A DNA stretch of 64,000 bases, taken from Magnetococcales bacterium. GTDB taxonomy: Bacteria > Pseudomonadota > Magnetococcia > Magnetococcales > Magnetaquicoccaceae. A program made the translations under genes and the position numbers. The stretch lies in assembly GCA_015234115.1 (NCBI GenBank), contig JADFWP010000002.1:62001-126000 (forward strand), read 5' to 3'. A model generated the notes under the pieces. That model searched no databases. It saw only the letters and a program-made list of their open reading frames with translations, and was not told the DNA's origin. Shown one piece after another: positions 1 through 64,000 of the stretch. Numbering within the stretch: the first letter of the stretch is position 1; every line of letters begins with the position of its first letter.

Positions 1-2
1 TG

Positions 3-1376
3 GATCAGCAGGCCGCGATCCTCATCCCCTATCGGGGGCCTCCCGGCGCGTTTTCCACGATTCCGGCGGTCGAAATTCTCGACAAGACAGCCAATCCATC
101 CCTTTTGAACGATACCATCGTTCTGGTGGGTTCTTCCGCCCCCGGCCTGATGGAGCGGCGTCCCACGCCGGTGCATCCTGAATTCCCGAATGCGGAAATG
201 CATGCCTCGGTCATCAGCGGCATCCTGGACGGGGTGGTGAAAAGACATGCCCCCCGCTCCCAGCTCATTGAATTGTTTTACCTCCTGATCATTGGCGTCA
301 CGCTGCTTGTCCTGGCTCCCAGACTGTCACCCGCGTGGACCTGGTATCTGGCACTGCTTTTATGGATCCTGATCGCCTGGAGCAATGCTTTTTTCTGGCG
401 GCGTTCGGACCTGGTGATTCCTCTGGCCGCTCCGCTGCTGCTGACGCTTTTTCTGACCCTGACCCATACCGGCTTTCTGTTTTTTTCATCGACGATGCGC
501 GATTCCCGGCTGTCACGGATTTTCGCCCAACACCTGCCGCCGGTCCTGGTCGAGGAACTCTTCAGCAGCGATCAGCCGCTGGTGACCCGTGGCGAGCGTC
601 GGGAGTTGTCGGTGTTGATCATCAACATTCGCGGATTTTCTGTCCTGGCCGCCAGAATGGCGCCGGAAGAGCTGACCCAACTGCTGAACCGCTATCTGAC
701 CCGGATGACACGGGAGATTCATGCCCATCGAGGCACGCTGGATCGTTACATGGGGGATGTGGTCATGGCTTTCTGGGGCGCGCCCCTGACCAATCCCCTG
801 CACGCCCGCTCCGCTCTGGAGTGCGCCTGGGAAATCCTGCGTGTGGCCGAGGATCTCAAGGACGAATTCCAGGCCAAAGGATGGCCGGCCATCCGGATTT
901 CCATGGGCGTGAATACCGGCCCGGTCCATGTGGGCGAACTCGGCTCCGGATTTCGCAGCAGTTATTCGGTGGTGGGCGATATGGTCAATCACGCCCGCCG
1001 TTTGGAATCCCTCGCCCGGCGGCATGGCCTGCCTCTGGTGGTTGGCGCCGGAACCCGTGCGGCCCTGCCCGAAGTGCTGTTCCGGGAGTTGGAACGGATC
1101 CATCTCCGGGGCGAGGAGGAGCCGGTGGCGATTTTCGAACCGGTGGGATTTTTGAACAAGATCAGCGCCGACAGCCGCACCGAGGTGGACAATTACCATC
1201 AGGCGCTCTCCCTCTATCGTACACGCCGCTGGGAAGAGGCCAGAAGACGGTTTCAATTGCTGCTGGAACGGGATCCCGAAAGACAGATCCACGAAATCTA
1301 TCTCTCCCGCATCCAGCGTCTCATCGCCTTTCCGCCTGGTGAGAGCTGGGATGGGGTCTTTCCTCCCCGTGGATGA
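3..1376 (+). CDS. CHASE2-type sensor fused to class III adenylate/guanylate cyclase catalytic domain (5' truncated by window edge)
   Basis: Frame open from base 3 (DQQAAILIPYRGPPGAFSTIPAVEILD...NDTIVLVGSSAPGL, typical CHASE2 end), TM helices, then cyclase motifs LIINIRGFS, LDRYMGDVVMAFWGAP, YSVVGDMVNHARRLE. Confidence 0.85.
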   Translation, partial: DQQAAILIPYRGPPGAFSTIPAVEILDKTANPSLLNDTIVLVGSSAPGLMERRPTPVHPEFPNAEMHASVISGILDGVVKRHAPRSQLIELFYLLIIGVTLLVLAPRLSPAWTWYLALLLWILIAWSNAFFWRRSDLVIPLAAPLLLTLFLTLTHTGFLFFSSTMRDSRLSRIFAQHLPPVLVEELFSSDQPLVTRGERRELSVLIINIRGFSVLAARMAPEELTQLLNRYLTRMTREIHAHRGTLDRYMGDVVMAFWGAPLTNPLHARSALECAWEILRVAEDLKDEFQAKGWPAIRISMGVNTGPVHVGELGSGFRSSYSVVGDMVNHARRLESLARRHGLPLVVGAGTRAALPEVLFRELERIHLRGEEEPVAIFEPVGFLNKISADSRTEVDNYHQALSLYRTRRWEEARRRFQLLLERDPERQIHEIYLSRIQRLIAFPPGESWDGVFPPRG

Positions 1377-1490
1377 AATCGGGATCATGACGGGCCAGCA
1401 TGCGATCATACCGCACCGCGTCTCATCCTGGTGCCGCGCCGATCATGCCGATTATGCCAGAATGAGTCTGATCCATCCTCCGGAGGCGCC

Positions 1491-3224
1491 GTGACTTCAA
1501 CATCACCCTCGAAGCATTTCAATCTGTCCCACAAACGACGCCGTTTGGGTGATCTGCTGCTGAATGCGGATATCATCACCCAGGACAAGTTGACGATTGC
1601 CCTGACCGAACAGAAAAAAACCGGAGAACAACTGGGTCGGATCATCGTCAAGCTGGGATTCGTGCCTGAACAGGTGATGCGCGACGTGTTGAGCAGCGCG
1701 CTCGGGCAGCCCAGCATCGACCTGGACAAGGCGCGCCTGGATCCAACCATCCTGGCCATGGTGCCCAAGAAACTGATCGAGCGCCACAAGGTGCTGCCGG
1801 TGCACTGGGATCCCCAGAAATCCGAATTGACCGTGGCCATGACCGATACCCAGGACGTGGCCGTGATCGACAAGATCCAGGCCCAGATCCACTCGGGGAT
1901 CACCATCAAAACGGTTCTGGCCGGTCAATCCGAGATTGCACGGGCCATACAGAAACACTTCGGCGGCGAAATCTCCCTGGAAGGGGTGATCCACGAACTG
2001 GAAACCGGGTCGATCGACCTGGAAAGCATCACGGATCAGAGCGGGCAATTCAGCCATCCCATGGTCCGGCTGGTGGATATGCTGCTCTCCGATGCCGTGC
2101 ATCGCGATGCCTCCGACATTCACATCGAGCCGGAGTTGGGTTTCGTGCGCATCCGCTACCGCATCGACGGCGTGTTGTCGGATGTGCGCAACCTCCACCG
2201 GGACTATCTGTCCGGTCTGGTGGTGCGCATCAAGGTGTTGGCAGGGATGAACATCGCCGAAACCCGCGCCCCCCAGGATGGCCGCTTCTCCATGACCATC
2301 TCGATGCGGGCCATCGATTTTCGTGTCTCCTCCCAGCCCACCACCCATGGGGAGAACCTGGTGTTGCGCGTGCTCGACCGCAACAAGGGGATCCGCCGCC
2401 TCGAAGAGCTGGGGCTGTCGAAACAGACCCTGACCATTCTCAAGCTGATGATGGCCAAACCCGAGGGCATCATCCTGGTCACCGGTCCCACGGGCAGCGG
2501 CAAAACCACCACCCTCTACTCCATGCTGAACTTCCTGAATACCGAACAGGTCAACATCATGACCCTGGAAGATCCGGTGGAGTACCCCTTGCCCATGGTG
2601 CGCCAGACTGCGGTCAATCCGGCGGCCAACCTCGATTTTGCCAACGGGGTGCGCTCCATGCTGCGTCAGGATCCCGACATCATTCTGGTCGGTGAAATCC
2701 GCGACAAGGAGACCGCCCAGATGGCCCTGCGTGCCGCCATGACCGGCCATCAGGTTTACAGCACGCTGCATACCAACTCGGCACTTGGGGTTTTCCCCCG
2801 CCTGCTGGATATCGGCGTCAGCGCGGAAATTCTCTCCGGCAACATCATCGGCCTGCTCAGTCAACGGTTGGTGCGGGTGCTGTGCCGCCACTGCAAACGC
2901 CCCTATCTGCCCAATGCCCTGGAACGTCGCCTGCTGGGACTGACGCCGGAGCAGCCGTGCGAAATCTTTACGGCTGTAGGGTGCGATCATTGCCAGGGCG
3001 TGGGCTTCAAGGGACGGATGACCGTCATGGAAGTCATCCGCATGGACGAGGATTTCGATGCCCTGATCGAACGGGGCGCGCCCAAAACCGCGATTCTGCA
3101 ACTGGCCCGCAAGAAGGGATTTCTCTCCATTGCCGAAGATGGCATCCGTCGGGTGCTCGATGGCAGCAGCAGTCTGGATGAAATCACCCGGGTGCTCGAT
3201 CTTTCCAAACGACTGGAGAAATGA
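1491..3224 (+). CDS. GspE/PilB/MshE-family type IV pilus / type II secretion ATPase (MshEN-like N-terminus)
   Basis: RLGDLLLNADIITQDKLTIALTEQ (MshEN-like), Walker A GPTGSGKTTTLYSM, ILVGEIRDKETAQ, CRHC...CDHC zinc site. GTG start at 1491 preceded by GGAGG at 1482-1486. Confidence 0.9.
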   Translation: MTSTSPSKHFNLSHKRRRLGDLLLNADIITQDKLTIALTEQKKTGEQLGRIIVKLGFVPEQVMRDVLSSALGQPSIDLDKARLDPTILAMVPKKLIERHKVLPVHWDPQKSELTVAMTDTQDVAVIDKIQAQIHSGITIKTVLAGQSEIARAIQKHFGGEISLEGVIHELETGSIDLESITDQSGQFSHPMVRLVDMLLSDAVHRDASDIHIEPELGFVRIRYRIDGVLSDVRNLHRDYLSGLVVRIKVLAGMNIAETRAPQDGRFSMTISMRAIDFRVSSQPTTHGENLVLRVLDRNKGIRRLEELGLSKQTLTILKLMMAKPEGIILVTGPTGSGKTTTLYSMLNFLNTEQVNIMTLEDPVEYPLPMVRQTAVNPAANLDFANGVRSMLRQDPDIILVGEIRDKETAQMALRAAMTGHQVYSTLHTNSALGVFPRLLDIGVSAEILSGNIIGLLSQRLVRVLCRHCKRPYLPNALERRLLGLTPEQPCEIFTAVGCDHCQGVGFKGRMTVMEVIRMDEDFDALIERGAPKTAILQLARKKGFLSIAEDGIRRVLDGSSSLDEITRVLDLSKRLEK

Positions 3225-3341
3225 CTTGCGCCCGAAATGGCATGGCCCGGAATGGTATGGATTATCTCTTGCTGTGGCACTGCGTACCGTTCATGATCCA
3301 ACAAGAATGAACCCCCGCTCATCAGAGGCGCACCTGCTGCC

Positions 3342-4571
3342 ATGAATCTTCCCCCACCCTCCTTGCGTTTGCCCATGGTCGCCGCCCTGCTGTGCGGCCT
3401 GCTCGTTTTGCTGTGCGTGAGCAACCTGATATCGTTTCACGATCACCACGCGCTGTTTCTGGAGAAATATGCTTTTGTCACGGAACGCAAACGGTTGGTT
3501 CAGACCCAGGATCTTTACAATATCGTCTCGCGGGTGCAGGGCCAACTGACCCATATTTCGGCCACTCTGGGGCTGGATCATCTCGATCAGGGGTTCGACC
3601 GGGCGCGGGATGCCAGGGAGGCCTTTCATGCCGGCCTGACCAACCTGCAACAACTGCTGACCAAACATCCGCTCAACCTGCCCTTTGCCACCGAAACCTT
3701 GTCGCTCGGCAACCGTTTCGATGCCTTTCACCAGCAGGGCATCGAGATGGCCCACGCCTATATCCAGAAAGGAACCTTCCAGGGCAATCAGAAAATGAAG
3801 GGCTTCGACACCACGGCGGATGCGTTGCGCACGGTGCTGAACGGCATGGTCCACCATCACGAACAACAGGCCGAATCCTGGCGCCAGAAGATCCAGAACC
3901 GGCCTCAGGCCTTCGTGCCCCCGTCCGGATTGACCAGTCTGCTATGGTTTCATTGGATGGGAGACCAGATTCGCACCCAATACGTTCAGGCCATGACCAT
4001 ATTGGTGCAAAGCGCCTCCCGTGACGATCTGCGGATGCAGGTGAGCCTGATTGCCCAGGAGTTGCAAGGGCTGGTGATCCATGTCCAGCAATGGTTGACC
4101 GATCAGGCCGCGACCCGGGAACAGGATGGCCTGGACGACGGACGGGAGGAGGCCCGCAAGGGATCCGAACGGTTCCAAAGCCTGATGCCCGACTTTCTCG
4201 CCCTGGTGGAACGATCCGGCAATCCGGCATGGCAACACACGGCTGAGCAACTCTCCACCCGTTTTGCCACCTTTCACGCCCTGGGCGAGACCATGGCCGC
4301 GACCTACATTCAGGGTGGCGCCAAACATGGCAATGCACGCATGGCGGAATTCGATGCCATGGCCAATCAATTGGAACAGGAACTCGCCCCGTTCATTGCC
4401 CAGGCCATTGAAGACGCCTTGAACGAAAATTTTCAATACGATCTGATCTATGACTCGCTCCAGGAGATCTGGACCGTGCTTTTCTTCCTGCTGTTTCTGG
4501 CCATCACGGCGGCCGTGGGTGTTGCCGCATGGCTCCTTTCTTGCATGCATTTCCTGGGAAACACCAAGTAA
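3342..4571 (+). CDS. Membrane-anchored protein with two MCP-like ligand-binding repeats, no signalling output domain
   Basis: N-terminal and C-terminal TM segments; two copies of the MA.[AT]YI..G...GN..M..FD motif (MAHAYIQKGTFQGNQKMKGFD and MAATYIQGGAKHGNARMAEFD). Confidence 0.6.
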   Translation: MNLPPPSLRLPMVAALLCGLLVLLCVSNLISFHDHHALFLEKYAFVTERKRLVQTQDLYNIVSRVQGQLTHISATLGLDHLDQGFDRARDAREAFHAGLTNLQQLLTKHPLNLPFATETLSLGNRFDAFHQQGIEMAHAYIQKGTFQGNQKMKGFDTTADALRTVLNGMVHHHEQQAESWRQKIQNRPQAFVPPSGLTSLLWFHWMGDQIRTQYVQAMTILVQSASRDDLRMQVSLIAQELQGLVIHVQQWLTDQAATREQDGLDDGREEARKGSERFQSLMPDFLALVERSGNPAWQHTAEQLSTRFATFHALGETMAATYIQGGAKHGNARMAEFDAMANQLEQELAPFIAQAIEDALNENFQYDLIYDSLQEIWTVLFFLLFLAITAAVGVAAWLLSCMHFLGNTK

Positions 4572-4597
4572 CGCCGTGTTCACAAAGGAATTATGCA

Positions 4598-6190
4598 ATG
4601 TATCGGAATCACTTTGGCTTGCGGGGCCACCCTTTTGCGCCCACCCCGGACACAGAGCGGTTCTTTGCAGGTGGCGAACGCAAGAAAATATTGGAACAAC
4701 TCATCGAAGCCATTCAGGGCGGGGAATGGATGATTCAGGTGATCGGAACCCCAGGATCGGGCAAGACCATGCTTTGCCGGATGCTGTGCCAATCCCTGCC
4801 CTCTTCGACCCAACTGGCGTTGCTGCTCAATCCCAATCTCTCGTCCAGAGAGCTTATCCCGTCGATTTTGAACGAATTTCGCGTGTCCACTCCAGACCAG
4901 AAGGATCGTGTGGCCATCCGTCATGCCCTGCTGGACCATCTGCTGACCCTGCACCGTCGGGGTGACCGGGCGCTGCTGGTGATCGATGACGCCCATTGCA
5001 TGCCTCCGGCCACGCTCGAAGAGCTGCGTCTGCTGGGCAACATGGAGACCCGACAGGCAAAACTCCTGCAAGTGGTGCTCTTTGCCCACCCTGCCCTGGA
5101 ATCGCTGCTGCACCACGAGACCGTCAGCCATCTGGGCGAGCGGATCTCCACCCGGCTGACACTGCGTCCGCTGACCGTGCCGGAAACCGAGGCCTATCTG
5201 CTGACCCGTCTGCAAGCGGTTGGCGCTGTGGGGAGTTCCCTGTTTTCTCCACGGGCGCTCCGCTGCCTGCAACGCGCCTCCAAAGGCGGATTGCAGCAAA
5301 TCAACCATCTGGCCCATCGGGCGCTGCAACACGCCCAAACCGAATCCGCCGCCCAGGTCACCGCACGCCATGTGAACCGGGCCATACAGGGCGATTCATG
5401 CTCCGGGTTCCGGTTTCCCGGCTCCCGACCAATGGTGGCTACCGTCGGCACGGCGTTGTTGCTCGCCGGCGGCATTGTGCTGCACTCCTGGGCCATTGGT
5501 CCGATGCTGACTGCCGCTCACGACAATCCGGTCCTGCGGGTCGAACCCGCCATCCCATCGGACCAGACCGCCGCCGGGACGGCCCCACCCGCCCCGCTCC
5601 CATTGCCCGCAGCCGTACAACAGGTCACGCCTGCGGCGTCTGCGGTTCTTTCGGCTCTGCCTGCTGATCCAGCCAGCAGCGTCACACCGGATCAGGCGTC
5701 AATGGCACTCACCATGGCGCAGGCGCTCACCCCTCCGGCACAGACCGAGCATCGCCCCGTGCAAACCGTTCAGGCGGCCCCCCCGGTCAGCCCTGTCAAG
5801 CTTCCAACAGGCCCGCAACCCTGCCTGAAACCCGAAGATCCCCTCAAGGAGGCGATTCTCGCCTCTCATCACTGGTTGGAGCAGGGGGATGAAGCGCACT
5901 ATACCATTCAGTTGAGTCTGCTGAACCACGATACCGGCCTGAAGAACGTGATGGAGCAGTTGACCACAGTCCCATCGCCACCCGATGGATTCGTGCTGAA
6001 AATTTTTCGGACTTATGACGATAAATTATTGGTTTATTTGAATGAATGCCCATCGTCCCAGGCCTGCGAGGCGCTGCTTGAACGGTTGCCGTCCGGCATG
6101 AAGGCCAAACAACCCAGAGTCCGTTCCCTGGCCCGTCTCAAGACCACGGTGCAGAAGCTGGCCCTGACCGTACCCCGACTGGCTGGGTGA
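4598..6190 (+). CDS. MshM/ExeA-like AAA ATPase with TM segment and C-terminal SPOR-like domain
   Basis: MYRNHFGLRGHPFAPTPDTERFF, P-loop GTPGSGKT, LLVIDDAH Walker B; ATG at 4598 with AAAGGAA upstream. Confidence 0.85.
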   Translation: MYRNHFGLRGHPFAPTPDTERFFAGGERKKILEQLIEAIQGGEWMIQVIGTPGSGKTMLCRMLCQSLPSSTQLALLLNPNLSSRELIPSILNEFRVSTPDQKDRVAIRHALLDHLLTLHRRGDRALLVIDDAHCMPPATLEELRLLGNMETRQAKLLQVVLFAHPALESLLHHETVSHLGERISTRLTLRPLTVPETEAYLLTRLQAVGAVGSSLFSPRALRCLQRASKGGLQQINHLAHRALQHAQTESAAQVTARHVNRAIQGDSCSGFRFPGSRPMVATVGTALLLAGGIVLHSWAIGPMLTAAHDNPVLRVEPAIPSDQTAAGTAPPAPLPLPAAVQQVTPAASAVLSALPADPASSVTPDQASMALTMAQALTPPAQTEHRPVQTVQAAPPVSPVKLPTGPQPCLKPEDPLKEAILASHHWLEQGDEAHYTIQLSLLNHDTGLKNVMEQLTTVPSPPDGFVLKIFRTYDDKLLVYLNECPSSQACEALLERLPSGMKAKQPRVRSLARLKTTVQKLALTVPRLAG

Positions 6191-7941
6191 TCGCCATGAA
6201 AAAACCAATGCGCGCCCTGCCCTGTCGTCGCACCCCATCCCCCCCATGGTTGCAATTGAGCGCAGCCCTGCTCTCCCTGGTGATGGGATGCGCCCCCACG
6301 CCGCAACCCGTCCGGGGGGAACCGACGGCCTCTTCCACCCAGCCGCTTCCGGCCACGGTCGCGCCCCCCGGCAAGGAGGAGTCGATCCCAGGCACAGTCA
6401 AAGTTTCGACTTTTCTGCCCAAAGAGGGTGAGAAAACCCTGGTGGAATCAACCTACACTGTCGTCGTCACCGATGTGCCGGTGCGGGAGGTGCTTTTTGC
6501 CCTGGCCAGGGACGCCCATCTGAATGTGGACATCGTTCCAGGCATCACCGGCAATGTGACGGTCAACGCCATCGATCAGACGTTGCCACGCATCCTCGAC
6601 CGCATCGCCTATCAGGCCAGAATCCGTTACCAGATCAAGGATAATGTCCTCTCCGTGGAACCGGACCTGCCCTTCCGGCGCAACTATCGGGTCGATTATG
6701 TCTCCACGGCCCGCAAGATGGAATCCGATGTGGCCATTGCCACCAATGTGGCCTCGACCGGCGGCAATGCACCCACCATCAGCAACAGCTCCAGCCTCAA
6801 ACTGGGCAGCACCTCCACGGTCGATTTCTGGAAAGATCTGATCGCCAATCTCAACGAGATCGTTGCTGAAAAAAGTGCCGAGACCGCTGCCAAAGAGACG
6901 AAAAAAGAGGATCAGAACAAGGAAGGCGGCAAGAAAATCATCTGGAACGAGGCCACCGGCGTGGTCAGCGTGCTGGCCACCGAACGTCAGCATCAGGAGG
7001 TGGGCGAGTTCATCGACCGGGTGCTCCACAGCGCCCAGCGTCAGGTGTTGATCGAGGCCACCGTGGCCGAGGTCAATCTCTCCGATCAGTTCCAGACCGG
7101 CATCGACTGGTCGATGATCAAACGCAACGGCACCACGGACAGCGGCAACCGCATCTCCCTGCTCAACAAACGCATGGACGCGGCCCCTGTCTCCCTGTTG
7201 ACCCTCAATCGCACCAAGGTTCCTTTTCTCTCCGACGTGCTCGGCGATCGGGATATCAGCACCACGCTGCATCTGCTGGCCAATTTCGGCAAGACCAAGG
7301 TGCTCTCCTCGCCCCGCATCACGGTGCTCAACAACCAGACCGCCGTGCTGCGTGTCACCACCAACGAGGTCTATTTCCAGATCCGCGTCTCCGAACCGAC
7401 CTACAACGAAAACGGCACCATCCGCACCGGAGCGGTCAGCGAAACCCAGATCCGTACGGTTCCGCTGGGATTCATCATGCAGGTGACCCCGCAGATCAGC
7501 GAATCCGATGTCATCACCCTCAACATCCGCCCCACGATCCAACGGGTCGAAAAATGGGTGGACAACCCGGATCCCAACCTGCGGGTCAATCTGCCGAGCA
7601 ACAGCAGTTTCGTGCCGCCCCAGGTGCCGGTGGTCCAGGTCCAGGAGATGGACTCGGTGTTGCGTGTTCCCAATGGCCATGTGGCGGTGATGGGCGGCCT
7701 GATGGAAAATTCCCGCAGCAAGGAGATGGATGGCATTCCACTCCTGTCGGATCTGCCGGTGGTCGGCGGGTTGTTCAGTTATCGCGACCAGAAAAATTCC
7801 AAATCGGAACTGGTGGTCTTCCTGCGCCCGGTGGTCACGAACGAACCACGGGAACTGATGAACAGGCGTGACAAGGAGATCTTCTCCGAAAAAGATACGC
7901 CCTTTCCTCCAGAATGGGTCCAGGATCCTGCGGCATTATGA
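6187..7941 (+). CDS. MSHA-type pilus secretin (MshL-like)
   Basis: Lipoprotein-like N-terminus, STN/secretin domains, VPVVQVQEMDSVLRVPNGHVAVMGGLMENSRSKEMDGIPLLSDLPVVGGLF secretin signature; GTG 6187 (overlaps previous stop) or ATG 6196. Confidence 0.9.
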   Translation: MIAMKKPMRALPCRRTPSPPWLQLSAALLSLVMGCAPTPQPVRGEPTASSTQPLPATVAPPGKEESIPGTVKVSTFLPKEGEKTLVESTYTVVVTDVPVREVLFALARDAHLNVDIVPGITGNVTVNAIDQTLPRILDRIAYQARIRYQIKDNVLSVEPDLPFRRNYRVDYVSTARKMESDVAIATNVASTGGNAPTISNSSSLKLGSTSTVDFWKDLIANLNEIVAEKSAETAAKETKKEDQNKEGGKKIIWNEATGVVSVLATERQHQEVGEFIDRVLHSAQRQVLIEATVAEVNLSDQFQTGIDWSMIKRNGTTDSGNRISLLNKRMDAAPVSLLTLNRTKVPFLSDVLGDRDISTTLHLLANFGKTKVLSSPRITVLNNQTAVLRVTTNEVYFQIRVSEPTYNENGTIRTGAVSETQIRTVPLGFIMQVTPQISESDVITLNIRPTIQRVEKWVDNPDPNLRVNLPSNSSFVPPQVPVVQVQEMDSVLRVPNGHVAVMGGLMENSRSKEMDGIPLLSDLPVVGGLFSYRDQKNSKSELVVFLRPVVTNEPRELMNRRDKEIFSEKDTPFPPEWVQDPAAL

Positions 7942-9950
7942 GCCTGCTACTCGACATGCTGCATGAGGTGGAAAACGAAGGGAAGAAGACACCGGCACCC
8001 TCCTCCTCGACCGTACCCGAATCCACGACAGCCCCGCAAGGCGCGGAGTCGGCCAACAGCCCGGAACTGCTCTGGATTCAGGAAGATTTCGCAGCGGATC
8101 CGGCGTCCGAATCAGAGGAATCCGAGCCGTTTGACGATGATTTCGACGAGGATTTTCTGGAGTCCATCTCCTGGGATCTGGACGGGGAACCGTCCGACGA
8201 GCCGGAAACCACCACGCCACCCCTCTTTTCCATGGCTCCGTCCGTGGATGAGGAGAAGCCGTTCACCCCCTTCCCCACGCTCATGCCGCTGGACGAAGCC
8301 CAACCAGCCACGCCCTTTCCCACCCTCGCGCCTGTGGCAGAGAGCGCCACCGTTGCCCCGTTCCCAACGCTTGCATTTCAGGAAGAAAAAACCGCCATCA
8401 CGCCTCCGGCAACCAGAACAGCGCCTCCTGTCTCTGCCAGCGTGCCCCGGATGGCCACGCAAACCGCTTTGGATTCCCTGGTTGCATCCTCTCCGGTCCC
8501 GTCTTCTCCGGTGTCTGTGGTTCCTCCCTCCCTGGTCAGAAACGAGGCAGAACCCCGCACAAGTGAACTGCGGCTGCACGAACCTGTGCTGATCGAACCG
8601 CCGGAGGCGACGGCAGCACCGGAACATCACCGCACCCCTGCTCCGGTCAAACGCTTCAACCGGCAGCGCTGGCTGCTGCGCGGGGGGGCGCTGCTGCTGG
8701 GGGTCGTGCTGGCGAGCGGATATTATTTTTATGAAATGCTTGCCAGCGAAACCGAGTTGACCACCCCGAAAGCCCGGAAAGTGCCTGCCAATCCGTCTGC
8801 CGCGCCGGCGTCCGTTCCAGGCGGCAACCCGCCATCCGCCTCCCCCCAGATGGCACAACCCAATGCGCAGCCGCAGCCGGTCCAGCAACCGCAAATGGTC
8901 CAGCAACCGCAGCAGCTCCAGCAGCCGCAGCCGGTCCAGCAACCGCAGCCGGTCCAGCAACCGCAAATGGTCCAGCAACCGCAGCCGGTCCAGCAACCGC
9001 AGCCGGTCCAGCAACCGCAGCCGGTCCAGCAGCCGCAGCCGGTCCAGCAGCCGCAAATGGTCCAGCAACCGCAGCCGGTCCAGCAACCGCAGCCGGTCCA
9101 GCCATCTCGGCCACCCCAGAAACAGAAACCGGTCAAGCCAACCAAACCACAAGCAACGCAATCCGCCCAACCGGCCACAGAGACGCAACCGGCTCCAGCG
9201 AAGAAAGCGGCCCACGAGGTCCCGGTGCGCATTGCTCTGCCCGCCCCGTCACCCGCCACCCCCAACGAGCCGCAGCCTCTGCCCATCGTGGTTCCGGAAT
9301 CGACGGCCCCAACCACCAAACGCGCGCAGAAACCCATGCTCATGCCAGCGCAAGCCCCGTTGCAGGAGGGACGCATCGCACTGCTCAGCGGGGATCTGGT
9401 CAAAGCCCGCACCCTGTTTGCGGCGTTGATGAAACAGGAGCCGCACAACCATCTGGCCATCTCCGGGCTGGCCTCGGTCGCCATCCGCGAACGGAAACAC
9501 GAAGAGGCGCGCGCCTTGTACCGGGCGATTCTCAAGGAAAATCCCCACGACACCCTGGCCATCGCCTCGCTGATCTCCCTCAACGGCAACCCGGATCCGG
9601 TACGGGTGGAGAGTCAACTGCACGCCCTGTTGCGCGAGGCGCCCAACGAGGCCCATCTCCATTTTGCCCTGGGCAACGCCTATGTCGAACAGAAAAACTG
9701 GCCCGAAGCCCAGGCCGCCTTTTTCAATGCCCATCGACTGGATCGCGACAACCCGGACATCGTGTTGAATCTGGCCATCAGCCTGGATCAGATGGGACAG
9801 GAGGCCGCCTCGCTGCCGCACTACCGCAAGGCGGTGGAGTTGATGCGGCAACGCAAAGGCGCCGGTTTCGATCTGCGGGCGGTACAAAAACGGATCGCCA
9901 TCCTCGAAGAGCGACACAGCCCGAACCGACCAGCGACCATCTTCCACTGA
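7938..9950 (+). CDS. MshN-like TPR protein with long Pro/Gln-rich repeat linker
   Basis: MSLLLDMLHEVENEGKK start overlapping secretin stop (ATGA), single TM, PQPVQQ tandem repeats, C-terminal TPRs. Confidence 0.8.
   Translation: MSLLLDMLHEVENEGKKTPAPSSSTVPESTTAPQGAESANSPELLWIQEDFAADPASESEESEPFDDDFDEDFLESISWDLDGEPSDEPETTTPPLFSMAPSVDEEKPFTPFPTLMPLDEAQPATPFPTLAPVAESATVAPFPTLAFQEEKTAITPPATRTAPPVSASVPRMATQTALDSLVASSPVPSSPVSVVPPSLVRNEAEPRTSELRLHEPVLIEPPEATAAPEHHRTPAPVKRFNRQRWLLRGGALLLGVVLASGYYFYEMLASETELTTPKARKVPANPSAAPASVPGGNPPSASPQMAQPNAQPQPVQQPQMVQQPQQLQQPQPVQQPQPVQQPQMVQQPQPVQQPQPVQQPQPVQQPQPVQQPQMVQQPQPVQQPQPVQPSRPPQKQKPVKPTKPQATQSAQPATETQPAPAKKAAHEVPVRIALPAPSPATPNEPQPLPIVVPESTAPTTKRAQKPMLMPAQAPLQEGRIALLSGDLVKARTLFAALMKQEPHNHLAISGLASVAIRERKHEEARALYRAILKENPHDTLAIASLISLNGNPDPVRVESQLHALLREAPNEAHLHFALGNAYVEQKNWPEAQAAFFNAHRLDRDNPDIVLNLAISLDQMGQEAASLPHYRKAVELMRQRKGAGFDLRAVQKRIAILEERHSPNRPATIFH
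8871..9104 (+). repeat. 18-bp tandem repeat (about 13 units) encoding PQ(P/M/Q)(V/L)QQ hexapeptides
   Basis: Direct reading: ccgcagccggtccagcaa and variants, in frame. Confidence 0.95.
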
Positions 9951-9965
9951 TCCGGCTGCTCTCCG

Positions 9966-10688
9966 TCATGCAGTCGGAGGACGCACCGCGCGCAGATAGG
10001 ACTCTTCCAGCGAATGGCCACCAAATTGCTCCCGACACTCGGATGGAGCACCACAAAACAATAACTTTCCGTGATGGAGAATGGCCATGGCGTCGCACAG
10101 GTCATCGACATCGGCCAGCAGATGGGTATTGATGAAAAGCGTCACCCCCTGTTCCTGATGCTGCCGCAACTGCTGTTTCAGCAGGGCACGGGCCAGGGGA
10201 TCCAGACCCGAAGTCGGCTCATCCAGCAGCCAGAGGCGCTTGCCGCTCAACAGGCAGCTCGCCAGACCGAGTTTCTGGGTCATTCCCTTGGAAAGCGCGC
10301 GCACCGGTTTGCGCAGCGCCCCCGGATCCATGTCCAAGGCGACGAGTTGCGCCTCCATGGCCTGGGGATCGGGTTTGGCACCGTGCAGACGCAGGATGAA
10401 GGTCAGGAATTCCCGGCCCGTGAGATGGCCGGGAGGCAGGAAACGTTCCGGCAGATAGGCAATCTCCCGACGCGCCGCCACTTCGGTGGTCGGCACCCCC
10501 CGCAGGAGAATCTCCCCGGAGTCGAGACGACAAAGATCGAGCATGGATTTGATCAACGTGGTCTTGCCCGCGCCATTGCCCCCGGCGAGACCAAAAAAAG
10601 AACCGTTCCGGACCGAAAAATTGATCCGGTCCAGAACGGTCATGCGGGCAAAACGTTTGCTGACCTGATGGATTTCGAGAGCATTCAA
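9966..10688 (-). CDS. ABC transporter ATP-binding protein (pilus-locus associated, PilH-like)
   Basis: GGNGAGKTTLIKSML Walker A, LSKGMTQKLGLA signature, LWLLDEPTSGLD Walker B. Confidence 0.88.
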   Translation of the reverse strand: MNALEIHQVSKRFARMTVLDRINFSVRNGSFFGLAGGNGAGKTTLIKSMLDLCRLDSGEILLRGVPTTEVAARREIAYLPERFLPPGHLTGREFLTFILRLHGAKPDPQAMEAQLVALDMDPGALRKPVRALSKGMTQKLGLASCLLSGKRLWLLDEPTSGLDPLARALLKQQLRQHQEQGVTLFINTHLLADVDDLCDAMAILHHGKLLFCGAPSECREQFGGHSLEESYLRAVRPPTA

Positions 10689-10709
10689 GGTCAGGAGGTC
10701 AAAACCGGA

Positions 10710-11414
10710 TCAGAAGCCGGTGCAGATGAAAACTTTACTGATAGTGGCAGGAGCATAGGGAGTTGCCGTTCCCGCTGCTGCCTCCGTATCTGCCGCCGCA
10801 CTTCCCCGGATATCACCGGTATCACCTGCGCCATCATCGAACTGGGTATCATAAATCATGGCGTAATCCGTGGGGATTTCCTTCATGCAAATCATCTTCC
10901 TGCTGATTCCCAAATAAGATGGCGAAGTCGCGATGTTGTTGCGACCATCGGCAATACCAGTGACGCCACCGGCCGGATTGGTCGGTTGGACAAGCGCGGT
11001 AGCAGCTGTATCCACAAGACATTCACCCTTCACCAGACCTTCGCAATAAAGATGATTCCATGCGAATGCCGTCTCCTGAGTGGCAGCACTTACAGCTGTC
11101 GAGGGTGTACGGTTTGCAGCAGTTGGTTGAAAAAGACCTTCGATCAACCCGTTACCATCTCCCTGATGGACTGCTGTTGGCCACCGCCCGTTGGCCCCGG
11201 AATCATCACCGGGCAGCATCCAGTAGGAATCGGAATAGGCGTTGATCGCACTCTGCACTGCCTGGACATCGGTGGCGATGCGCTTGATCTTGGAGTTCTT
11301 GACCATGGCCTGGCCTTTGAGCACCCCGCCGATCAACAGACCGATGATGACCAGAACAATGGCGATTTCAATCAGGCTGAAACCACCCTGTCGTTTCTTG
11401 AGTTGCAATAGCAT
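10710..11414 (-). CDS. Type IV pilin / prepilin
   Basis: MLLQLKKRQGGFSLIEIAIVLVIIGLLIGGVLKGQ prepilin cleavage motif and hydrophobic N-helix; AAGGA 8 nt upstream of ATG 11414. Confidence 0.9.
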   Translation of the reverse strand: MLLQLKKRQGGFSLIEIAIVLVIIGLLIGGVLKGQAMVKNSKIKRIATDVQAVQSAINAYSDSYWMLPGDDSGANGRWPTAVHQGDGNGLIEGLFQPTAANRTPSTAVSAATQETAFAWNHLYCEGLVKGECLVDTAATALVQPTNPAGGVTGIADGRNNIATSPSYLGISRKMICMKEIPTDYAMIYDTQFDDGAGDTGDIRGSAAADTEAAAGTATPYAPATISKVFICTGF

Positions 11415-11496
11415 GTCGTCCATCCTTATGGCCGAGGTGAAAGCACGATCCTGTGCAGGATCCAGTTATGTATTCCCGATCTTGATAAAGTGTCGA

Positions 11497-12225
11497 TCAG
11501 TTTTTCTTGCTGTCAGGAAGTTTCTCCGCCTCTTCCAGACGTTCCAGCCAGCTTCCCAGCGCCAGCTTTTGGCGGTCAGTCGCTTGTTGGTGCAACAAAA
11601 TACCCCCAATCACCGTCCGGGCGCCAGCCAATTCGTTCTGATCGTAGAGGATTCTGGCATGCAAGCCCCGGACCCAAAAAGGAAGTTGGCCGGTCTGGAT
11701 ATTTTTTTCCAGATCATCCATGTACTTTCGGGCCAGGCGGCCATCTTCCAGCCGGTGGCGGGCCTGCAAGGCGGCAAACGTAAGCCATTGCCAACGATTT
11801 CGGGGTGCTTGCAGAAAGGCGCGATGGACAAAATCGAGCATCCGTCGTTGCCGCTGCGGCTCCGGAACAAATCCGTAGACCCGGATCGCCGCCAGCAGAG
11901 GATATTCGGAATCCGGATCCAATTCAAGAATCCGTTCCAGCCAGCCCGCCAGATGGTGGTAATCCATCTTCTGCAACGACACGGTGACTCCGGCCTGATC
12001 GTCGAAGGTTTGCAGCCAGAGCATCCAGAAGATGGCCACAGCCACCGGATCGCCCAGGGTCGAAAGGCGCATCAGAGCCGAGGCGGGCGGCGGACCAAGA
12101 TCCTCGGGATGGACTTCGGGCGCAGGCGCGTGCCACTTCCAGACCAACTGCAACCCAAGGGCAAGCAGCAGCAACCCGATCAGCCAGCCGGGCGCGGTGC
12201 GGCGCAGTGGGGTCGAACGGTCCAT
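11497..12225 (-). CDS. Hypothetical single-TM protein with alpha-helical (TPR-like) periplasmic part, pilus/ABC-locus associated
   Basis: N-terminal TM (WLIGLLLLALGLQLVW), 242 aa, 9 nt after ABC permease stop. Confidence 0.7.
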   Translation of the reverse strand: MDRSTPLRRTAPGWLIGLLLLALGLQLVWKWHAPAPEVHPEDLGPPPASALMRLSTLGDPVAVAIFWMLWLQTFDDQAGVTVSLQKMDYHHLAGWLERILELDPDSEYPLLAAIRVYGFVPEPQRQRRMLDFVHRAFLQAPRNRWQWLTFAALQARHRLEDGRLARKYMDDLEKNIQTGQLPFWVRGLHARILYDQNELAGARTVIGGILLHQQATDRQKLALGSWLERLEEAEKLPDSKKN

Positions 12226-12234
12226 GGCGGGGAA

Positions 12235-13020
12235 TCAGAACTCCTTTTTGTACAGATCGAACAGCCCGACCGCTGTCAACAACAGCAGAAAGATCCCGGT
12301 TTCGCCGAGAATCGGCCAGATCCCTGCAAACGAACCATCGCCTTGCACCAGCAGAGCCGTGGCGGTGAAACGGTCGAGGGCCGGAAGCGCGCCGGCAATC
12401 CCGGCGAGCAACAGTTGGATCGCCTGGCTGGACCAATGAGCGGTCGTTTCCTGGGCCTGCCGGGCGATGAGCAGTACCGCGCCCATGGAACGGGCCAGCA
12501 GGTAGAATCCGGCGGTCAGGGACAACGCCAGCGGAGCCTGCTGGATGGCCAGGGTCACCACCACAGCGAAGGCGGCCATGATCCACAACTCGCAGGCAAG
12601 AATCAGACTCCACCAGCCGACCGCCTGCCAGGAGACCAAAGGCAGCAACGCCAACCCGCTCACCCCGGCCAGCAACGCCGCCGCTCCGAAGAATCCGAGC
12701 AGCTTGCCCAGCAAAGTGACGCTGCGCGGGAAAGGCATGGCCAGCATCAGATCCATCCCCCGGTTGTGCAGCTCCCGCGCCACGGCAAAGGTGACCAGCA
12801 CCGATACCAGAAACACACTGCCCAGCCGGAAGAAAAAGCCGAGAATCGCTGCCCGCGACTCCGCGTTGCCGGTCAGCAACAGCTCATCGAGAAACAGGGA
12901 AACAATCCATCCCAGGCCGATCATGGCCACGGAAGCCCGGATCAGCCGTTCCCGCAGGGCCTCTTGCAGGGTGAAGCGGGCGATGGTGAAAATCGGTGCC
13001 AGAAAGAATGGAGGGTTCAC
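12235..13020 (-). CDS. ABC-2 type transporter permease
   Basis: Six-TM-like permease; GTG start at 13020 overlaps stop of upstream minor pilin gene (GTGA). Confidence 0.82.
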   Translation of the reverse strand: MNPPFFLAPIFTIARFTLQEALRERLIRASVAMIGLGWIVSLFLDELLLTGNAESRAAILGFFFRLGSVFLVSVLVTFAVARELHNRGMDLMLAMPFPRSVTLLGKLLGFFGAAALLAGVSGLALLPLVSWQAVGWWSLILACELWIMAAFAVVVTLAIQQAPLALSLTAGFYLLARSMGAVLLIARQAQETTAHWSSQAIQLLLAGIAGALPALDRFTATALLVQGDGSFAGIWPILGETGIFLLLLTAVGLFDLYKKEF

Positions 13021-13703
13021 AGGATGTACCCGGACTGGTAGGCATGAAACCGGATCACGTCGTGTGGCAGCCAGATCAGTTGATCATCCCCGCCAAAGCG
13101 AAAAGTCGCGTCCCCGTCGTTGTTCTCCTGCTCGGCTGGCAAAGAGGCGGCAGGCATGGCGACTCCATTCATGGAGAGGGCACCCAGGCCATTTCTGCCA
13201 TGACTGAGCACGAGTACCGGAACGTTGCTGGCCAGATCGACGCTATCGGCCTCGTTGCGGACCGTGATCGCGCCGGTGCTGGCCGCTGCGATCAGCGCGG
13301 GCACGGCCCGGATCGGCGGAGGCGCGGGAAGCAGCGCCGGATCGGCATACGAGAGCGTCACACGATAGCCATAGAGATGTCCCCAGGAATCCACCGGTTT
13401 GACTTGCAGATCCCTCCAGGGCAGCACCCCATCGACACGGCACGGAGCGGTATCCTCGGCCCCATCCGGCGGCATGCTGGCATCGGCGCAGGGCAGACGG
13501 CCATGCAGGGTCACAAATCCCAACAAAGCCGATTGAATGGTGCGCAACTCCTCCTGGGCCGTTTCGAACTGACGCTTGTGGAGTTGGGCACGGATCGCCT
13601 GCCCCCCTCCGAGCAGCACCATGCCCAAAACCGCCAGCATGATCGCCATTTCGATCAGGGAAAATCCAGCGGCCGCGCGCCACCTGGAACGAAACTTCTT
13701 CAT
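13017..13703 (-). CDS. Type IV minor pilin / prepilin-like protein
   Basis: MKKFRSRWRAAAGFSLIEMAIMLAVLGMVLLGGG and LPCAD...CRVDGVLPWRDLQVKPVDSWGHLYGYRV head. Confidence 0.82.
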   Translation of the reverse strand: MKKFRSRWRAAAGFSLIEMAIMLAVLGMVLLGGGQAIRAQLHKRQFETAQEELRTIQSALLGFVTLHGRLPCADASMPPDGAEDTAPCRVDGVLPWRDLQVKPVDSWGHLYGYRVTLSYADPALLPAPPPIRAVPALIAAASTGAITVRNEADSVDLASNVPVLVLSHGRNGLGALSMNGVAMPAASLPAEQENNDGDATFRFGGDDQLIWLPHDVIRFHAYQSGYIL

Positions 13704-13707
13704 GCGA

Positions 13708-15468
13708 TCATTGCCCACAGGTTCCGAGACACATATCCGGGAAATCCACATAACCGCTGTTCAATTTGGTGATGATCACCTCGAACTTGCTTAACGCCGA
13801 CATGTTCTTGTTGCCGAAGTTGACCTTGATGGTGCCTGTTTTGGCATCGGATTTGGTGACGGTCACGCTGTAGCCGCCATTGCAGGTGGTGGTGGTGGCG
13901 TTGGTGAAGTCGAATTGACAGTCAATGGCGCCAAAACTCCCTTCCGGACGGATACGAATCTCGTTCTGACCGCTCAGATTCACCGAGGAGGTGAAATTGG
14001 TGAAGAAATAGGTCGGATTGGTCACAGGCAACACCAGACAGGGATTCGAGGAACGGGCACTCTGACCATTGGTGAAGCGCGAGGCGCCGGTTGCCTGGGT
14101 CATAATGCTCGGTCGGTTGTCGTAGCAGTTGTAATTGCTGGCCTGGAAGAGCAGACCGGTCGGCGCTACCGTCGTGGTGGTGCTGGTTGAGGTGGTGGTT
14201 GTGGTCGGAATCGAGGTGGTGGTGGTGCTGGTCGAAGTGGTAGTGGTTGCAACCGACGTGGTGGCCACCGACGTGGTGGTGGTCGGCACCGTCGTGGTTG
14301 CAACCGACGTGGTGGCCACCGACGTGGTGGTGGTCGGCACCGTCGTGGTTGCAACCGACGTGGTGGTGGTCGAAACCGTCGTGGTCGGAACCGACGTGGT
14401 GGTGGTCGGAACCGACGTGGTGGTGGTCGGAACCGACGTGGTGGTGGTTGCCACCGACGTGGTGGTGGTCGGAACCGACGTGGTGGTTGCCACCGACGTG
14501 GTGGTGGTCGGAACCGACGTGGTGGTGGTCGGAACCGACGTGGACGCTGCGATCGACGTCGTGGTTGTCGTCACGCAACTTATATTGCGTCCAGACTCCA
14601 TCAACTTGGTTTTCAGCAACAGGGGAGAGATGTAAAGAAGCTGGTCATCCCCAGCATTTTGAATATACAAAGGACGCTGGAAATCTTGATCATAATGATG
14701 CCCTGCATGCGCGGCCTGGGTAGCGGGACTGTTGTCCGTCGGGTCGGCGTGGTGCAGATCGTCCTCGTCATCACTGGTTTCGATATCCGCGTTTTCCGCC
14801 TCGCTGTTCAACCGGTTTTCGTAGGCATTCGGATCCTGTCCATTCACCGGCCTGCGCGTGATATAGCCCGGTGATCCAGCCGGTGTCGGCACAATGCTGC
14901 CCGCGCCGTTGGGACCATGAGAAACCACCACCACCGCCAACTGCTCGGCCAACAGGGTGCCCGCGTCCGTATCCTGACGCACCACCAGATTGCCCGTGGT
15001 CGTGCAGGTGATGGCGGAATGGTAGACGGGAGCAAGATGATAGGTAAAATAATTATTCCAGTTATCGTATCTTGGCAATCCCAGCTCTTCCCACGGGAGC
15101 ACGCCATAACTCAACCGACAATTTCCCGCTCCATCCGCATCCCCCACCCCGTCAAAAGCGACCTGGGTGGTGTTGCTCGCATCCACGCCGACATCCGGAC
15201 AGGGCAGAAAACCGTTGCTGGCCGCATACCAGATCAAAGCGTCACGCACCTTGTCGAGCGACAGGTTGGTTTTTTGCTTCTGCTGCTTGTCGCGCATGGT
15301 GGAAAGCGTCGTCAATCCGCCTCCGAGCACGACACTGAGAATCACCAATACGATGGATACTTCGATCAGGGAAAAACCGCCCTGTCTCCCTGCATGGCGC
15401 ATCCGGGTTCTGCTGCGGGATGGGTGGATGACCTGACGGAAATCGCGCATTGAGGATATCTTCAGCAA
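13708..15468 (-). CDS. Minor pilin with Thr-rich (TTTTSVP) linker and distinct C-terminal Cys-containing beta-rich domain; putative pilus-tip adhesin
   Basis: GGFSLIEVSIVLVILSVVLGGG prepilin motif; LPCPD...GVLPWEELGLPRYDNW head; long PTTTTSV repeats; C-terminal domain ending VDFPDMCLGTCGQ. Confidence 0.82.
   Translation of the reverse strand: MLKISSMRDFRQVIHPSRSRTRMRHAGRQGGFSLIEVSIVLVILSVVLGGGLTTLSTMRDKQQKQKTNLSLDKVRDALIWYAASNGFLPCPDVGVDASNTTQVAFDGVGDADGAGNCRLSYGVLPWEELGLPRYDNWNNYFTYHLAPVYHSAITCTTTGNLVVRQDTDAGTLLAEQLAVVVVSHGPNGAGSIVPTPAGSPGYITRRPVNGQDPNAYENRLNSEAENADIETSDDEDDLHHADPTDNSPATQAAHAGHHYDQDFQRPLYIQNAGDDQLLYISPLLLKTKLMESGRNISCVTTTTTSIAASTSVPTTTTSVPTTTTSVATTTSVPTTTTSVATTTTSVPTTTTSVPTTTTSVPTTTVSTTTTSVATTTVPTTTTSVATTSVATTTVPTTTTSVATTSVATTTTSTSTTTTSIPTTTTTSTSTTTTVAPTGLLFQASNYNCYDNRPSIMTQATGASRFTNGQSARSSNPCLVLPVTNPTYFFTNFTSSVNLSGQNEIRIRPEGSFGAIDCQFDFTNATTTTCNGGYSVTVTKSDAKTGTIKVNFGNKNMSALSKFEVIITKLNSGYVDFPDMCLGTCGQ
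14166..14577 (-). repeat. Imperfect in-frame tandem repeats (about 21-bp units) encoding Thr-rich linker
   Basis: Repeated gtggtggtcggaaccgac / gtggttgcaaccgac units on + strand, = PTTTTSV / ATTTTSV on - strand. Confidence 0.92.
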
Positions 15469-15574
15469 AACGGTTCTATGCGTTGAGAGTCGGAACGATC
15501 ATTTTTTCCGATAGAGGGCATCGGAAGCAAGCACAAACCTGCAAGATGGCCGATTTCATGCGGGAATTCCGGCA

Positions 15575-16312
15575 CTACAGCGGCATTTGATTCACCGCAC
15601 CGATCATCTCCGCACAGGTGATGCCCAACAGACGGTCGTTGAACGGCGGGGAAGCGACCCCCCCTGCGGTCGTGGTCATGATCCGCATCGCCCTGAAGTT
15701 CGTGGTGGCCGTGGCATTTTCCTGTTCCAGAAACTGATCGCGCAACCCTGCCGCCGTACTGGTCGCAATCCGGCTCTGCATGGTGGCTGACGGCAGCAGC
15801 GCCAGCGGCGTTCCCGGTGAAAAAAGAATCGCCGCAAAATTGCCGCTGCCGTTGATGGTCAGATTCGCCGTATCGCAGGTATAGGGCATGGTCTGGGTCG
15901 AGCCGGTCTTGAAACGGCCTGCCACCGCATACCAGAGCGGTGCATTGTCGCCATCCACCAACGGAGCGATCCCCAGGCTCCGCCAGGGAAGAAATCCGAC
16001 CGCCACCACACCGTCATTGCCACCGCACGCCCCGGCTGCCACGGCATTGGTGGCATAATCGGCCAACGTGCCCGCGAACGGACAGGGAAGATTGCCAAAA
16101 CCGGTTCGGGTGACCGCCTCCAGGGCGCCGGTGGCGATCAACGCCCGTTTCGCCTCGGCCAGCGCGATGGTGGCCTTTTGATCGTCACGCAGTCGTTTGC
16201 TTTTGACCAGCAGCGCCTCGATGGCCATGGAGGCCCCGGCCATGAGGATGATCGACAACAATACCATCAACGCCGCACCCCGCTCGTGGCGACGCGCTTC
16301 AGGGTTGCGCAT
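15575..16312 (-). CDS. PilX/MshP-like pilus assembly protein with LPC...LPW minor-pilin head domain
   Basis: RGAALMVLLSIILMAGASMAIEALL N-helix; LPCPFAG...FLPWRSLGIAPLVDG. Confidence 0.72.
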   Translation of the reverse strand: MRNPEARRHERGAALMVLLSIILMAGASMAIEALLVKSKRLRDDQKATIALAEAKRALIATGALEAVTRTGFGNLPCPFAGTLADYATNAVAAGACGGNDGVVAVGFLPWRSLGIAPLVDGDNAPLWYAVAGRFKTGSTQTMPYTCDTANLTINGSGNFAAILFSPGTPLALLPSATMQSRIATSTAAGLRDQFLEQENATATTNFRAMRIMTTTAGGVASPPFNDRLLGITCAEMIGAVNQMPL

Positions 16313-16928
16313 GATCTTTCTCCGGATGTCTCTTGGCACTGCCGCCTCCCTGATCGCTCTTGCCGGCTTTCGAACGCGCTTCCTCCTCCGGATCGCCACC
16401 TCGCGTGGCCGTGTAGCGCACCTCTGCCGGAATCTCATGGCTCGGACGGATGATCTTCTCTTCCGCATCCAGGGTCATGCCCGGCACCAGCAGAAACGGT
16501 TTCGGGGCATCCACCAGACGGATCCAGACCCCACGGGAGGGATCCTCCGTGGGTTCCAGGCGATAGTTCTCTCCGACATGACCTTTGGCCGCTTCGAACT
16601 GCCTCCGGTTGAGCCACACCGACGATTTCCCCTCTTCCCGCAGTACCAGACCACCGACCGTCAGATAACGCGGCCCCTTGGGAATCTGCGCCGGAGTCAT
16701 CCCCACCATCCCCAGTTCACCGCCCGTCGTCGCCCCCTCCGCACCAGCGGGCGCAAGCGGTTGCACACCCTCCGTCTGCCGGATCCGCTCCAGCGCCTCG
16801 CGCTGCTGCGGGGTGTTGAACAGCCTGCCCAGTCCGGGCCACCCCTCCGCAGCCGCTTCGGAGGCCCCGTGACCGGTTCCGCTCCCGCAGAGGATCCACG
16901 ACACCAGCAAGAGACGCAAGGCATTCAT
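16299..16928 (-). CDS. Secreted pilus-locus protein (MshK-like position)
   Basis: Signal peptide MNALRLLLVSWILCGSG; ATG 16928 overlaps upstream stop (ATGA); conserved position in operon. Confidence 0.6.
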   Translation of the reverse strand: MNALRLLLVSWILCGSGTGHGASEAAAEGWPGLGRLFNTPQQREALERIRQTEGVQPLAPAGAEGATTGGELGMVGMTPAQIPKGPRYLTVGGLVLREEGKSSVWLNRRQFEAAKGHVGENYRLEPTEDPSRGVWIRLVDAPKPFLLVPGMTLDAEEKIIRPSHEIPAEVRYTATRGGDPEEEARSKAGKSDQGGGSAKRHPEKDHAQP

Positions 16929-17557
16929 CGGCTCTTGCTCTCCGTCTCCCGGAAGTTGAACCACTCCACCTGACAAGTCGCCTGCACGTTGACCTTGAAT
17001 CGGCTGCCCGCCTTGCCAGCCGGTTTGGCATCGCTCTGCGGTTGCATCCGGCACTGCGTGAACTGGATCAAACCGGCTTTCTTCTGCGCCAGAAAGGCGA
17101 TCAGGGCGAGCAGATCCCCTTCGTGCAGCATGCCGATGGTCATCTCCATGCGACTGGCGAAGAGTTGATAATCCTGGCTCGGCGGCACAGGATAGCCCGG
17201 AGTGTAGGCACGGGCCGGATCCAGCTTGTACTTGATCGGCACCGGCAGTTTCAAGGCCGCCTCTGCCTCCCGGATCGATTCCACCCACTGCAAACGCGGT
17301 TCAGGACCGATCACCCCCTGCTGACGCAACGCGTCGTAACGGGGCTGGATCATGGCCAGCACCCGCCCCTGCTCCTCTTGTTGCAGCAGATTGTTCTGAA
17401 GCGCGACAATGCTGCGGCGCAACTTGTCCAGCACCAGATTGGCATCGTCCAGATAGTGCCAACCGACCAGAATCATGCCGATGCCCGACACCAGCGCAAC
17501 CAGCAACAAGACCATCGCACGGGTCAGCAAACGCCATTCGATCCGGGCGTTGTTCAT
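16925..17557 (-). CDS. PilO/GspM/MshJ-like pilus assembly protein
   Basis: N-terminal TM + coiled coil + small C-terminal domain; ATGA overlap with upstream gene. Confidence 0.65.
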   Translation of the reverse strand: MNNARIEWRLLTRAMVLLLVALVSGIGMILVGWHYLDDANLVLDKLRRSIVALQNNLLQQEEQGRVLAMIQPRYDALRQQGVIGPEPRLQWVESIREAEAALKLPVPIKYKLDPARAYTPGYPVPPSQDYQLFASRMEMTIGMLHEGDLLALIAFLAQKKAGLIQFTQCRMQPQSDAKPAGKAGSRFKVNVQATCQVEWFNFRETESKSR

Positions 17558-19128
17558 GGACCCTTCCGCCTGGAAAGCAGAATCCGCAAACGGAAAGGCG
17601 CGCTGCCCGACAGCTCGGCCTCGCCACCCTGAATCACCTGATGATCCCCCAGATTCAACGGCATCTGCACGGGTTGCACCTCCATGCATTCGGGCAGGGC
17701 GCGCACGTCCTGAATGAACCGTTCCACATCCGCCATCGCCGCCTTGAGCGTGTCGAACGGTTCAACCCGCCCGGAGATCAACACCATTTGCGCATCCGGT
17801 CGGGTCGGTTGCGGCGACTGTGGCTGTGACGACGGCGCTTTCGGTTGGGGTTGCCCGCCCGGTTTGGCAGGCTGAGTCCGGGTGTTCTGGGTGCCTTCGT
17901 TCCACTCCAGACTTTCGAGGATCAGTCGCTCGTGTTTCAACAGGGTCTGGCCCACGGTTTGAATCGCCTCTCCGGGATCCATGAGGTGGGCCTCCAGGAG
18001 TTCGGCCCACTTGACTGCGGTGATGATCCGTCGTCCTTCCTGCTGGGTGCGGGTATCGGGCAGCCGTCGGACCGCCTTTTGAATCTCCTCGGCCTGACGG
18101 GACAACTCCGGCTGTTCGTCCCGGAGCGTGCGCCCCTGCCAGAAAAGCAACAGACACCCCAGCAGACAGGCCACGAAAAAAAACAGCGCCGCCCACCGCA
18201 AACGACGCCCCAGACGCAAGGTCCGCCAGACGATCACATCCTCGGGACGGGCGTAATGGTTGGGAATCGCCCAACGCAGCAGACATTGACCGAACAGCGG
18301 ATCCATCCGGCCATCGGCCAGATCGCTCTTGAGCGCGACACGGGCCGCGATCCGGGTGCCATCCAGCGGGTAGAGATGATATCCCCCGCTCCCCTTGTTG
18401 GCCCCCTCTTGCAGCAACCGGAACAATCCGGCATGACACAATACATGAACATGCAGCGGATCGTTCCATGAATAGAGCCGCTGACTGACCAGATAGCCCT
18501 GCATCCGCGCCACTTCGCCATGCAGAAACGGCACCAGATCGGTCATCTCCTGGGTCGGCAAACGACTGAGCCGACTGAGGGACATCTGCCCGTTATGCAG
18601 AAAGGTCTGACGCAGACCGCCGGCATGAATGCTCAACAGCAGTACATCCTTCTGATCCGGCGTCATCGCCCCCTGAAACAGGCGCGTGGTCAGAAGCGGC
18701 ACCGACCAGATCCCGGCCAGAGGAAGACGCAATGTTTTGAGCAGCTCCAGCCACGGCAATACCAGCTCCTCCGGATCGTTCAGACCCGAAAACAGTGCCC
18801 AGTCCTGGCTGCTGTCCTCCGGATCGCGCCCCAGAAACAGGACATGACGAAACGGCGTGTTGCGCAACAGCCGACTGGAACGGTTTTCCAGCATCCGTTT
18901 CCGGACCAGGGGATTGAGCCGGGGAATCCGTTCGAGCTTGTGCTCCTCTTCCGTGAGGTCGATCAGCATGTAAACCGTCAGGCGCTCCCGGAACGTCTCC
19001 AGATAGGCGCGAAACGGCTCAACCCCCTGATCCTGTTCAAACGTGACCGCCGCGCCAAAGAGATCCCGCTCCCAGGGATAGGCCACCAGATGATGGTTGG
19101 TGATCGAGACAAACAGTCGCGTGGCCAT
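17554..19128 (-). CDS. GspL-like / MshI-like protein: cytoplasmic PilM-type domain + TM + PilN-like periplasmic part
   Basis: ~300 aa cytoplasmic domain, TM RRLRWAALFFFVACLLGCLLLFW, coiled coil and C-terminal domain; N-domain homologous to N-terminus of adjacent ATPase fusion. Confidence 0.7.
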   Translation of the reverse strand: MATRLFVSITNHHLVAYPWERDLFGAAVTFEQDQGVEPFRAYLETFRERLTVYMLIDLTEEEHKLERIPRLNPLVRKRMLENRSSRLLRNTPFRHVLFLGRDPEDSSQDWALFSGLNDPEELVLPWLELLKTLRLPLAGIWSVPLLTTRLFQGAMTPDQKDVLLLSIHAGGLRQTFLHNGQMSLSRLSRLPTQEMTDLVPFLHGEVARMQGYLVSQRLYSWNDPLHVHVLCHAGLFRLLQEGANKGSGGYHLYPLDGTRIAARVALKSDLADGRMDPLFGQCLLRWAIPNHYARPEDVIVWRTLRLGRRLRWAALFFFVACLLGCLLLFWQGRTLRDEQPELSRQAEEIQKAVRRLPDTRTQQEGRRIITAVKWAELLEAHLMDPGEAIQTVGQTLLKHERLILESLEWNEGTQNTRTQPAKPGGQPQPKAPSSQPQSPQPTRPDAQMVLISGRVEPFDTLKAAMADVERFIQDVRALPECMEVQPVQMPLNLGDHQVIQGGEAELSGSAPFRLRILLSRRKGP

Positions 19129-19135
19129 CTAAGGA

Positions 19136-20347
19136 TCACAATTTGGCGATCAGATCGTAGATCGGACCCAGCACCGACAGAATCACCCAACCCATCACAC
19201 CACCCAGCACCATGGTGAGGACCGGTTCGATCAGGGTTTCCAGTTTGCCGATGGTCTCCTTGACCTCGCGGTCGAAGAAATAGCTGACATTCTTCATCGA
19301 CAGATCCAGGCCGCCCGTGGATTCGCCCACCTGCAACATGCTCAACACCAGCGGCGGAAAAAGTTTGACCTGGGCGAAACTGCTGCTGATCTCCCGTCCT
19401 TCGGAGACCATCTCCCGCACCTGCTGCAACGCCTCCTGGATCACCAGATTGTTGGTCAGCCCCTCGCAGATCCGCAAGGACTCCAGCACCGTGATGCCGG
19501 ATTTGTACATCAGGGCAAAGGCATTGGAAAAACGCACCAGAATGATTTTGCGCAGCAGCGGACCGATGATCCAGAGCTTGAGGATCAGGCCATCCACCTG
19601 ACGCCGCGCCCCCTTGCTGATCCGGCAGGCAAACCGGATCAACACCAGGGCCGCGATCGGCAGAAAGACCAGAACCGGCCACCAGGCGGTGATGAAATCC
19701 GAGGTGGCGACCAGGGCGCGGGTGTGCATCGGGATGGTCTCGCCCATTTCGGTGATGAAGGCCATCAGTTGCGGCACCAGGAAGATCATCATGAAAAACA
19801 CCAGTGTCGTGACCGTCAACCCCACCACGGAAGGATAGATCATCACCTTCTTGGTCTGGGCGATCAATTCATCCTCCCATTTGATCGACTCGGCCAGATT
19901 CCGGAAAATTTCTGCCAACTGGCCGGTCCGCTCCCCCATCAGCACCAGTTGCACGAAAATGGCATCGAAAATGCGTGGATGGCTGGCCATGGCATCCGAA
20001 AGGGTCTTGCCGCTCTCCACATCCTCCACCAAAGCGACCGCAACGTTTTTCAGGCGCGCATTTTCAACCCCGTCGCGAAAGTCGGTCAATCCGCGCAGAA
20101 TGGGCACGCCGGCGTTGATCAACTGTTCCATGTGAAAGCAGAACAGAATGATATCCTTGCGCGATACCGAAGAGAATCCCCCTGGCAGCAGCGTGCTCTT
20201 GTGGTCGCTGCCAAGGGATTTCTGGCTGATCAGCATCAGGCCGAGCCGATCAAGACGGAGTTCCAGATCATCCAGATTGGAGGCGTCCAGAGTGCCTTTC
20301 TGAATCTTGCCTTTGCTGTCCGTGGCTTTGTACTGATATTTCGGCAT
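19136..20347 (-). CDS. GspF/PilC/MshG-family inner-membrane platform protein
   Basis: MPKYQYKATDSKGKIQKGTLDA start, two GspF domains (HMEQLINAGVPILRGL; RFSNAFALMYKSGITVLESLRI), 3 TM. Confidence 0.93.
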   Translation of the reverse strand: MPKYQYKATDSKGKIQKGTLDASNLDDLELRLDRLGLMLISQKSLGSDHKSTLLPGGFSSVSRKDIILFCFHMEQLINAGVPILRGLTDFRDGVENARLKNVAVALVEDVESGKTLSDAMASHPRIFDAIFVQLVLMGERTGQLAEIFRNLAESIKWEDELIAQTKKVMIYPSVVGLTVTTLVFFMMIFLVPQLMAFITEMGETIPMHTRALVATSDFITAWWPVLVFLPIAALVLIRFACRISKGARRQVDGLILKLWIIGPLLRKIILVRFSNAFALMYKSGITVLESLRICEGLTNNLVIQEALQQVREMVSEGREISSSFAQVKLFPPLVLSMLQVGESTGGLDLSMKNVSYFFDREVKETIGKLETLIEPVLTMVLGGVMGWVILSVLGPIYDLIAKL

Positions 20348-20373
20348 GGGGAACTCTGTAGCGGATGCTTTCG

Positions 20374-23124
20374 TTAATGGACTGCGACCCGACCAAGCAC
20401 CCGGATCACCTCTTCGAGGCTGGTCTCTCCGTTCAGGACATGTCGCGCGCCGTCATCCCAAAGGGTCTGAAACCCCTGATCGCGCGCCGCCTGACGGAAC
20501 TCGGCCGGATGGGCGCGCCGGGAGATCAGGTCGTGGAAGGCGTCGTCGGTGATCAGGCTCTCCATGACGCAGAGGCGTCCCTTGAAACCGGTCTCGCCGC
20601 AGGCCGGACAGCCGACCGCGCGATGGATCGTGGTTTTCTCCAGGCCGGTTTCTCCGACAACCGCAGCCAGAATCCGGCGCTGTTCCGGTTCCAGGGGGTG
20701 CGGCTCCTTGCAGCGGGGACAGAGCCGCCGGACCAGACGTTGCGCCAGCACGCCGATGATGTTGCCCGCCAGGGTATGGGGTTCGAGTCCCATGTTGAGC
20801 AGACGGGGGATCGCGGCCAGCGCCGAATTGGTGTGCAGGGTGCTGTAGACCTGATGACCGGTCATGGCGGCGCGCAGGGCCATCTGGGCGGTTTCGACAT
20901 CCCGAATCTCCCCCACCAGAATGATGTCCGGATCCTGACGCAGAATCGAACGGATTCCGGTGGCGAAATCCAGTCGGATCGTCTCGTTGACCGAGGTTTG
21001 CAGGATCGAGGGCATGGGATACTCCACCGGATCCTCCTGGGTCATGATGTTGCGTTCCGTGGCATTCAGGGTGGAGATGATGGAGTAAAGCGTGGTGGTC
21101 TTGCCGCTGCCTGTGGGACCGGTGACCAGAATGATCCCTTCCGGCTGGCCCATCATGAAGGCGATGGCCTGACGGTTGTGATCGGAGAGGCCGAGGGCGT
21201 CCAGATCCAGAATGCGCCGCGCCCGGTCCAGGATGCGCAGCACGATGTTTTCGCCATGGATGGTGGGTTGGGTCGAGGCGCGAAAATCGATGGTGCGACC
21301 CGCCAGGGTGAGAGAAAAATGACCATCCTGGGGCAATCGGGTTTCGGCGATGTCCATGCCGCACATCACCTTGAGCCGCACGGTGAGTCCGGGCTGGAAT
21401 TTCTGGTGCAGGGAGCGCACCTGACGCAATACCCCGTCCATGCGGTATCGGATCTGGATGAAGGCGGCCATGGGACCGAAATGGATATCCGAGGCATCGT
21501 GCTTGATGGCATCGGTGAGCAGGGCATTGACCAGACGCACCATCGGATGGCTGAACTCCCCGGAGCGGGACGCCAGGCTTTCCAGATCCACTTCGCCGCT
21601 TTCGAGTTCGCGCAGAATGCCATCGACCGAAAGCTCGAAGCCGTAGATGCGGTCCAGCACCTCGGTCACTTCGGTTTCGGTGGCCAGTCTGGACTCCACG
21701 GTGGTGCCGGGGGGCAGACGGGCCATCAGGCGATCCAGCGTGGCCATGTCCAGGGTGTTGGCCATGGCGACCACGAGCTGTTGCCGTTCGGGATGCCAGG
21801 CCACGGGGATGACCCCATGCCGTTTGGCGAACGCCTTGGGCACCAGGTGGATCGCCTCCGGATCCAGGGTGGCGTGCCTGAGATCGATGATCTCCTGTTG
21901 CAGAATCCCCCCCAGCAGGTCGCGCATCTGCCGTTCGGCGAGAAAACCCAGAGCCACCAGCGTCTTGCCCAGGGGTTGCTGCTGCCGGTTCTGTTCGGAG
22001 AGGGCAATGGCGAGTTGATCGGCGGAGATCACCCCTTTTTCCACCAGCAATTCGCCGATGCGCCGCGCAGGCGGTACGGCAGACGCCTCTTCAGGCTTTG
22101 CGACCAGCGCCGAAGCACTCCCCAGCCAGGGTGCGATCCACGCCGCCACCGTCGCGCCCGGACTCCGGGAGAGCGCGCCCGGACCCTGGGAGAGAGGCAG
22201 CGGATAACGCGCATGGCGATGATTGGTGGTGAGCAGGTAATGGGCGAACAGCAGTTCGGTGGCCTGTTGTTCCTCCGGGATGGCCACCCCGAGATTCCGG
22301 GCCGCGCGACCGGTTTCCAGCAGATGGCAGATCACCTTGGGATCCGGATTGGCGGCAATCCGCTCGCCCATGCTCGCCAGCAGCCCGTCCGCTGCGAGAA
22401 TGAAGGCATGGATCGGCGCATCGCCGGGCACCAGCCGCAGACTGGAGAGATAGCGCCGGGTTTTGTCGATTTCGTGCATCACCGATTGGGCAGCCGCCGC
22501 CGGTGAATCCGGAGTGCCGGGAATCATGCGGCTCAGCACCGTGCGGCCTTCATAGAAACTGGTCTGCCGCTGCCCCTCGGCATTGAAGGAGATCAACAGG
22601 GCATGATCGGCCCGGATCGGCGTCATCCGGTGCAGCAGACCGCGACTCAACAGCGGCACGGACCACAAACCGGCAATCGCCCGCGCCTTGCGCCGCAGCA
22701 GATCGATCCAGGGTTGCACCCGGCCCGGTTCGGTAAGACCGCAAAACAGCACCCGTTCCAGGCCGCTTTCGTCCCGGCCCTGGGATTCGGCGTGACAAAA
22801 AGGGGTGAGACGAAAGAGTCGTTCCTGACGCCGGCGGATCATCTGATGACGGTTTGGCCCGTACAGCCTGGGGAGACGTTCCCGGTTCAGTTCCTCTTCC
22901 AGGATATCGGCCAGCAAAAAGACCGGACCCGCCAGATCGTGTTGATCCAGATGCCGGGCACACGACTCCACTCCCTGGGCAGAGTTGGGAAAAACGACCC
23001 GACGGCCAAGCCGGTGCGACGCCCAGGGGAGCAAAGAGACGGTTTGATCGTTGATGATCAGGAGAAGTTTTTGCCTGAACAGGCGCGGCGCGGCAACCAT
23101 CATCCATGAAGGCAATGGATTCAT
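20374..23124 (-). CDS. Fusion: GspL/MshI-type cytoplasmic domain (aa ~1-300) + MshEN + GspE-type ATPase
   Basis: Uninterrupted 916-aa ORF; N-part aligns to 17554..19128 product (AG[IL]WSVPLL), MshEN motif RIGELLVEKGVISADQLAIALSEQ at ~22062, Walker A GPTGSGKTTTLYSI, CPRC...CPAC. Confidence 0.88.
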   Translation of the reverse strand: MNPLPSWMMVAAPRLFRQKLLLIINDQTVSLLPWASHRLGRRVVFPNSAQGVESCARHLDQHDLAGPVFLLADILEEELNRERLPRLYGPNRHQMIRRRQERLFRLTPFCHAESQGRDESGLERVLFCGLTEPGRVQPWIDLLRRKARAIAGLWSVPLLSRGLLHRMTPIRADHALLISFNAEGQRQTSFYEGRTVLSRMIPGTPDSPAAAAQSVMHEIDKTRRYLSSLRLVPGDAPIHAFILAADGLLASMGERIAANPDPKVICHLLETGRAARNLGVAIPEEQQATELLFAHYLLTTNHRHARYPLPLSQGPGALSRSPGATVAAWIAPWLGSASALVAKPEEASAVPPARRIGELLVEKGVISADQLAIALSEQNRQQQPLGKTLVALGFLAERQMRDLLGGILQQEIIDLRHATLDPEAIHLVPKAFAKRHGVIPVAWHPERQQLVVAMANTLDMATLDRLMARLPPGTTVESRLATETEVTEVLDRIYGFELSVDGILRELESGEVDLESLASRSGEFSHPMVRLVNALLTDAIKHDASDIHFGPMAAFIQIRYRMDGVLRQVRSLHQKFQPGLTVRLKVMCGMDIAETRLPQDGHFSLTLAGRTIDFRASTQPTIHGENIVLRILDRARRILDLDALGLSDHNRQAIAFMMGQPEGIILVTGPTGSGKTTTLYSIISTLNATERNIMTQEDPVEYPMPSILQTSVNETIRLDFATGIRSILRQDPDIILVGEIRDVETAQMALRAAMTGHQVYSTLHTNSALAAIPRLLNMGLEPHTLAGNIIGVLAQRLVRRLCPRCKEPHPLEPEQRRILAAVVGETGLEKTTIHRAVGCPACGETGFKGRLCVMESLITDDAFHDLISRRAHPAEFRQAARDQGFQTLWDDGARHVLNGETSLEEVIRVLGRVAVH

Positions 23125-23420
23125 GACGTTTCATCCCTCTTGCGACAAATGCCTGTATGCTGGACGGAGCGATCCCATTCCCGGTCCCGGAAAGATCTGG
23201 CAGGAATGCGACCGTTGGAGTATACCTCCCGGATCGGGTTTTGACCATGACAGATCCGGATCCGATTTGGAAAACTTCCAGGAATTCCCATTCTCCACCA
23301 AGGCTCATGGCTGAAATTCATTCGGAACCGCCAGGAAAATGTCAGCTTTTCGTGTCAGAGTGAATTCCAGCTCCCCACACTCAACCCCTCACCCACAGCA
23401 CTTGAAAAGGAGCAACGCAC

Positions 23421-24008
23421 ATGATCCGCTTTGCACGTCTTGACAACCACCTCTTCAGCCACCTCTCCCGTCTTGCCACGGGTCTGATCGCCATTCCGCT
23501 GCTTCTGGCGGAACCGGCCTGGTCACACGATCCCCACCCCCGTCTTTCGACCGGTCAATCGGTCTATGTTCCGGTCTATTCGACGATCTGGCACGGCAAT
23601 CTCAACGACAATGGCAAACCATCGGAAATCCTGATGTCCTCCATGCTGAGCATCCGCAACACGGACCCGAAGTACGGCATGACGATCACCTCGGCCCAAT
23701 ATTATGATACCGGAGGCCGGAAACTGCATGAATATGTCGCCCGTCCACGCTTGATCCCTCCCATGGGATCCGTCGATTTTTTCGTCGAATACCAGGAGCG
23801 GCAAGGCGGGACCGGGGCCAATTTCGTGGTCAACTGGCAGGCGGAACAGCCCATCAACCAACCGATCATGGAGACGATCCATGTCTATCACTGGGGCACC
23901 CAGGGACAGGCGTTCGTCACTCGCGGGGAGGTGATCGATCCGCATGAACCGAATCGCGCGGGTCAGGATTCCCTGCCTGGAATCCCCGAAGCACCGAAAG
24001 CGCGCTGA
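23421..24008 (+). CDS. DUF3124 family exported protein
   Basis: Signal peptide; VYVPVYSTIWHG...ILMSSMLSIRNTDP...VEYQERQGGTGANFVVNW; AAAGGAG SD before ATG. Confidence 0.75.
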   Translation: MIRFARLDNHLFSHLSRLATGLIAIPLLLAEPAWSHDPHPRLSTGQSVYVPVYSTIWHGNLNDNGKPSEILMSSMLSIRNTDPKYGMTITSAQYYDTGGRKLHEYVARPRLIPPMGSVDFFVEYQERQGGTGANFVVNWQAEQPINQPIMETIHVYHWGTQGQAFVTRGEVIDPHEPNRAGQDSLPGIPEAPKAR

Positions 24009-24269
24009 TGGTCGAGAACATTCAGGATGCCCGGTCGGGAACTCACTTCCCTGGTCCGGGCGCGCCACCGTGAACCTCTTCTGAGGGCCGGACTGCCACA
24101 ATCTCCCTGCCCCCACCCGAAAAAAACGGCAGAAAGAACGAGCAAAACGGCTGCGGAACCGGTATACTCGCAATCGTGTCAGAACGGTTGCCAGCCAGCA
24201 CGAATCCGCTTTCTTCCGACCAGGTTGGCCAGGGCGGATCCAAGGGGGCTGGCAGGGACGATCTCCAGC

Positions 24270-24728
24270 ATGGTCACGGTTGAGAATCCATCGCTCATGA
24301 ACATCGCGCGCACCTTCACCTTCGATGCGGCCCATCGCCTGATCCACCACGATGGCAAGTGCCAACGTCTGCATGGTCATGGCTATCGGCTGGAGCTGGT
24401 CTTTGTCGGCCATCCCCGGCGACCTCATCCGGAGGATCCCCAATCCGGTTTCCTGGTGGATTTCGGCATCCTCGACCGGCTGGTGCGCAAAGAGTTGATC
24501 GAGACCCGACTGGATCACCACCTGCTCAACGAAACCCTGCCGGAACTTCCCTATCACTCTGCCGAATATCTGGTGGCCTGGATCGTCGGCTGGTGCATGC
24601 TCCATCTCGATGGCCGCGCGGAGTTGGGCGATACCCGCATTGCGCGGGCACGCCTGTGGGAAAGCGATCGTTCCTGGGCCGAAGCCACCTGCGACGATGC
24701 CCTGGCCCTGGGGTTCGCCTCCCGATGA
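24270..24728 (+). CDS. queD: 6-carboxy-5,6,7,8-tetrahydropterin synthase
   Basis: FDAAHRL, CQRLHGHGYRLEL, LDHHLLNE motifs; adjacent to queE. Confidence 0.88.
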   Translation: MVTVENPSLMNIARTFTFDAAHRLIHHDGKCQRLHGHGYRLELVFVGHPRRPHPEDPQSGFLVDFGILDRLVRKELIETRLDHHLLNETLPELPYHSAEYLVAWIVGWCMLHLDGRAELGDTRIARARLWESDRSWAEATCDDALALGFASR

Positions 24729-25357
24729 CCCCCCCGATTCCGGAACCGCGCTATCCTGTCTGCGAGATGTTCGTTTCGGTCCAGGGCGAAGGGAGCTGGA
24801 CCGGACGCCCGATGATCTTCGTCCGCGCCTGGGGGTGTCCCCTGAGTTGCTCCTGGTGCGACGAACCGCTCCACCGCGATCCCGAGGCCCGACAACTGCT
24901 GACGCGCGCCGAAATCCTCGCGACCGCCGCCCGTCTGGCTCCGGGACTTTTCAATGTGGTGCTGACCGGCGGGGAACCGCTTGCCTGGCCCGATCTCTCC
25001 GCGCTGGTGGCCGCTCTCCGGGAACAGGGCTATTGGGTGGCCATGGAGAGCAGCGGCGTGGGCGGTCCGCTCCCCGACCCGCCGGTGGACTGGCTGACCC
25101 TCTCTCCCAAGTCCCCCCTGCCGGAAACCCTGTATCAGGCGGCCCAGGAGTTGAAATTCGTGCTCGGGGCCAGCTCCGGCGTCCCGCAATGGATCCTGGA
25201 ACAGGTGGCCCGGCATCCCAATGTCTGGGTCCAGCCACGGGCCAACGGGAACACCCCGGACCCCGCAGCGGTGCGGCACTGCCTGGAACTCACCCTTCAG
25301 GCCAAAGGCCGCCTGCGCCTCTCCTTGCAAACCCATAAATACATCGGCGCCCGCTGA
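24725..25357 (+). CDS. queE: 7-carboxy-7-deazaguanine synthase (radical SAM)
   Basis: EMFVSVQGEGSWTGRP, CPLSCSWCDE Cx3Cx2C, NVVLTGGEPL; ATGA overlap with queD stop. Confidence 0.88.
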   Translation: MTPPIPEPRYPVCEMFVSVQGEGSWTGRPMIFVRAWGCPLSCSWCDEPLHRDPEARQLLTRAEILATAARLAPGLFNVVLTGGEPLAWPDLSALVAALREQGYWVAMESSGVGGPLPDPPVDWLTLSPKSPLPETLYQAAQELKFVLGASSGVPQWILEQVARHPNVWVQPRANGNTPDPAAVRHCLELTLQAKGRLRLSLQTHKYIGAR

Positions 25358-25372
25358 TCCGCGCCCGCCTTC

Positions 25373-26749
25373 TCAACACCGCTCCTCTTTGCGGATCATC
25401 TCGATGAAGCGTCGCACCAGCGCGGGATCCCACTGCCCGGCGTCCTGCTCCCGCTCGAAGATTCCCAACGCCTTTTCCAGCGGCATCCCCTTGCGATAGA
25501 CCCGATCACCGGTCATCGCATCCCAGGTGTCGGCAATCGAGACGATCCGGGCCAGCAGGGGGATGTTTTCTCCGGCCAGACCATCCGGATAGCCGCTGCC
25601 ATCCCAATGCTCATGGTGCCAGGCCGCGATTTCGAGAAATTCGTGAAAACGATGCAAGGGACGCATGATGGTGGCCGTATAACGGGCATGGCTGCGCATG
25701 ATGACGAACTCGTCATCGGTCAAGGGTCCGGGCTTGTTGAGAATGGCATCCGGCACGCCGATCTTGCCGAGATCGTGCATCAGCGCCCCCTTGTTGAGGA
25801 CTTTCAGTTTCTCCTCGGGCAGGCCCAGATGTTTGCCCAGCATCACCGCATACTTGGAAACCCGGGCCGAATGGCTCTGGGTGTAGGAATCCTTGGCCTC
25901 CAGGGCCTTGCTCAAGGATTGCAGGGTCTGGAGATAACTCTCATCCTGTTCGCGCATCAGTTGCTGGATATTGTCGGCCATGCCATTGATCGCCTGACCC
26001 AGTTGGCCGATTTCATCTTGTGGCAGCGGCATGGGAATGCGGGAGGTCAACGCCCCGCGACCGAACGAGGAGGTGATCCGGGAAAAGGTCTCCACATGCC
26101 GGATGGCCAAATGGTGCAACAGCCACCAGACGAACAGAAACAGGGCGAAACCGGTCGCCGAGATCACCAGGAGAATGCGCTTTTCGTAATCCCCGTCGAT
26201 GGTCTGGATGTGTTGCATCAATTCATCCATATCCAGTTCCGCCTCCAGACCGGCATTGACCGTCTGACCACCCAGACGGACCGGAATGATGACATCGATG
26301 GTCGGATGGGTATCCAGAATATCCCGCGCCAGCAGTTTCGGCAGTTCCGATTTGATGATCGGCTTGCCTTCCCGGATCACCTGACCATAAATCCCGTCCA
26401 TGCGCTTGTCATCGTGCAATCCCGGTTCGCTGTGGGCGAGCACCTGGCCGGATGCGGCATACAGATAGATCTGCTTGGGGGTGAAATCGAGAAAATCGAC
26501 CCGTTCCGGTGCCATGCTCACCAGCAACTCCGCACGGTACTGCCCGGCAGTGGAGTTGGTCGGCATGGCCTCCAGATGGTGGGAAAGCCCGACAAGATAA
26601 CTCTGAGCCTGCTTGTAAACCTGTTCGAGCAGCGCATTTTCGAGCTGGGATTCTGATTTTACCACCAGAATATAGATATTGATTATAAAACCCAGCAGGG
26701 AGCAGAACAGAATCTTCTGGGTAAGGGAGAGACGCGGCATCCGTGACAT
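25373..26749 (-). CDS. Membrane HAMP + HD-GYP domain protein (putative c-di-GMP phosphodiesterase)
   Basis: Periplasmic sensor between 2 TM, HAMP, LMHDLGKIGVPDAIL, HHEHWDGSGYPDGL. Confidence 0.9.
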   Translation of the reverse strand: MSRMPRLSLTQKILFCSLLGFIINIYILVVKSESQLENALLEQVYKQAQSYLVGLSHHLEAMPTNSTAGQYRAELLVSMAPERVDFLDFTPKQIYLYAASGQVLAHSEPGLHDDKRMDGIYGQVIREGKPIIKSELPKLLARDILDTHPTIDVIIPVRLGGQTVNAGLEAELDMDELMQHIQTIDGDYEKRILLVISATGFALFLFVWWLLHHLAIRHVETFSRITSSFGRGALTSRIPMPLPQDEIGQLGQAINGMADNIQQLMREQDESYLQTLQSLSKALEAKDSYTQSHSARVSKYAVMLGKHLGLPEEKLKVLNKGALMHDLGKIGVPDAILNKPGPLTDDEFVIMRSHARYTATIMRPLHRFHEFLEIAAWHHEHWDGSGYPDGLAGENIPLLARIVSIADTWDAMTGDRVYRKGMPLEKALGIFEREQDAGQWDPALVRRFIEMIRKEERC

Positions 26750-26932
26750 GGCCTGTTTTCCATAGATTGGTCAATTCAACAGCAGATCGGGCCAGCATAA
26801 AGGAAACCAAAGCGGAATTCCACGATTCTCCGTGCTGTGGACGGTTGCGTGATCCGGATCTTTCGAGGAAAATCCCTGGTGACTTCCGGGTCTTTACCCG
26901 GTTCATGAACCCACCCATGAGGATTCCCCGCT

Positions 26933-28120
26933 TTGACCCGGCCACCGGATTGGGATGTGATCATTCTGGGAGCAGGCGCCTCCGGCCTGATGTGCGCCGC
27001 GACCGCAGGTCGCAGGGGACGGCGCGTTCTGGTGGTGGATCATGCCCGTCGGATGGGCGAAAAGGTGCGGGTCTCCGGTGGCGGGCGCTGCAATTTCACC
27101 CATCGCGCGGCCCGTCCCGACCACTATCTGGCCACCGATCCGGATTTTCCCCGTCTGGCGTTGCAGGCCTTCACCCCGAAAGATTTCATCCATCTGCTCG
27201 ACCGTCACGGCATCCGCCACCAGGAGAAAGAACCGGGACAACTTTTCTGCGCCGGTTCAGCCGAACAGGTCGTCTCCATGCTGCAAGACGAATGTCGCCG
27301 CAGTGGGGTGAACATCCTGGCAGGCCAGAAAATTCATCGGGTCGATGCCGAACAGCACCGTTTCGCGGTCACCACCGATCAGGGCCGCTGGCAGTCCGCC
27401 GCTCTGGTGGTGGCCCTGGGCGGACGCTCCATGCCCAAACTCGGGGCCACCACCCTGGGATACGATCTGGCCCGCCAGTTCGGCCTGAAAATCGTTCCGC
27501 CCCGTCCCGGACTGGTTCCCCTGACCTTTGGCGGCGAAATGTTGGCGCAGTGCCGCGCCTGGACCGGCATCTCCCTGAAAGCCACGGTCTCCTGTTCCCA
27601 GGCCCGCTTCACCGATGAACTGCTCTTCACCCATCGGGGGTTGAGCGGCCCGGTGATCTTGCAGATTTCCTCCTACTGGCGTCCGGGAGAACCGCTCACC
27701 CTGGATCTGGCGCCGGGCATCGAGCTCTTCGCCCGACTCAGGCAGGCCAAGGAAGAGGAGTCCGGTTTGCATCTGCGTACTGTTTTGTCACGATTCTTGC
27801 CTAGGAAACTGGCAACCGAGTGGCTCGTCACCCAGGGTGGAGAGGGACGCATGGCCGAAATTGCCGACAAACGGTTGCGCCTGCTGGCCGATGGCCTGCA
27901 CCAGTGGCGCGTGACCCCGTTGGGCACCAGCGGTTTTGAACGGGCCGAGGTGACCGTGGGCGGCGTGGATACCAACGCTCTGGATCCCTGCACCATGGCC
28001 TGTCGCACGGTTCCCGGTCTGTTTTTTGTCGGTGAGGTGTTGGACGTGACTGGCTGGCTGGGTGGTTTCAATCTTCAATGGGCCTGGTCCTCGGGCCATG
28101 CTGCCGGATTGGCGGTGTGA
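26933..28120 (+). CDS. NAD(P)/FAD-dependent oxidoreductase, HI0933/BaiN family flavoprotein
   Basis: [51 protein letters not shown]-terminal [28 protein letters not shown] start. Confidence 0.88.
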
Positions 28121-28128
28121 GTCATGCC

Positions 28129-31100
28129 ATGAATGAGCTGTGGTCGATAGGGAATGCAACGATTGCTCACCCCGCAGGCGCTTTCGGGGTCGGGATGCTG
28201 TTGTTGGCGCTCCTGCTGCTGGTCCTGTGGAATCGCCGTCTTGTGCGGGAAATCAAACAACGCGCCCAGGTCGAAGAGAGCCTCAACGTGGCCCTGGCCG
28301 GCGGAGAACTGGGCTTCTGGGATGTGGATCCGCAGGCCGGAACCATCCGGGTCAACAACCGTTGGGCAAAAATGCTCGGCTACTCCCCTCGGGAGGTGGC
28401 CGTCATGCCCTTGACCCGCTGGGCCGAAACCATCCACCCCGCGGATCGCGACCGGGTGGTGGAGAACGGACGGGCCTATCTGGCCGGAGAAGTGGCCCGC
28501 TATGATCTGGAGTACCGCGCCCTGACCGGAGATGGGCACATGCGCTGGATGCGGGTGCGTGGTGCGATCATGGAACGCAACCGCCAACGCCAACCCACCC
28601 GTTTCGTCGGCACACTCCAGGACATCACCCTGCGCAAGTCCATGGAAGACGCCCTGAGCGCCTCGGAGGCCCGCAACCGCCTGATTCTCACCTCGGTGAA
28701 CGATGGCATCATCGGTCTCGACACCACCGGAAAAACCATTTTCATCAATCCAGCCGCCTTGTCCCTGTTGGGTTTCACGGCGGAGGAGCTGGCCGACCGG
28801 CCTGTTCCCGCCATCATTCACCACTCCCGCCCCGATGGCACTCCCTATGCCAAGCAGGAATGCCATCTGATCTCCACCTGTCAGGAGGGCACCACCTGGC
28901 AGGTCGAAGACGAGTTCTTCTGGCGCAAGGATGGCACCGGCTTTCCCGTGGAATACACCGCAGTCCCCATGCTCCGCGACGATCAGGTGGTGGGAGCCGT
29001 GGTGGTTTTCCGGGACATCACCGCCCGCCTCCAGGCCCAGGAGCAGATGCGCACCCTCTCCAAGGCCGTGGAAAACAGTCCGGCCAGCGTCATCATCACC
29101 GCCCTGGACGGCACCATCGAATATGTCAATCCCCAGTTCGCCCAGGTGAGCGGTCATCCCGCCGATGCGGTGATCGGCATCAATCTGCGCAAACTCAATG
29201 CCGATCTCCAGGAAAGCATTGAATACCAGAATCTCTGGTCCACCATCCATTCGGGTCAGGTGTGGCGCGGCGAACTGGTCAACCGGAAACCGGATGGCGA
29301 ATGGTTCGTCGAACACGTCTCCATCTCCCCGATCCGCGATGCCAACGGCACGATCACCCGTTTCGTGGCGGTCAAGGAGGACATCACCGAGCGCAAAAAG
29401 GCCGAAGAGCAACTGCGACTGGCCCATTTCCTGAGCGAAAACGCCTTGGATCTGGCTCGGGCCGGTCATTGGCATCTGCCCTTGCCCCTGGCGGAAGATG
29501 GCTGCTACATCTCCTCGGAGCGCACGGCGCGCATCACCGGCGACCCGCCTCGCGACGACTGGCGTTACCACTGGAAAAACGAGTGGTTCGCCAACATCGT
29601 GGCCGCCAACCCCGAGGCCGCCGAAGCGACCCTGGCCAATTTCCAGGCCGCTCTGGCCGGTTCGGTGCCGCGCTTCGATTCGATCTATCCCTACAAACGC
29701 CCCTGCGATGGTCAGGTGATCTGGCTGCACACCATCGGTCATCTGGTGCGCGACGCCTTCGGCCATCCCACCGATCTGTACGGCGTGACCCAGGATATCA
29801 CGGAACAACGGCTGGTCGAGGAACGCCTGCGGGAAAACCTGGCCTTGCGTGATCGCATGGCCGACGTGGAACGGTTCAATCGCCTGGCGCTGGGACGGGA
29901 ACAACGGATCATCGAACTGAAACGTCTGATCAACGCCCTGGTGGTGGAACGGGGCCGCGAGGTGATGTTCCATGCCCCGGAAATCGCCGAACAGACCGAA
30001 ATCCAACCTCAGGGTCCGGACGATCTCTTCCAGCAGCGTCTCGCCGCGCTGAGTCTGGCCGAAGACGCCGAACGGGCCAGGATCGAGGTCGAAGCCTACA
30101 AGGAACATCTGGAGGAGTTGGTGGAAGAACGTACCCACGAACTCTCCATCGCCATGGCCAAAGCCCAGGAGGCTGCCAAGGCCAAAAGCGACTTCCTGGC
30201 CAATATGAGTCATGAAATCCGCACCCCGATGAATGCCGTCATCGGCATGACCCATCTCGCCCTGCGCACCGATCTGAACGAAAAACAACGCAACTATATC
30301 CAGAAAGTGGACAGCGCCGCCAGAAGCCTGCTGGGCATCATCAACGACATTCTCGATTTTTCCAAGATCGAAGCCGGCAAGATGAATGTCGAACAGACCG
30401 ATTTCTCCCTCAAGTCGGTGCTGAACCATCTGACCGATCTGATGGTGAACCGTGCCAGGGAAAAAGGACTCGGCCTGCTCTTCCAGATCGATACCGACGT
30501 ACCCGACGGCCTGATCGGCGATGGCATGCGGTTGGGACAGGTGTTGATCAATCTGGTCAACAATGCCATCAAGTTCACGGAAAAAGGTCAGGTCCAGGTC
30601 CGGATCGGCAAACTGGCGGATGAAGGATTGGATGCCCTCTTGCGGTTCGCCGTCACCGATACCGGCATCGGCATGACCCCGGAACAGGTGGACAAACTGT
30701 TCAAGGCCTTTTCCCAGGCCGATGGCTCGACCTCCCGCAAATACGGCGGCACGGGACTCGGCCTGAGCATCAGCAAACGACTGGTCGAACTGATGGGCGG
30801 AACGATCGCTGTCGAAAGCGCGGTGGGCGTGGGCAGCACGTTCCATTTCACCGTGCGGTTCGGGGTGCGGCTGGGGGCGGTCGCATCTGCCGACGCGCCC
30901 GACACGGTGGAAGTGCCGGAACAATATACCCAGGCGTTGCGCGGCGCCCATCTGCTGCTGGTGGAGGATCACCCGGTCAACCAGGAATTGGCGCTGGAAA
31001 TTCTCAATGCGGCGGGCATCCACGTCGATCTCGCGGCCAACGGGGAAGAGGCCCTGGAAAAAGTGTGGCAGGGAGATTACGACGGGGTGTTGATGGATTG

Positions 31101-31995
31101 CCAGATGCCGGTCATGGATGGCTTCGAGGCCACCCGACGGATCCGCAGCGATCCACGTTTTCAGAAGCTTCCCATTCTGGCCATGACCGCCAACGCCATG
31201 AACGAGGACAAGGAACGCTGTCTGGCGTGCGGCATGAACGATCATATCGCCAAGCCTTTGGACATGGCGCATCTGTTCGTGACTCTGGCCCGGTGGATCA
31301 AGGCCGAACGCCGCATGGAACAACTCGTCATCGTGGAATCCTCCCGGCAGCAGGTCGATGAGTCACGCAAACTGGGTCTGCCGGAAATCCCCGGCATGAA
31401 CATGACCCAGGCCCTGCGCCGCATGGGCGGGAGCGTCAATCTGCTGCGGCGCATGATCGGGCGTTTCCGGGACAGCCAGGCGCGCTTCATGGAACGCCTG
31501 CGCGCGGCGATCGAGAGCGGCGATCTGACCACAGCCATCCGTGAAACCCATACGCTGAAAGGGCTGGCCGGCAACATGGGTGCCGATGGCCTGGCCGAAC
31601 GTGCCAAAGAGGTCGAAGCGATCCTCAAGCAGGGCGGGGAGCTGCCCGGCATGGAAACCGCGCTCGGACAACTGAAGGAGGCCCATCACGACCTGCTCGT
31701 CGCCATTGACACCGCCTTGACGGATCGGAGTCAACAAGCGCAAACTCGTCCAGCGCGTGCGGCCCAAACCGTGGATCGCCAGATTCTTGCCGTTGAAATG
31801 AAAGAGTTGGCGCAACTGCTGAGTGAATACGATTCCACGGCCGGAGCCAAGGTTCTGGCGGTGACTGAAAAACTTTGCCTGATGGGATTGGAGATCGAGG
31901 CCGAACAGCTCAAACGGATGATCGAGCAATACGAGTTTGAAGAGGGGCTGGAAAAACTTAAAATAATTGCAAAAACTTGTCAAGTTCTTTTATGA
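28129..31995 (+). CDS. Hybrid sensor histidine kinase (TM, multiple PAS, HisKA/HATPase, REC, Hpt)
   Basis: [20 protein letters not shown]-box, N/G boxes ([31 protein letters not shown]), [37 protein letters not shown] Hpt. Confidence 0.95.
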
Positions 31996-32027
31996 TGTGG
32001 CAACCGGAGTAATCTCAAGGACCAGAC

Positions 32028-33077
32028 ATGGCCATCACGCCACCCGTGCAGACAATTCTGGTGGTGGATGACATCCCGGACAACATCACCTTGTTGACCG
32101 AGGTGCTCAATCCCCACTATCGCACCCGCATCGCCACCCAGGGTGAAACCGCCCTGAAAATCGCCGGTTCCGCCTCGCCTCCGGACCTGATTCTGCTGGA
32201 TATCATGATGCCGGGAATCAACGGCTACGAGGTATGCCGACGGCTCAAGGAAAACCCGGATACCCGCGCCATTCCGGTCATTTTCGTCACGGTCATGGAC
32301 GATATTCAAGATGAGCAACAAGGTTTGGAACTGGGTGCGGTCGATTATCTCATCAAGCCGATCAGTCCGGCGATCATGCTGGCCCGGGTCCGCACCCATC
32401 TGGCGTTGCGGGATCAGACCCGCGAACTGCAACGTCTGGTCCACGAACGCACGACCGAGTTGGAAATCACCCGACGGGAGATCATCCACCGGCTGGGACG
32501 GGTGGCGGAGTTCAAGGATTACGAAACCGGCCTGCACATCGTGCGCATGAGTCACTATGTCCTGCTGCTGGCCCGTGCCGCCGGACTGGGAGACACCTCC
32601 TGCGAAATTCTCTTCAGTGCCGCGCAGATGCACGACATCGGGAAAATCGGCATTCCGGATCACATCCTGCTCAAGCCCGGCAAGCTCGACGCGGAGGAAT
32701 GGGCGATCATGCGGCGTCATCCGGAGATGGGGGGGGCGATCATTGGAGAACATGCGGATGATCTGCTCAAAACCGCCCGGATTCTGGCGCTGACCCACCA
32801 CGAAAAGTGGGATGGCAGCGGCTATCCCAAGGGACTGCAAGGGGAAGAGATCCCCCTGTCGGGCCGCATCGTGGCCATCGCCGATGTTTTTGATTCCCTG
32901 ACTTCGACCCGCCCCTACAAACAGGCCTGGTCGGTGGACAACGCCATCCGCTTCATCGACGAAAACGCCGGCAGCCACTTCGATCCCAAACTGGTACAGC
33001 TCTTCAAGACGATTCTGCCGGAAATTCTGCGCATCCGGGAGCAGTACGCGGAGGATGCAAGAGAGGAGAGGGAGTGA
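32028..33077 (+). CDS. Response regulator: REC + HD-GYP output
   Basis: TILVVDDIPDNITLL...LLDIMMPGINGYEVCRRL; MHDIGKIGIPD; HHEKWDGSGYPKGL. Confidence 0.93.
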   Translation: MAITPPVQTILVVDDIPDNITLLTEVLNPHYRTRIATQGETALKIAGSASPPDLILLDIMMPGINGYEVCRRLKENPDTRAIPVIFVTVMDDIQDEQQGLELGAVDYLIKPISPAIMLARVRTHLALRDQTRELQRLVHERTTELEITRREIIHRLGRVAEFKDYETGLHIVRMSHYVLLLARAAGLGDTSCEILFSAAQMHDIGKIGIPDHILLKPGKLDAEEWAIMRRHPEMGGAIIGEHADDLLKTARILALTHHEKWDGSGYPKGLQGEEIPLSGRIVAIADVFDSLTSTRPYKQAWSVDNAIRFIDENAGSHFDPKLVQLFKTILPEILRIREQYAEDAREERE

Positions 33078-33193
33078 ACGGAAAACGGATGGAAATTCCG
33101 TGACCGCTACCATCGGGGGAATGGTCGCCAGAAAAACAATGACCGCCCAACCCATTCGGATCGCACCCGCGCCAGTCGTGAAGGAGTGATTTC

Positions 33194-35272
33194 GTGCTGG
33201 AAACAGAGACAACGGAAGACCCCATCCCCCCGCCCGATCCGGTCGCGACCTGGATCGCGGCCTGGCAAGGGGTGCTGGACGGGTTGACCCATTGGCGGGT
33301 GGCGCTGGCGGAACGTGCCCCGCTGGAGGCCGAGGAGGCGTTGCGCGCCCTGCTGGAAGAGCGCGCCGCGCTGCTGGAGAACCGCCGGGAGGTGCGTCGT
33401 CTGGCGCGAGCGGTCGGCAGGGATCTCCCCTTTCCCGAGCACGCCCCCTGGCAGGGCGCGCTCGAAGCCTATCGCCGCCGTCGCTTCGAGGCGGTGCTGG
33501 CCGAAGCGGCAGAAGAACCGGACACCGATACCCGCGCTGCCGACCGTCAGATCGTGCGCGAAGAGACCCAGGATCCGGAAGCCCTGTTTCTGCTCCCCTA
33601 CTGGCACTATTTCGGCAGACTCCACAAGGCCCTGGATCAGCTGCGCCTGCAACGGGAAGCCACGGCCATCACCCGGATCCACGAATTCCACGCCCTGTTC
33701 CCGGCCCGTGAGCAGTTCCGTCAGGTGACGATGTTTCTCGGTCCGACCAACTCGGGCAAGACCTATCAGGCGTTGCAACGGCTGATCGGCGCCGAGAACG
33801 GCATCTATCTGGCCCCGCTGCGGCTGCTGGCGCTGGAAGTGGCCGAGACCCTCAACGGCTGGGGCGTGCCGTGCAACATGATCACCGGCGAAGAGCGGGT
33901 TCTGATCGAAGGCGCGCGCCACACCGCCTGCACCATCGAAATGCTCCCGTTGCACCACAGCTATGAGGTCTGCATCATCGACGAAGCCCAGATGCTCGGG
34001 GACGCGGATCGCGGCTGGGCCTGGACCCAGGCGATCCTGGGCGCCCGCGCCGAGGAACTGCTGATCATCGGCGCGCCGGAGGCCAGACCGGCGGTGGAAA
34101 AACTGCTCGCCCTGACCGGGGATCCCTGTCAGATCCACCGGCTGGAGCGGCTCGCGCCGCTGCAACTGATGCAAAAACCGCTCAAGAACGTGCGCGAACT
34201 GGAGCCGGGCACCGCGATCATCGTCTTTTCCCGCTCGGCGGTGCTGGGGCTGAAAGCCGAAATCGAACAGCGCACCGGTCTGGCCACGGCAGTGCTCTAT
34301 GGCGCCCTGCCCCCGGAGGTGCGCCGCATTCAGGCCCATCGTTTCGCCAGCGGCGAGGCTCCCCTGCTCGTGGCCACGGACGCCATCGGCATGGGCCTGA
34401 ACCTCCCGATCCGCACCATTCTCTTTGCCCAGGACAGCAAGTTCATCAACCGGGTGGAACACCCCCTCACTCCCATGGAGGTGCGTCAGATCGCGGGCCG
34501 GGCAGGCCGTTTCGGCAAGAATGAAATCGGTTTCATCGGCACCTACCAGATCCCCCTGCATCGCATCGCCGCCGCCTTTCGCACCGATCCCCTGCCGATC
34601 CGTCGCGCCCATCTCGCCCCCAACATCGATCATCTGCTGGCCATCGCCTCGCTGCGCGGCGAACGCAATCCCGCATTGGCACGGCTCTTTTCGATCTTTT
34701 TGCAGACCGTCAAGCCCGATCCCACGGTCTATGAACTGGCGGATCTGGAGGATCAGATCGTGCTGGCGCGCATTGCGGATCGCCATAAAGGGTTGGATCT
34801 GGCCACCCGTTTTGCCCTCTCCGCCGCTCCGGTGCCATTGCGCGAAGGGATGGCGGTGAGCGCTTTTGAAAGCATGACCACCACCGTGGCCCGGGATCGC
34901 ACCCTGGCTTTGTCCAAGGTGTTGCCCGACGATCACGGCGGAACCGGCGGTCGACTGGCACTGCTGGAGACCTCGATGCGGATTGTCAGCCTCTACTGCT
35001 GGCTCCATTTCCGTTTTCCCCGCCACTTTCCCGATCTGGAACAGGCGGAAGACAAACGCCGCGAGATCAACCGGGAGATTGGCACCATCCTGAAAAAAGA
35101 GCGCAAGCTGGATCGTCACTGCTCGATCTGCGGGGACTCCCTGCCCCCGCGTCACACCCATCCGGTGTGCGATCCCTGCTGGCACGCCAAACGGGTGACG
35201 CCTCATCAGGTGCGACGTGGACCTCCAGTGCGTCATGGGACGGGTCGCGCCGGAGGCAGGCGTCACGCATGA
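33194..35272 (+). CDS. SUV3-like DExH RNA helicase with C-terminal CxxC-CxxC zinc motif
   Basis: FLGPTNSGKTYQAL, CIIDEAQMLGD, VATDAIGMGLNLPI, QIAGRAGRFG; C-term CSICGDSLPPRHTHPVCDPC. Confidence 0.85.
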   Translation: MLETETTEDPIPPPDPVATWIAAWQGVLDGLTHWRVALAERAPLEAEEALRALLEERAALLENRREVRRLARAVGRDLPFPEHAPWQGALEAYRRRRFEAVLAEAAEEPDTDTRAADRQIVREETQDPEALFLLPYWHYFGRLHKALDQLRLQREATAITRIHEFHALFPAREQFRQVTMFLGPTNSGKTYQALQRLIGAENGIYLAPLRLLALEVAETLNGWGVPCNMITGEERVLIEGARHTACTIEMLPLHHSYEVCIIDEAQMLGDADRGWAWTQAILGARAEELLIIGAPEARPAVEKLLALTGDPCQIHRLERLAPLQLMQKPLKNVRELEPGTAIIVFSRSAVLGLKAEIEQRTGLATAVLYGALPPEVRRIQAHRFASGEAPLLVATDAIGMGLNLPIRTILFAQDSKFINRVEHPLTPMEVRQIAGRAGRFGKNEIGFIGTYQIPLHRIAAAFRTDPLPIRRAHLAPNIDHLLAIASLRGERNPALARLFSIFLQTVKPDPTVYELADLEDQIVLARIADRHKGLDLATRFALSAAPVPLREGMAVSAFESMTTTVARDRTLALSKVLPDDHGGTGGRLALLETSMRIVSLYCWLHFRFPRHFPDLEQAEDKRREINREIGTILKKERKLDRHCSICGDSLPPRHTHPVCDPCWHAKRVTPHQVRRGPPVRHGTGRAGGRRHA

Positions 35273-36105
35273 TTCCCGACGGACGGCGCATTCTCTATCG
35301 TCGCTCTCATGGAAACCGGGTGATCGAAGTCAGCGAAGATCACGCCACCCGCACCCTGGCCTTTGACAGCCATTTGACCCAAAGCCGCATGTCCCTGGCC
35401 GATCCCAATGTCCTGGTGCTGCGCTATACCCGCCGCATGATGGCCGGTTTGCTCTTTCTGGAAGCCCCAACGCTGCAAACCCCCTTTCGGGTGTTGATGA
35501 TCGGGCTGGGCGGGGGGTCACTGGTCAAATTTCTGTTGCACCACTTTTCCGCCTGCCGGATGGATGTGGTGGAAAACGATCCGCTGCTGCCGACCCTGGC
35601 CCGACGCTATTTTCATCTGCCCCGTGAACTCCGCCTGACGCTCCATCTGGAGGATGGAGGACGGTTCATGGAGCGGATGGCAACGGATGCCACCGCCGGA
35701 GGCTATGATCTGATTCTGCTGGATGCCTTTGATCAGGCCGGCATGGCGCGGGATGTCTATACCGATCCGGTCTTTGTCCAGGCCCACGCCCGGTTGTCCA
35801 CGCGCGGCGTGCTGGTGATCAACATGATCCGTTCCGACGAGGCGCTCTACCACCGGGGCGCAGAGGCGATCCGACGCCGCTTTCCCGGAGCATCCCTGGC
35901 ACTGTCCGTACCGGGATTCAACAACGAGATTCTGTTTGCCGGGCCGGGTGTCGTGAGCCAGGAGGACAATTCACGCCAGACTCTGGAAGAGCGCGCCCGC
36001 ATGCTGGAAGCGCGGCTGAAGTTGAATTTCTCCCTCTATCTGCAAGAGATGGTGCGCATCGAGGGGGGCAGGAACTGGCTGCGCTGGCTGCGCTGGTCGG
36101 CATGA
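35269..36105 (+). CDS. Spermidine-synthase-like methyltransferase-fold protein
   Basis: VLMIGLGGGSLVKFLLHHF, VVENDPLL, YDLILLDAFD; ATGA overlap with helicase stop. Confidence 0.75.
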   Translation: MIPDGRRILYRRSHGNRVIEVSEDHATRTLAFDSHLTQSRMSLADPNVLVLRYTRRMMAGLLFLEAPTLQTPFRVLMIGLGGGSLVKFLLHHFSACRMDVVENDPLLPTLARRYFHLPRELRLTLHLEDGGRFMERMATDATAGGYDLILLDAFDQAGMARDVYTDPVFVQAHARLSTRGVLVINMIRSDEALYHRGAEAIRRRFPGASLALSVPGFNNEILFAGPGVVSQEDNSRQTLEERARMLEARLKLNFSLYLQEMVRIEGGRNWLRWLRWSA

Positions 36106-36294
36106 CGGAAACGCGCATGCCGGGGTCTGCCCCGCGCCCGAACGGCATTCGTGTCCAAAGCCGTCCGATTCAACCAAACCGGAATGCGGATAACATGGTT
36201 TCCATGACGCGATCCGAAAAGACCGGTTGGCCGCGATCCGTCCTGGCGGCACCGGCAATCCGCATCAGGGGGCGGAGCGAATCCGAACCTTGCA

Positions 36295-36873
36295 TCACTG
36301 CGCCGCGTTCAGGTTTTGACTCAACTGGTTCATGGCTCCGCCAAGATCCCCCTGAAGAATCCGGGGCATGACCTTCGGGAGTTGCTCCAGCAACCGGTTG
36401 CGGATCAGATGTTCTTCAGGGGTGAATCCGGCCAGGACAAAACGGGCCGTGTCGATGCCGGGCGGAGGACGCCCGACGCCCAGACGAATGCGGACAAAAT
36501 CCGGCGTGCCGAGAATCTGTTGAATGGACTTGAGGCCGTTGTGCCCGCCGTTGCCACCGCCGATTTTCATGCGGACCTTGCCAAGGGCCAGATCCACATC
36601 ATCGTGCAAGACGATCACGTCAGCGGGTTGCAGACGGAAGTAACGAACCGCCGCCCCCACCGACTCGCCGGAGAGATTCATGTAGGTTTCGGGAATCAGC
36701 CAAAAAACCCGTTCGCCGTCAATCCGGCCATCGCCGAATAGTCCCTGGAATCGCTTGTTGCCGGATGGCAGTGCCAAGCGACGGACCACCTCGGCGAGCA
36801 GATCCTGACCCAGATTGTGGCGGGTGCGGGCATATTGCTCACCGGGATTCCCGAGTCCGACCAGGAGTTTCAT
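36295..36873 (-). CDS. pth: Peptidyl-tRNA hydrolase
   Basis: MKLLVGLGNPGEQYARTRHNLG, VLHDDVDLALGKVRMKIGGGNGGHNGLKSI. Confidence 0.95.
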   Translation of the reverse strand: MKLLVGLGNPGEQYARTRHNLGQDLLAEVVRRLALPSGNKRFQGLFGDGRIDGERVFWLIPETYMNLSGESVGAAVRYFRLQPADVIVLHDDVDLALGKVRMKIGGGNGGHNGLKSIQQILGTPDFVRIRLGVGRPPPGIDTARFVLAGFTPEEHLIRNRLLEQLPKVMPRILQGDLGGAMNQLSQNLNAAQ

Positions 36874-36918
36874 GGTGCCGTCAACCTGAACAGGACTCGG
36901 GAAGCAAACCGGATCGCA

Positions 36919-37512
36919 TCAACCTTCGACAGTGGCGTCGGTGGCTTCGGCATGGGAGCCGACGATGGTAAGCACGGTAAAGTTCTCTTCGGTCGGGATC
37001 TCGACCCCCTTGGGCAGTTGCAGATCCTTGACATGGATCGCATCACCCACATCCAAAGTGGCGACCGAAACCGGAATGAAGTTGGGCAGATCATCGGCCC
37101 GGCAATGGACTTCGACATCCTTCTGGATCACTTCCAGCACGCCGCCCGCCTTGATGCCAGGGGCTTTGGCCTCGTCGCTCACGCGGATCGGCACCCGGAC
37201 GTGGATGATCTGATCCGGATCGAACCGCATGAAATCCATATGCACGGGCATGCCGCTCACGGGATGGATCTGATAATCGCGCAACAACACGGCGACGCGG
37301 ATATCGCCATCGATCACCATGTCCTGACGATGGGTGCGCAATCCGGATCCTTCGGTATCCAGCAGTTTGAGCAGATCCTTCTGGTCCAACGAGAGATTGC
37401 GGTTGGGCCGAGTGCCACCGTAGAGCACTGCGGGAACGCGAGCGTTGCGACGCAGGAGGCGGGTGGCCCCTTTGCCAAGATCATCGCGGGTTTGAGCCTG
37501 AATCATAGCCAT
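36919..37512 (-). CDS. rplY: 50S ribosomal protein L25/general stress protein Ctc
   Basis: RDDLGKGATRLLRRNARVPAVLYGG, VPVSVATLDVGDAIHVKDLQLPKGVE; GAGGAG SD; neighbours pth/prs. Confidence 0.93.
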   Translation of the reverse strand: MAMIQAQTRDDLGKGATRLLRRNARVPAVLYGGTRPNRNLSLDQKDLLKLLDTEGSGLRTHRQDMVIDGDIRVAVLLRDYQIHPVSGMPVHMDFMRFDPDQIIHVRVPIRVSDEAKAPGIKAGGVLEVIQKDVEVHCRADDLPNFIPVSVATLDVGDAIHVKDLQLPKGVEIPTEENFTVLTIVGSHAEATDATVEG

Positions 37513-37573
37513 GATACCACTCCTCACAAGAAAATAAGCCTGATCCCCCCGGACGGACGATCAGCGGTTGATT

Positions 37574-38518
37574 TCACACGAACAAGGAACTTACCGACTC
37601 CTCGTCGCAGATGCGGCGGATCGCCTCGCCCAGCAAAGGAGCCACGCTGCGTACTTCGATTTTCGGACAGGCCATGGCCTCGGGCGACAGTTGAATGGTG
37701 TCGGTCACCAGCAGGCGACTCAACACCGAAGATTGAATCCGTTGAATGGCCGGTCCGGAAAGCACCCCGTGGGAGCAGACCGCTGCCACGGAAAGAGCGC
37801 CGTGGCGCAACAGGGCTTCGGCGGCTTTGGTCAGGGTGCCGGCGGTATCTACCATGTCATCGACGATGATGCAATGTTTGTTTTCCACCTCGCCGATGAT
37901 GTGATGCACCTCGGCGACATTGGGAGCCGGACGGCGTTTGTCGATGATGGCCAGATCCACATGCAGCCGTTTGGCATAGGAGCGGGCGCGCACCACACCG
38001 CCGATATCCGGCGAGATCACCACCGCATCCTCGATTCCCCACTTGCGCACCGCAGCCAGCAAGACCGGCGTGGCGTAGAGATTATCGACCGGCATATTGA
38101 AAAAGCCTTGAATCTGTCCGGCGTGCAGATCCACGGTCAGCACCCGCTGGACCCCGGCGGCGTCGAGCAGGTCCGCCACCAGTTTGGCCGTGATCGGGGT
38201 GCGACCCGCCTCTTTGCGGTCCTGACGCGCATAGCCGTAATAGGGAATCACGGCCGTGATCCGTCCAGCCGAAGCGCGATGCAACGCATCCACCATGATC
38301 AGCAACTCCATGATGTGATCGTTGGCCGGATTCGAGGTGGGCTGCATCACGAAGACATCGCGTCCGCGGACATTTTCGTCGATCTGAATGAAAATCTCGC
38401 CATCGGCAAAGCGTCGGACCGTGGCATTCGCCATGGGCACCGAGAGGTACTCCGCAATCCGGCGGCCCAATTCGGGATTGGCTGTACCGGAAAAAATACG
38501 CATTTTTTCGATGGACAT
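37574..38518 (-). CDS. prs: Ribose-phosphate pyrophosphokinase
   Basis: [61 protein letters not shown]. Confidence 0.96.
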
Positions 38519-38692
38519 GGACGTGACAATCCGAAATAAAAGGGACGAATGGATCGCGTCAGATCGCTAGCGGAGGGCGTTGGCCCGGTCAGGCTGAGGG
38601 TCCGCTTCCAAGCGACAGGAAAACAGCCGGGAACTATACCCGCTCGCGACCTGGAACGCAACCCATAGCCTGTCGAATTGGCAGCCTGGAAC

Positions 38693-38727
38693 AAAAAAAA
38701 TCCCCCGGAAGGTCGAATTCCGGGGGA
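38693..38727 (-). terminator. Rho-independent terminator (minus strand)
   Basis: Perfect 10-bp stem TCCCCCGGAA/TTCCGGGGGA with 7-nt loop, followed on - strand by T8. Confidence 0.85.
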
Positions 38728-38911
38728 ATGGAGCAGAATCCGGATCCCCATGGATCCGAAACCGGGCCGGGATTGTTTGCAAATGCCGCCACGGCGCGCG
38801 TTGGACCAAACACAGAACCGGTTCCTCGACGCTCAATGACACGCCAACGTCTCGCGTCGTCTGGTTTGGTCTGATTCTCATGGACACCTTAATCTTTCGC
38901 AACAGCCCGGC

Positions 38912-39181
38912 TTACTTGCAGACGCCTTTGTCTTCCGGCTTGGCGCCGTCCGGCTTCTCGCACTTGTTGGATGCGCACACCTTGTCGCGCTTGCAGGCCT
39001 GCCCGGCGGGTAACGGCGGCTTGCAAACCGGTGGGTTCATGGCCAGAATACAAACCGTGCCAGCACCACATTCGGCATCCGGATTGGCCGGGTCTGCGCC
39101 ACACTTCAGGTCATCGGCAAACGCGACGCCCGCCAAAGCAACCGTCGCAGTGAGCAATACGACTGTCAGTTTCTTCAACAT
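38912..39181 (-). CDS. Small secreted cysteine-rich protein (8 Cys in mature region)
   Basis: Signal peptide MLKKLTVVLLTATVALAGVAFA then ~67 aa with 8 Cys; downstream terminator. Confidence 0.72.
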   Translation of the reverse strand: MLKKLTVVLLTATVALAGVAFADDLKCGADPANPDAECGAGTVCILAMNPPVCKPPLPAGQACKRDKVCASNKCEKPDGAKPEDKGVCK

Positions 39182-39296
39182 GGAGAACTCCTTGATTTGG
39201 CTGAAAGGCTGTTGGATGGTTGGCCATGTTGCCCCCTTTGGGGGCACGGAGTCAAAGGAAAATCTGGCGGGAGTTCCGTAAGGATCCTAAACCGCA

Positions 39297-39450
39297 ACCC
39301 TTTCGGGATCATGCGTTTTTGGCCCAAAGGTATCGCCTGCGGCCACCGGGGGGGTGATGCCGAAAAGTCTCAAGGGTTTGGCCTCTCTGGACCCCACCAG
39401 GGGCCAATGGCCCCTGGACCCTGCTGACCAACGATGCATCCCGAAAGGGT
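39297..39450. repeat. MITE/REP-like element: 13-bp terminal inverted repeats with internal perfect hairpin
   Basis: ACCCTTTCGGGAT (39297-39309) vs ATCCCGAAAGGGT (39438-39450); internal CCAGGGGCC-AAT-GGCCCCTGG (39397-39417). Confidence 0.6.
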
Positions 39451-39657
39451 GCTGGTTTGGCCGTCCGTCGATAAAATTCAGGTCATGTGTTATACGGCTG
39501 CATCTTGAACCGCTTGAGGAGGATGGCAGATGTCGGCAGTCCACGATGCCCTAATGGGCCGCGTTTCTGGCGCGACAGGATCACATCCGTGAACCCTATG
39601 TCCAGCCCCTCAGTTCAAGACAAACAATCACCTTCCCCCGTGATCGCTTGCAATAGA

Positions 39658-40320
39658 TTACATTTTTGGTTTCAACTCCACCCGCCGGTTAAGTGCCCGA
39701 CCCTCTTTGATGTCGTTGGAGGCGATGGGGTTGTGGAGTCCGAAGCCGACCGCAGTCAGTCGTTGTGTGTCAACGCCATGTTTAAGCAGATAGTTCAGCA
39801 CGGCAGTGGCGCGTCTCATCGCCAAGCCATCATTGTAGACAACGGTGCCAGTGCTATCCGTATGGCCATGAATCTCTATCAACACATTGGCGTTTCTTGT
39901 GTTGTTCAACACCGTGACCACTTCGTCCAAAATCGGGTAGGCCTTGGGATCAATGTCAGATTTGTCGAATTTGAAATGAAGATTCTTCAGAATCCAGCAT
40001 CCGTCGGCATCGACTTGAGCACCATACGGGGGGGATGGACATTTGTTTTCTTCTTTGGTTACGGGACCTGGGGTGTTGGACGGCTGGACTGGCACGTTGT
40101 CGCTGATGACATGAGTCTCTTTGGCCTTCTGACAAAAATAGCACTGTGTTCCCATGGTGGAGAGAACCTGTTTGCCGACTTGAGGATGCCATTGGATGTA
40201 ACCGTTGTTGGCTGTCCATCCTTCCTCTTGTTGTGCTGTCGTCGCGCATGCCGAGAGGCTCAAAACGAAAAGTAAGCCCACGACCAGCATGATGTTGCTT
40301 GCATATCTCGGATTTCTCAT
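39658..40320 (-). CDS. OmpA-family lipoprotein
   Basis: Lipobox-like LSLSACA; C-terminal OmpA motif VLIEIHGHTDSTG...NDGLAMRRATAVLNYLLKHGV...NRRVELKPK. Confidence 0.85.
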   Translation of the reverse strand: MRNPRYASNIMLVVGLLFVLSLSACATTAQQEEGWTANNGYIQWHPQVGKQVLSTMGTQCYFCQKAKETHVISDNVPVQPSNTPGPVTKEENKCPSPPYGAQVDADGCWILKNLHFKFDKSDIDPKAYPILDEVVTVLNNTRNANVLIEIHGHTDSTGTVVYNDGLAMRRATAVLNYLLKHGVDTQRLTAVGFGLHNPIASNDIKEGRALNRRVELKPKM

Positions 40321-40394
40321 AGTGATTCCTCGCAATTCAGAGTGAATGATGAATAATGTTTCTGGTATTGAGTAGTCGTCTTCCGCCCGTTGTT

Positions 40395-40597
40395 GCTGCC
40401 ACCAAAACCATCAAGAACCACCAGGATGATGTGCTCGATTGGTTCGTAAGTGGCCTGATCACCGGTTTGGTTGAGGGCTTCAACAGCCTGCTCCAGGCTG
40501 CCAAGGCGCGAAGCCGGAGTCTATCGCTCGGATACCAACTGCAATCACCATGGCCTGCCTCATCGCGGGCAAGTTAAACTTCTCCCTGCTCATGTGA
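40395..40597 (+). pseudogene. ISL3-family transposase C-terminal remnant (frameshifted)
   Basis: ATKTIKNHQDDVLDWFVSGLITGLVEGFNSLLQAAKAR, then in another frame TMACLIAGKLNFSLLM-stop. Confidence 0.65.
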
Positions 40598-40613
40598 AAC
40601 AGCGAAGAGCGTC

Positions 40614-40928
40614 TTACTTGATACGCATATCGTTCTTGACGGATGATACGCCGCCTACGCCCTGTGCCACAGCAATCGCCTTTTTCGCTTCGGCCTGTGA
40701 ACTCACGAAGCCACTCAGTTGAACCACTCCCTTGAAAGTTTCGACGTTGATTTCGGCGACTTTCAGCATAGGATGATCAAGTATGGCGGTCTTCACTTTG
40801 GCGGTGATGACGCTATCGTCAAAGTATTCTCCAGTGCCTTCTTGTGTCATTGTGGCAGCACAGCCGACCATGTACAGCATCGAAACGGCACAAAAGAACA
40901 CTGAAGCAAATTTTCCTGATTTTTTCAT
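40614..40928 (-). CDS. BON-domain lipoprotein
   Basis: MKKSGKFASVFFCAVSMLYMVGCAA lipobox; DDSVITAKVKTAILDHPMLKVAEINVETFKGVVQLSGFV BON. Confidence 0.85.
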   Translation of the reverse strand: MKKSGKFASVFFCAVSMLYMVGCAATMTQEGTGEYFDDSVITAKVKTAILDHPMLKVAEINVETFKGVVQLSGFVSSQAEAKKAIAVAQGVGGVSSVKNDMRIK

Positions 40929-41065
40929 GATAAACACACTCCCGACACAAACTGAAACATGCATTTCTTACTTTCAGGCCATGCCGATAAAACCGGCATC
41001 AACATCGCAGTCAAAGAACACGACTGCACTCCCGGTCCAGCGACCGACTCACATTGCTTTGCCCG

Positions 41066-41152
41066 CATGCCAGGCGGGGTAGAGAAGCCGTGAATGAGAT
41101 GGACGTGCTTTCGAGCTTCCAAGGCATTCTGTGCCACGATCACTGGTCACCG
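41066..41152 (+). pseudogene. IS66-family transposase fragment
   Basis: Unannotated frame reads HARRGREAVNEMDVLSSFQGILCHDHWSP, resembling the IS66 Tnp core (RG..AMD..G.L..F.G...HDHW.PY). Confidence 0.5.
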
Positions 41153-41284
41153 GAGCAGACGTGGCGGGATCGTTCGCAAAGGCTGGCATGATGCTGACAG
41201 TTCCTGAAAGGACCGCATCGACGAATGAGATTGCATCTGTTAATTTCTCATTCCTATTTTAAAGTCCTGGATTGCGACTCAGCA

Positions 41285-41824
41285 TTATAATTCAAGAGCC
41301 TCAGTTGTTCCATGATGATCAAACGAGGACATACCCGAAGTCTCCAGCAGTTCCCGCGCACGGAAGATATCCTGCTCGCCGCCATGCACGACGAGCATGA
41401 ATTTGTCTGCCTTCAACGCGGTTTCGTAGCGCAGCACCGAGTCTTTGGGAATTCCCAACGAAAACATCGCACCGACAAAGGCACTAACACCACCGACCAC
41501 TGCCGCGCCCTCCAGACCGCCAAAGATCGTGGCCGCAACCGGGCCAAGAATGATCAAATGGCCCAACAACGGGACGAATAACATCGAAGATCCGAATAAA
41601 ATCCCCATCAATCCGCCCCACAATGCGCCAAACTTGCCGAAGACCATTGCGCGATCACCGGCATTCAGGAAACCAACCACATGTTCCTCCATGTGGTATT
41701 CACGACCGATGATAGAGATTTTCTTCATGTCGAATCCGGCGTGTTGCAACTCCTTTACGGCGGCTTCTGCCTGATTGTGTTCGTCATAAATGGCAACAGC
41801 GAATTTGGGTGTGGGCATATTCAT
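41285..41824 (-). CDS. General stress protein 17M-like / DUF1269-like membrane protein
   Basis: FAVAIYDEHNQAEAAVKELQHAGFDMKKISIIGRE; Gly-rich TM hairpins; C-terminal KFMLVVHGGEQD. Confidence 0.7.
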   Translation of the reverse strand: MNMPTPKFAVAIYDEHNQAEAAVKELQHAGFDMKKISIIGREYHMEEHVVGFLNAGDRAMVFGKFGALWGGLMGILFGSSMLFVPLLGHLIILGPVAATIFGGLEGAAVVGGVSAFVGAMFSLGIPKDSVLRYETALKADKFMLVVHGGEQDIFRARELLETSGMSSFDHHGTTEALEL

Positions 41825-42588
41825 GATGTGATCCTTGGTTGGGTTGATGCAATCGGTGCATCAAGCACCGCTGCCAAAGCGAATACCGTTGATTCAAAGT
41901 GCATTGTACCGAACTCCAGTACAACCAAAATGCAATCCCCTTATATGTTATTAAAATTAAAGCAAATTTAGTGCCATTGCAAAATTGATTGGTTGACTCT
42001 GCCAGTCAATCACTCATCAAAACTTAATGATCTGATTGATATATAATAAAATTAAATATTCAGTAAAAAAATAAATACCGGCACAAGAAAATCAATTCTT
42101 CTGCAGAATCGTGACACAACCCAATAATTTAAACAAAAAACGCTTTTCTCTGACCAGCTTGAACGGGTTTTACATCACTGAGTTTGGAATATGTGATAGT
42201 ATGAAGCAATATGTTTCAAATTTGACTTGAAACAGGAATACATTTGCAAATATTTGCAATCTTGCCGAGTTCAACATAACGCGATGACGTGGAACGCTAA
42301 AGGCTGAGAGAGTGGAAGGTCAGACGGTAATCCAAACCAATACGACCTGACGATGATTTTTGTTAAAAACACCAGACAATCAATTATAAATATATTGGTA
42401 TTTATAAATAAAAATTTAGAAATGCGCAGGAAGATAACCTGTTTGTATGGGGTGTCGGATTCAACAAGATGGCATTCTGTGCCCTGGGAAGTCCGATGTC
42501 CTCCCTTGATTTCAGGGGGATTGGGGTCTATTCTGGGTTGCGAAAATGGCCATCCCATCCAGAAACCAACCCCATCCACCTTGCACGC

Positions 42589-43587
42589 ATGCTCCACTTT
42601 GAATGGCCCTGGATGTTTCTGCTCCTGCCCTTGCCGTGGCTGGTGCGACGCTTTGTCAAACCGGTGCATCAGCCGCCGGAAGCGGTTCTGGAAATTGCCT
42701 GCATCGCAGACTTCGAGGATTGTTTCATCTCTGCCCCCCGGCGCGCTTCCCGTTCCGGTCGCGGCGCGTGGATCATGGCCATGCTGGCCTGGGTGCTGCT
42801 GATCGCGGCGGCGGCCCGACCGGCCTGGCTCGGAGAACCCATCGATCTTCCGGCCAGTGGTCGGGATCTGATGCTGGCCGTGGATCTCTCCGGCAGCATG
42901 CAAACCAAGGATTTCCGACTCAACGATCAACCCATCGACCGGCTCACCGTGGCCAAACAGGTGGCAGCCGATTTCATCCGCCGTCGGGTTGGGGATCGGG
43001 TGGGGTTGATTCTGTTTGGCCTCAACGCCTATCTGCAAGCGCCTCTGACCCTGGATCGCGAAACCACGGCCCATCTGCTGGAAGAGGCGGTCATCGGACT
43101 GGCTGGCAAAGAGACCGCCATCGGCGAGGCCATTGGACTGGCGGTGAAGAAATTCCGGACCGGCCCCAAAAACAGCCGCGCCCTGATCCTGCTCACCGAT
43201 GGCGCCAACACCGCAGGCGTGGTGGCGCCCCTCAAGGCGGCCGAAATGGCCGCCGAAGAGGGGATCCGGATCTATGCAATCGGCGTTGGCGCGGACGAAA
43301 TGACCCTGCGCACCCTCTTTGGCACCCAGAAGGTCAATCCCTCCACCGACCTCGATGAAACCACCCTCACCCGGATGGCCGAACTGACCCATGGCCGCTA
43401 CTTCCGGGCCAAAGAGACCGCCCGGCTGGAGGAGATCTATCGCCTGATCGATGAACTCGAACCGGTGGTCCGTGAACAACAGACCCATCGTCCCATTCGC
43501 GCGCTCTATTTCTGGCTGCTGGCCCCGGCCCTGCTGTTGGCCGTCGTGCTGCTCGCAACCCACAACCGCAAGAGGCGGGGCCGATGA
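42589..43587 (+). CDS. BatA-like VWA domain membrane protein
   Basis: LMLAVDLSGSMQTKDF MIDAS, RALILLTDGANTAG; flanking TMs. Confidence 0.88.
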   Translation: MLHFEWPWMFLLLPLPWLVRRFVKPVHQPPEAVLEIACIADFEDCFISAPRRASRSGRGAWIMAMLAWVLLIAAAARPAWLGEPIDLPASGRDLMLAVDLSGSMQTKDFRLNDQPIDRLTVAKQVAADFIRRRVGDRVGLILFGLNAYLQAPLTLDRETTAHLLEEAVIGLAGKETAIGEAIGLAVKKFRTGPKNSRALILLTDGANTAGVVAPLKAAEMAAEEGIRIYAIGVGADEMTLRTLFGTQKVNPSTDLDETTLTRMAELTHGRYFRAKETARLEEIYRLIDELEPVVREQQTHRPIRALYFWLLAPALLLAVVLLATHNRKRRGR

Positions 43588-45407
43588 TCGAAAATTTTCA
43601 TTGGCTGCGTCCCTGGTGGCTGCTGGCCATACCGCTGCTGCTTCCCCTCTGGGTGCTGCTCCGGCGTCACACTGGCGCGGGAAATGACTGGCATCGGGTC
43701 TGCGATCCCCACCTGCTCCCTGCCCTGTTGCGTCGGGTCGATGCGGTCCGCAGCAACCGACGCAGCCCACTGCTGATCACGTTCACCGTTGCGCTCACCC
43801 TTCTGGCCCTGGCCGGTCCGGTCTGGCAGAAACTCCCCCAACCGGTCTATCAGAAACAGACCCCCCTGGTGATGATTCTCGATCTCTCGCTTTCCATGGA
43901 GGCCACGGACCTCAAGCCCAGCCGACTGGAACGGGCCAGATTGAAAATCGCCGATCTGCTGCAAAAACGGCGCGAAGGGACCACGGCATTGATCGTTTTT
44001 TCTGGCGAGGCCTTTGCCGTCACGCCATTGACTTCGGATACCGAGACCATCCGCGCCCAGCTTCAGGCCCTTTCGACCGAACTCATGCCCGCTCCCGGCA
44101 GCCATCCGGAGCTGGGCATCGCCCTGGCCCAACGGATGCTCGCCCAGGCCGGATATGCCCGAGGGATGGCCCTGTTGATCACCGATGGTCAGCTTTCGGC
44201 CAGCACACGGGAGCAGACACGTCAGTTTTACCAGCAAGGTCATCGGCTTGCGGTGCTGGCCGTGGGAACCGCCGAGGGGGGACCGATTCCACGCCCATCC
44301 GGGGGATTCGTCCAGGATGCCCAGGGAGCGATCGTCATTCCGCGCCTCGACGAAGCGCCGTTGCGCATCCTGGCCCAGGAGGGAGGAGGACGCTACGCCC
44401 GTCTGACCACCGATGAAAGCGATCTGGAACACCTGCTGGCCGATGAGGCTGCCGGTCCGCTCGACGCCCCCCCCCAACAAACCACCCTGACCGCCGATCT
44501 CTGGCACGAGGAGGGACCATGGCTGCTGCTGCTGGTGATTCCGCTGGCCGCCCTGGGATTCCGACGCGGGGTGCTGGCCTGGTGGCTGGTGTTGGCATGG
44601 ACTCAATCGGCCTCGGCCCTGGAATGGGGTTCTCCCTGGCAACGCCCGGATCAGCAAGGGGCCGAGCAATGGGCGGCGGCCGATCCCAATGCCGCCGCGC
44701 AACTTTTTACCGATCCGGCCTGGAAAGCGGCGGCGCTCTATCGTGCCGGACGCTTCGAAGAGTCGCTGCACGCCCTGGAACCCCTGGATCATGCTGATGC
44801 CTGGTACAACCGGGGCAATGCCCTGGCGCAGCTCAACCGGTTGGAGGAAGCCGTGCGAGCCTATGACGAAGCCCTGAAACGCGATCCCCAACACGCCGAC
44901 GCCCGCCACAATCGGGAACTGGTCCAAAAACAGCACCAGCCGCCGGAACCACCCCCTGAAAAGCAGTCCAAGCCTGCCGATTCTTCCGATCCTGCGGATC
45001 AGAAGGAGGACCGGAAGGATGGAGAAAAGAGCGCGTCAACCGCTCCCAAATCGGATCAGGATAAAAAAGAGGAACAGGAAGGGAAAAAGGGCAAAGAGGA
45101 AAAAACGCCTTCCGAAGGCGCCAAAAGCGAGCGGAATCGGGAAAAAGGCGAGCCGGAACCGGCTGCCAAAGATACGAAAAATCAATTATCGAAAGAGAGT
45201 CAGGCGGCTCCAGACGCTTCCCCTCCTGCCGGGACAAAATCCTCCCCACCGGTCGCTGCCGAAGCGGAAGAGCGGGATGAAGCCAAACAGGCAGAGGAAC
45301 AATGGCTGCGGCGCATTCCAGACGATCCGGGTGGGTTGTTGCGACGAAAATTTCTCTATCAATACCAGAGGCTTGGAAAATCACGCCCGGAGTCTGAACC
45401 ATGGTGA
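43584..45407 (+). CDS. BatB-BatC-like fusion: VWA domain + TPR + charged tail
   Basis: LVMILDLSLSMEATDLKPSR MIDAS, MALLITDGQLS, TPR AWYNRGNALAQLNRLEEAVRAYDEALKRDPQHADARHN; ATGA overlap with previous gene. Confidence 0.88.
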   Translation: MIENFHWLRPWWLLAIPLLLPLWVLLRRHTGAGNDWHRVCDPHLLPALLRRVDAVRSNRRSPLLITFTVALTLLALAGPVWQKLPQPVYQKQTPLVMILDLSLSMEATDLKPSRLERARLKIADLLQKRREGTTALIVFSGEAFAVTPLTSDTETIRAQLQALSTELMPAPGSHPELGIALAQRMLAQAGYARGMALLITDGQLSASTREQTRQFYQQGHRLAVLAVGTAEGGPIPRPSGGFVQDAQGAIVIPRLDEAPLRILAQEGGGRYARLTTDESDLEHLLADEAAGPLDAPPQQTTLTADLWHEEGPWLLLLVIPLAALGFRRGVLAWWLVLAWTQSASALEWGSPWQRPDQQGAEQWAAADPNAAAQLFTDPAWKAAALYRAGRFEESLHALEPLDHADAWYNRGNALAQLNRLEEAVRAYDEALKRDPQHADARHNRELVQKQHQPPEPPPEKQSKPADSSDPADQKEDRKDGEKSASTAPKSDQDKKEEQEGKKGKEEKTPSEGAKSERNREKGEPEPAAKDTKNQLSKESQAAPDASPPAGTKSSPPVAAEAEERDEAKQAEEQWLRRIPDDPGGLLRRKFLYQYQRLGKSRPESEPW

Positions 45408-47245
45408 CCCCCTGCAAACCCCTGACCGTGTTCTTTTGTCTGCTGGGTCTCTGGCTGGGAAGCGGCGTACTGGAAGCCGCCGAAATCCAGGTGCGCGCCT
45501 CCCGTGATCCGGTGGTGCAGAGCGAATCCTTCGCGCTGATCTTTTCCACTGCCGAAAGTCCCGATGCCGAACCGGATTTCAGCCCGCTTGCCAAAGAGTT
45601 CGAAATTCTCGACCAGGGCAAGAGCAGCAATTTCCAGTTTCTCAATGGTCACAAAAGCCACTCCATCACCTGGAGGCTGGAGTTGATGCCCAAGCGCAGC
45701 GGCGAAATCGTGATTCCGGTCATCTCCTTTGGCAAGGATCACAGCACGCCTTTGACCGTGAACATTCTTCCCGCCGGAGGGCAAACCACCCGCAAGAACC
45801 GCTCCGAGCAAACCGAGTCCGGACTGTTGGTCGAGGCGGAGGTGAGCAATCCCGCGCCCCATCTGCTGGAGCAGCTCCTGCTGACCGTGCGTTTCCTGAA
45901 TGCCGTGCCCATTGCCGGGGCCAGCATGCCGGATCCCACCCTGGAATCCGGGGATGCGATCATCGAAAAGCTCGGTGCCGACCAGGCCTACGAGCGCGAA
46001 CGCCAGGGAGAACGCTATCTGGTTTCGGAACGGCGTTACGCCCTGTTTCCGCAACGCAGCGGGCCATTGGTGATCGCGGCCATCCCGGTGACCGTGCAAC
46101 TGCCCGGTCAGGGAGGAGGAAGCAATCTGTTGAAGGAACTCCTCAACGATCCGTTCTTCAAGAATCTGCCCCTGGGTCCGGGCCGACCCGGCCGCACGAT
46201 CCGACTCGCCACCGAACCGATCCGGCTGGAGACCAAACCCCAGCCCGCGAACTGGCAGGGTGCCTGGCTTCCGGCCCATCGGCTGATTCTGGAAGAGAAA
46301 TGGAATCCCGATCCCCCCCGTTTCCAGGTGGGCGAGCCGATCACCCGCACCCTGACGCTGATCGCCGATGGCCTGACCTCGGCGCATCTGGCGGATATTC
46401 CTCTGAAAAACCCGGATGGCATCAAGCTCTATCCCGACCGGCCATTGCTGGAAAATCAAAAAGAGCACACCGGAATCATCGGCAAGCGGCAGGAGAAGAT
46501 CGCCCTGATTCCCACCGCACCGGGTGAAGTGACCCTGCCGGCAATCGAAATTCCCTGGTGGAACATCGATCGGCAACAGCCGGACACCGCGCGCCTGCCG
46601 GAACGACGGGTGACGGTGCTGCCCGCTCCGGCCTCGGCCACCGGCCCATCATCCACGCCCGCCCCCGCCCCGGCGGTCAACTCCGCCGTCACACCCCCGG
46701 TGCCTGCCGCCGATGCCCCACTGCCCGCCGGAGCGGAGCCGACCCGACAACCCGCGCCGCCCGTTGCCGCCACCACACCCGCACCGCCCCCCCCGGATGC
46801 CGCAACCGCCGGAATCTGGCCATGGGTGGCCCTGGCATTGGGTACGGGCTGGTTGGGAACCGGCCTGCTCTGGTGGTATCGCATGTATCGCCAGCGTACA
46901 ATAAAGGTAACGAGTACACCCGTCGGCAAGCCGGATGAAACGCTGCCGGTATCGCGTGAAACGGAAGAGGCGTTGCAGCGCGCCTGCCGGAACCATGATC
47001 CGGTCGCGGCCCGGACCGCCCTGATGGCTCTGCCGGATTGGATGCGTTCCACTGCGCTGGTTGCAGAAATGGCACGATTGAACGCCGCGCTTTACGGTCG
47101 CACGCCCAGCTCCTGGCATGGGGAGAGTCTCTGGGCGGCCTATCGTTCGGTGCGGGATGCTCACCCACGCGCCTCCAGGATGCGTTTCCCGACCGTGCCG
47201 ACCTCGCCGACCTCGCCGACCCTGCCCCCATTGTATCCCTCATGA
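45401..47245 (+). CDS. BatD-like protein
   Basis: Signal peptide; EIQVRASRDPVVQSESFALIF; VEAEVSNPAPHLLEQLLLTVRFL; C-terminal TM; operon context. Confidence 0.85.
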   Translation: MVTPCKPLTVFFCLLGLWLGSGVLEAAEIQVRASRDPVVQSESFALIFSTAESPDAEPDFSPLAKEFEILDQGKSSNFQFLNGHKSHSITWRLELMPKRSGEIVIPVISFGKDHSTPLTVNILPAGGQTTRKNRSEQTESGLLVEAEVSNPAPHLLEQLLLTVRFLNAVPIAGASMPDPTLESGDAIIEKLGADQAYERERQGERYLVSERRYALFPQRSGPLVIAAIPVTVQLPGQGGGSNLLKELLNDPFFKNLPLGPGRPGRTIRLATEPIRLETKPQPANWQGAWLPAHRLILEEKWNPDPPRFQVGEPITRTLTLIADGLTSAHLADIPLKNPDGIKLYPDRPLLENQKEHTGIIGKRQEKIALIPTAPGEVTLPAIEIPWWNIDRQQPDTARLPERRVTVLPAPASATGPSSTPAPAPAVNSAVTPPVPAADAPLPAGAEPTRQPAPPVAATTPAPPPPDAATAGIWPWVALALGTGWLGTGLLWWYRMYRQRTIKVTSTPVGKPDETLPVSRETEEALQRACRNHDPVAARTALMALPDWMRSTALVAEMARLNAALYGRTPSSWHGESLWAAYRSVRDAHPRASRMRFPTVPTSPTSPTLPPLYPS

Positions 47246-47751
47246 TGATGCAGAGAACGCCCCATTTTCCCCCTGAAAATGGGATTCTGACTTACAATAA
47301 TTCAATTATCGTAAGTCAGAATCGCCCCTGCTGGCAATTGCGCGCCCCAAACACCCCCTCTACCCCATCTACCCCCTCCCTCCCCGCTCCCAACGCCACC
47401 CCTGCGCTCCATGAACCGGAACCGGAAAACCCTCTCCGTTGCACCGCGTGCAAACAAATAATCACCTATCCTTCCCAACGCATCGCCGTTCAGTCGAGCC
47501 ATACCCATACTTTCTTCAATCCGCATGGCGTCCTGTTCGAAATCGGCTGCTTTCGTCATGCACCCGGCTGCTTCACCGCCGGTCTGCCCTCGCTGGAGTT
47601 CACCTGGTTTTCAGGATATGCCTGGAGCCTGGCCGGATGTCTCCAATGCCAAAGGCACTTGGGATGGCAGTTTCAAAAGTTGTCCGCCGACCCCTTTTTT
47701 GCCCTGATTCTCAATCGGCTTGGTGTTGCATTCACTCCGAAAAGATCGTAA
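47242..47751 (+). CDS. CULT-domain protein (cereblon-like thalidomide-binding fold)
   Basis: RCTACKQIITYPSQRIAVQSSHTHTFFNPHGVLFEIGCFRHAPGC...EFTWFSGYAWSLAGCLQCQRHLGWQF...FFALILNRL: CxxC..CxxC zinc site and W-x5-W-x13-W-x-F aromatic cage. ATG 47242 overlaps batD stop (alternative TTG 47338). Confidence 0.85.
   Translation: MMMQRTPHFPPENGILTYNNSIIVSQNRPCWQLRAPNTPSTPSTPSLPAPNATPALHEPEPENPLRCTACKQIITYPSQRIAVQSSHTHTFFNPHGVLFEIGCFRHAPGCFTAGLPSLEFTWFSGYAWSLAGCLQCQRHLGWQFQKLSADPFFALILNRLGVAFTPKRS
47261..47283. repeat. Perfect hairpin CCCATTTTC-CCCCT-GAAAATGGG
   Basis: Direct reading. Confidence 0.9.
47283..47323. repeat. 41-bp near-perfect palindrome GATTCTGACTTACAATAATTCAATTATCGTAAGTCAGAATC
   Basis: Arms match except one base pair and the central base. 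Confidence 0.95.
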
Positions 47752-47804
47752 ACTGAAGCAACCCATGAACCGAAAACAAAAAACATCTCAGGAACGAGCC
47801 GATC

Positions 47805-48674
47805 ATGTACAAACCATGGCCACTGTCCGGATCCCCATCCCAATGGCTGTTGCTGTCCCTGTTGCTGCTCTCTCCTCCCCTGGCCGCCGAATACGAAAGC
47901 ATGCAAAAACTGGATGAAACCCTCCGGGCAGCCAATCAGGGCGTGATCGAGGCCCAGAACAATGTCGCCATGATCTTTCGTGATGGCCTGGGTGTGCCTC
48001 GGGACTACAAGGCCGCGCTCAAATGGTATCGCATGGCGGCAGACAAGGGACACGCCGAAGCCCAGTACCAGCTTGGCAGAATGCACCACGATGGCAAGGG
48101 AACCCCCAAGGATGACCAGGAAGCGGTCAAGTGGTTCCGGCTGGCCGCCGAACAGGGATCGCCCGAGGCCCAGTTTGCCCTTGGCGAGATTCATCGCAAT
48201 GGCCAAGGCATCCTCGACGATGCCAAAGAGGGCGTGAAATGGCTGCGCCTGGCCGCCGAACAGGGATTGGCCGAAGCGCAATACAATCTGGGTCTCGCGC
48301 TGCGCGACGGCCAGGGAACCGAACGCGACGAACAACAGGCCGCAAGCTGGATCCGCAAGGCCGCCGAACAGGAGTTCCCCAAGGCCCAGACCCTGCTGGC
48401 CAACATGCTCGCCGCCGGTCAGGGGGTGGAACAGGACCTGATCCAGGCCGCCATGTGGCTGCAACTCGCCGTGTCGCAGGGAGACCCCTCCGCCCTGAAA
48501 AAACAGGCCCAGATGCTCAAGGATCTCACCAGGGAGCAACTCTCCAAAGCCCGTGACCTGGCCGATCACTGGATCCCGCCCAGCCTGAAGAAAATCACGG
48601 ATACCCCTGCCAAGACCGCAGGCAACCAGCCCTCCGATCCGGTCGGCAGCCCTGTCCCCAAAAAGGTCGAATGA
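47805..48674 (+). CDS. Secreted Sel1-like repeat protein
   Basis: Signal peptide then repeats such as AEAQYQLGRMHHDGKGTPKDDQEAVKWFRLAAEQGSPEAQFALGEIHRNGQG. Confidence 0.9.
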   Translation: MYKPWPLSGSPSQWLLLSLLLLSPPLAAEYESMQKLDETLRAANQGVIEAQNNVAMIFRDGLGVPRDYKAALKWYRMAADKGHAEAQYQLGRMHHDGKGTPKDDQEAVKWFRLAAEQGSPEAQFALGEIHRNGQGILDDAKEGVKWLRLAAEQGLAEAQYNLGLALRDGQGTERDEQQAASWIRKAAEQEFPKAQTLLANMLAAGQGVEQDLIQAAMWLQLAVSQGDPSALKKQAQMLKDLTREQLSKARDLADHWIPPSLKKITDTPAKTAGNQPSDPVGSPVPKKVE

Positions 48675-48677
48675 CCT

Positions 48678-51600
48678 TTGTTCATTCATCTGCATGTCCA
48701 CTCCTGCCATTCCCTGCTCACCTCCACGGTCCGCCTGGATGCCCTGATCGCGCGCGCCAAACAGTTGCGCATGCCTGCCCTGGCGCTCACGGATCAGGGC
48801 AACCTGTTCGCGGCGGTCCAGTTCTATCTGACCTGTCTCAAATCCGGCATCAAACCCATTCTGGGCGCCCAGGTCTATGTGGTGCCCGACCGCCACGACA
48901 AGAGCTGCCGTCCGGATCAGGAGGTCCGGGACCAGCTGATCCTGCTGTGCCGCAATGCCACGGGCTGGCGTTCCCTCACCCGTCTGGTCTCCGCCGGTCA
49001 TCTCGAAGGGAGCCACGACAAACCACGGGTGGACCGGGAACTGTTGCAACGCCACAAGGAGGGGCTGATCGCGCTGTCGGCAGGCCCCAAGGGAGCGGTC
49101 GGACGCCTGCTGCTTGCCGGACGCCCGGAGTTGGCCCAGGAGGCGGCCCGGGAACTGGCCACGCTCTTTCATGATGCCAGCCACGATGCGCCCGGATTCT
49201 ATCTGGAACTCCACCGCCATGGCGAACCGGACGAAGAGGATCTGATCCGCCAGACCGTGGAACTGGCCTATCAACTCGATCTGCCCCTGGTGGCCAGCAA
49301 CGATGTCCACTTTCTCGACAAAAGCGATCACCGCGCCCACGAGGCCCTGATCTGCATCGGCACCGGTTTTACCCTGATCGACGAAAAACGTCCTCAAATC
49401 AACGACCGCCGCCACTTCGCCTCACCGGAGGAGATGAGCGCCCGGTTCGCGGATCTGCCCGAGGCGCTGGAAAACACCCTGCAAATCGCTCAACGATGCA
49501 ACTTCCGGCTGGAACTGGGCAAAACCGTGCTGCCGGACTTCCAGGTGCCCGACGGACAGGATCTGGCCTCCTGGCTCAAAAGCGAAGCGGAACAGGGACT
49601 GGAAAAAAGACTCGCGACCATCGTCGCTCCGCTCACCGCCCCGGCACAGTTCCAGGAGGTGGCCAAACACTACCGCGAACGACTCGACTACGAACTCGAT
49701 GTCATCGTGCAGATGGGATTTCCGGGCTATTTTCTCATCGTTTCCGATTTCATCCGCTGGGCCAAGAAAAACGACATTCCCGTGGGACCGGGACGCGGTT
49801 CCGGAGCCGGTTCCGTGGCCGCCTGGGCACTCGACATCACCGATCTGGATCCGTTGCGCTATCAACTGCTTTTCGAGCGGTTCCTCAACCCGGAACGGGT
49901 CTCCATGCCGGACTTCGATGTCGATTTCTGCATGGATAAACGGGAACGGGTGATCCACTATGTTCAGGAAAAATACGGATTCGACCGGGTGGCCCAGATC
50001 ATCACCTTCGGCACGCTCCAGGCCCGCATGGCGGTGCGGGATGTGGGCAGGGTGTTGCAATTCCCCTATGGCCAGGTGGATCGCATTGCCAAACTGATTC
50101 CCAACATTCTCGGCATCACCCTCAAGGAGGCACTCGACCAGGAAGACCGCTTCAAGCTGCTGGTCCAGGAGGAACCCGAAGTCCAGGAGTTGCTCGATCT
50201 GGCCCTGGCCCTCGAAGGTCTGCCCCGCTCGGCTGGCACCCACGCCGCCGGCGTGGTGATGGCCAACGGGCCGCTCACCGACATGGTGCCGCTCTACCTC
50301 GATCCGCGCTCCGACATGCCGGTGACCCAGTTCAACATGGGCGATGTGGAAAAGGTCGGACTGGTCAAGTTCGACTTTCTGGGTCTCAAGACCCTGACGG
50401 TCATCGACGACGTGCTCAAGCTGGTCAACCACAGCCCGGAACGCCAGGGATTGCCGCCCATCGACATCAATACCATCGATCTGGCCGATCCCCAAACCTT
50501 CAAGCTGTTGCAGGGAGGCCAGACGCGGGGAGTGTTCCAGTTGGAATCCTCCGGCATGCGCGACATCCTGAAAAAACTGGCCCCGGACACCTTCGAAGAC
50601 ATCATCGCCCTGGTGGCCCTCTATCGGCCTGGTCCGCTCGGGTCGGGAATGGTGGATGATTTCATCAACTGCAAACATGGTCGCGTGGCCGTGGTCTATC
50701 CCCTGCCGCAACTGGAACCGATCCTGCGCGAAACCTATGGGGTGATTCTCTACCAGGAACAGGTGATGAAAATCGCCCAGGTGCTCGCCGATTATACCCT
50801 GGGCGGGGCCGATCTGCTGCGTCGGGCCATGGGCAAGAAGAAACCCGCCGAAATGCTCGCGCAACGGGAAATCTTTGTGCGCGGGGCGCTGGCCAATCAG
50901 GTCGCCAAGGAGCGGGCGGAATACATCTTCGACCTGATGGAAAAATTCGCCGGCTACGGTTTCAACAAATCCCACTCGGCGGCCTATGCGCTGATCTCCT
51001 ATCAGACCGCCTGGCTCAAGGCCCACCATCCCGTGGCGTTCATGGCCGCCACCCTGACCTGCGATCTGCTCAATACCGACAAACTGGCCCAGTTCATCCG
51101 CGAATGCCGCGCCATGAAGGTGCCGGTGCTGCCGCCGGACATCAACCATTCACAAATCGTCTTCTCGGTCGAAAACAACAGTGTGCGCTATGGCCTCGCA
51201 GCCATCAAAAATGTCGGCGAAGGGGCGATGGAGGCGTTGGTCAAGGCGCGTGAAACCGGCGGTCCGTTTCGTTCGCTGCGCGATCTCTGCCAGCGCATTG
51301 CCGCCACCGGACTCAACCGCCGGGTGCTGGAGAGCCTGATCAAATCCGGAGCCTGCGACAGCCTGTCCACCAACCGGGCGGCACTGCTGGCCGGTTTGCC
51401 GGAAATCGTGGCCACGGCCCTGAAACGGCGTGACGACAAAGATAAAGGTTTTTTGGATCTTTTCGGCGATCAGGAGGAAGAGGAGAGCAACCAACCCCTG
51501 CCGGAGGTGCCGGAATGGGATCTGGACGAGCAACTCACCTGCGAAAAAGAGGCGATCGGTTTTTACATCACCGGCCATCCGGCCCAAAAGGATGCTGCGG

Positions 51601-52211
51601 AACTGAAAGAATACGGCATTGCCCCCATTGCCCGCGCCAAATTGCAGCGCGGTCGCGGAGGGGAGAGCCAACCTCCCAAGGTGCGGGTGGCCGGAGTGAT
51701 CGCCGAACGCAAACTCCATCGCACCCGCAAGGGAGACCGCATGGCCTTTGTCACCCTGGAAGATCTGGAGGACCAGATCGAGGTGGTGGTCTTCGCCGAT
51801 GTCTATGCCGGGTGCCAGACGCTGCTGGAAGGCGACGGGGTGGTGATCATCGAGGGCAATCTGGAAACCGGCGAGGATGAACCGAAAATCACCGCCGAAC
51901 GGATTTTCGATCTCAACGCCTTGCGGCGCGATGGCTGCCGGGAACTGCTGATCCAGGCCGACGCCCTGACCCTGACCCCAGGCGTCACCACCCGCTTGAA
52001 AGAGATTCTGCAACGTTATCATGGCAACACCTGTCGGGTGGTGCTGGAGTTGCGGCTGCCCGACCGGCTGGGAATGTTGCTGTTCGGCGATGATTTCCGC
52101 GTCGCTCCGGAAGGCGCGCTGCTGGATGAACTGCGCAAACTGCTCGGCCGGGAGCGGATCCACCCCCGGCGCAGCGAATCGGGCAAGCCGTTGCCCGCCG
52201 GGTCGGCGTGA
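48678..52211 (+). CDS. dnaE: DNA polymerase III subunit alpha
   Basis: PHP FIHLHVHS, PVGPGRGSGAGSVAAWALDITDLDPL, FDVDFCMDKRERVIHY, GYGFNKSHSAAYALISYQTAWLKAH; apparent TTG start. Confidence 0.95.
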   Translation: MFIHLHVHSCHSLLTSTVRLDALIARAKQLRMPALALTDQGNLFAAVQFYLTCLKSGIKPILGAQVYVVPDRHDKSCRPDQEVRDQLILLCRNATGWRSLTRLVSAGHLEGSHDKPRVDRELLQRHKEGLIALSAGPKGAVGRLLLAGRPELAQEAARELATLFHDASHDAPGFYLELHRHGEPDEEDLIRQTVELAYQLDLPLVASNDVHFLDKSDHRAHEALICIGTGFTLIDEKRPQINDRRHFASPEEMSARFADLPEALENTLQIAQRCNFRLELGKTVLPDFQVPDGQDLASWLKSEAEQGLEKRLATIVAPLTAPAQFQEVAKHYRERLDYELDVIVQMGFPGYFLIVSDFIRWAKKNDIPVGPGRGSGAGSVAAWALDITDLDPLRYQLLFERFLNPERVSMPDFDVDFCMDKRERVIHYVQEKYGFDRVAQIITFGTLQARMAVRDVGRVLQFPYGQVDRIAKLIPNILGITLKEALDQEDRFKLLVQEEPEVQELLDLALALEGLPRSAGTHAAGVVMANGPLTDMVPLYLDPRSDMPVTQFNMGDVEKVGLVKFDFLGLKTLTVIDDVLKLVNHSPERQGLPPIDINTIDLADPQTFKLLQGGQTRGVFQLESSGMRDILKKLAPDTFEDIIALVALYRPGPLGSGMVDDFINCKHGRVAVVYPLPQLEPILRETYGVILYQEQVMKIAQVLADYTLGGADLLRRAMGKKKPAEMLAQREIFVRGALANQVAKERAEYIFDLMEKFAGYGFNKSHSAAYALISYQTAWLKAHHPVAFMAATLTCDLLNTDKLAQFIRECRAMKVPVLPPDINHSQIVFSVENNSVRYGLAAIKNVGEGAMEALVKARETGGPFRSLRDLCQRIAATGLNRRVLESLIKSGACDSLSTNRAALLAGLPEIVATALKRRDDKDKGFLDLFGDQEEEESNQPLPEVPEWDLDEQLTCEKEAIGFYITGHPAQKDAAELKEYGIAPIARAKLQRGRGGESQPPKVRVAGVIAERKLHRTRKGDRMAFVTLEDLEDQIEVVVFADVYAGCQTLLEGDGVVIIEGNLETGEDEPKITAERIFDLNALRRDGCRELLIQADALTLTPGVTTRLKEILQRYHGNTCRVVLELRLPDRLGMLLFGDDFRVAPEGALLDELRKLLGRERIHPRRSESGKPLPAGSA

Positions 52212-52233
52212 CGGCACCCGGCAACCGGATGGA

Positions 52234-53007
52234 ATGGCGCGCATGATCTCCCCCCAATCCGCAGTCGTGGTCACTGCCCAGGAGCCTGATCAGCTTCCGG
52301 CAGCCCGCGCCCTGGCCGAACGGCTCGGCCTGGAGGGATGCGACTGGACGGAATGCGACAATCGACTGGTTCTGAACCTCACCGCCACGCGACTGGAGTT
52401 GGTGGCCCGTCTCCAGGGCCGGGGGCAACCGGTCTTTGTGGAATTTTCGGAGGCCATTGCCAAGGCGCGGCGTCAGGAGGGGTTGCGCCAGACCCTGGCG
52501 CGGGCCGTGGGACTGAAAGCCGGAGTGCGTCCCAGGGTGCTCGATGCCACCCCCGGTCTGGGACGGGATGCTTTTGTGCTCGCCGCCCTGGGATGCCCGG
52601 TGGAGATGGTGGAACGCTCGCCCGTGGTTCATGCCCTGCTGGCGGATGGTCTGCGCCGCGCCCGGCTGGCCGCGCTCCCGGAGGCCGCACGGATGGAACT
52701 GCATCACGCGGACGCCATCGCCCACCTCGCCCACCGATGGTCCGATTCCCCGCCCGTTGCAGTCGTCTATCTCGATCCCATGCACCCGGAACGCCACAAG
52801 GCCGCCCTGGTCAAGAAAGAGATGCGCCAACTGCGCCTGCTGGTCGGCGACGACACCGATTCCGCAGCCCTGTTGCAGGCTGCGCTCTCCGGCTCGGGCC
52901 AACGGGTGGTGGTGAAACGGCCCCGGCTCTCCCCCCCGCTGGCGGATATTCCGGCGCAGGCGGTTGTCTCCGGACAGACCGTGCGCTATGATCTCTATTT
53001 CACCTGA
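52234..53007 (+). CDS. rsmJ: 16S rRNA (guanine1516-N2)-methyltransferase
   Basis: VLDATPGLGRDAFVLAALGCPVEMVERSPVVHALLADGLRRA; YLDPMHPERHKAALVKKEMR. Confidence 0.85.
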   Translation: MARMISPQSAVVVTAQEPDQLPAARALAERLGLEGCDWTECDNRLVLNLTATRLELVARLQGRGQPVFVEFSEAIAKARRQEGLRQTLARAVGLKAGVRPRVLDATPGLGRDAFVLAALGCPVEMVERSPVVHALLADGLRRARLAALPEAARMELHHADAIAHLAHRWSDSPPVAVVYLDPMHPERHKAALVKKEMRQLRLLVGDDTDSAALLQAALSGSGQRVVVKRPRLSPPLADIPAQAVVSGQTVRYDLYFT

Positions 53008-53024
53008 GGCCCCCCTCTTTTATT

Positions 53025-56000
53025 TTGCCGCTTTCGATGGCCCTCTCCAAACCTGCACGGAGTTTCTCTTTGAATTCAAGCGCCATTCCCGGCCTGGGCA
53101 TCCTGACCCGATGCATGATCCGGGACCGACACGCCCTGCGCAAACGGCTGCTGGAAGCGGGCCGTCAGGCGCGGGAGGCGACGCTGGATCCGGCCCGGCT
53201 GGAGGCGCTGCGCGCGGACCTGGAACGCTCCAGCGCCGAACGGGAACGCCGTCGCGCGGCCATTCCTGCGTTGCGTTTTCCGGAAGAGCTGCCGATCACC
53301 GCCCGTCGCGCCGACATCGCCGAGGCGATCCGCAAACATCCGGTCACCATCGTGCGCGGGGCCACAGGCTCGGGCAAGACCACCCAACTGCCCAAAATCT
53401 GTCTGGAACTGGGACTGGGCAGCGCCGGAATGGTGGGCGTGACCCAGCCCCGCCGCATCGCGGCCCGCTCGATCGCCGACTTTCTCGGCCAGGATCTGGG
53501 CGGAAATGCCGACCGTCTGGTGGGACACAAGGTGCGTTTCAACGATCATACCGCCCCATCCACGCTGGTCAAGATCATGACCGACGGGATCCTGCTCGCC
53601 GAAATCCAAAGCGACCGGCTGCTGCAACGCTACGAAATGATCCTGGTGGACGAGGCCCACGAACGGAGCCTCAACATCGATTTCCTGCTGGGACTGCTCA
53701 AGCAGATCCTGCCCAAACGCCCGGAATTCAAACTGGTCATCAGCTCGGCCACCCTCGATGCGGACAAGTTCTCGCGCCACTTCGACCACGCCCCGGTGAT
53801 CGATGTCTCGGGCCGCACCTATCCGGTCGAAACCCGCTACCGTCCCCGCGTGATCGAGGCCAGCGACGACGAGGAGCTGGAAGAGGCCGAAGAGCAGAGC
53901 ATCGAGAGCGCGGTGATCGGGGCGGTCAACGAACTTTCGCTGCCAGGCATGCTGGGGGATATTCTGGTCTTTCTCCCCGGCGAGCAACAGATCCGGGAGA
54001 TCGGCGAAACCTTGAGCCGCAGCGCCGGACCCGGCGTGGAAATTCTGCCGCTTTTTGCCCGGCTGTCCGGAGCCGACCAGCAGCGGATTTTCCAGTCCAG
54101 TTCCAAGCGTCGGATCATCCTGGCCACCAATGTCGCGGAGACCTCGATCACCGTGCCTGGCGTGCGCTATGTGATCGACTCGGGATTGGTGCGCATCAGC
54201 CGCATCAGCGAACGGATGCGCATTCAACGTCTGCCCATCGAGAAAATCTCCCGTTCTTCCGCCGATCAGCGCCAGGGACGGTGCGGACGCATGGCCGAAG
54301 GGATCTGCATCCGGCTCTATTCCGAGGAGGATTATCTCGCCCGCCCCCAGTTCACCGATCCGGAGATTCTGCGCACTCCGCTGGATGCGGTGATTTTGCA
54401 AATGAAGGCCATGCGCATCGGCGAAATCGACGCCTTTCCTTTTGTCGATCCTCCGGGCAGTCGCGCCATTGGCCAGGGCATGCGTTTTCTGGAGGAACTC
54501 GGGGCCATCGACGGGGATGGACGGCTCACCGCCATTGGCAAACAGGTGGCCAAACTGCCGCTTCCTCCGGGATTGGGACGGATCCTGCTGGAAGGCGGAC
54601 AACGGGGACGACTGAAAGAGATTCTGATCCTGGTCGCCGCTCTCTGCCTGCCCGATCCACGGGAGGAACCCCAGGAACGAAGGGATACCGCCCGGCAGGC
54701 CCATGCCCGCTTCAAGGATACCCAGTCGGATTTCATCGGCATTCTCAATCTCTGGGCCTTCATCCAGCAAGGCCGGCTCGATCATCCGGGCCACAACAGC
54801 TTTCGACGTTATCTCAAAGAAAACTTCCTCTCCCGGATGCGGGTGCGGGAGTGGCTGGAGATTCACACCCAGCTCGAAGAGATGTCTCTGGAGTTCGGGC
54901 TGCGCCCCAACGAAACCCCGGCCACCTATGCCGAGATCCATCAGGCCCTGCTGCCGGGCCTGCTCGGCAATGCCGGCTGCAAGAACGATCAGAAAGAGTT
55001 TTCCGGCGCCCGCGAAACCCGGTTCTGGATCCATCCCGGCTCGGCCTTGCACCGCAAGCCTCCGGCCTGGATCGTGGCCGGTGAACTGGTCGAGACCACC
55101 CGGCTCTATGCCCGCATCTGTGCCCGGATCGAACCCGAATGGCTGGAGGTGGCCGCCGGTCCCTTGTGTCGCCGCGCCTATTCGCAGGCCCATTGGGAAA
55201 AACAGTCCGGCCAGGTGATGGCCCTGGAGCGGGTCACCCTGTTCGGTCTGATCCTGATCACCAACCGCAAGGTCCATTTCGGACCGATCAACCCGGTGGA
55301 GTCCCGGCAGATTTTCATCCAGTCGGCGTTGGTGGAGGGACAGTTCCACTCCAGCGCCCCCTTTTTCGTCCACAATCAGGGGCTGATCGCCGAAGTCCGG
55401 GAGTTGGAACACAAATCCCGCCGCCGCGATCTGCTGACCTCGGATCCGGATCGCTACGCCTTTTACGAAGCCCAAATCCCGGATTCGATCCATACCGCGC
55501 GGCGTTTTCACGAATGGTATGCCGAGGCCCGCAAACGCAATCCGCGCCTGCTTTACTTCGAGCGGGACGATGTGCTGCGCCGCGACGACGGTTCGATCAG
55601 CGGCGAGCGTTTCCCCGGCCACCTGATCATCGATGGTCAGGAGTTCGCCCTGGAGTATACGTTCGATCCGGGCGGCAACAATGATGGTGTGAATGCCCGC
55701 ATTCCCTTGTCGCTGTTGAACGGCCTCTCTCCCCTGCCCTTCGAGTGGCTGGTGCCCGGCCTGTTGCAGGACAAGATCCAGGCGCTGTTGAAATCCCTGC
55801 CCAAGTCGCTGCGGCGTCCATTGGTTCCGCTTCCCCAGGCAGCCGAGTGGTGCATGAGCCAGTTGACCCAGGCCAGCGGCTCATTGAAAATTACGTTAAT
55901 TGAATTATTGAAACGCAGAATCGGTGAAAACATCCCCCTGGATGCCCTGAACGGCGAAACCCTGCCCGATCATCTGCGCATGAACTTCCTGATCGTCGAT

Positions 56001-56993
56001 GAGTCCGGCACCCGCATCCTGGGTCGGGGGCGGGATCTGGAGGCATTGAAAAGCGAACTCTGCCCGGATGCGCGGGAACGGCTGATCAAACTGCCCAAGA
56101 TCGAATGGGAAAAAACCGGCCTGACCCGCTGGGACTTCGGCCCGATCCCGGAACAACTGATCCTGGATGCAGGGGGCATCCGCATCCATGGCACGCCGGT
56201 ATTGCAGGATGATGGGGATACGGTCTCCTTGCGCCTGATGAGCGATCCGGTGGGCGCGATTCAGGTCACCCGGCGGGGATTGACACGATTGTTCATGCTC
56301 CATCTCGCTTCGGTGTTGCAGGGCATCCGGCGCCACCACCCCCTGTCACGGGAAGCGTCGATGGCCTTTCTCACCCTCACCATGGGCAGACCGGGACCAC
56401 ACGTCACGGTGATCGATCAGGTGATCACCCGCGCCGTGACCGAACTTTTCCTGCCCCCCGCCGGGGAGATCATCCGCGATCCGGACGAATTCCAGGCCCG
56501 ATTGCACGCCAATCGGGGGCGTCTGGTTCCGGCGGTGAGCGCCGGAATGGCACTGGCGCAAAAGATTCTGGATGGCTATGTCCAGGTACGCAAGGCGATC
56601 CAGCAGGCCCCGCCCCCGGTGTTGAAATCCGCCGTGCCGGATGTGCAGGAGCAACTGACCCAATTGCTCGCACCCGATTTCATGCAGACCACGCCCACCC
56701 CCTGGCTGGAACGGCTGCCGCTCTATCTTCAGGCCATGGTGATCCGTCTCGACCGCTGCGCCCGCGATCCGGGCAAGGATGCCAGAAACGCCAGCGAAAC
56801 CGTGCACTACTGGCAGGAGTATCGCAAACGGGCCGAACGGCACGCCAAAGAGAACCTCACCGATCCCGAACTGGTCGCATTGCGCTGGATGATCGAAGAG
56901 TGGCGCATTTCCCTGTTTGCCCAGGAACTCAAGACCCTGCTGCCGGTCTCGACCAAACGCCTGGCGACGCAGTTGCAAAAGACGATCGGGTGA
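53025..56993 (+). CDS. hrpA: ATP-dependent RNA helicase HrpA
   Basis: VRGATGSGKTTQLPKICLELG, LVDEAHERSLNIDFLLGLLK, VISSATLDADKFS, QRQGRCGRMAEGICIRLYSEEDY, C-terminal DUF3418-like region. Confidence 0.94.
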   Translation: MPLSMALSKPARSFSLNSSAIPGLGILTRCMIRDRHALRKRLLEAGRQAREATLDPARLEALRADLERSSAERERRRAAIPALRFPEELPITARRADIAEAIRKHPVTIVRGATGSGKTTQLPKICLELGLGSAGMVGVTQPRRIAARSIADFLGQDLGGNADRLVGHKVRFNDHTAPSTLVKIMTDGILLAEIQSDRLLQRYEMILVDEAHERSLNIDFLLGLLKQILPKRPEFKLVISSATLDADKFSRHFDHAPVIDVSGRTYPVETRYRPRVIEASDDEELEEAEEQSIESAVIGAVNELSLPGMLGDILVFLPGEQQIREIGETLSRSAGPGVEILPLFARLSGADQQRIFQSSSKRRIILATNVAETSITVPGVRYVIDSGLVRISRISERMRIQRLPIEKISRSSADQRQGRCGRMAEGICIRLYSEEDYLARPQFTDPEILRTPLDAVILQMKAMRIGEIDAFPFVDPPGSRAIGQGMRFLEELGAIDGDGRLTAIGKQVAKLPLPPGLGRILLEGGQRGRLKEILILVAALCLPDPREEPQERRDTARQAHARFKDTQSDFIGILNLWAFIQQGRLDHPGHNSFRRYLKENFLSRMRVREWLEIHTQLEEMSLEFGLRPNETPATYAEIHQALLPGLLGNAGCKNDQKEFSGARETRFWIHPGSALHRKPPAWIVAGELVETTRLYARICARIEPEWLEVAAGPLCRRAYSQAHWEKQSGQVMALERVTLFGLILITNRKVHFGPINPVESRQIFIQSALVEGQFHSSAPFFVHNQGLIAEVRELEHKSRRRDLLTSDPDRYAFYEAQIPDSIHTARRFHEWYAEARKRNPRLLYFERDDVLRRDDGSISGERFPGHLIIDGQEFALEYTFDPGGNNDGVNARIPLSLLNGLSPLPFEWLVPGLLQDKIQALLKSLPKSLRRPLVPLPQAAEWCMSQLTQASGSLKITLIELLKRRIGENIPLDALNGETLPDHLRMNFLIVDESGTRILGRGRDLEALKSELCPDARERLIKLPKIEWEKTGLTRWDFGPIPEQLILDAGGIRIHGTPVLQDDGDTVSLRLMSDPVGAIQVTRRGLTRLFMLHLASVLQGIRRHHPLSREASMAFLTLTMGRPGPHVTVIDQVITRAVTELFLPPAGEIIRDPDEFQARLHANRGRLVPAVSAGMALAQKILDGYVQVRKAIQQAPPPVLKSAVPDVQEQLTQLLAPDFMQTTPTPWLERLPLYLQAMVIRLDRCARDPGKDARNASETVHYWQEYRKRAERHAKENLTDPELVALRWMIEEWRISLFAQELKTLLPVSTKRLATQLQKTIG

Positions 56994-57070
56994 TACCAGA
57001 CTTGGCTTTTGCTCCAGTTTCCACTATAAAGAGGGGATAAATCACCATTCACGACGCAAGAGAGACCAGA

Positions 57071-59155
57071 ATGACGAGCGGTTCCGGCGCACCGAGCGCC
57101 GTGCTCATCCATAAACTGCTGGATCGATTGGGACTGGCCACACCACTGATCGTGCTGCTGGCCGCTCTCGGCGTCATCCTGCCGTTTTATCTGCTTCAGG
57201 CGCGCCCCCTGACCGAAGCCAATGCCCGCCTGCAACAAAGCCAGGTGGCCGAACGGGTCATTCTCCAATTCACCGCCCTGGTCAACCAGATCGATTCCCT
57301 GCTGCTCACCATGAAACAGTGGGGCCGGGATGGCCGGATCCACATCGATGCCCCGGAAGCGTTCAATGGCTTGATGATCCCGGTGATCGGACAGCAGGGG
57401 CTGATCAGCAGTGTCCATCTGGCCAGCGATGCCGGACGGGAAATCATGCTGCTCAAGACTGCGGATGGCTGGAAAAACCGTCTCTCCGACCTGCCCAAAA
57501 CCGGCAAGCGTCACCACTGGCTCTCCTGGCGGGACGCCCGCACCCCCCTGGGTGACGAGTGGCGGGAGCAGGACTACGACATGCGCCAGAGACCCTGGTT
57601 TACCGGTGCGCTGGAACGCTCCGAGGAAGAACACCTCTCCTGGACCGTGCCCTATCTTTTTGCCACCACCCAGGAACCGGGCATCACCGCCTCCACGGGC
57701 TGGACCGATCCGGAGTCCGGGGTGCGTTATGTGGTGGCTTTCGATGTGTTGTTGATGGATATGTCGCGCTTGACCACCCAGATAAAATACGGTCTGCGGG
57801 GACAAGTCGCGCTGCTGACCGCCGATGGCAAAATCCTGGGCCTGCCCCACGATGAACGATTCAAGGACGATGCGGCAATCCGCAAGGCGGTCTTGCAAAA
57901 ACCGGAGGATCTTGGCCTGCATCTGCTCTCCGAGGCATGGCGGCTGGCCAATCCCGCTGCGGAACAACAACTGTTCACCATCGGAGAAAAAATCCGGGGC
58001 AACGGAGCGTGGCAGATCGGTCTGCACCGCCTGCCGGTTCATCAACAGCAATTCCAGGTGGCCACCCTGGCGCCTGTCAGCGATATTGAAATTCTCTCCG
58101 ACGAACTGGTCGCGGTACTGATCGGAGTCATGACCGCCATTGCCCTGCTGGCCATGCTGGCCGCCTTCCATCGGGTCAGTCTGGTGCGACGCCCGATTGC
58201 CCAGGCCTTCGCCGAACTGGAAAACAGCCATCGCCACGTCCAGGCCCAAACCGCACGCCGCACCCTGGTCGCCAATATCGCCGCCCGCCTGCAACAGGCC
58301 CACACCCCGCAACAACTGGCCCAGACCCTGTTGTCCGAATTGGCCACCCCCCTGGCCGTCGGTCAGGCGCTGTTCTGTCTCTGGGACGAGGAACGCCAAC
58401 AACTCTCCGCCCTGGCCCGCTATGGAGGCATCGGTCAAACCATCGGGGAGATCGCCCAGGCCAGCGCGCCCCTGTTGCAGCAATGCGCCCTGACCCGACA
58501 GGAGTTGATCCTGGAACATCCCGAAAATGAATATTTTTATATTCATTCCGGTCTGGGTGACATGCCCCCGCAGGCGGTGCTGATCCAGCCGGTGGAACAC
58601 GGCGGACGGCTGTTCGCCATCCTGGAGTTGGCCATCCAGCGCCTGCCCGGCAGCGAGGATCGCACGCTGCTGAGCGATCTTCAGCCCATCGTCGCCATGA
58701 GTCTGGACATTCTGCTGCGCGCGGCCCGGACCACCGAACTGCTGACCCTGACCTCGGCCGCCGAAGAGCGCAGCCGGATGATTCTGGAGGCGGTCAACAG
58801 CGCCATTCTGGGATTGGATGCCGTCGGAACCATCACCTTTGTCAACCGGGCCGCATTGGAGTTGCTCGGCACCACCGAAACCGCCACCATCGGTCAGCCC
58901 CTGCACGGCTGGATCCGCGCCGCCCATCCCGAAGGAGAACAGACGGACCTCGCCCAATGCCACATCCTGGAGACGCTGCGCGATGGGCAACCCCGCGCCC
59001 AGGATCAGGGGATTTTCTGGACCGCATCCGGCGTGGCGCTGCCAGTCAGCTATTCCACCACCGCCATCCTGCGGGACCACCAGGTGATCGGTGCCGTGCT
59101 GGTCTTCCAGAAGACAACGGCACCACTCCCCCAATCCAGGGAGTCTCACCCATGA
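57071..59155 (+). CDS. Cache - GAF - PAS sensor protein lacking a recognisable output domain
   Basis: Two TM flanking extracellular sensor (PWFTGALERSEEEHLSWTVPYLF), GAF-like region, PAS RMILEAVNSAILGLDAVGTITFVNRAALELLG; ORF ends directly after PAS. Confidence 0.75.
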   Translation: MTSGSGAPSAVLIHKLLDRLGLATPLIVLLAALGVILPFYLLQARPLTEANARLQQSQVAERVILQFTALVNQIDSLLLTMKQWGRDGRIHIDAPEAFNGLMIPVIGQQGLISSVHLASDAGREIMLLKTADGWKNRLSDLPKTGKRHHWLSWRDARTPLGDEWREQDYDMRQRPWFTGALERSEEEHLSWTVPYLFATTQEPGITASTGWTDPESGVRYVVAFDVLLMDMSRLTTQIKYGLRGQVALLTADGKILGLPHDERFKDDAAIRKAVLQKPEDLGLHLLSEAWRLANPAAEQQLFTIGEKIRGNGAWQIGLHRLPVHQQQFQVATLAPVSDIEILSDELVAVLIGVMTAIALLAMLAAFHRVSLVRRPIAQAFAELENSHRHVQAQTARRTLVANIAARLQQAHTPQQLAQTLLSELATPLAVGQALFCLWDEERQQLSALARYGGIGQTIGEIAQASAPLLQQCALTRQELILEHPENEYFYIHSGLGDMPPQAVLIQPVEHGGRLFAILELAIQRLPGSEDRTLLSDLQPIVAMSLDILLRAARTTELLTLTSAAEERSRMILEAVNSAILGLDAVGTITFVNRAALELLGTTETATIGQPLHGWIRAAHPEGEQTDLAQCHILETLRDGQPRAQDQGIFWTASGVALPVSYSTTAILRDHQVIGAVLVFQKTTAPLPQSRESHP

Positions 59156-61047
59156 CCTCACCCGTGAGCACGCTGCGCGACTGGCTGTTGCACAAAACGC
59201 TCCAATGCACGCTGCTGGCCCTGCTGTGCGCGCTGCTGGTTGGTCTGCTCTCCACCCATCTTTACCGTACCGTCATGGAACAGGATTTTCAGATCCTGCT
59301 CGATGGCCAGGTCCAACGGGAAGCGGCCCGCCTGGAAATGGAGACCATGCGCGGTCAGGCCATGGGCGTGGCCTCCCTGTTTGGTCTCAACGAACCGATG
59401 CTCAAGGAGTTGGTCCAGGGCACCCGTCCCCCGAACGATGCGGAGAGTCTGGCCCGGATGAAGGTGGCGCGGGAGATGCTCGGGGCGGATGGCATCTACA
59501 TCATGGACAATCGGGGAAAGATCGTGGTCCACGAAACCGATCACGAATCCAGTGTCGGCAAGAACATCAAGTTCCGTCCCTATTGGCAACAGGCCATGGC
59601 CGGCAAGGAGAATGTCTATCCCGCAGTCGGTTCCCGGTCCGGCGAACGGGGCATCTATGTGGCGGATGCCATTCGCAGCGGCACCTCGCGCAAGGATGCC
59701 ATTCTCGGCGTTGTGGTGATCAAACTCCTGGGCGATCAACTCGATCAGCGTCTGACCGGTTTCGGGGTCAAGGCCGTACTGCTTGCGCCGCAAGGGGTGG
59801 TCTTCGCCTCCACCGAACCGGAATGGCTGTTTCGCATCCACGGCACCCCCACCCGGGAGCGGATCGAAGCCATCACCAGGCTGAATCAGTTCGGCAAGAC
59901 CTATGAAAGCGGCGGCTTTCCCGAGAAGCTGCCTTTTGATCTTGAAGAGCATTCCACCTGGATCAACGGACACCATTTCGCCCGCTCCTCGGCCCAGATC
60001 CGCTGGAATGATCCTGCCGGCGACTGGTCCCTGGTGCTGCTGGGAGATCTGGAACCGGTCACCCCGCTGGCGGTGATCACCTCGATTGGTCTGGCAACCG
60101 GTTCGGGACTGTTCCTGCTGCTGCTGTTGGCCCTGCGCGCCTTCCGGGAATCCCACTCCCGGCGCGCCGCAGTCACCGAAACCCGCCAGACCGCAGAAAA
60201 ATTGCTGGCCGAGGCCCAGACCAGAAACCGTCAGGCCGAATTCGCCGCCGCCTTGCAACAGGCCCGCGATCTCGCCAGATTGGCACAGGTCTGGTTTGTC
60301 CAGTTGAGCGGCTTTCTGCCCCTGCATCAGGCGGCGCTTTATGTGGTCGAGGATGAACAGCCAGACGGGCAATCGGGCCTGATCCTGGCCGGCGCCTTTG
60401 GCAGCGGTCAGGCTCCCGAACGTCTGAAAATCGGCGATGGACTGGTGGGGCAATGCGCTGTGGACCGGGTTGCGCTCCATTTCGAGCAGCCCCGGGAGGA
60501 ATTCTGGCAAATCGGTTCGGGTCTGGGCTGCGCCCTGCCCCGCAGATTGCTGCTGCTGCCGGTGATGCGCAGCGGGCGGCTGTTGGGTGTCCTGGAACTG
60601 GCTTCCCTGGATCCGACCTTTTTGGACCATCAACCCGCCATCGAAGAGTTGATGCCATTGCTGGCATCCAATCTCGAAATCGTGCTGATCGCCAAAAGAA
60701 CCACCGAAACCCTGGCCGAGGCGCGCGAGGTGGAAAGTTGGCTCCTCTCGTTGATCGATGGCGTGCCCCAGCCGATTGTGGTGGTGGATGAGGAGGAAAC
60801 GATTCACTTCGCCAACCGGACAGCCCAGGAGACCTTTGGTCCGGAGTGCGCCACGCCGGGCAGCGTCCACCTGACCCGACTGATCGCAAACCCTGCCGCA
60901 AACCCTGCCGCCCTGTCCGCGTCAGCCGTTTTGAAGAGTTTTCCGATGTCCCCGCACCCCCGGATTCCGCAACGGACCAGGGCCGTGATTTTTCATCCTG
61001 GCCCATCCGGAGTGACCGGCAAACCAGCCGCAAGCGGATCGGGTTGA
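59152..61047 (+). CDS. Second Cache - GAF - PAS sensor protein; possible frameshift near C-terminus
   Basis: dCache-like GADGIYIMDNRGKIVVHETDHESSVGKNIKFRPYWQQAMAG; GAF; PAS SLIDGVPQPIVVVDEEETIHFANRTAQETFG; ATGA overlap with upstream gene. Confidence 0.72.
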   Translation: MTSPVSTLRDWLLHKTLQCTLLALLCALLVGLLSTHLYRTVMEQDFQILLDGQVQREAARLEMETMRGQAMGVASLFGLNEPMLKELVQGTRPPNDAESLARMKVAREMLGADGIYIMDNRGKIVVHETDHESSVGKNIKFRPYWQQAMAGKENVYPAVGSRSGERGIYVADAIRSGTSRKDAILGVVVIKLLGDQLDQRLTGFGVKAVLLAPQGVVFASTEPEWLFRIHGTPTRERIEAITRLNQFGKTYESGGFPEKLPFDLEEHSTWINGHHFARSSAQIRWNDPAGDWSLVLLGDLEPVTPLAVITSIGLATGSGLFLLLLLALRAFRESHSRRAAVTETRQTAEKLLAEAQTRNRQAEFAAALQQARDLARLAQVWFVQLSGFLPLHQAALYVVEDEQPDGQSGLILAGAFGSGQAPERLKIGDGLVGQCAVDRVALHFEQPREEFWQIGSGLGCALPRRLLLLPVMRSGRLLGVLELASLDPTFLDHQPAIEELMPLLASNLEIVLIAKRTTETLAEAREVESWLLSLIDGVPQPIVVVDEEETIHFANRTAQETFGPECATPGSVHLTRLIANPAANPAALSASAVLKSFPMSPHPRIPQRTRAVIFHPGPSGVTGKPAASGSG

Positions 61048-61105
61048 ATGAGGTGCCCCCGATCCCGCCTGTTCTCCCTTTTTTTCCCGTTTCCCCAAGG
61101 TTGCC

Positions 61106-61366
61106 ATGCACACCGACTGGATCACCCTGCCCGAAGAACGTCGCGCCATTCACCGTCCGACCGGATTGATTCTGGAATTCCGTGCCAGCACAGACGGTTC
61201 CGGGGCCATGTCCGTGGACACCCCCAATCCGCAAGCCATTCCGGTCTCATTGCGCGACCAGGCCGAAACGCTGGTCATGGAGGGATGGACCGCCTATGCC
61301 GATGCCTCGGAACGGGCATTGCTGCTGGAAGCGGAACAGGAATCGGCTCACTCGGGGGAGACGTAA
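61106..61366 (+). CDS. Small hypothetical protein (86 aa)
   Basis: Compact ORF MHTDWITLPEERRAIHRPTGLILEFRAS..., 3' end overlaps apaH 3' end. Confidence 0.5.
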   Translation: MHTDWITLPEERRAIHRPTGLILEFRASTDGSGAMSVDTPNPQAIPVSLRDQAETLVMEGWTAYADASERALLLEAEQESAHSGET

Positions 61367-62202
61367 CCGGGACAGGCAACCTGGGTGATGGGATGATCGG
61401 GATGATCGAGACGCATGGCCGTCAGCCTGCCGCCATAGACGCACCCGGAGTCCAGCCCCGAGAAACGACCGTACTGCGTCAGCCCGGCCACTGCCCAATG
61501 GCCATAGATGATCCGTGTCGTGTCATCCTCCGGCCAGTCGAGCAGTCGATACCAGGGACGATAGGGGGAATCGGCTGCGAGACGAAAGGCCGTGCCGCCG
61601 CTTTCACCGGGGATGGACCACACCACCCGACCATCCGGATGGCAGATGCGCAAACGGGTCAAGACCGCCAGGGCAAAATGAAGCCGGGCCGATTCATCGT
61701 CCTGATTCGGTTCCGACTCGGGGAAAGTGGTGGGGAAGGTCGCGAAAAACGATCCAATCCGCGCATCGTCCCGAAAAATTCGCTGCAAATCATCGGCTCG
61801 GGCCTGGGCCTGCTCCCGGCTCCAGCCCGGATAAAAACCGGCATGGACCATGGATGCCCCCAGTTCGGGATCGTGATGGATCAAAGGGAGCGTGCGCAAC
61901 CAGGCATAGAGTTCCGGCAGATCCGGGGCGTCGTTGAAAAAGGCCATTTGCCGGGCAAACCCCCGATCCGGACGGCCACTCAAACCGCCGAGCGCCCGCA
62001 CCTCGTGGTTGCCCAGCAAGGTGACCGCGCGCTCCCCCAGATCCCGCACGAAACGAATCGTGCCCAGTGAATCCGGCCCACGGTTGAAGATATCCCCCAC
62101 AAACCACAAACGATCCCGTCCGGGATGAAAACGCACCGCCTTCAGGAGTGCCTTCAACTCCGGCAAACACCCATGCACATCCCCGATGGCATAAACGGCC
62201 AT
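61348..62202 (-). CDS. apaH: Bis(5'-nucleosyl)-tetraphosphatase (symmetrical)
   Basis: YAIGDVHGCLPELKALL, WFVGDIFNRGPDSL, LLGNHE, MVHAGFYPGW, IIYGHWA. Confidence 0.93.
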   Translation of the reverse strand: MAVYAIGDVHGCLPELKALLKAVRFHPGRDRLWFVGDIFNRGPDSLGTIRFVRDLGERAVTLLGNHEVRALGGLSGRPDRGFARQMAFFNDAPDLPELYAWLRTLPLIHHDPELGASMVHAGFYPGWSREQAQARADDLQRIFRDDARIGSFFATFPTTFPESEPNQDDESARLHFALAVLTRLRICHPDGRVVWSIPGESGGTAFRLAADSPYRPWYRLLDWPEDDTTRIIYGHWAVAGLTQYGRFSGLDSGCVYGGRLTAMRLDHPDHPITQVACPGYVSPE

Positions 62203-62234
62203 GCCCCGTCATCCTTGACCTTGGCTTCAGTGGA

Positions 62235-62720
62235 TCACTCGAACTTTTCCCCGGCCCCCCAGAGAGAAAACGGGGTATGGACCAGATTGGCATTGAAAAA
62301 TCTGGGATCGGTCGAAACCTCCCGTCCCACCCAGTCCGGCAGATCCACGGCCTGGTTTTCGTCCGTCAACTCCACCTCGGCCATGATCAGACCCTGGTTG
62401 GCCCCACGGAACTCATCCACCTCCCACACCACCTCGCCGATGGGAATGCGATGGCGGGTCTTTTCGATCCAGGGTCGTTCGCACAGGGTGTTCAGGAGGA
62501 TCCGGGCGTCTTCTTTCGGGATCGTGTATTCGAATTCGAGCCTGGAAAAACCTTCGGAAACCCCCTTGATGGTCAAGGTGGCCTTCTCCCCGGCAATGCG
62601 CACCCGCACCACCCGCTCCTTGACCGTGGAGAGAAATCCCTGCTGGAAATCAACTCCTGGCCCCAGGCCGCGCCAACCGTCATTTTTTACCAGAAAACGG
62701 CGTTCAATCTCTTTTCCCAT
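62235..62720 (-). CDS. CYTH domain protein (triphosphate tunnel fold)
   Basis: MGKEIERRFLVKND...QGFLS...VVRVRIAGEKATLTIKG...EFEYTIP...EVDEF...AEVEL. Confidence 0.9.
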   Translation of the reverse strand: MGKEIERRFLVKNDGWRGLGPGVDFQQGFLSTVKERVVRVRIAGEKATLTIKGVSEGFSRLEFEYTIPKEDARILLNTLCERPWIEKTRHRIPIGEVVWEVDEFRGANQGLIMAEVELTDENQAVDLPDWVGREVSTDPRFFNANLVHTPFSLWGAGEKFE

Positions 62721-62747
62721 GGCAGTCAACTCCTTTTGATCAGGGAA

Positions 62748-63497
62748 TCAGGGGATCAGATCCTCGCTCCATGGTTCATCCATGCCCAGCAGAGGTTCAT
62801 CTCCGCGCAGCACCGAGGCAAAGGCGAGCATGGCCTTGCGGGCACTGCCGATGGGATAATAATAAGCATCCCAGTTGTCATTGCCCTCGCCATCGTAAAG
62901 CGGAATCACATGATCGAATTTCCAGGCCTCGCGCATTTCGGTGAGCGCACTGGAGCAACGCTTTTCGATCTCCTCCAGGTCACGCAGGGAGAGATGCATT
63001 TTCTGACGCGCGGCGCGGTGCAACAATTTGCGTCGCTGCACCTCGGAGACGAATTTGTTCAGGTCCACGCCAATGGACAATGACTTGATATAAAGGATCT
63101 CTTCCTGGGTGAGGGGCGAAAGGAAGATCGAAACCGCCGGATAGGTGTCAAACAGTCCGGCTTCGCGCAGTCGTCCAGGGACAAAGGGGTTGCCCTCGAA
63201 AAAAGGGATGCGTCCGGCATCGTAGATCCGTTGAATCTGGGCCACCTCCAGGGCCTGGAGTTCGCCGCGCACGTCAGCGACGATAAAGCCATCCTTGCCC
63301 CGCAAAGCCTCGATTTCGCCACGCGGTCGGAAGTAGCAATCCACCCCCTCCTCCTCGCCGGGGCGCGGCGGGCGATCATTGAACAGAACCAGTTGCTGGA
63401 ACCGGGCCATCAGGTCCGGATAGAACAACCGCATGCTGCGGACCAAAGGCCCTTTGCCGACGCATGACGGACCGGCGAGCAATACAAAACGCTGCAT
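62748..63497 (-). CDS. Divergent guanylate-kinase-like P-loop protein
   Basis: MQRFVLLAGPSCVGKGPLV; NDRPPRPGEEEGVDCYF (cf. GMK R.PRPGE..G.DY.F). Confidence 0.72.
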   Translation of the reverse strand: MQRFVLLAGPSCVGKGPLVRSMRLFYPDLMARFQQLVLFNDRPPRPGEEEGVDCYFRPRGEIEALRGKDGFIVADVRGELQALEVAQIQRIYDAGRIPFFEGNPFVPGRLREAGLFDTYPAVSIFLSPLTQEEILYIKSLSIGVDLNKFVSEVQRRKLLHRAARQKMHLSLRDLEEIEKRCSSALTEMREAWKFDHVIPLYDGEGNDNWDAYYYPIGSARKAMLAFASVLRGDEPLLGMDEPWSEDLIP

Positions 63498-63597
63498 CCA
63501 GGAACTCCTTTTCACTCGATCCTTGAGAACGGGTGCGCGACCCTGCAACCGCCACCAAAATCGGCACAGGTCGGCACCCGTCAGGCAGGACGGAACC

Positions 63598-64000
63598 CTA
63601 CAGGTCCAATTCCCGCTTGAAGATGGCCTTGTGGATATCGCCCAGGCTGACGATCCCCACCAGCCTGTCGCCATCCTCCACCACCGGAATGCGGCGGAAG
63701 CGATGCAGATCCATCTGGGAGGCGGCCAGCAGAATGGGATCGGTGGGCGAGACGGAAAAAACCCGACTGGTCATGAGTTCTTCCACCCGTTTGGTGAGCA
63801 GCCCCTCATAGCACGCTTCCATGGACTCGAAATCCCCCTGCTTCATCGGACCTTGCAAAAAGGTGCGATAGCCAGGCAGAAGGCCGTTGAGGATGTCTTT
63901 TTCGGAGATGAGCCCGACCAGTTTATTCCCCTCCTCCACCACGGGCAGACCACTGATCTTGTTGGTACACAGAATCGCCGCCACGGAGCGGACGGAATCT
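63598..64000 (-). CDS. Tandem CBS-domain protein (5' end beyond window)
   Basis: SVRSVAAILCTNKISGLPVVEEGNKLVGLISEKDIL and ILLAASQMDLHRFRRIPVVEDGDRLVGIVSLGDI; frame open through window edge. Confidence 0.9.
   Translation of the reverse strand, partial: DSVRSVAAILCTNKISGLPVVEEGNKLVGLISEKDILNGLLPGYRTFLQGPMKQGDFESMEACYEGLLTKRVEELMTSRVFSVSPTDPILLAASQMDLHRFRRIPVVEDGDRLVGIVSLGDIHKAIFKRELDL

Follow-up and report, generated by a model that had tools for sequence, protein, structure and literature searches.

A pilus extension-type ATPase fused to an MshI-type domain of predicted PilM fold in a probable MSHA-type locus of Magnetococcales

We find that a single polypeptide chain encoded by a Magnetococcales bacterium joins an MshI-derived domain of predicted PilM fold to a complete extension-type ATPase. 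The order of its domains does not correspond to any standard architecture, and the fusion is not a one-off, as at least seven families of the Magnetococcia have conserved it. The gene lies in the window, by which we mean the whole stretch of 64,000 nucleotides that was analysed. Docking of the ATPase in related systems is the task of GspL or PilM, which lie at the inner membrane face and engage its N1/MshEN domain. To our knowledge it is still poorly understood how the extension ATPase docks on PilM or GspL and whether this docking is static or exchangeable. A natural and conserved fusion sets the stoichiometry of docking domain to motor at 1:1 and provides cryo-EM with a ready-made single-chain target. 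It further suggests that the MshI-type domain acts directly on the motor. The locus would offer a natural two-motor pilus with one motor permanently tethered, and docking and switching of pilus motors would thereby become directly testable.

Architecture of the fusion protein

The reading frame is uninterrupted from its ATG start over 916 aa, without a stop, exactly where and on the strand where it had been predicted. It is composed of the following parts.

20374..23124 (-), fusion ORF, 916 aa: MshI/PilM-like domain, linker, MshEN and GspE/PilB-type ATPase
22210..23079 (-), N-domain, aa ~16-305: predicted actin-like PilM/GspL fold (BLASTP, AF2, Foldseek, alignment)
22066..22209 (-), linker, aa 306-353: low AF2 confidence
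22099..22155 (-), hydrophobic stretch ATVAAWIAPWLGSASALVA inside the linker, aa 324-342, at the place taken in MshI by the transmembrane helix
21631..22062 (-), MshEN domain of the c-di-GMP type, aa 355-498 (PF05157, NF053729, V. cholerae MshE-N 5htl)
20401..21549 (-), T2SSE ATPase, aa 526-908 (Pfam and motif reading)

The motor half is a full GspE-type ATPase, as had been proposed. Pfam recognizes T2SSE at aa 526-908 (2.5e-127; PF00437, 425 bits) and MshEN at aa 411-498 (4e-13). The start of the MshEN domain can be placed at about 22062, in agreement with the original prediction, because the match to the NCBIfam c-di-GMP motif model NF053729 (aa 355-404, 59.3 bits against a cut-off of 38) begins at aa 355. 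V. cholerae MshE-N (5htl) matches this domain with 1.3e-17, and a sequence search of the PDB yielded PilB, PilF and GspE matches from aa ~352 onward. Walker A (GPTGSGKTT), Asp box (PQDG), Walker B (GEIRD), His box and the tetracysteine motif are all intact. With the T2SSE core and these five motifs the fusion belongs to the GspE/PilB superfamily of extension ATPases, and the MshEN c-di-GMP motif together with the MSH gene neighbourhood places it in the MshE subgroup. Read by eye, the second half of the c-di-GMP motif has P instead of the consensus R at its first position. Judged from the motif, c-di-GMP binding by MshEN would be a likely control of the fusion.

The first ~300 aa had been described as a GspL/PilM-type domain which aligns with the beginning of the separate protein encoded at 17554..19128. 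The likeness seen by eye is true homology, since a single BLASTP comparison aligns aa 19-254 of the fusion with aa 4-241 of the neighbour (36% identity, 116 bits, E = 1e-31). The boundaries shift, as the first ~15 aa are outside the domain and its end is near aa 305. Concerning the type of domain, the prediction holds for the fold. AlphaFold2, given an alignment of the N-domain with related sequences of eight contigs from Magnetococcales and one from Thauera, yields a model (pLDDT 83.5, pTM 0.81) which is confident to aa ~310 and then passes into the low-confidence linker. When the model is compared with the PDB by Foldseek, PilM chains make up the whole top ten (E 1.2e-10 to 3.7e-9 at a probability of 1.00); FtsA comes next, and then the GspL cytoplasmic domain 4pht (5e-8). 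The matches also include 5tkw, a protein of a pullulanase type II system. The TM-scores are only about 0.3-0.5, the kinship with PilM resting on about 0.43-0.51, and we therefore regard the match of the modelled domain to the PilM fold as remote yet specific.

At the level of sequence families the label does not hold. Searches of Pfam and NCBIfam with aa 1-350 gave no significant family match, neither PilM_2 nor a named GspL family, and no phosphate loop of the DxGSxxxK type is seen by eye at the N-terminus. Because a profile comparison with the canonical PilM of Magnetococcales (hhalign) was negative with E 0.53, we restrict the term PilM/GspL-like to the predicted fold. Other Pseudomonadota encode relatives of the N-domain in their MSH loci; sequence and gene order thus assign the domain to the MshI lineage. 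It has in common with PilM and the cytoplasmic domain of GspL, whose role in ATPase docking is known, the predicted actin-like fold, but it lacks their sequence profiles and is covalently joined to the ATPase. ATPase docking by the N-domain would be a role carried over from these proteins.

The linker between the N-domain and MshEN comprises ~50 residues in the window fusion and about 36-53 in most relatives, and its sequence is variable. On the Kyte-Doolittle scale the neighbouring MshI-like protein reaches 2.44 at its transmembrane helix (aa 312-330); the window fusion has a maximum of 1.42 and no such helix. In 31 of 32 fusions the 19-residue hydropathy stays below 1.6, hence they are devoid of an MshI-type transmembrane helix.

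The surrounding pilus locus

MSHA-type systems have the mandatory genes mshA, mshE, mshG, mshL and mshM (PMC6668835). In the window we find E-, G-, L- and M-like genes of this set and several prepilins that are at most candidates for the major pilin mshA. By their gene content, the surroundings of the fusion appear to be an MSHA-type (MSH) pilus locus with the following genes.

19136..20347 (-), MshG/GspF/PilC-type platform protein, beginning 27 bases past the end of the fusion
17554..19128 (-), MshI-like protein: shared PilM-like domain, transmembrane helix (aa 312-330) and periplasmic part
16925..17557 (-), MshJ/PilO-like protein, by position and conservation, without Pfam match
16299..16928 (-), MshK/PilP-like protein, by position alone, start uncertain
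13017..13751, 13708..15468 and 15575..16468 (-), three (minor) prepilin-like genes (Pfam, NCBIfam, neighbourhood comparison)
1464..3224 (+), unfused MshE-like ATPase, start uncertain (1431 possible), 54% identity to the fused motor
4529..6190 (+), MshM/ExeA-like AAA ATPase
6187..7941 (+), MshL-type secretin (TIGR02519 244 bits, just below the cut-off of 250.2)
7914..9950 (+), MshN-like TPR protein

On the (-) strand the fusion, MshG, the MshI-like and the MshJ-like gene follow each other with intergenic gaps of at most about 27 bases. A single GspF-type gene, MshG, faces two MshE-type ATPases, one fused and one unfused. In four other loci (L088, L090, L042, L044) the fused and unfused ATPase genes stand in adjoining tandem. 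In V. cholerae MshI is GspL-like (PilN superfamily), MshJ PilO-like, MshM ExeA-like and MshG PilC-like, and MshE is the extension ATPase (PMC4624765). For the system in the window MshI-MshE fits better than GspL-GspE.

The neighbour at 17554..19128 occupies the MshI slot between MshG and MshJ. Pfam gave no useful match for this protein. It had been proposed that its N-terminal domain is followed by a transmembrane helix and a PilN-like periplasmic part. The helix is indeed present; the periplasmic part, which is only putatively PilN-like, yields a low-confidence AF2 model (pLDDT 64, pTM 0.46) with no significant structural match. The fused copy of the domain, in contrast, has neither the helix nor a periplasmic part but runs on into the motor. 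Compared with V. cholerae MshE, the fusion has the same MshEN c-di-GMP motif, T2SSE core and MshG, MshL, MshM and MshN neighbours, but it adds the ~300-aa domain of predicted PilM fold, and its locus contains one MshE-type ATPase besides it. A long N-terminal extension before the ATPase is also known from Thermus PilF (913-aa chain 6f8l); there, however, it consists of repeated MshEN-type domains and not of an actin-like domain.

Some further genes of the window are worth recording. The interval between both pilus operons (9966..13020, (-) strand) contains genes for two membrane proteins, a prepilin and the ATPase of an ABC transporter, and genes resembling this set are also found close to the pilus loci of other Magnetococcales (L097, L098, L104). 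The prepilin-like protein 13708..15468 (-) has a long mucin-like stretch rich in Thr, Val, Ser and Pro with TTTTSVP repeats. Directly upstream of the unfused MshE, the gene 105..1376 (+) codes for a partial CHASE2 and a class III nucleotide cyclase domain, making a cyclic-nucleotide link to pilus control possible.

Distribution and history of the fusion

We searched 48 Magnetococcia genomes and, more widely, 398 Pseudomonadota genomes. The N-domain is present in 31 of the 48 genomes, and the continuous fusion was verified in 28 of them, from seven families. These comprise 27 genomes with 32 sequences, several of which are cut by contig ends, and in addition G008, whose contig ends after MshEN begins. 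Among the 20 genomes without a verified fusion are nearly complete ones; the fusion gene is therefore common but not universal. Outside the Magnetococcia no fusion was found among the 398 Pseudomonadota genomes, only unfused forms. Eight of these 398 genomes carry the domain outside the class, always in open frames of 484-609 aa, and each neighbourhood that we read has genes for an unfused MshE-like ATPase and for MshG next to the one for the MshI-like domain. A scan of contigs for close relatives returned Magnetococcales (the named records are MAGs) and one unfused Thauera protein, no others; no relatives were found on plasmids or viral contigs. Two candidates were rejected. The 915- and 1034-aa frames of L042 and L044 are not a second class of fusion but unfused MshE whose true starts adjoin MshEN, and the Thauera match (L047) we read as a GspE without fusion, a GspF and an MshI-like protein encoded separately.

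All fused ATPases are split from all unfused ones by one branch of the ATPase tree (support 100/98), and a quick tree agrees (88). This single branch fits one origin of the fusion. The fused ATPases form two main sets, with L097 apart. Set A, which includes the window copy, contains fusions within MSH loci beside MshI. In set B, a fully supported sister clade, the fusion is paired with its own MshG away from MshI. In the N-domain tree MshI of the set-A loci groups with the fusion domains and not with MshI of conventional MSH loci, with a moderate support of 87.

A candidate second motor and the alternatives

We suggest that the fusion is a second extension motor of the MSHA-type pilus which carries its own copy of the docking domain in the same chain and shares MshG with MshE. 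In our estimate there is an even chance that this reading is right. PilB is known to occupy a socket formed by PilM, and in the type II system GspL is the binding partner of GspE (PMC11656802; 4PHT). In Acinetobacter baylyi, as proposed here, two extension-type motors, PilB and TfpB, serve one pilus; TfpB, however, has no described fused platform domain, whereas the Magnetococcales motors are close paralogues from one locus (PMC8213720). With the N-domain fixed ahead of MshEN, the motor would dock in cis at MshG. The self-docked fusion could then compete for the lone MshG with the MshE that is docked separately, or replace it there, and c-di-GMP bound to MshEN might control the fused motor. 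As the window locus also has MshI, the fused copy does not simply compensate for a missing MshI, and since the locus already has a motor without the fusion, a regulatory function of the fusion is possible.

In three genomes with the fusion (G013, G023, G024) MshI is not detectable; these are 93-99% complete, none is closed and a divergent MshI could be missed. The N-domain thus appears able to work without the membrane-tethered copy. One may go further and propose that in Magnetococcales the fused domain has replaced the membrane-tethered MshI. Fusion and MshG would then be a minimal extension unit, anchored by a helix of the linker and needing no alignment complex of the PilM/N/O/P type, and MSH loci would run self-docked and conventionally docked motors on one platform. 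This proposal we hold to be doubtful. An amphipathic helix with basic and aromatic residues is indeed present at the position of the MshI transmembrane helix in the majority of the set-B fusions and in some of those of set A. By a shuffle test p is at most 0.03 in ten sister-clade copies. As the window copy shows the helix only weakly (p 0.10) and several others lack it, it is not a general feature.

If the fusion does not dock through its own MshEN, the motor-tethered domain could instead pair with the membrane-tethered domain of MshI in mixed dimers or rings and recruit the motor in this way. Both copies of the domain share one operon, the domain is kept across the set-A loci, and the grouping of set-A MshI with the fusion domains points in the same direction. 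There are, however, units of fusion and MshG without MshI nearby, and the three genomes mentioned above have none that we could find genome-wide. Pairing with MshI is therefore probably not obligatory, and we think it unlikely that it explains the fusion.

Still less probable in our view is that the fused protein is not a productive motor but fills the docking site or MshG and so brakes MshE-driven extension. We compared 13 fused ATPases of set B (L089, L092, L094, L098, L099, L101, L115-L120, L123). Walker B is changed from GEIRD to GE(V/I)HD in every one of them, and the Asp box from PQDG to PQTG in five and to PQEG in two. Given these altered motifs a regulatory role is conceivable for set B, whose members are possibly divergent or regulatory ATPases. 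Deletion of mshI in V. cholerae leads to more surface piliation (PMC4624765), and thus the family of MshI-type domains can act negatively. Against a brake, the motifs are canonical in the window copy and its clade, and G023 has no recognised MshE-type motor other than the fusion beside MshL and MshN.

Fused and unfused ATPases could also co-assemble into mixed hexamers which carry the docking domain on some subunits only. The 54% identity, the tandem genes in several genomes and the one MshG per two motors would suit such an arrangement, but the known paired motors, PilT/PilU and PilB/TfpB, are described as separate, and we consider co-assembly quite improbable. Finally, the window MAG is only 77% complete, but 28 genomes from separate assemblies share the continuous frame with a linker of roughly constant length, and no conserved internal Met, start or ribosome site was found in the linkers of the relatives, so that we reject an assembly artefact, a frameshift or an internal start, and the chance that the halves are made apart or were joined by a sequencing error is negligible.

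Apart from the fusion described here, additional T2SSE ATPases in frames of ~700-815 aa were noted in G028, G013, G037, G039, G014, G035 and G024, which suggests other N-terminal extensions on pilus motors of Magnetococcia. The very long frame L127 (2426..4999 of G023:C117, 1193 aa) has a weak PilM_2 match and is possibly another PilM-containing fusion, judged by this match; its contig also bears another MshL-type secretin and an ATPase. Most of the 13 class genomes sampled have 6 to 14 T2SSE matches, and the single-contig genome G027 has only two.

Follow-up and report, generated by a model that had tools for sequence, protein, structure and literature searches.

Human cereblon reads C-terminal cyclic imides, and its thalidomide-binding domain combines an aromatic cage (W380, W386, W400 and F402) with an NPHG hairpin motif and a zinc site. 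The closest described bacterial protein is MsCI4 (MGR_0879), cereblon isoform 4 of Magnetospirillum gryphiswaldense, a single CULT domain with two zinc-binding CxxC pairs and a three-tryptophan cage that binds uridine and thalidomide with low micromolar affinity, its biological context not being settled (PMC4449219). MsCI4 serves widely in studies of cereblon ligands, and these papers establish neither the natural ligand nor the role of bacterial CULT proteins (PMC4449219, PMC8900816). The second system that concerns us is the Bat (Bacteroides aerotolerance) operon of the moxR-DUF58-batA-batB-batD type, the function of which is also unsettled (PMC3557215). We found no literature on bacterial cereblon operons. 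Here we describe a CULT gene joined to the end of a set of bat genes in a Magnetococcales genome; the window that we analysed is a 64,000-nucleotide stretch of that genome (G000), and its relevant features are collected in the table.

Table. Features of the bat-CULT locus, in coordinates of the window.
Feature	Position	Strand	Basis or remark
batA, VWA membrane protein	42589..43587	+	Pfam VWA 8.8e-18; BatA N-terminal model sub-threshold
batB/C fusion (VWA + TPR)	43584..45407	+	Pfam VWA_2 8.2e-15, TPR_1 1.3e-11
batD	45401..47245	+	Pfam BatD PF13584 8.3e-20, DUF7939 7.1e-12
ATGA overlap, CULT start and batD stop	47242..47245	+	in 5/5 CULT-bearing members of the genus
CULT-domain (cereblon-like) protein gene	47242..47751	+	169 aa; phmmer, AlphaFold2, Foldseek
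CULT N-terminal extension, residues 1-64	47242..47433	+	Pro/Thr-rich; AlphaFold2 model of low confidence
41-bp palindrome	47283..47323		20-nt arms, 1-nt centre; in frame in the N-terminal extension; genus-specific low-copy family
CULT domain proper, residues about 67-162	47440..47727	+	zinc CxxC pairs, cage, NPHG hairpin 93-96
Sel1-repeat protein gene	47805..48674	+	Pfam Sel1 3.2e-54; 53 nt 3' of CULT

The product of the unbroken CULT reading frame is a CULT protein. In a phmmer search of PDB sequences its residues 63-161 match MsCI4 (4v32) with an E-value of 1.6e-22, and animal cereblons match the domain at about 1e-10 to 1e-13. An AlphaFold2 model built from the sequences gathered has pLDDT values mostly above 90 in the CULT domain and a disordered N-terminus, where almost every residue from 1 to 34 scores below 50; when it was submitted to Foldseek, the top PDB matches were all MsCI4, with probability 1.00, 38-42% identity and an rmsd of mostly 1.0-1.8 Å over about 100 residues. 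The TM-scores normalised to the target (0.85-0.92) correspond to the beta-tent fold. The phmmer match and the Foldseek superposition together place the resemblance far beyond chance. A sequence-only reading of the locus had named the product a CULT protein very close to MsCI4 on the strength of two CxxC motifs, a W-x5-W-x13-W-x-F spacing and an NPHG motif, and the identity, the motifs and the closeness are all borne out by these searches and by the 169-residue translation. The zinc pairs are C67/C70 and C133/C136, the cage is W122-x5-W128-x13-W142-x-F144, with the spacing of the human protein and an aromatic base, and the hairpin motif is N93-P-H-G96. In an alignment of 46 relatives the three cage tryptophans, N93, P94, G96, C103, C133 and C136 are invariant, and C67/C70 almost so. 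The sole Pfam match of the protein is to Yippee-Mis18, at 16.5 bits and thus under the 26.6-bit cut-off of that family. There is no Pfam match to a LON domain in the 169 residues, which sets the protein apart from full-length cereblon (CRBN), and no signal peptide-like or hydrophobic stretch was found at its N-terminus.

Like the human thalidomide-binding domain, the protein thus has equivalents of the four cage residues, the hairpin motif and the zinc site; unlike human cereblon, it lacks the DDB1-binding region as well as the LON domain, and as a bacterial protein it implies no ubiquitin system. With MsCI4 it shares about 40% identity and the single-domain architecture, and it differs in its long disordered N-terminal extension and in its overlap with a bat gene. 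Judged by the identity of its residues, the cage very probably binds a uracil- or cyclic-imide-type ligand as MsCI4 does. The base of the cage is Phe144, as in human cereblon and in the laboratory-made Y101F variant of MsCI4, as opposed to Tyr101 in wild-type MsCI4 (PMC8900816). The human-type residue, matching that variant, occurs naturally here.

The domain also contains a further cysteine pair, C103/C110 (window 47548-47571), in the pattern GCFxxAPGC. Among the 46 bacterial CULT sequences C110 is at least 90% conserved and C103 invariant, whereas MsCI4 has a leucine in place of C110. The model puts the two residues at opposite ends of an inter-strand turn, and a disulfide or a metal site is possible.

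The genes upstream of CULT are batA, a batB/C fusion and batD, in the order of the described operon type and overlapping by a few bases at the batA/batBC and batBC/batD junctions; the start of batA is taken to be at MLHFEWPW, the longest ORF opening at 42469. The junction between batD and CULT is of the same kind, the batD stop TGA (47243-47245) overlapping the CULT ATG at 47242. Both the upstream bat genes and this overlap had been described correctly from the sequence. The CULT gene had also been called the last of the operon, a description that is not borne out: the Sel1 gene follows on the same strand after only 53 nt, a terminator scan found no terminator in that gap, and Sel1 is possibly co-transcribed with CULT. 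In the operon type moxR is adjacent to the bat genes, whereas here it lies on contig C88 (locus L150) and the bat genes on C84. A DUF58-like ORF, named by reading its sequence, stands beside moxR, and the Bat locus is therefore split in this draft assembly, which is 77% complete. The CULT tail is an addition to the bat genes seen only in the source genus.

Within that genus we compared 11 genomes, five of which carry CULT (G000, G034, G041, G077 and G101). In all five, CULT lies directly behind batD and its ATG overlaps the batD stop, with BatD sequences only 41-57% identical to that of the window and a linker that varies in length from 99 to 183 nt. The translational coupling that the overlap had been taken to imply is made likely by its retention in five of five genomes. 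The gene after CULT is Sel1, followed by dnaE, in G000, G034 and G077 and another gene in G041 and G101; batD-CULT is therefore the unit that persisted, and its persistence despite BatD divergence and downstream rearrangement could reflect functional constraint. Four other members (G073, G045, G153 and G137) have bat genes and no CULT behind batD; in G073 and G045 only a short non-CULT stretch separates batD from Sel1-dnaE. This distribution fits one gain of the pair, or one ancestral placement followed by losses, and a tree in which the position of the genus copies is poorly resolved does not contradict their single origin.

Beyond the genus the association disappears. No bat gene stands beside CULT at any of 15 other loci of the order, at 26 loci of other phyla found by scanning a genome collection, or at 30 loci in a sample of the phylum to which Desulfobulbales and Desulfoprunum belong, one of which repeats L049, so that the loci of other phyla total about 55. 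Bat HMMs trained on the genus found BatD in G037 and G002, our positive controls, away from CULT in both, and detected no bat gene near CULT at non-genus loci; since these HMMs missed the more divergent BatD of G061 and the Desulfobulbales-sample flanks extend only 1.5 kb, bat genes that have diverged strongly or lie farther away could have been overlooked. Nor do the two genes co-occur across 48 genomes of the order, BatD being found in 16 of 20 genomes with CULT versus 20 of 28 without (Fisher p=0.74). The Bat-CULT link is thus real but confined to the genus. The neighbourhood conservation expected by the sequence-only reading is present inside the genus and absent outside it, and the Bat link is a weak lead to the role of bacterial CULT proteins because the adjacency is one genus-level event and the two genes are unassociated in the order. 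On the same locus counts, and within the reach of these HMMs and flanks, we rejected Bat-CULT as a general bacterial module.

We propose, with a probability of roughly 60%, that the protein is a soluble reader of the MsCI4 type whose gene was placed once behind batD and is translated by reinitiation, and that it is not a dedicated Bat part. It would be a zinc-pinned single-domain protein, presumably cytoplasmic, with an aromatic cage that accepts a uracil- or cyclic-imide-like ligand. The gene would have been placed ancestrally, immediately behind batD, and ribosomes that terminate at the batD stop would reinitiate on CULT. The gene would thus ride on the expression of the bat operon, presumably as part of the same transcript. 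The protein itself would be a general ligand or damage reader, carried on many unrelated operons, and would form here a captured operon tail with no dedicated function in the membrane and periplasmic Bat machinery. The locus is, in short, a genetically linked CULT gene in one genus, probably co-translated with the Bat proteins; a Bat-specific role is possible, the argument for it being genus-level gene order only.

The neighbourhoods of CULT elsewhere suggest a second reading, in which the protein acts in sulfur/tetrapyrrole or redox metabolism (siroheme or haem precursors, rhodanese, CysZ) and its position behind the bat genes is incidental. At 12 of the 26 genome-scan loci (L048, L049, L054-L057, L061-L065 and L071) CULT directly follows a CobA-HemD fusion, a uroporphyrinogen-III methyltransferase/synthase (Pfam HEM4 2.4e-67, TP_methylase 7e-56), and the independent sample of the Desulfobulbales phylum adds four such loci (L132, L133, L139 and L142). 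At six loci of the order, from three families (L034, L036, L037, L041, L042 and L043), CULT directly precedes a rhodanese gene, with an ATGA overlap at three of the six; some of them have a CysZ-type gene (Pfam EI24) on the far side of the rhodanese gene, and in Desulfotignum such a gene immediately precedes CULT. Single cases of TtcA-like, thioredoxin, CoA-binding, rubrerythrin and DJ-1 neighbours were also seen. However, this very heterogeneity counts against the metabolic reading, many loci have no gene of the kind, and the counts of CobA-HemD loci are not independent, since these loci cluster phylogenetically. We also know of no biochemical link between CULT and sulfur or tetrapyrrole metabolism, and we consider this reading rather unlikely as it stands. 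It is compatible with the general reader proposed above, which it would narrow. The varied neighbours show CULT behaving like a gene that has joined different operons again and again. Bat is not its general partner, and the CobA-HemD and rhodanese/CysZ contexts, which recur more widely, are better leads. As a separate observation, the CobA-HemD to CULT order is seen in many Desulfobulbales-type genomes.

It is also conceivable, but unlikely, that CULT serves as a Bat/VWA accessory in this genus, reading cyclic-imide-bearing or damaged protein ends and linking them to inner-membrane BatA, BatB and BatD. Such a role would agree with a gene order and an ATGA overlap kept in five of five genomes while the downstream gene changes, and with the earlier proposal that Bat proteins handle oxidatively damaged periplasmic proteins; deletion of the bat genes in Leptospira biflexa, however, produced no oxidative-stress phenotype (PMC3557215). 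The accessory role is further weakened by the four genus members whose bat genes are not followed by CULT, by the lack of CULT-BatD co-occurrence across the order and by the absence of a signal peptide-like stretch from the CULT protein.

The palindrome in the 5' region raises the question of whether CULT is expressed alone under its control, the batD overlap being mere compaction. The element lies at the same place in the CULT genes of G000, G034 and G077, just inside the reading frame; its hairpin is strong, with a minimum free energy of -19.4 kcal/mol, and a promoter-like match (47273-47301) lies on it. Hairpin and match could uncouple CULT from batD. Against this stand the weakness of the match, which agrees with the consensus at only 9 of 12 positions, and the CULT genes of G041 and G101, which have the ATGA start and no palindrome. 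In G077, moreover, every in-frame start lies upstream of the palindrome, which is therefore coding; the linker that follows it also keeps its reading (LRAPN, FRAPK and LRTPN). A start at TTG 47338, or an independent gene located after the palindrome, is disfavoured by the lack of such a start in G077 and by the batD-overlapping ATG common to all five genes. We regard independent expression as improbable. That a cereblon-like protein reading C-terminal cyclic imides was drawn into the Bat machinery of the genus, to form a ubiquitin-free bacterial pathway that would recognise chemically damaged proteins and pass them to a VWA membrane complex, is more doubtful still, and we think it very improbable.

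The palindrome belongs to a family with the core ACGATAATTNAATTAACGT, found at few places per genome and almost only in this genus. Its members include copies on contigs C56 of G034, C169 of G077, C111 and C70 of G101, C33 and C82 of G041, C8 of G045 and C218 of G137. Outside CULT they lie between convergent genes (G101 and G041), 5' of a moxR-like gene (G137) or inside an ORF (G041 and G101); we rejected the element as a regulon marker since these copies stand beside unrelated genes. Pairing is strong, 80% of cells being paired compared with 24-44% in slid versions. Covariation above chance was not seen in the palindrome, 72 of 500 shuffles reaching the score, and we rejected covariation as proof of an RNA hairpin; the palindrome itself is real. 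In-frame palindromic elements of Rickettsia resemble this family. A palindrome-like core, TCAATAATTCAATTAACGT, also occurs at 55893-55911 of the window, inside a DEAH helicase ORF, and is found in several members of the genus.
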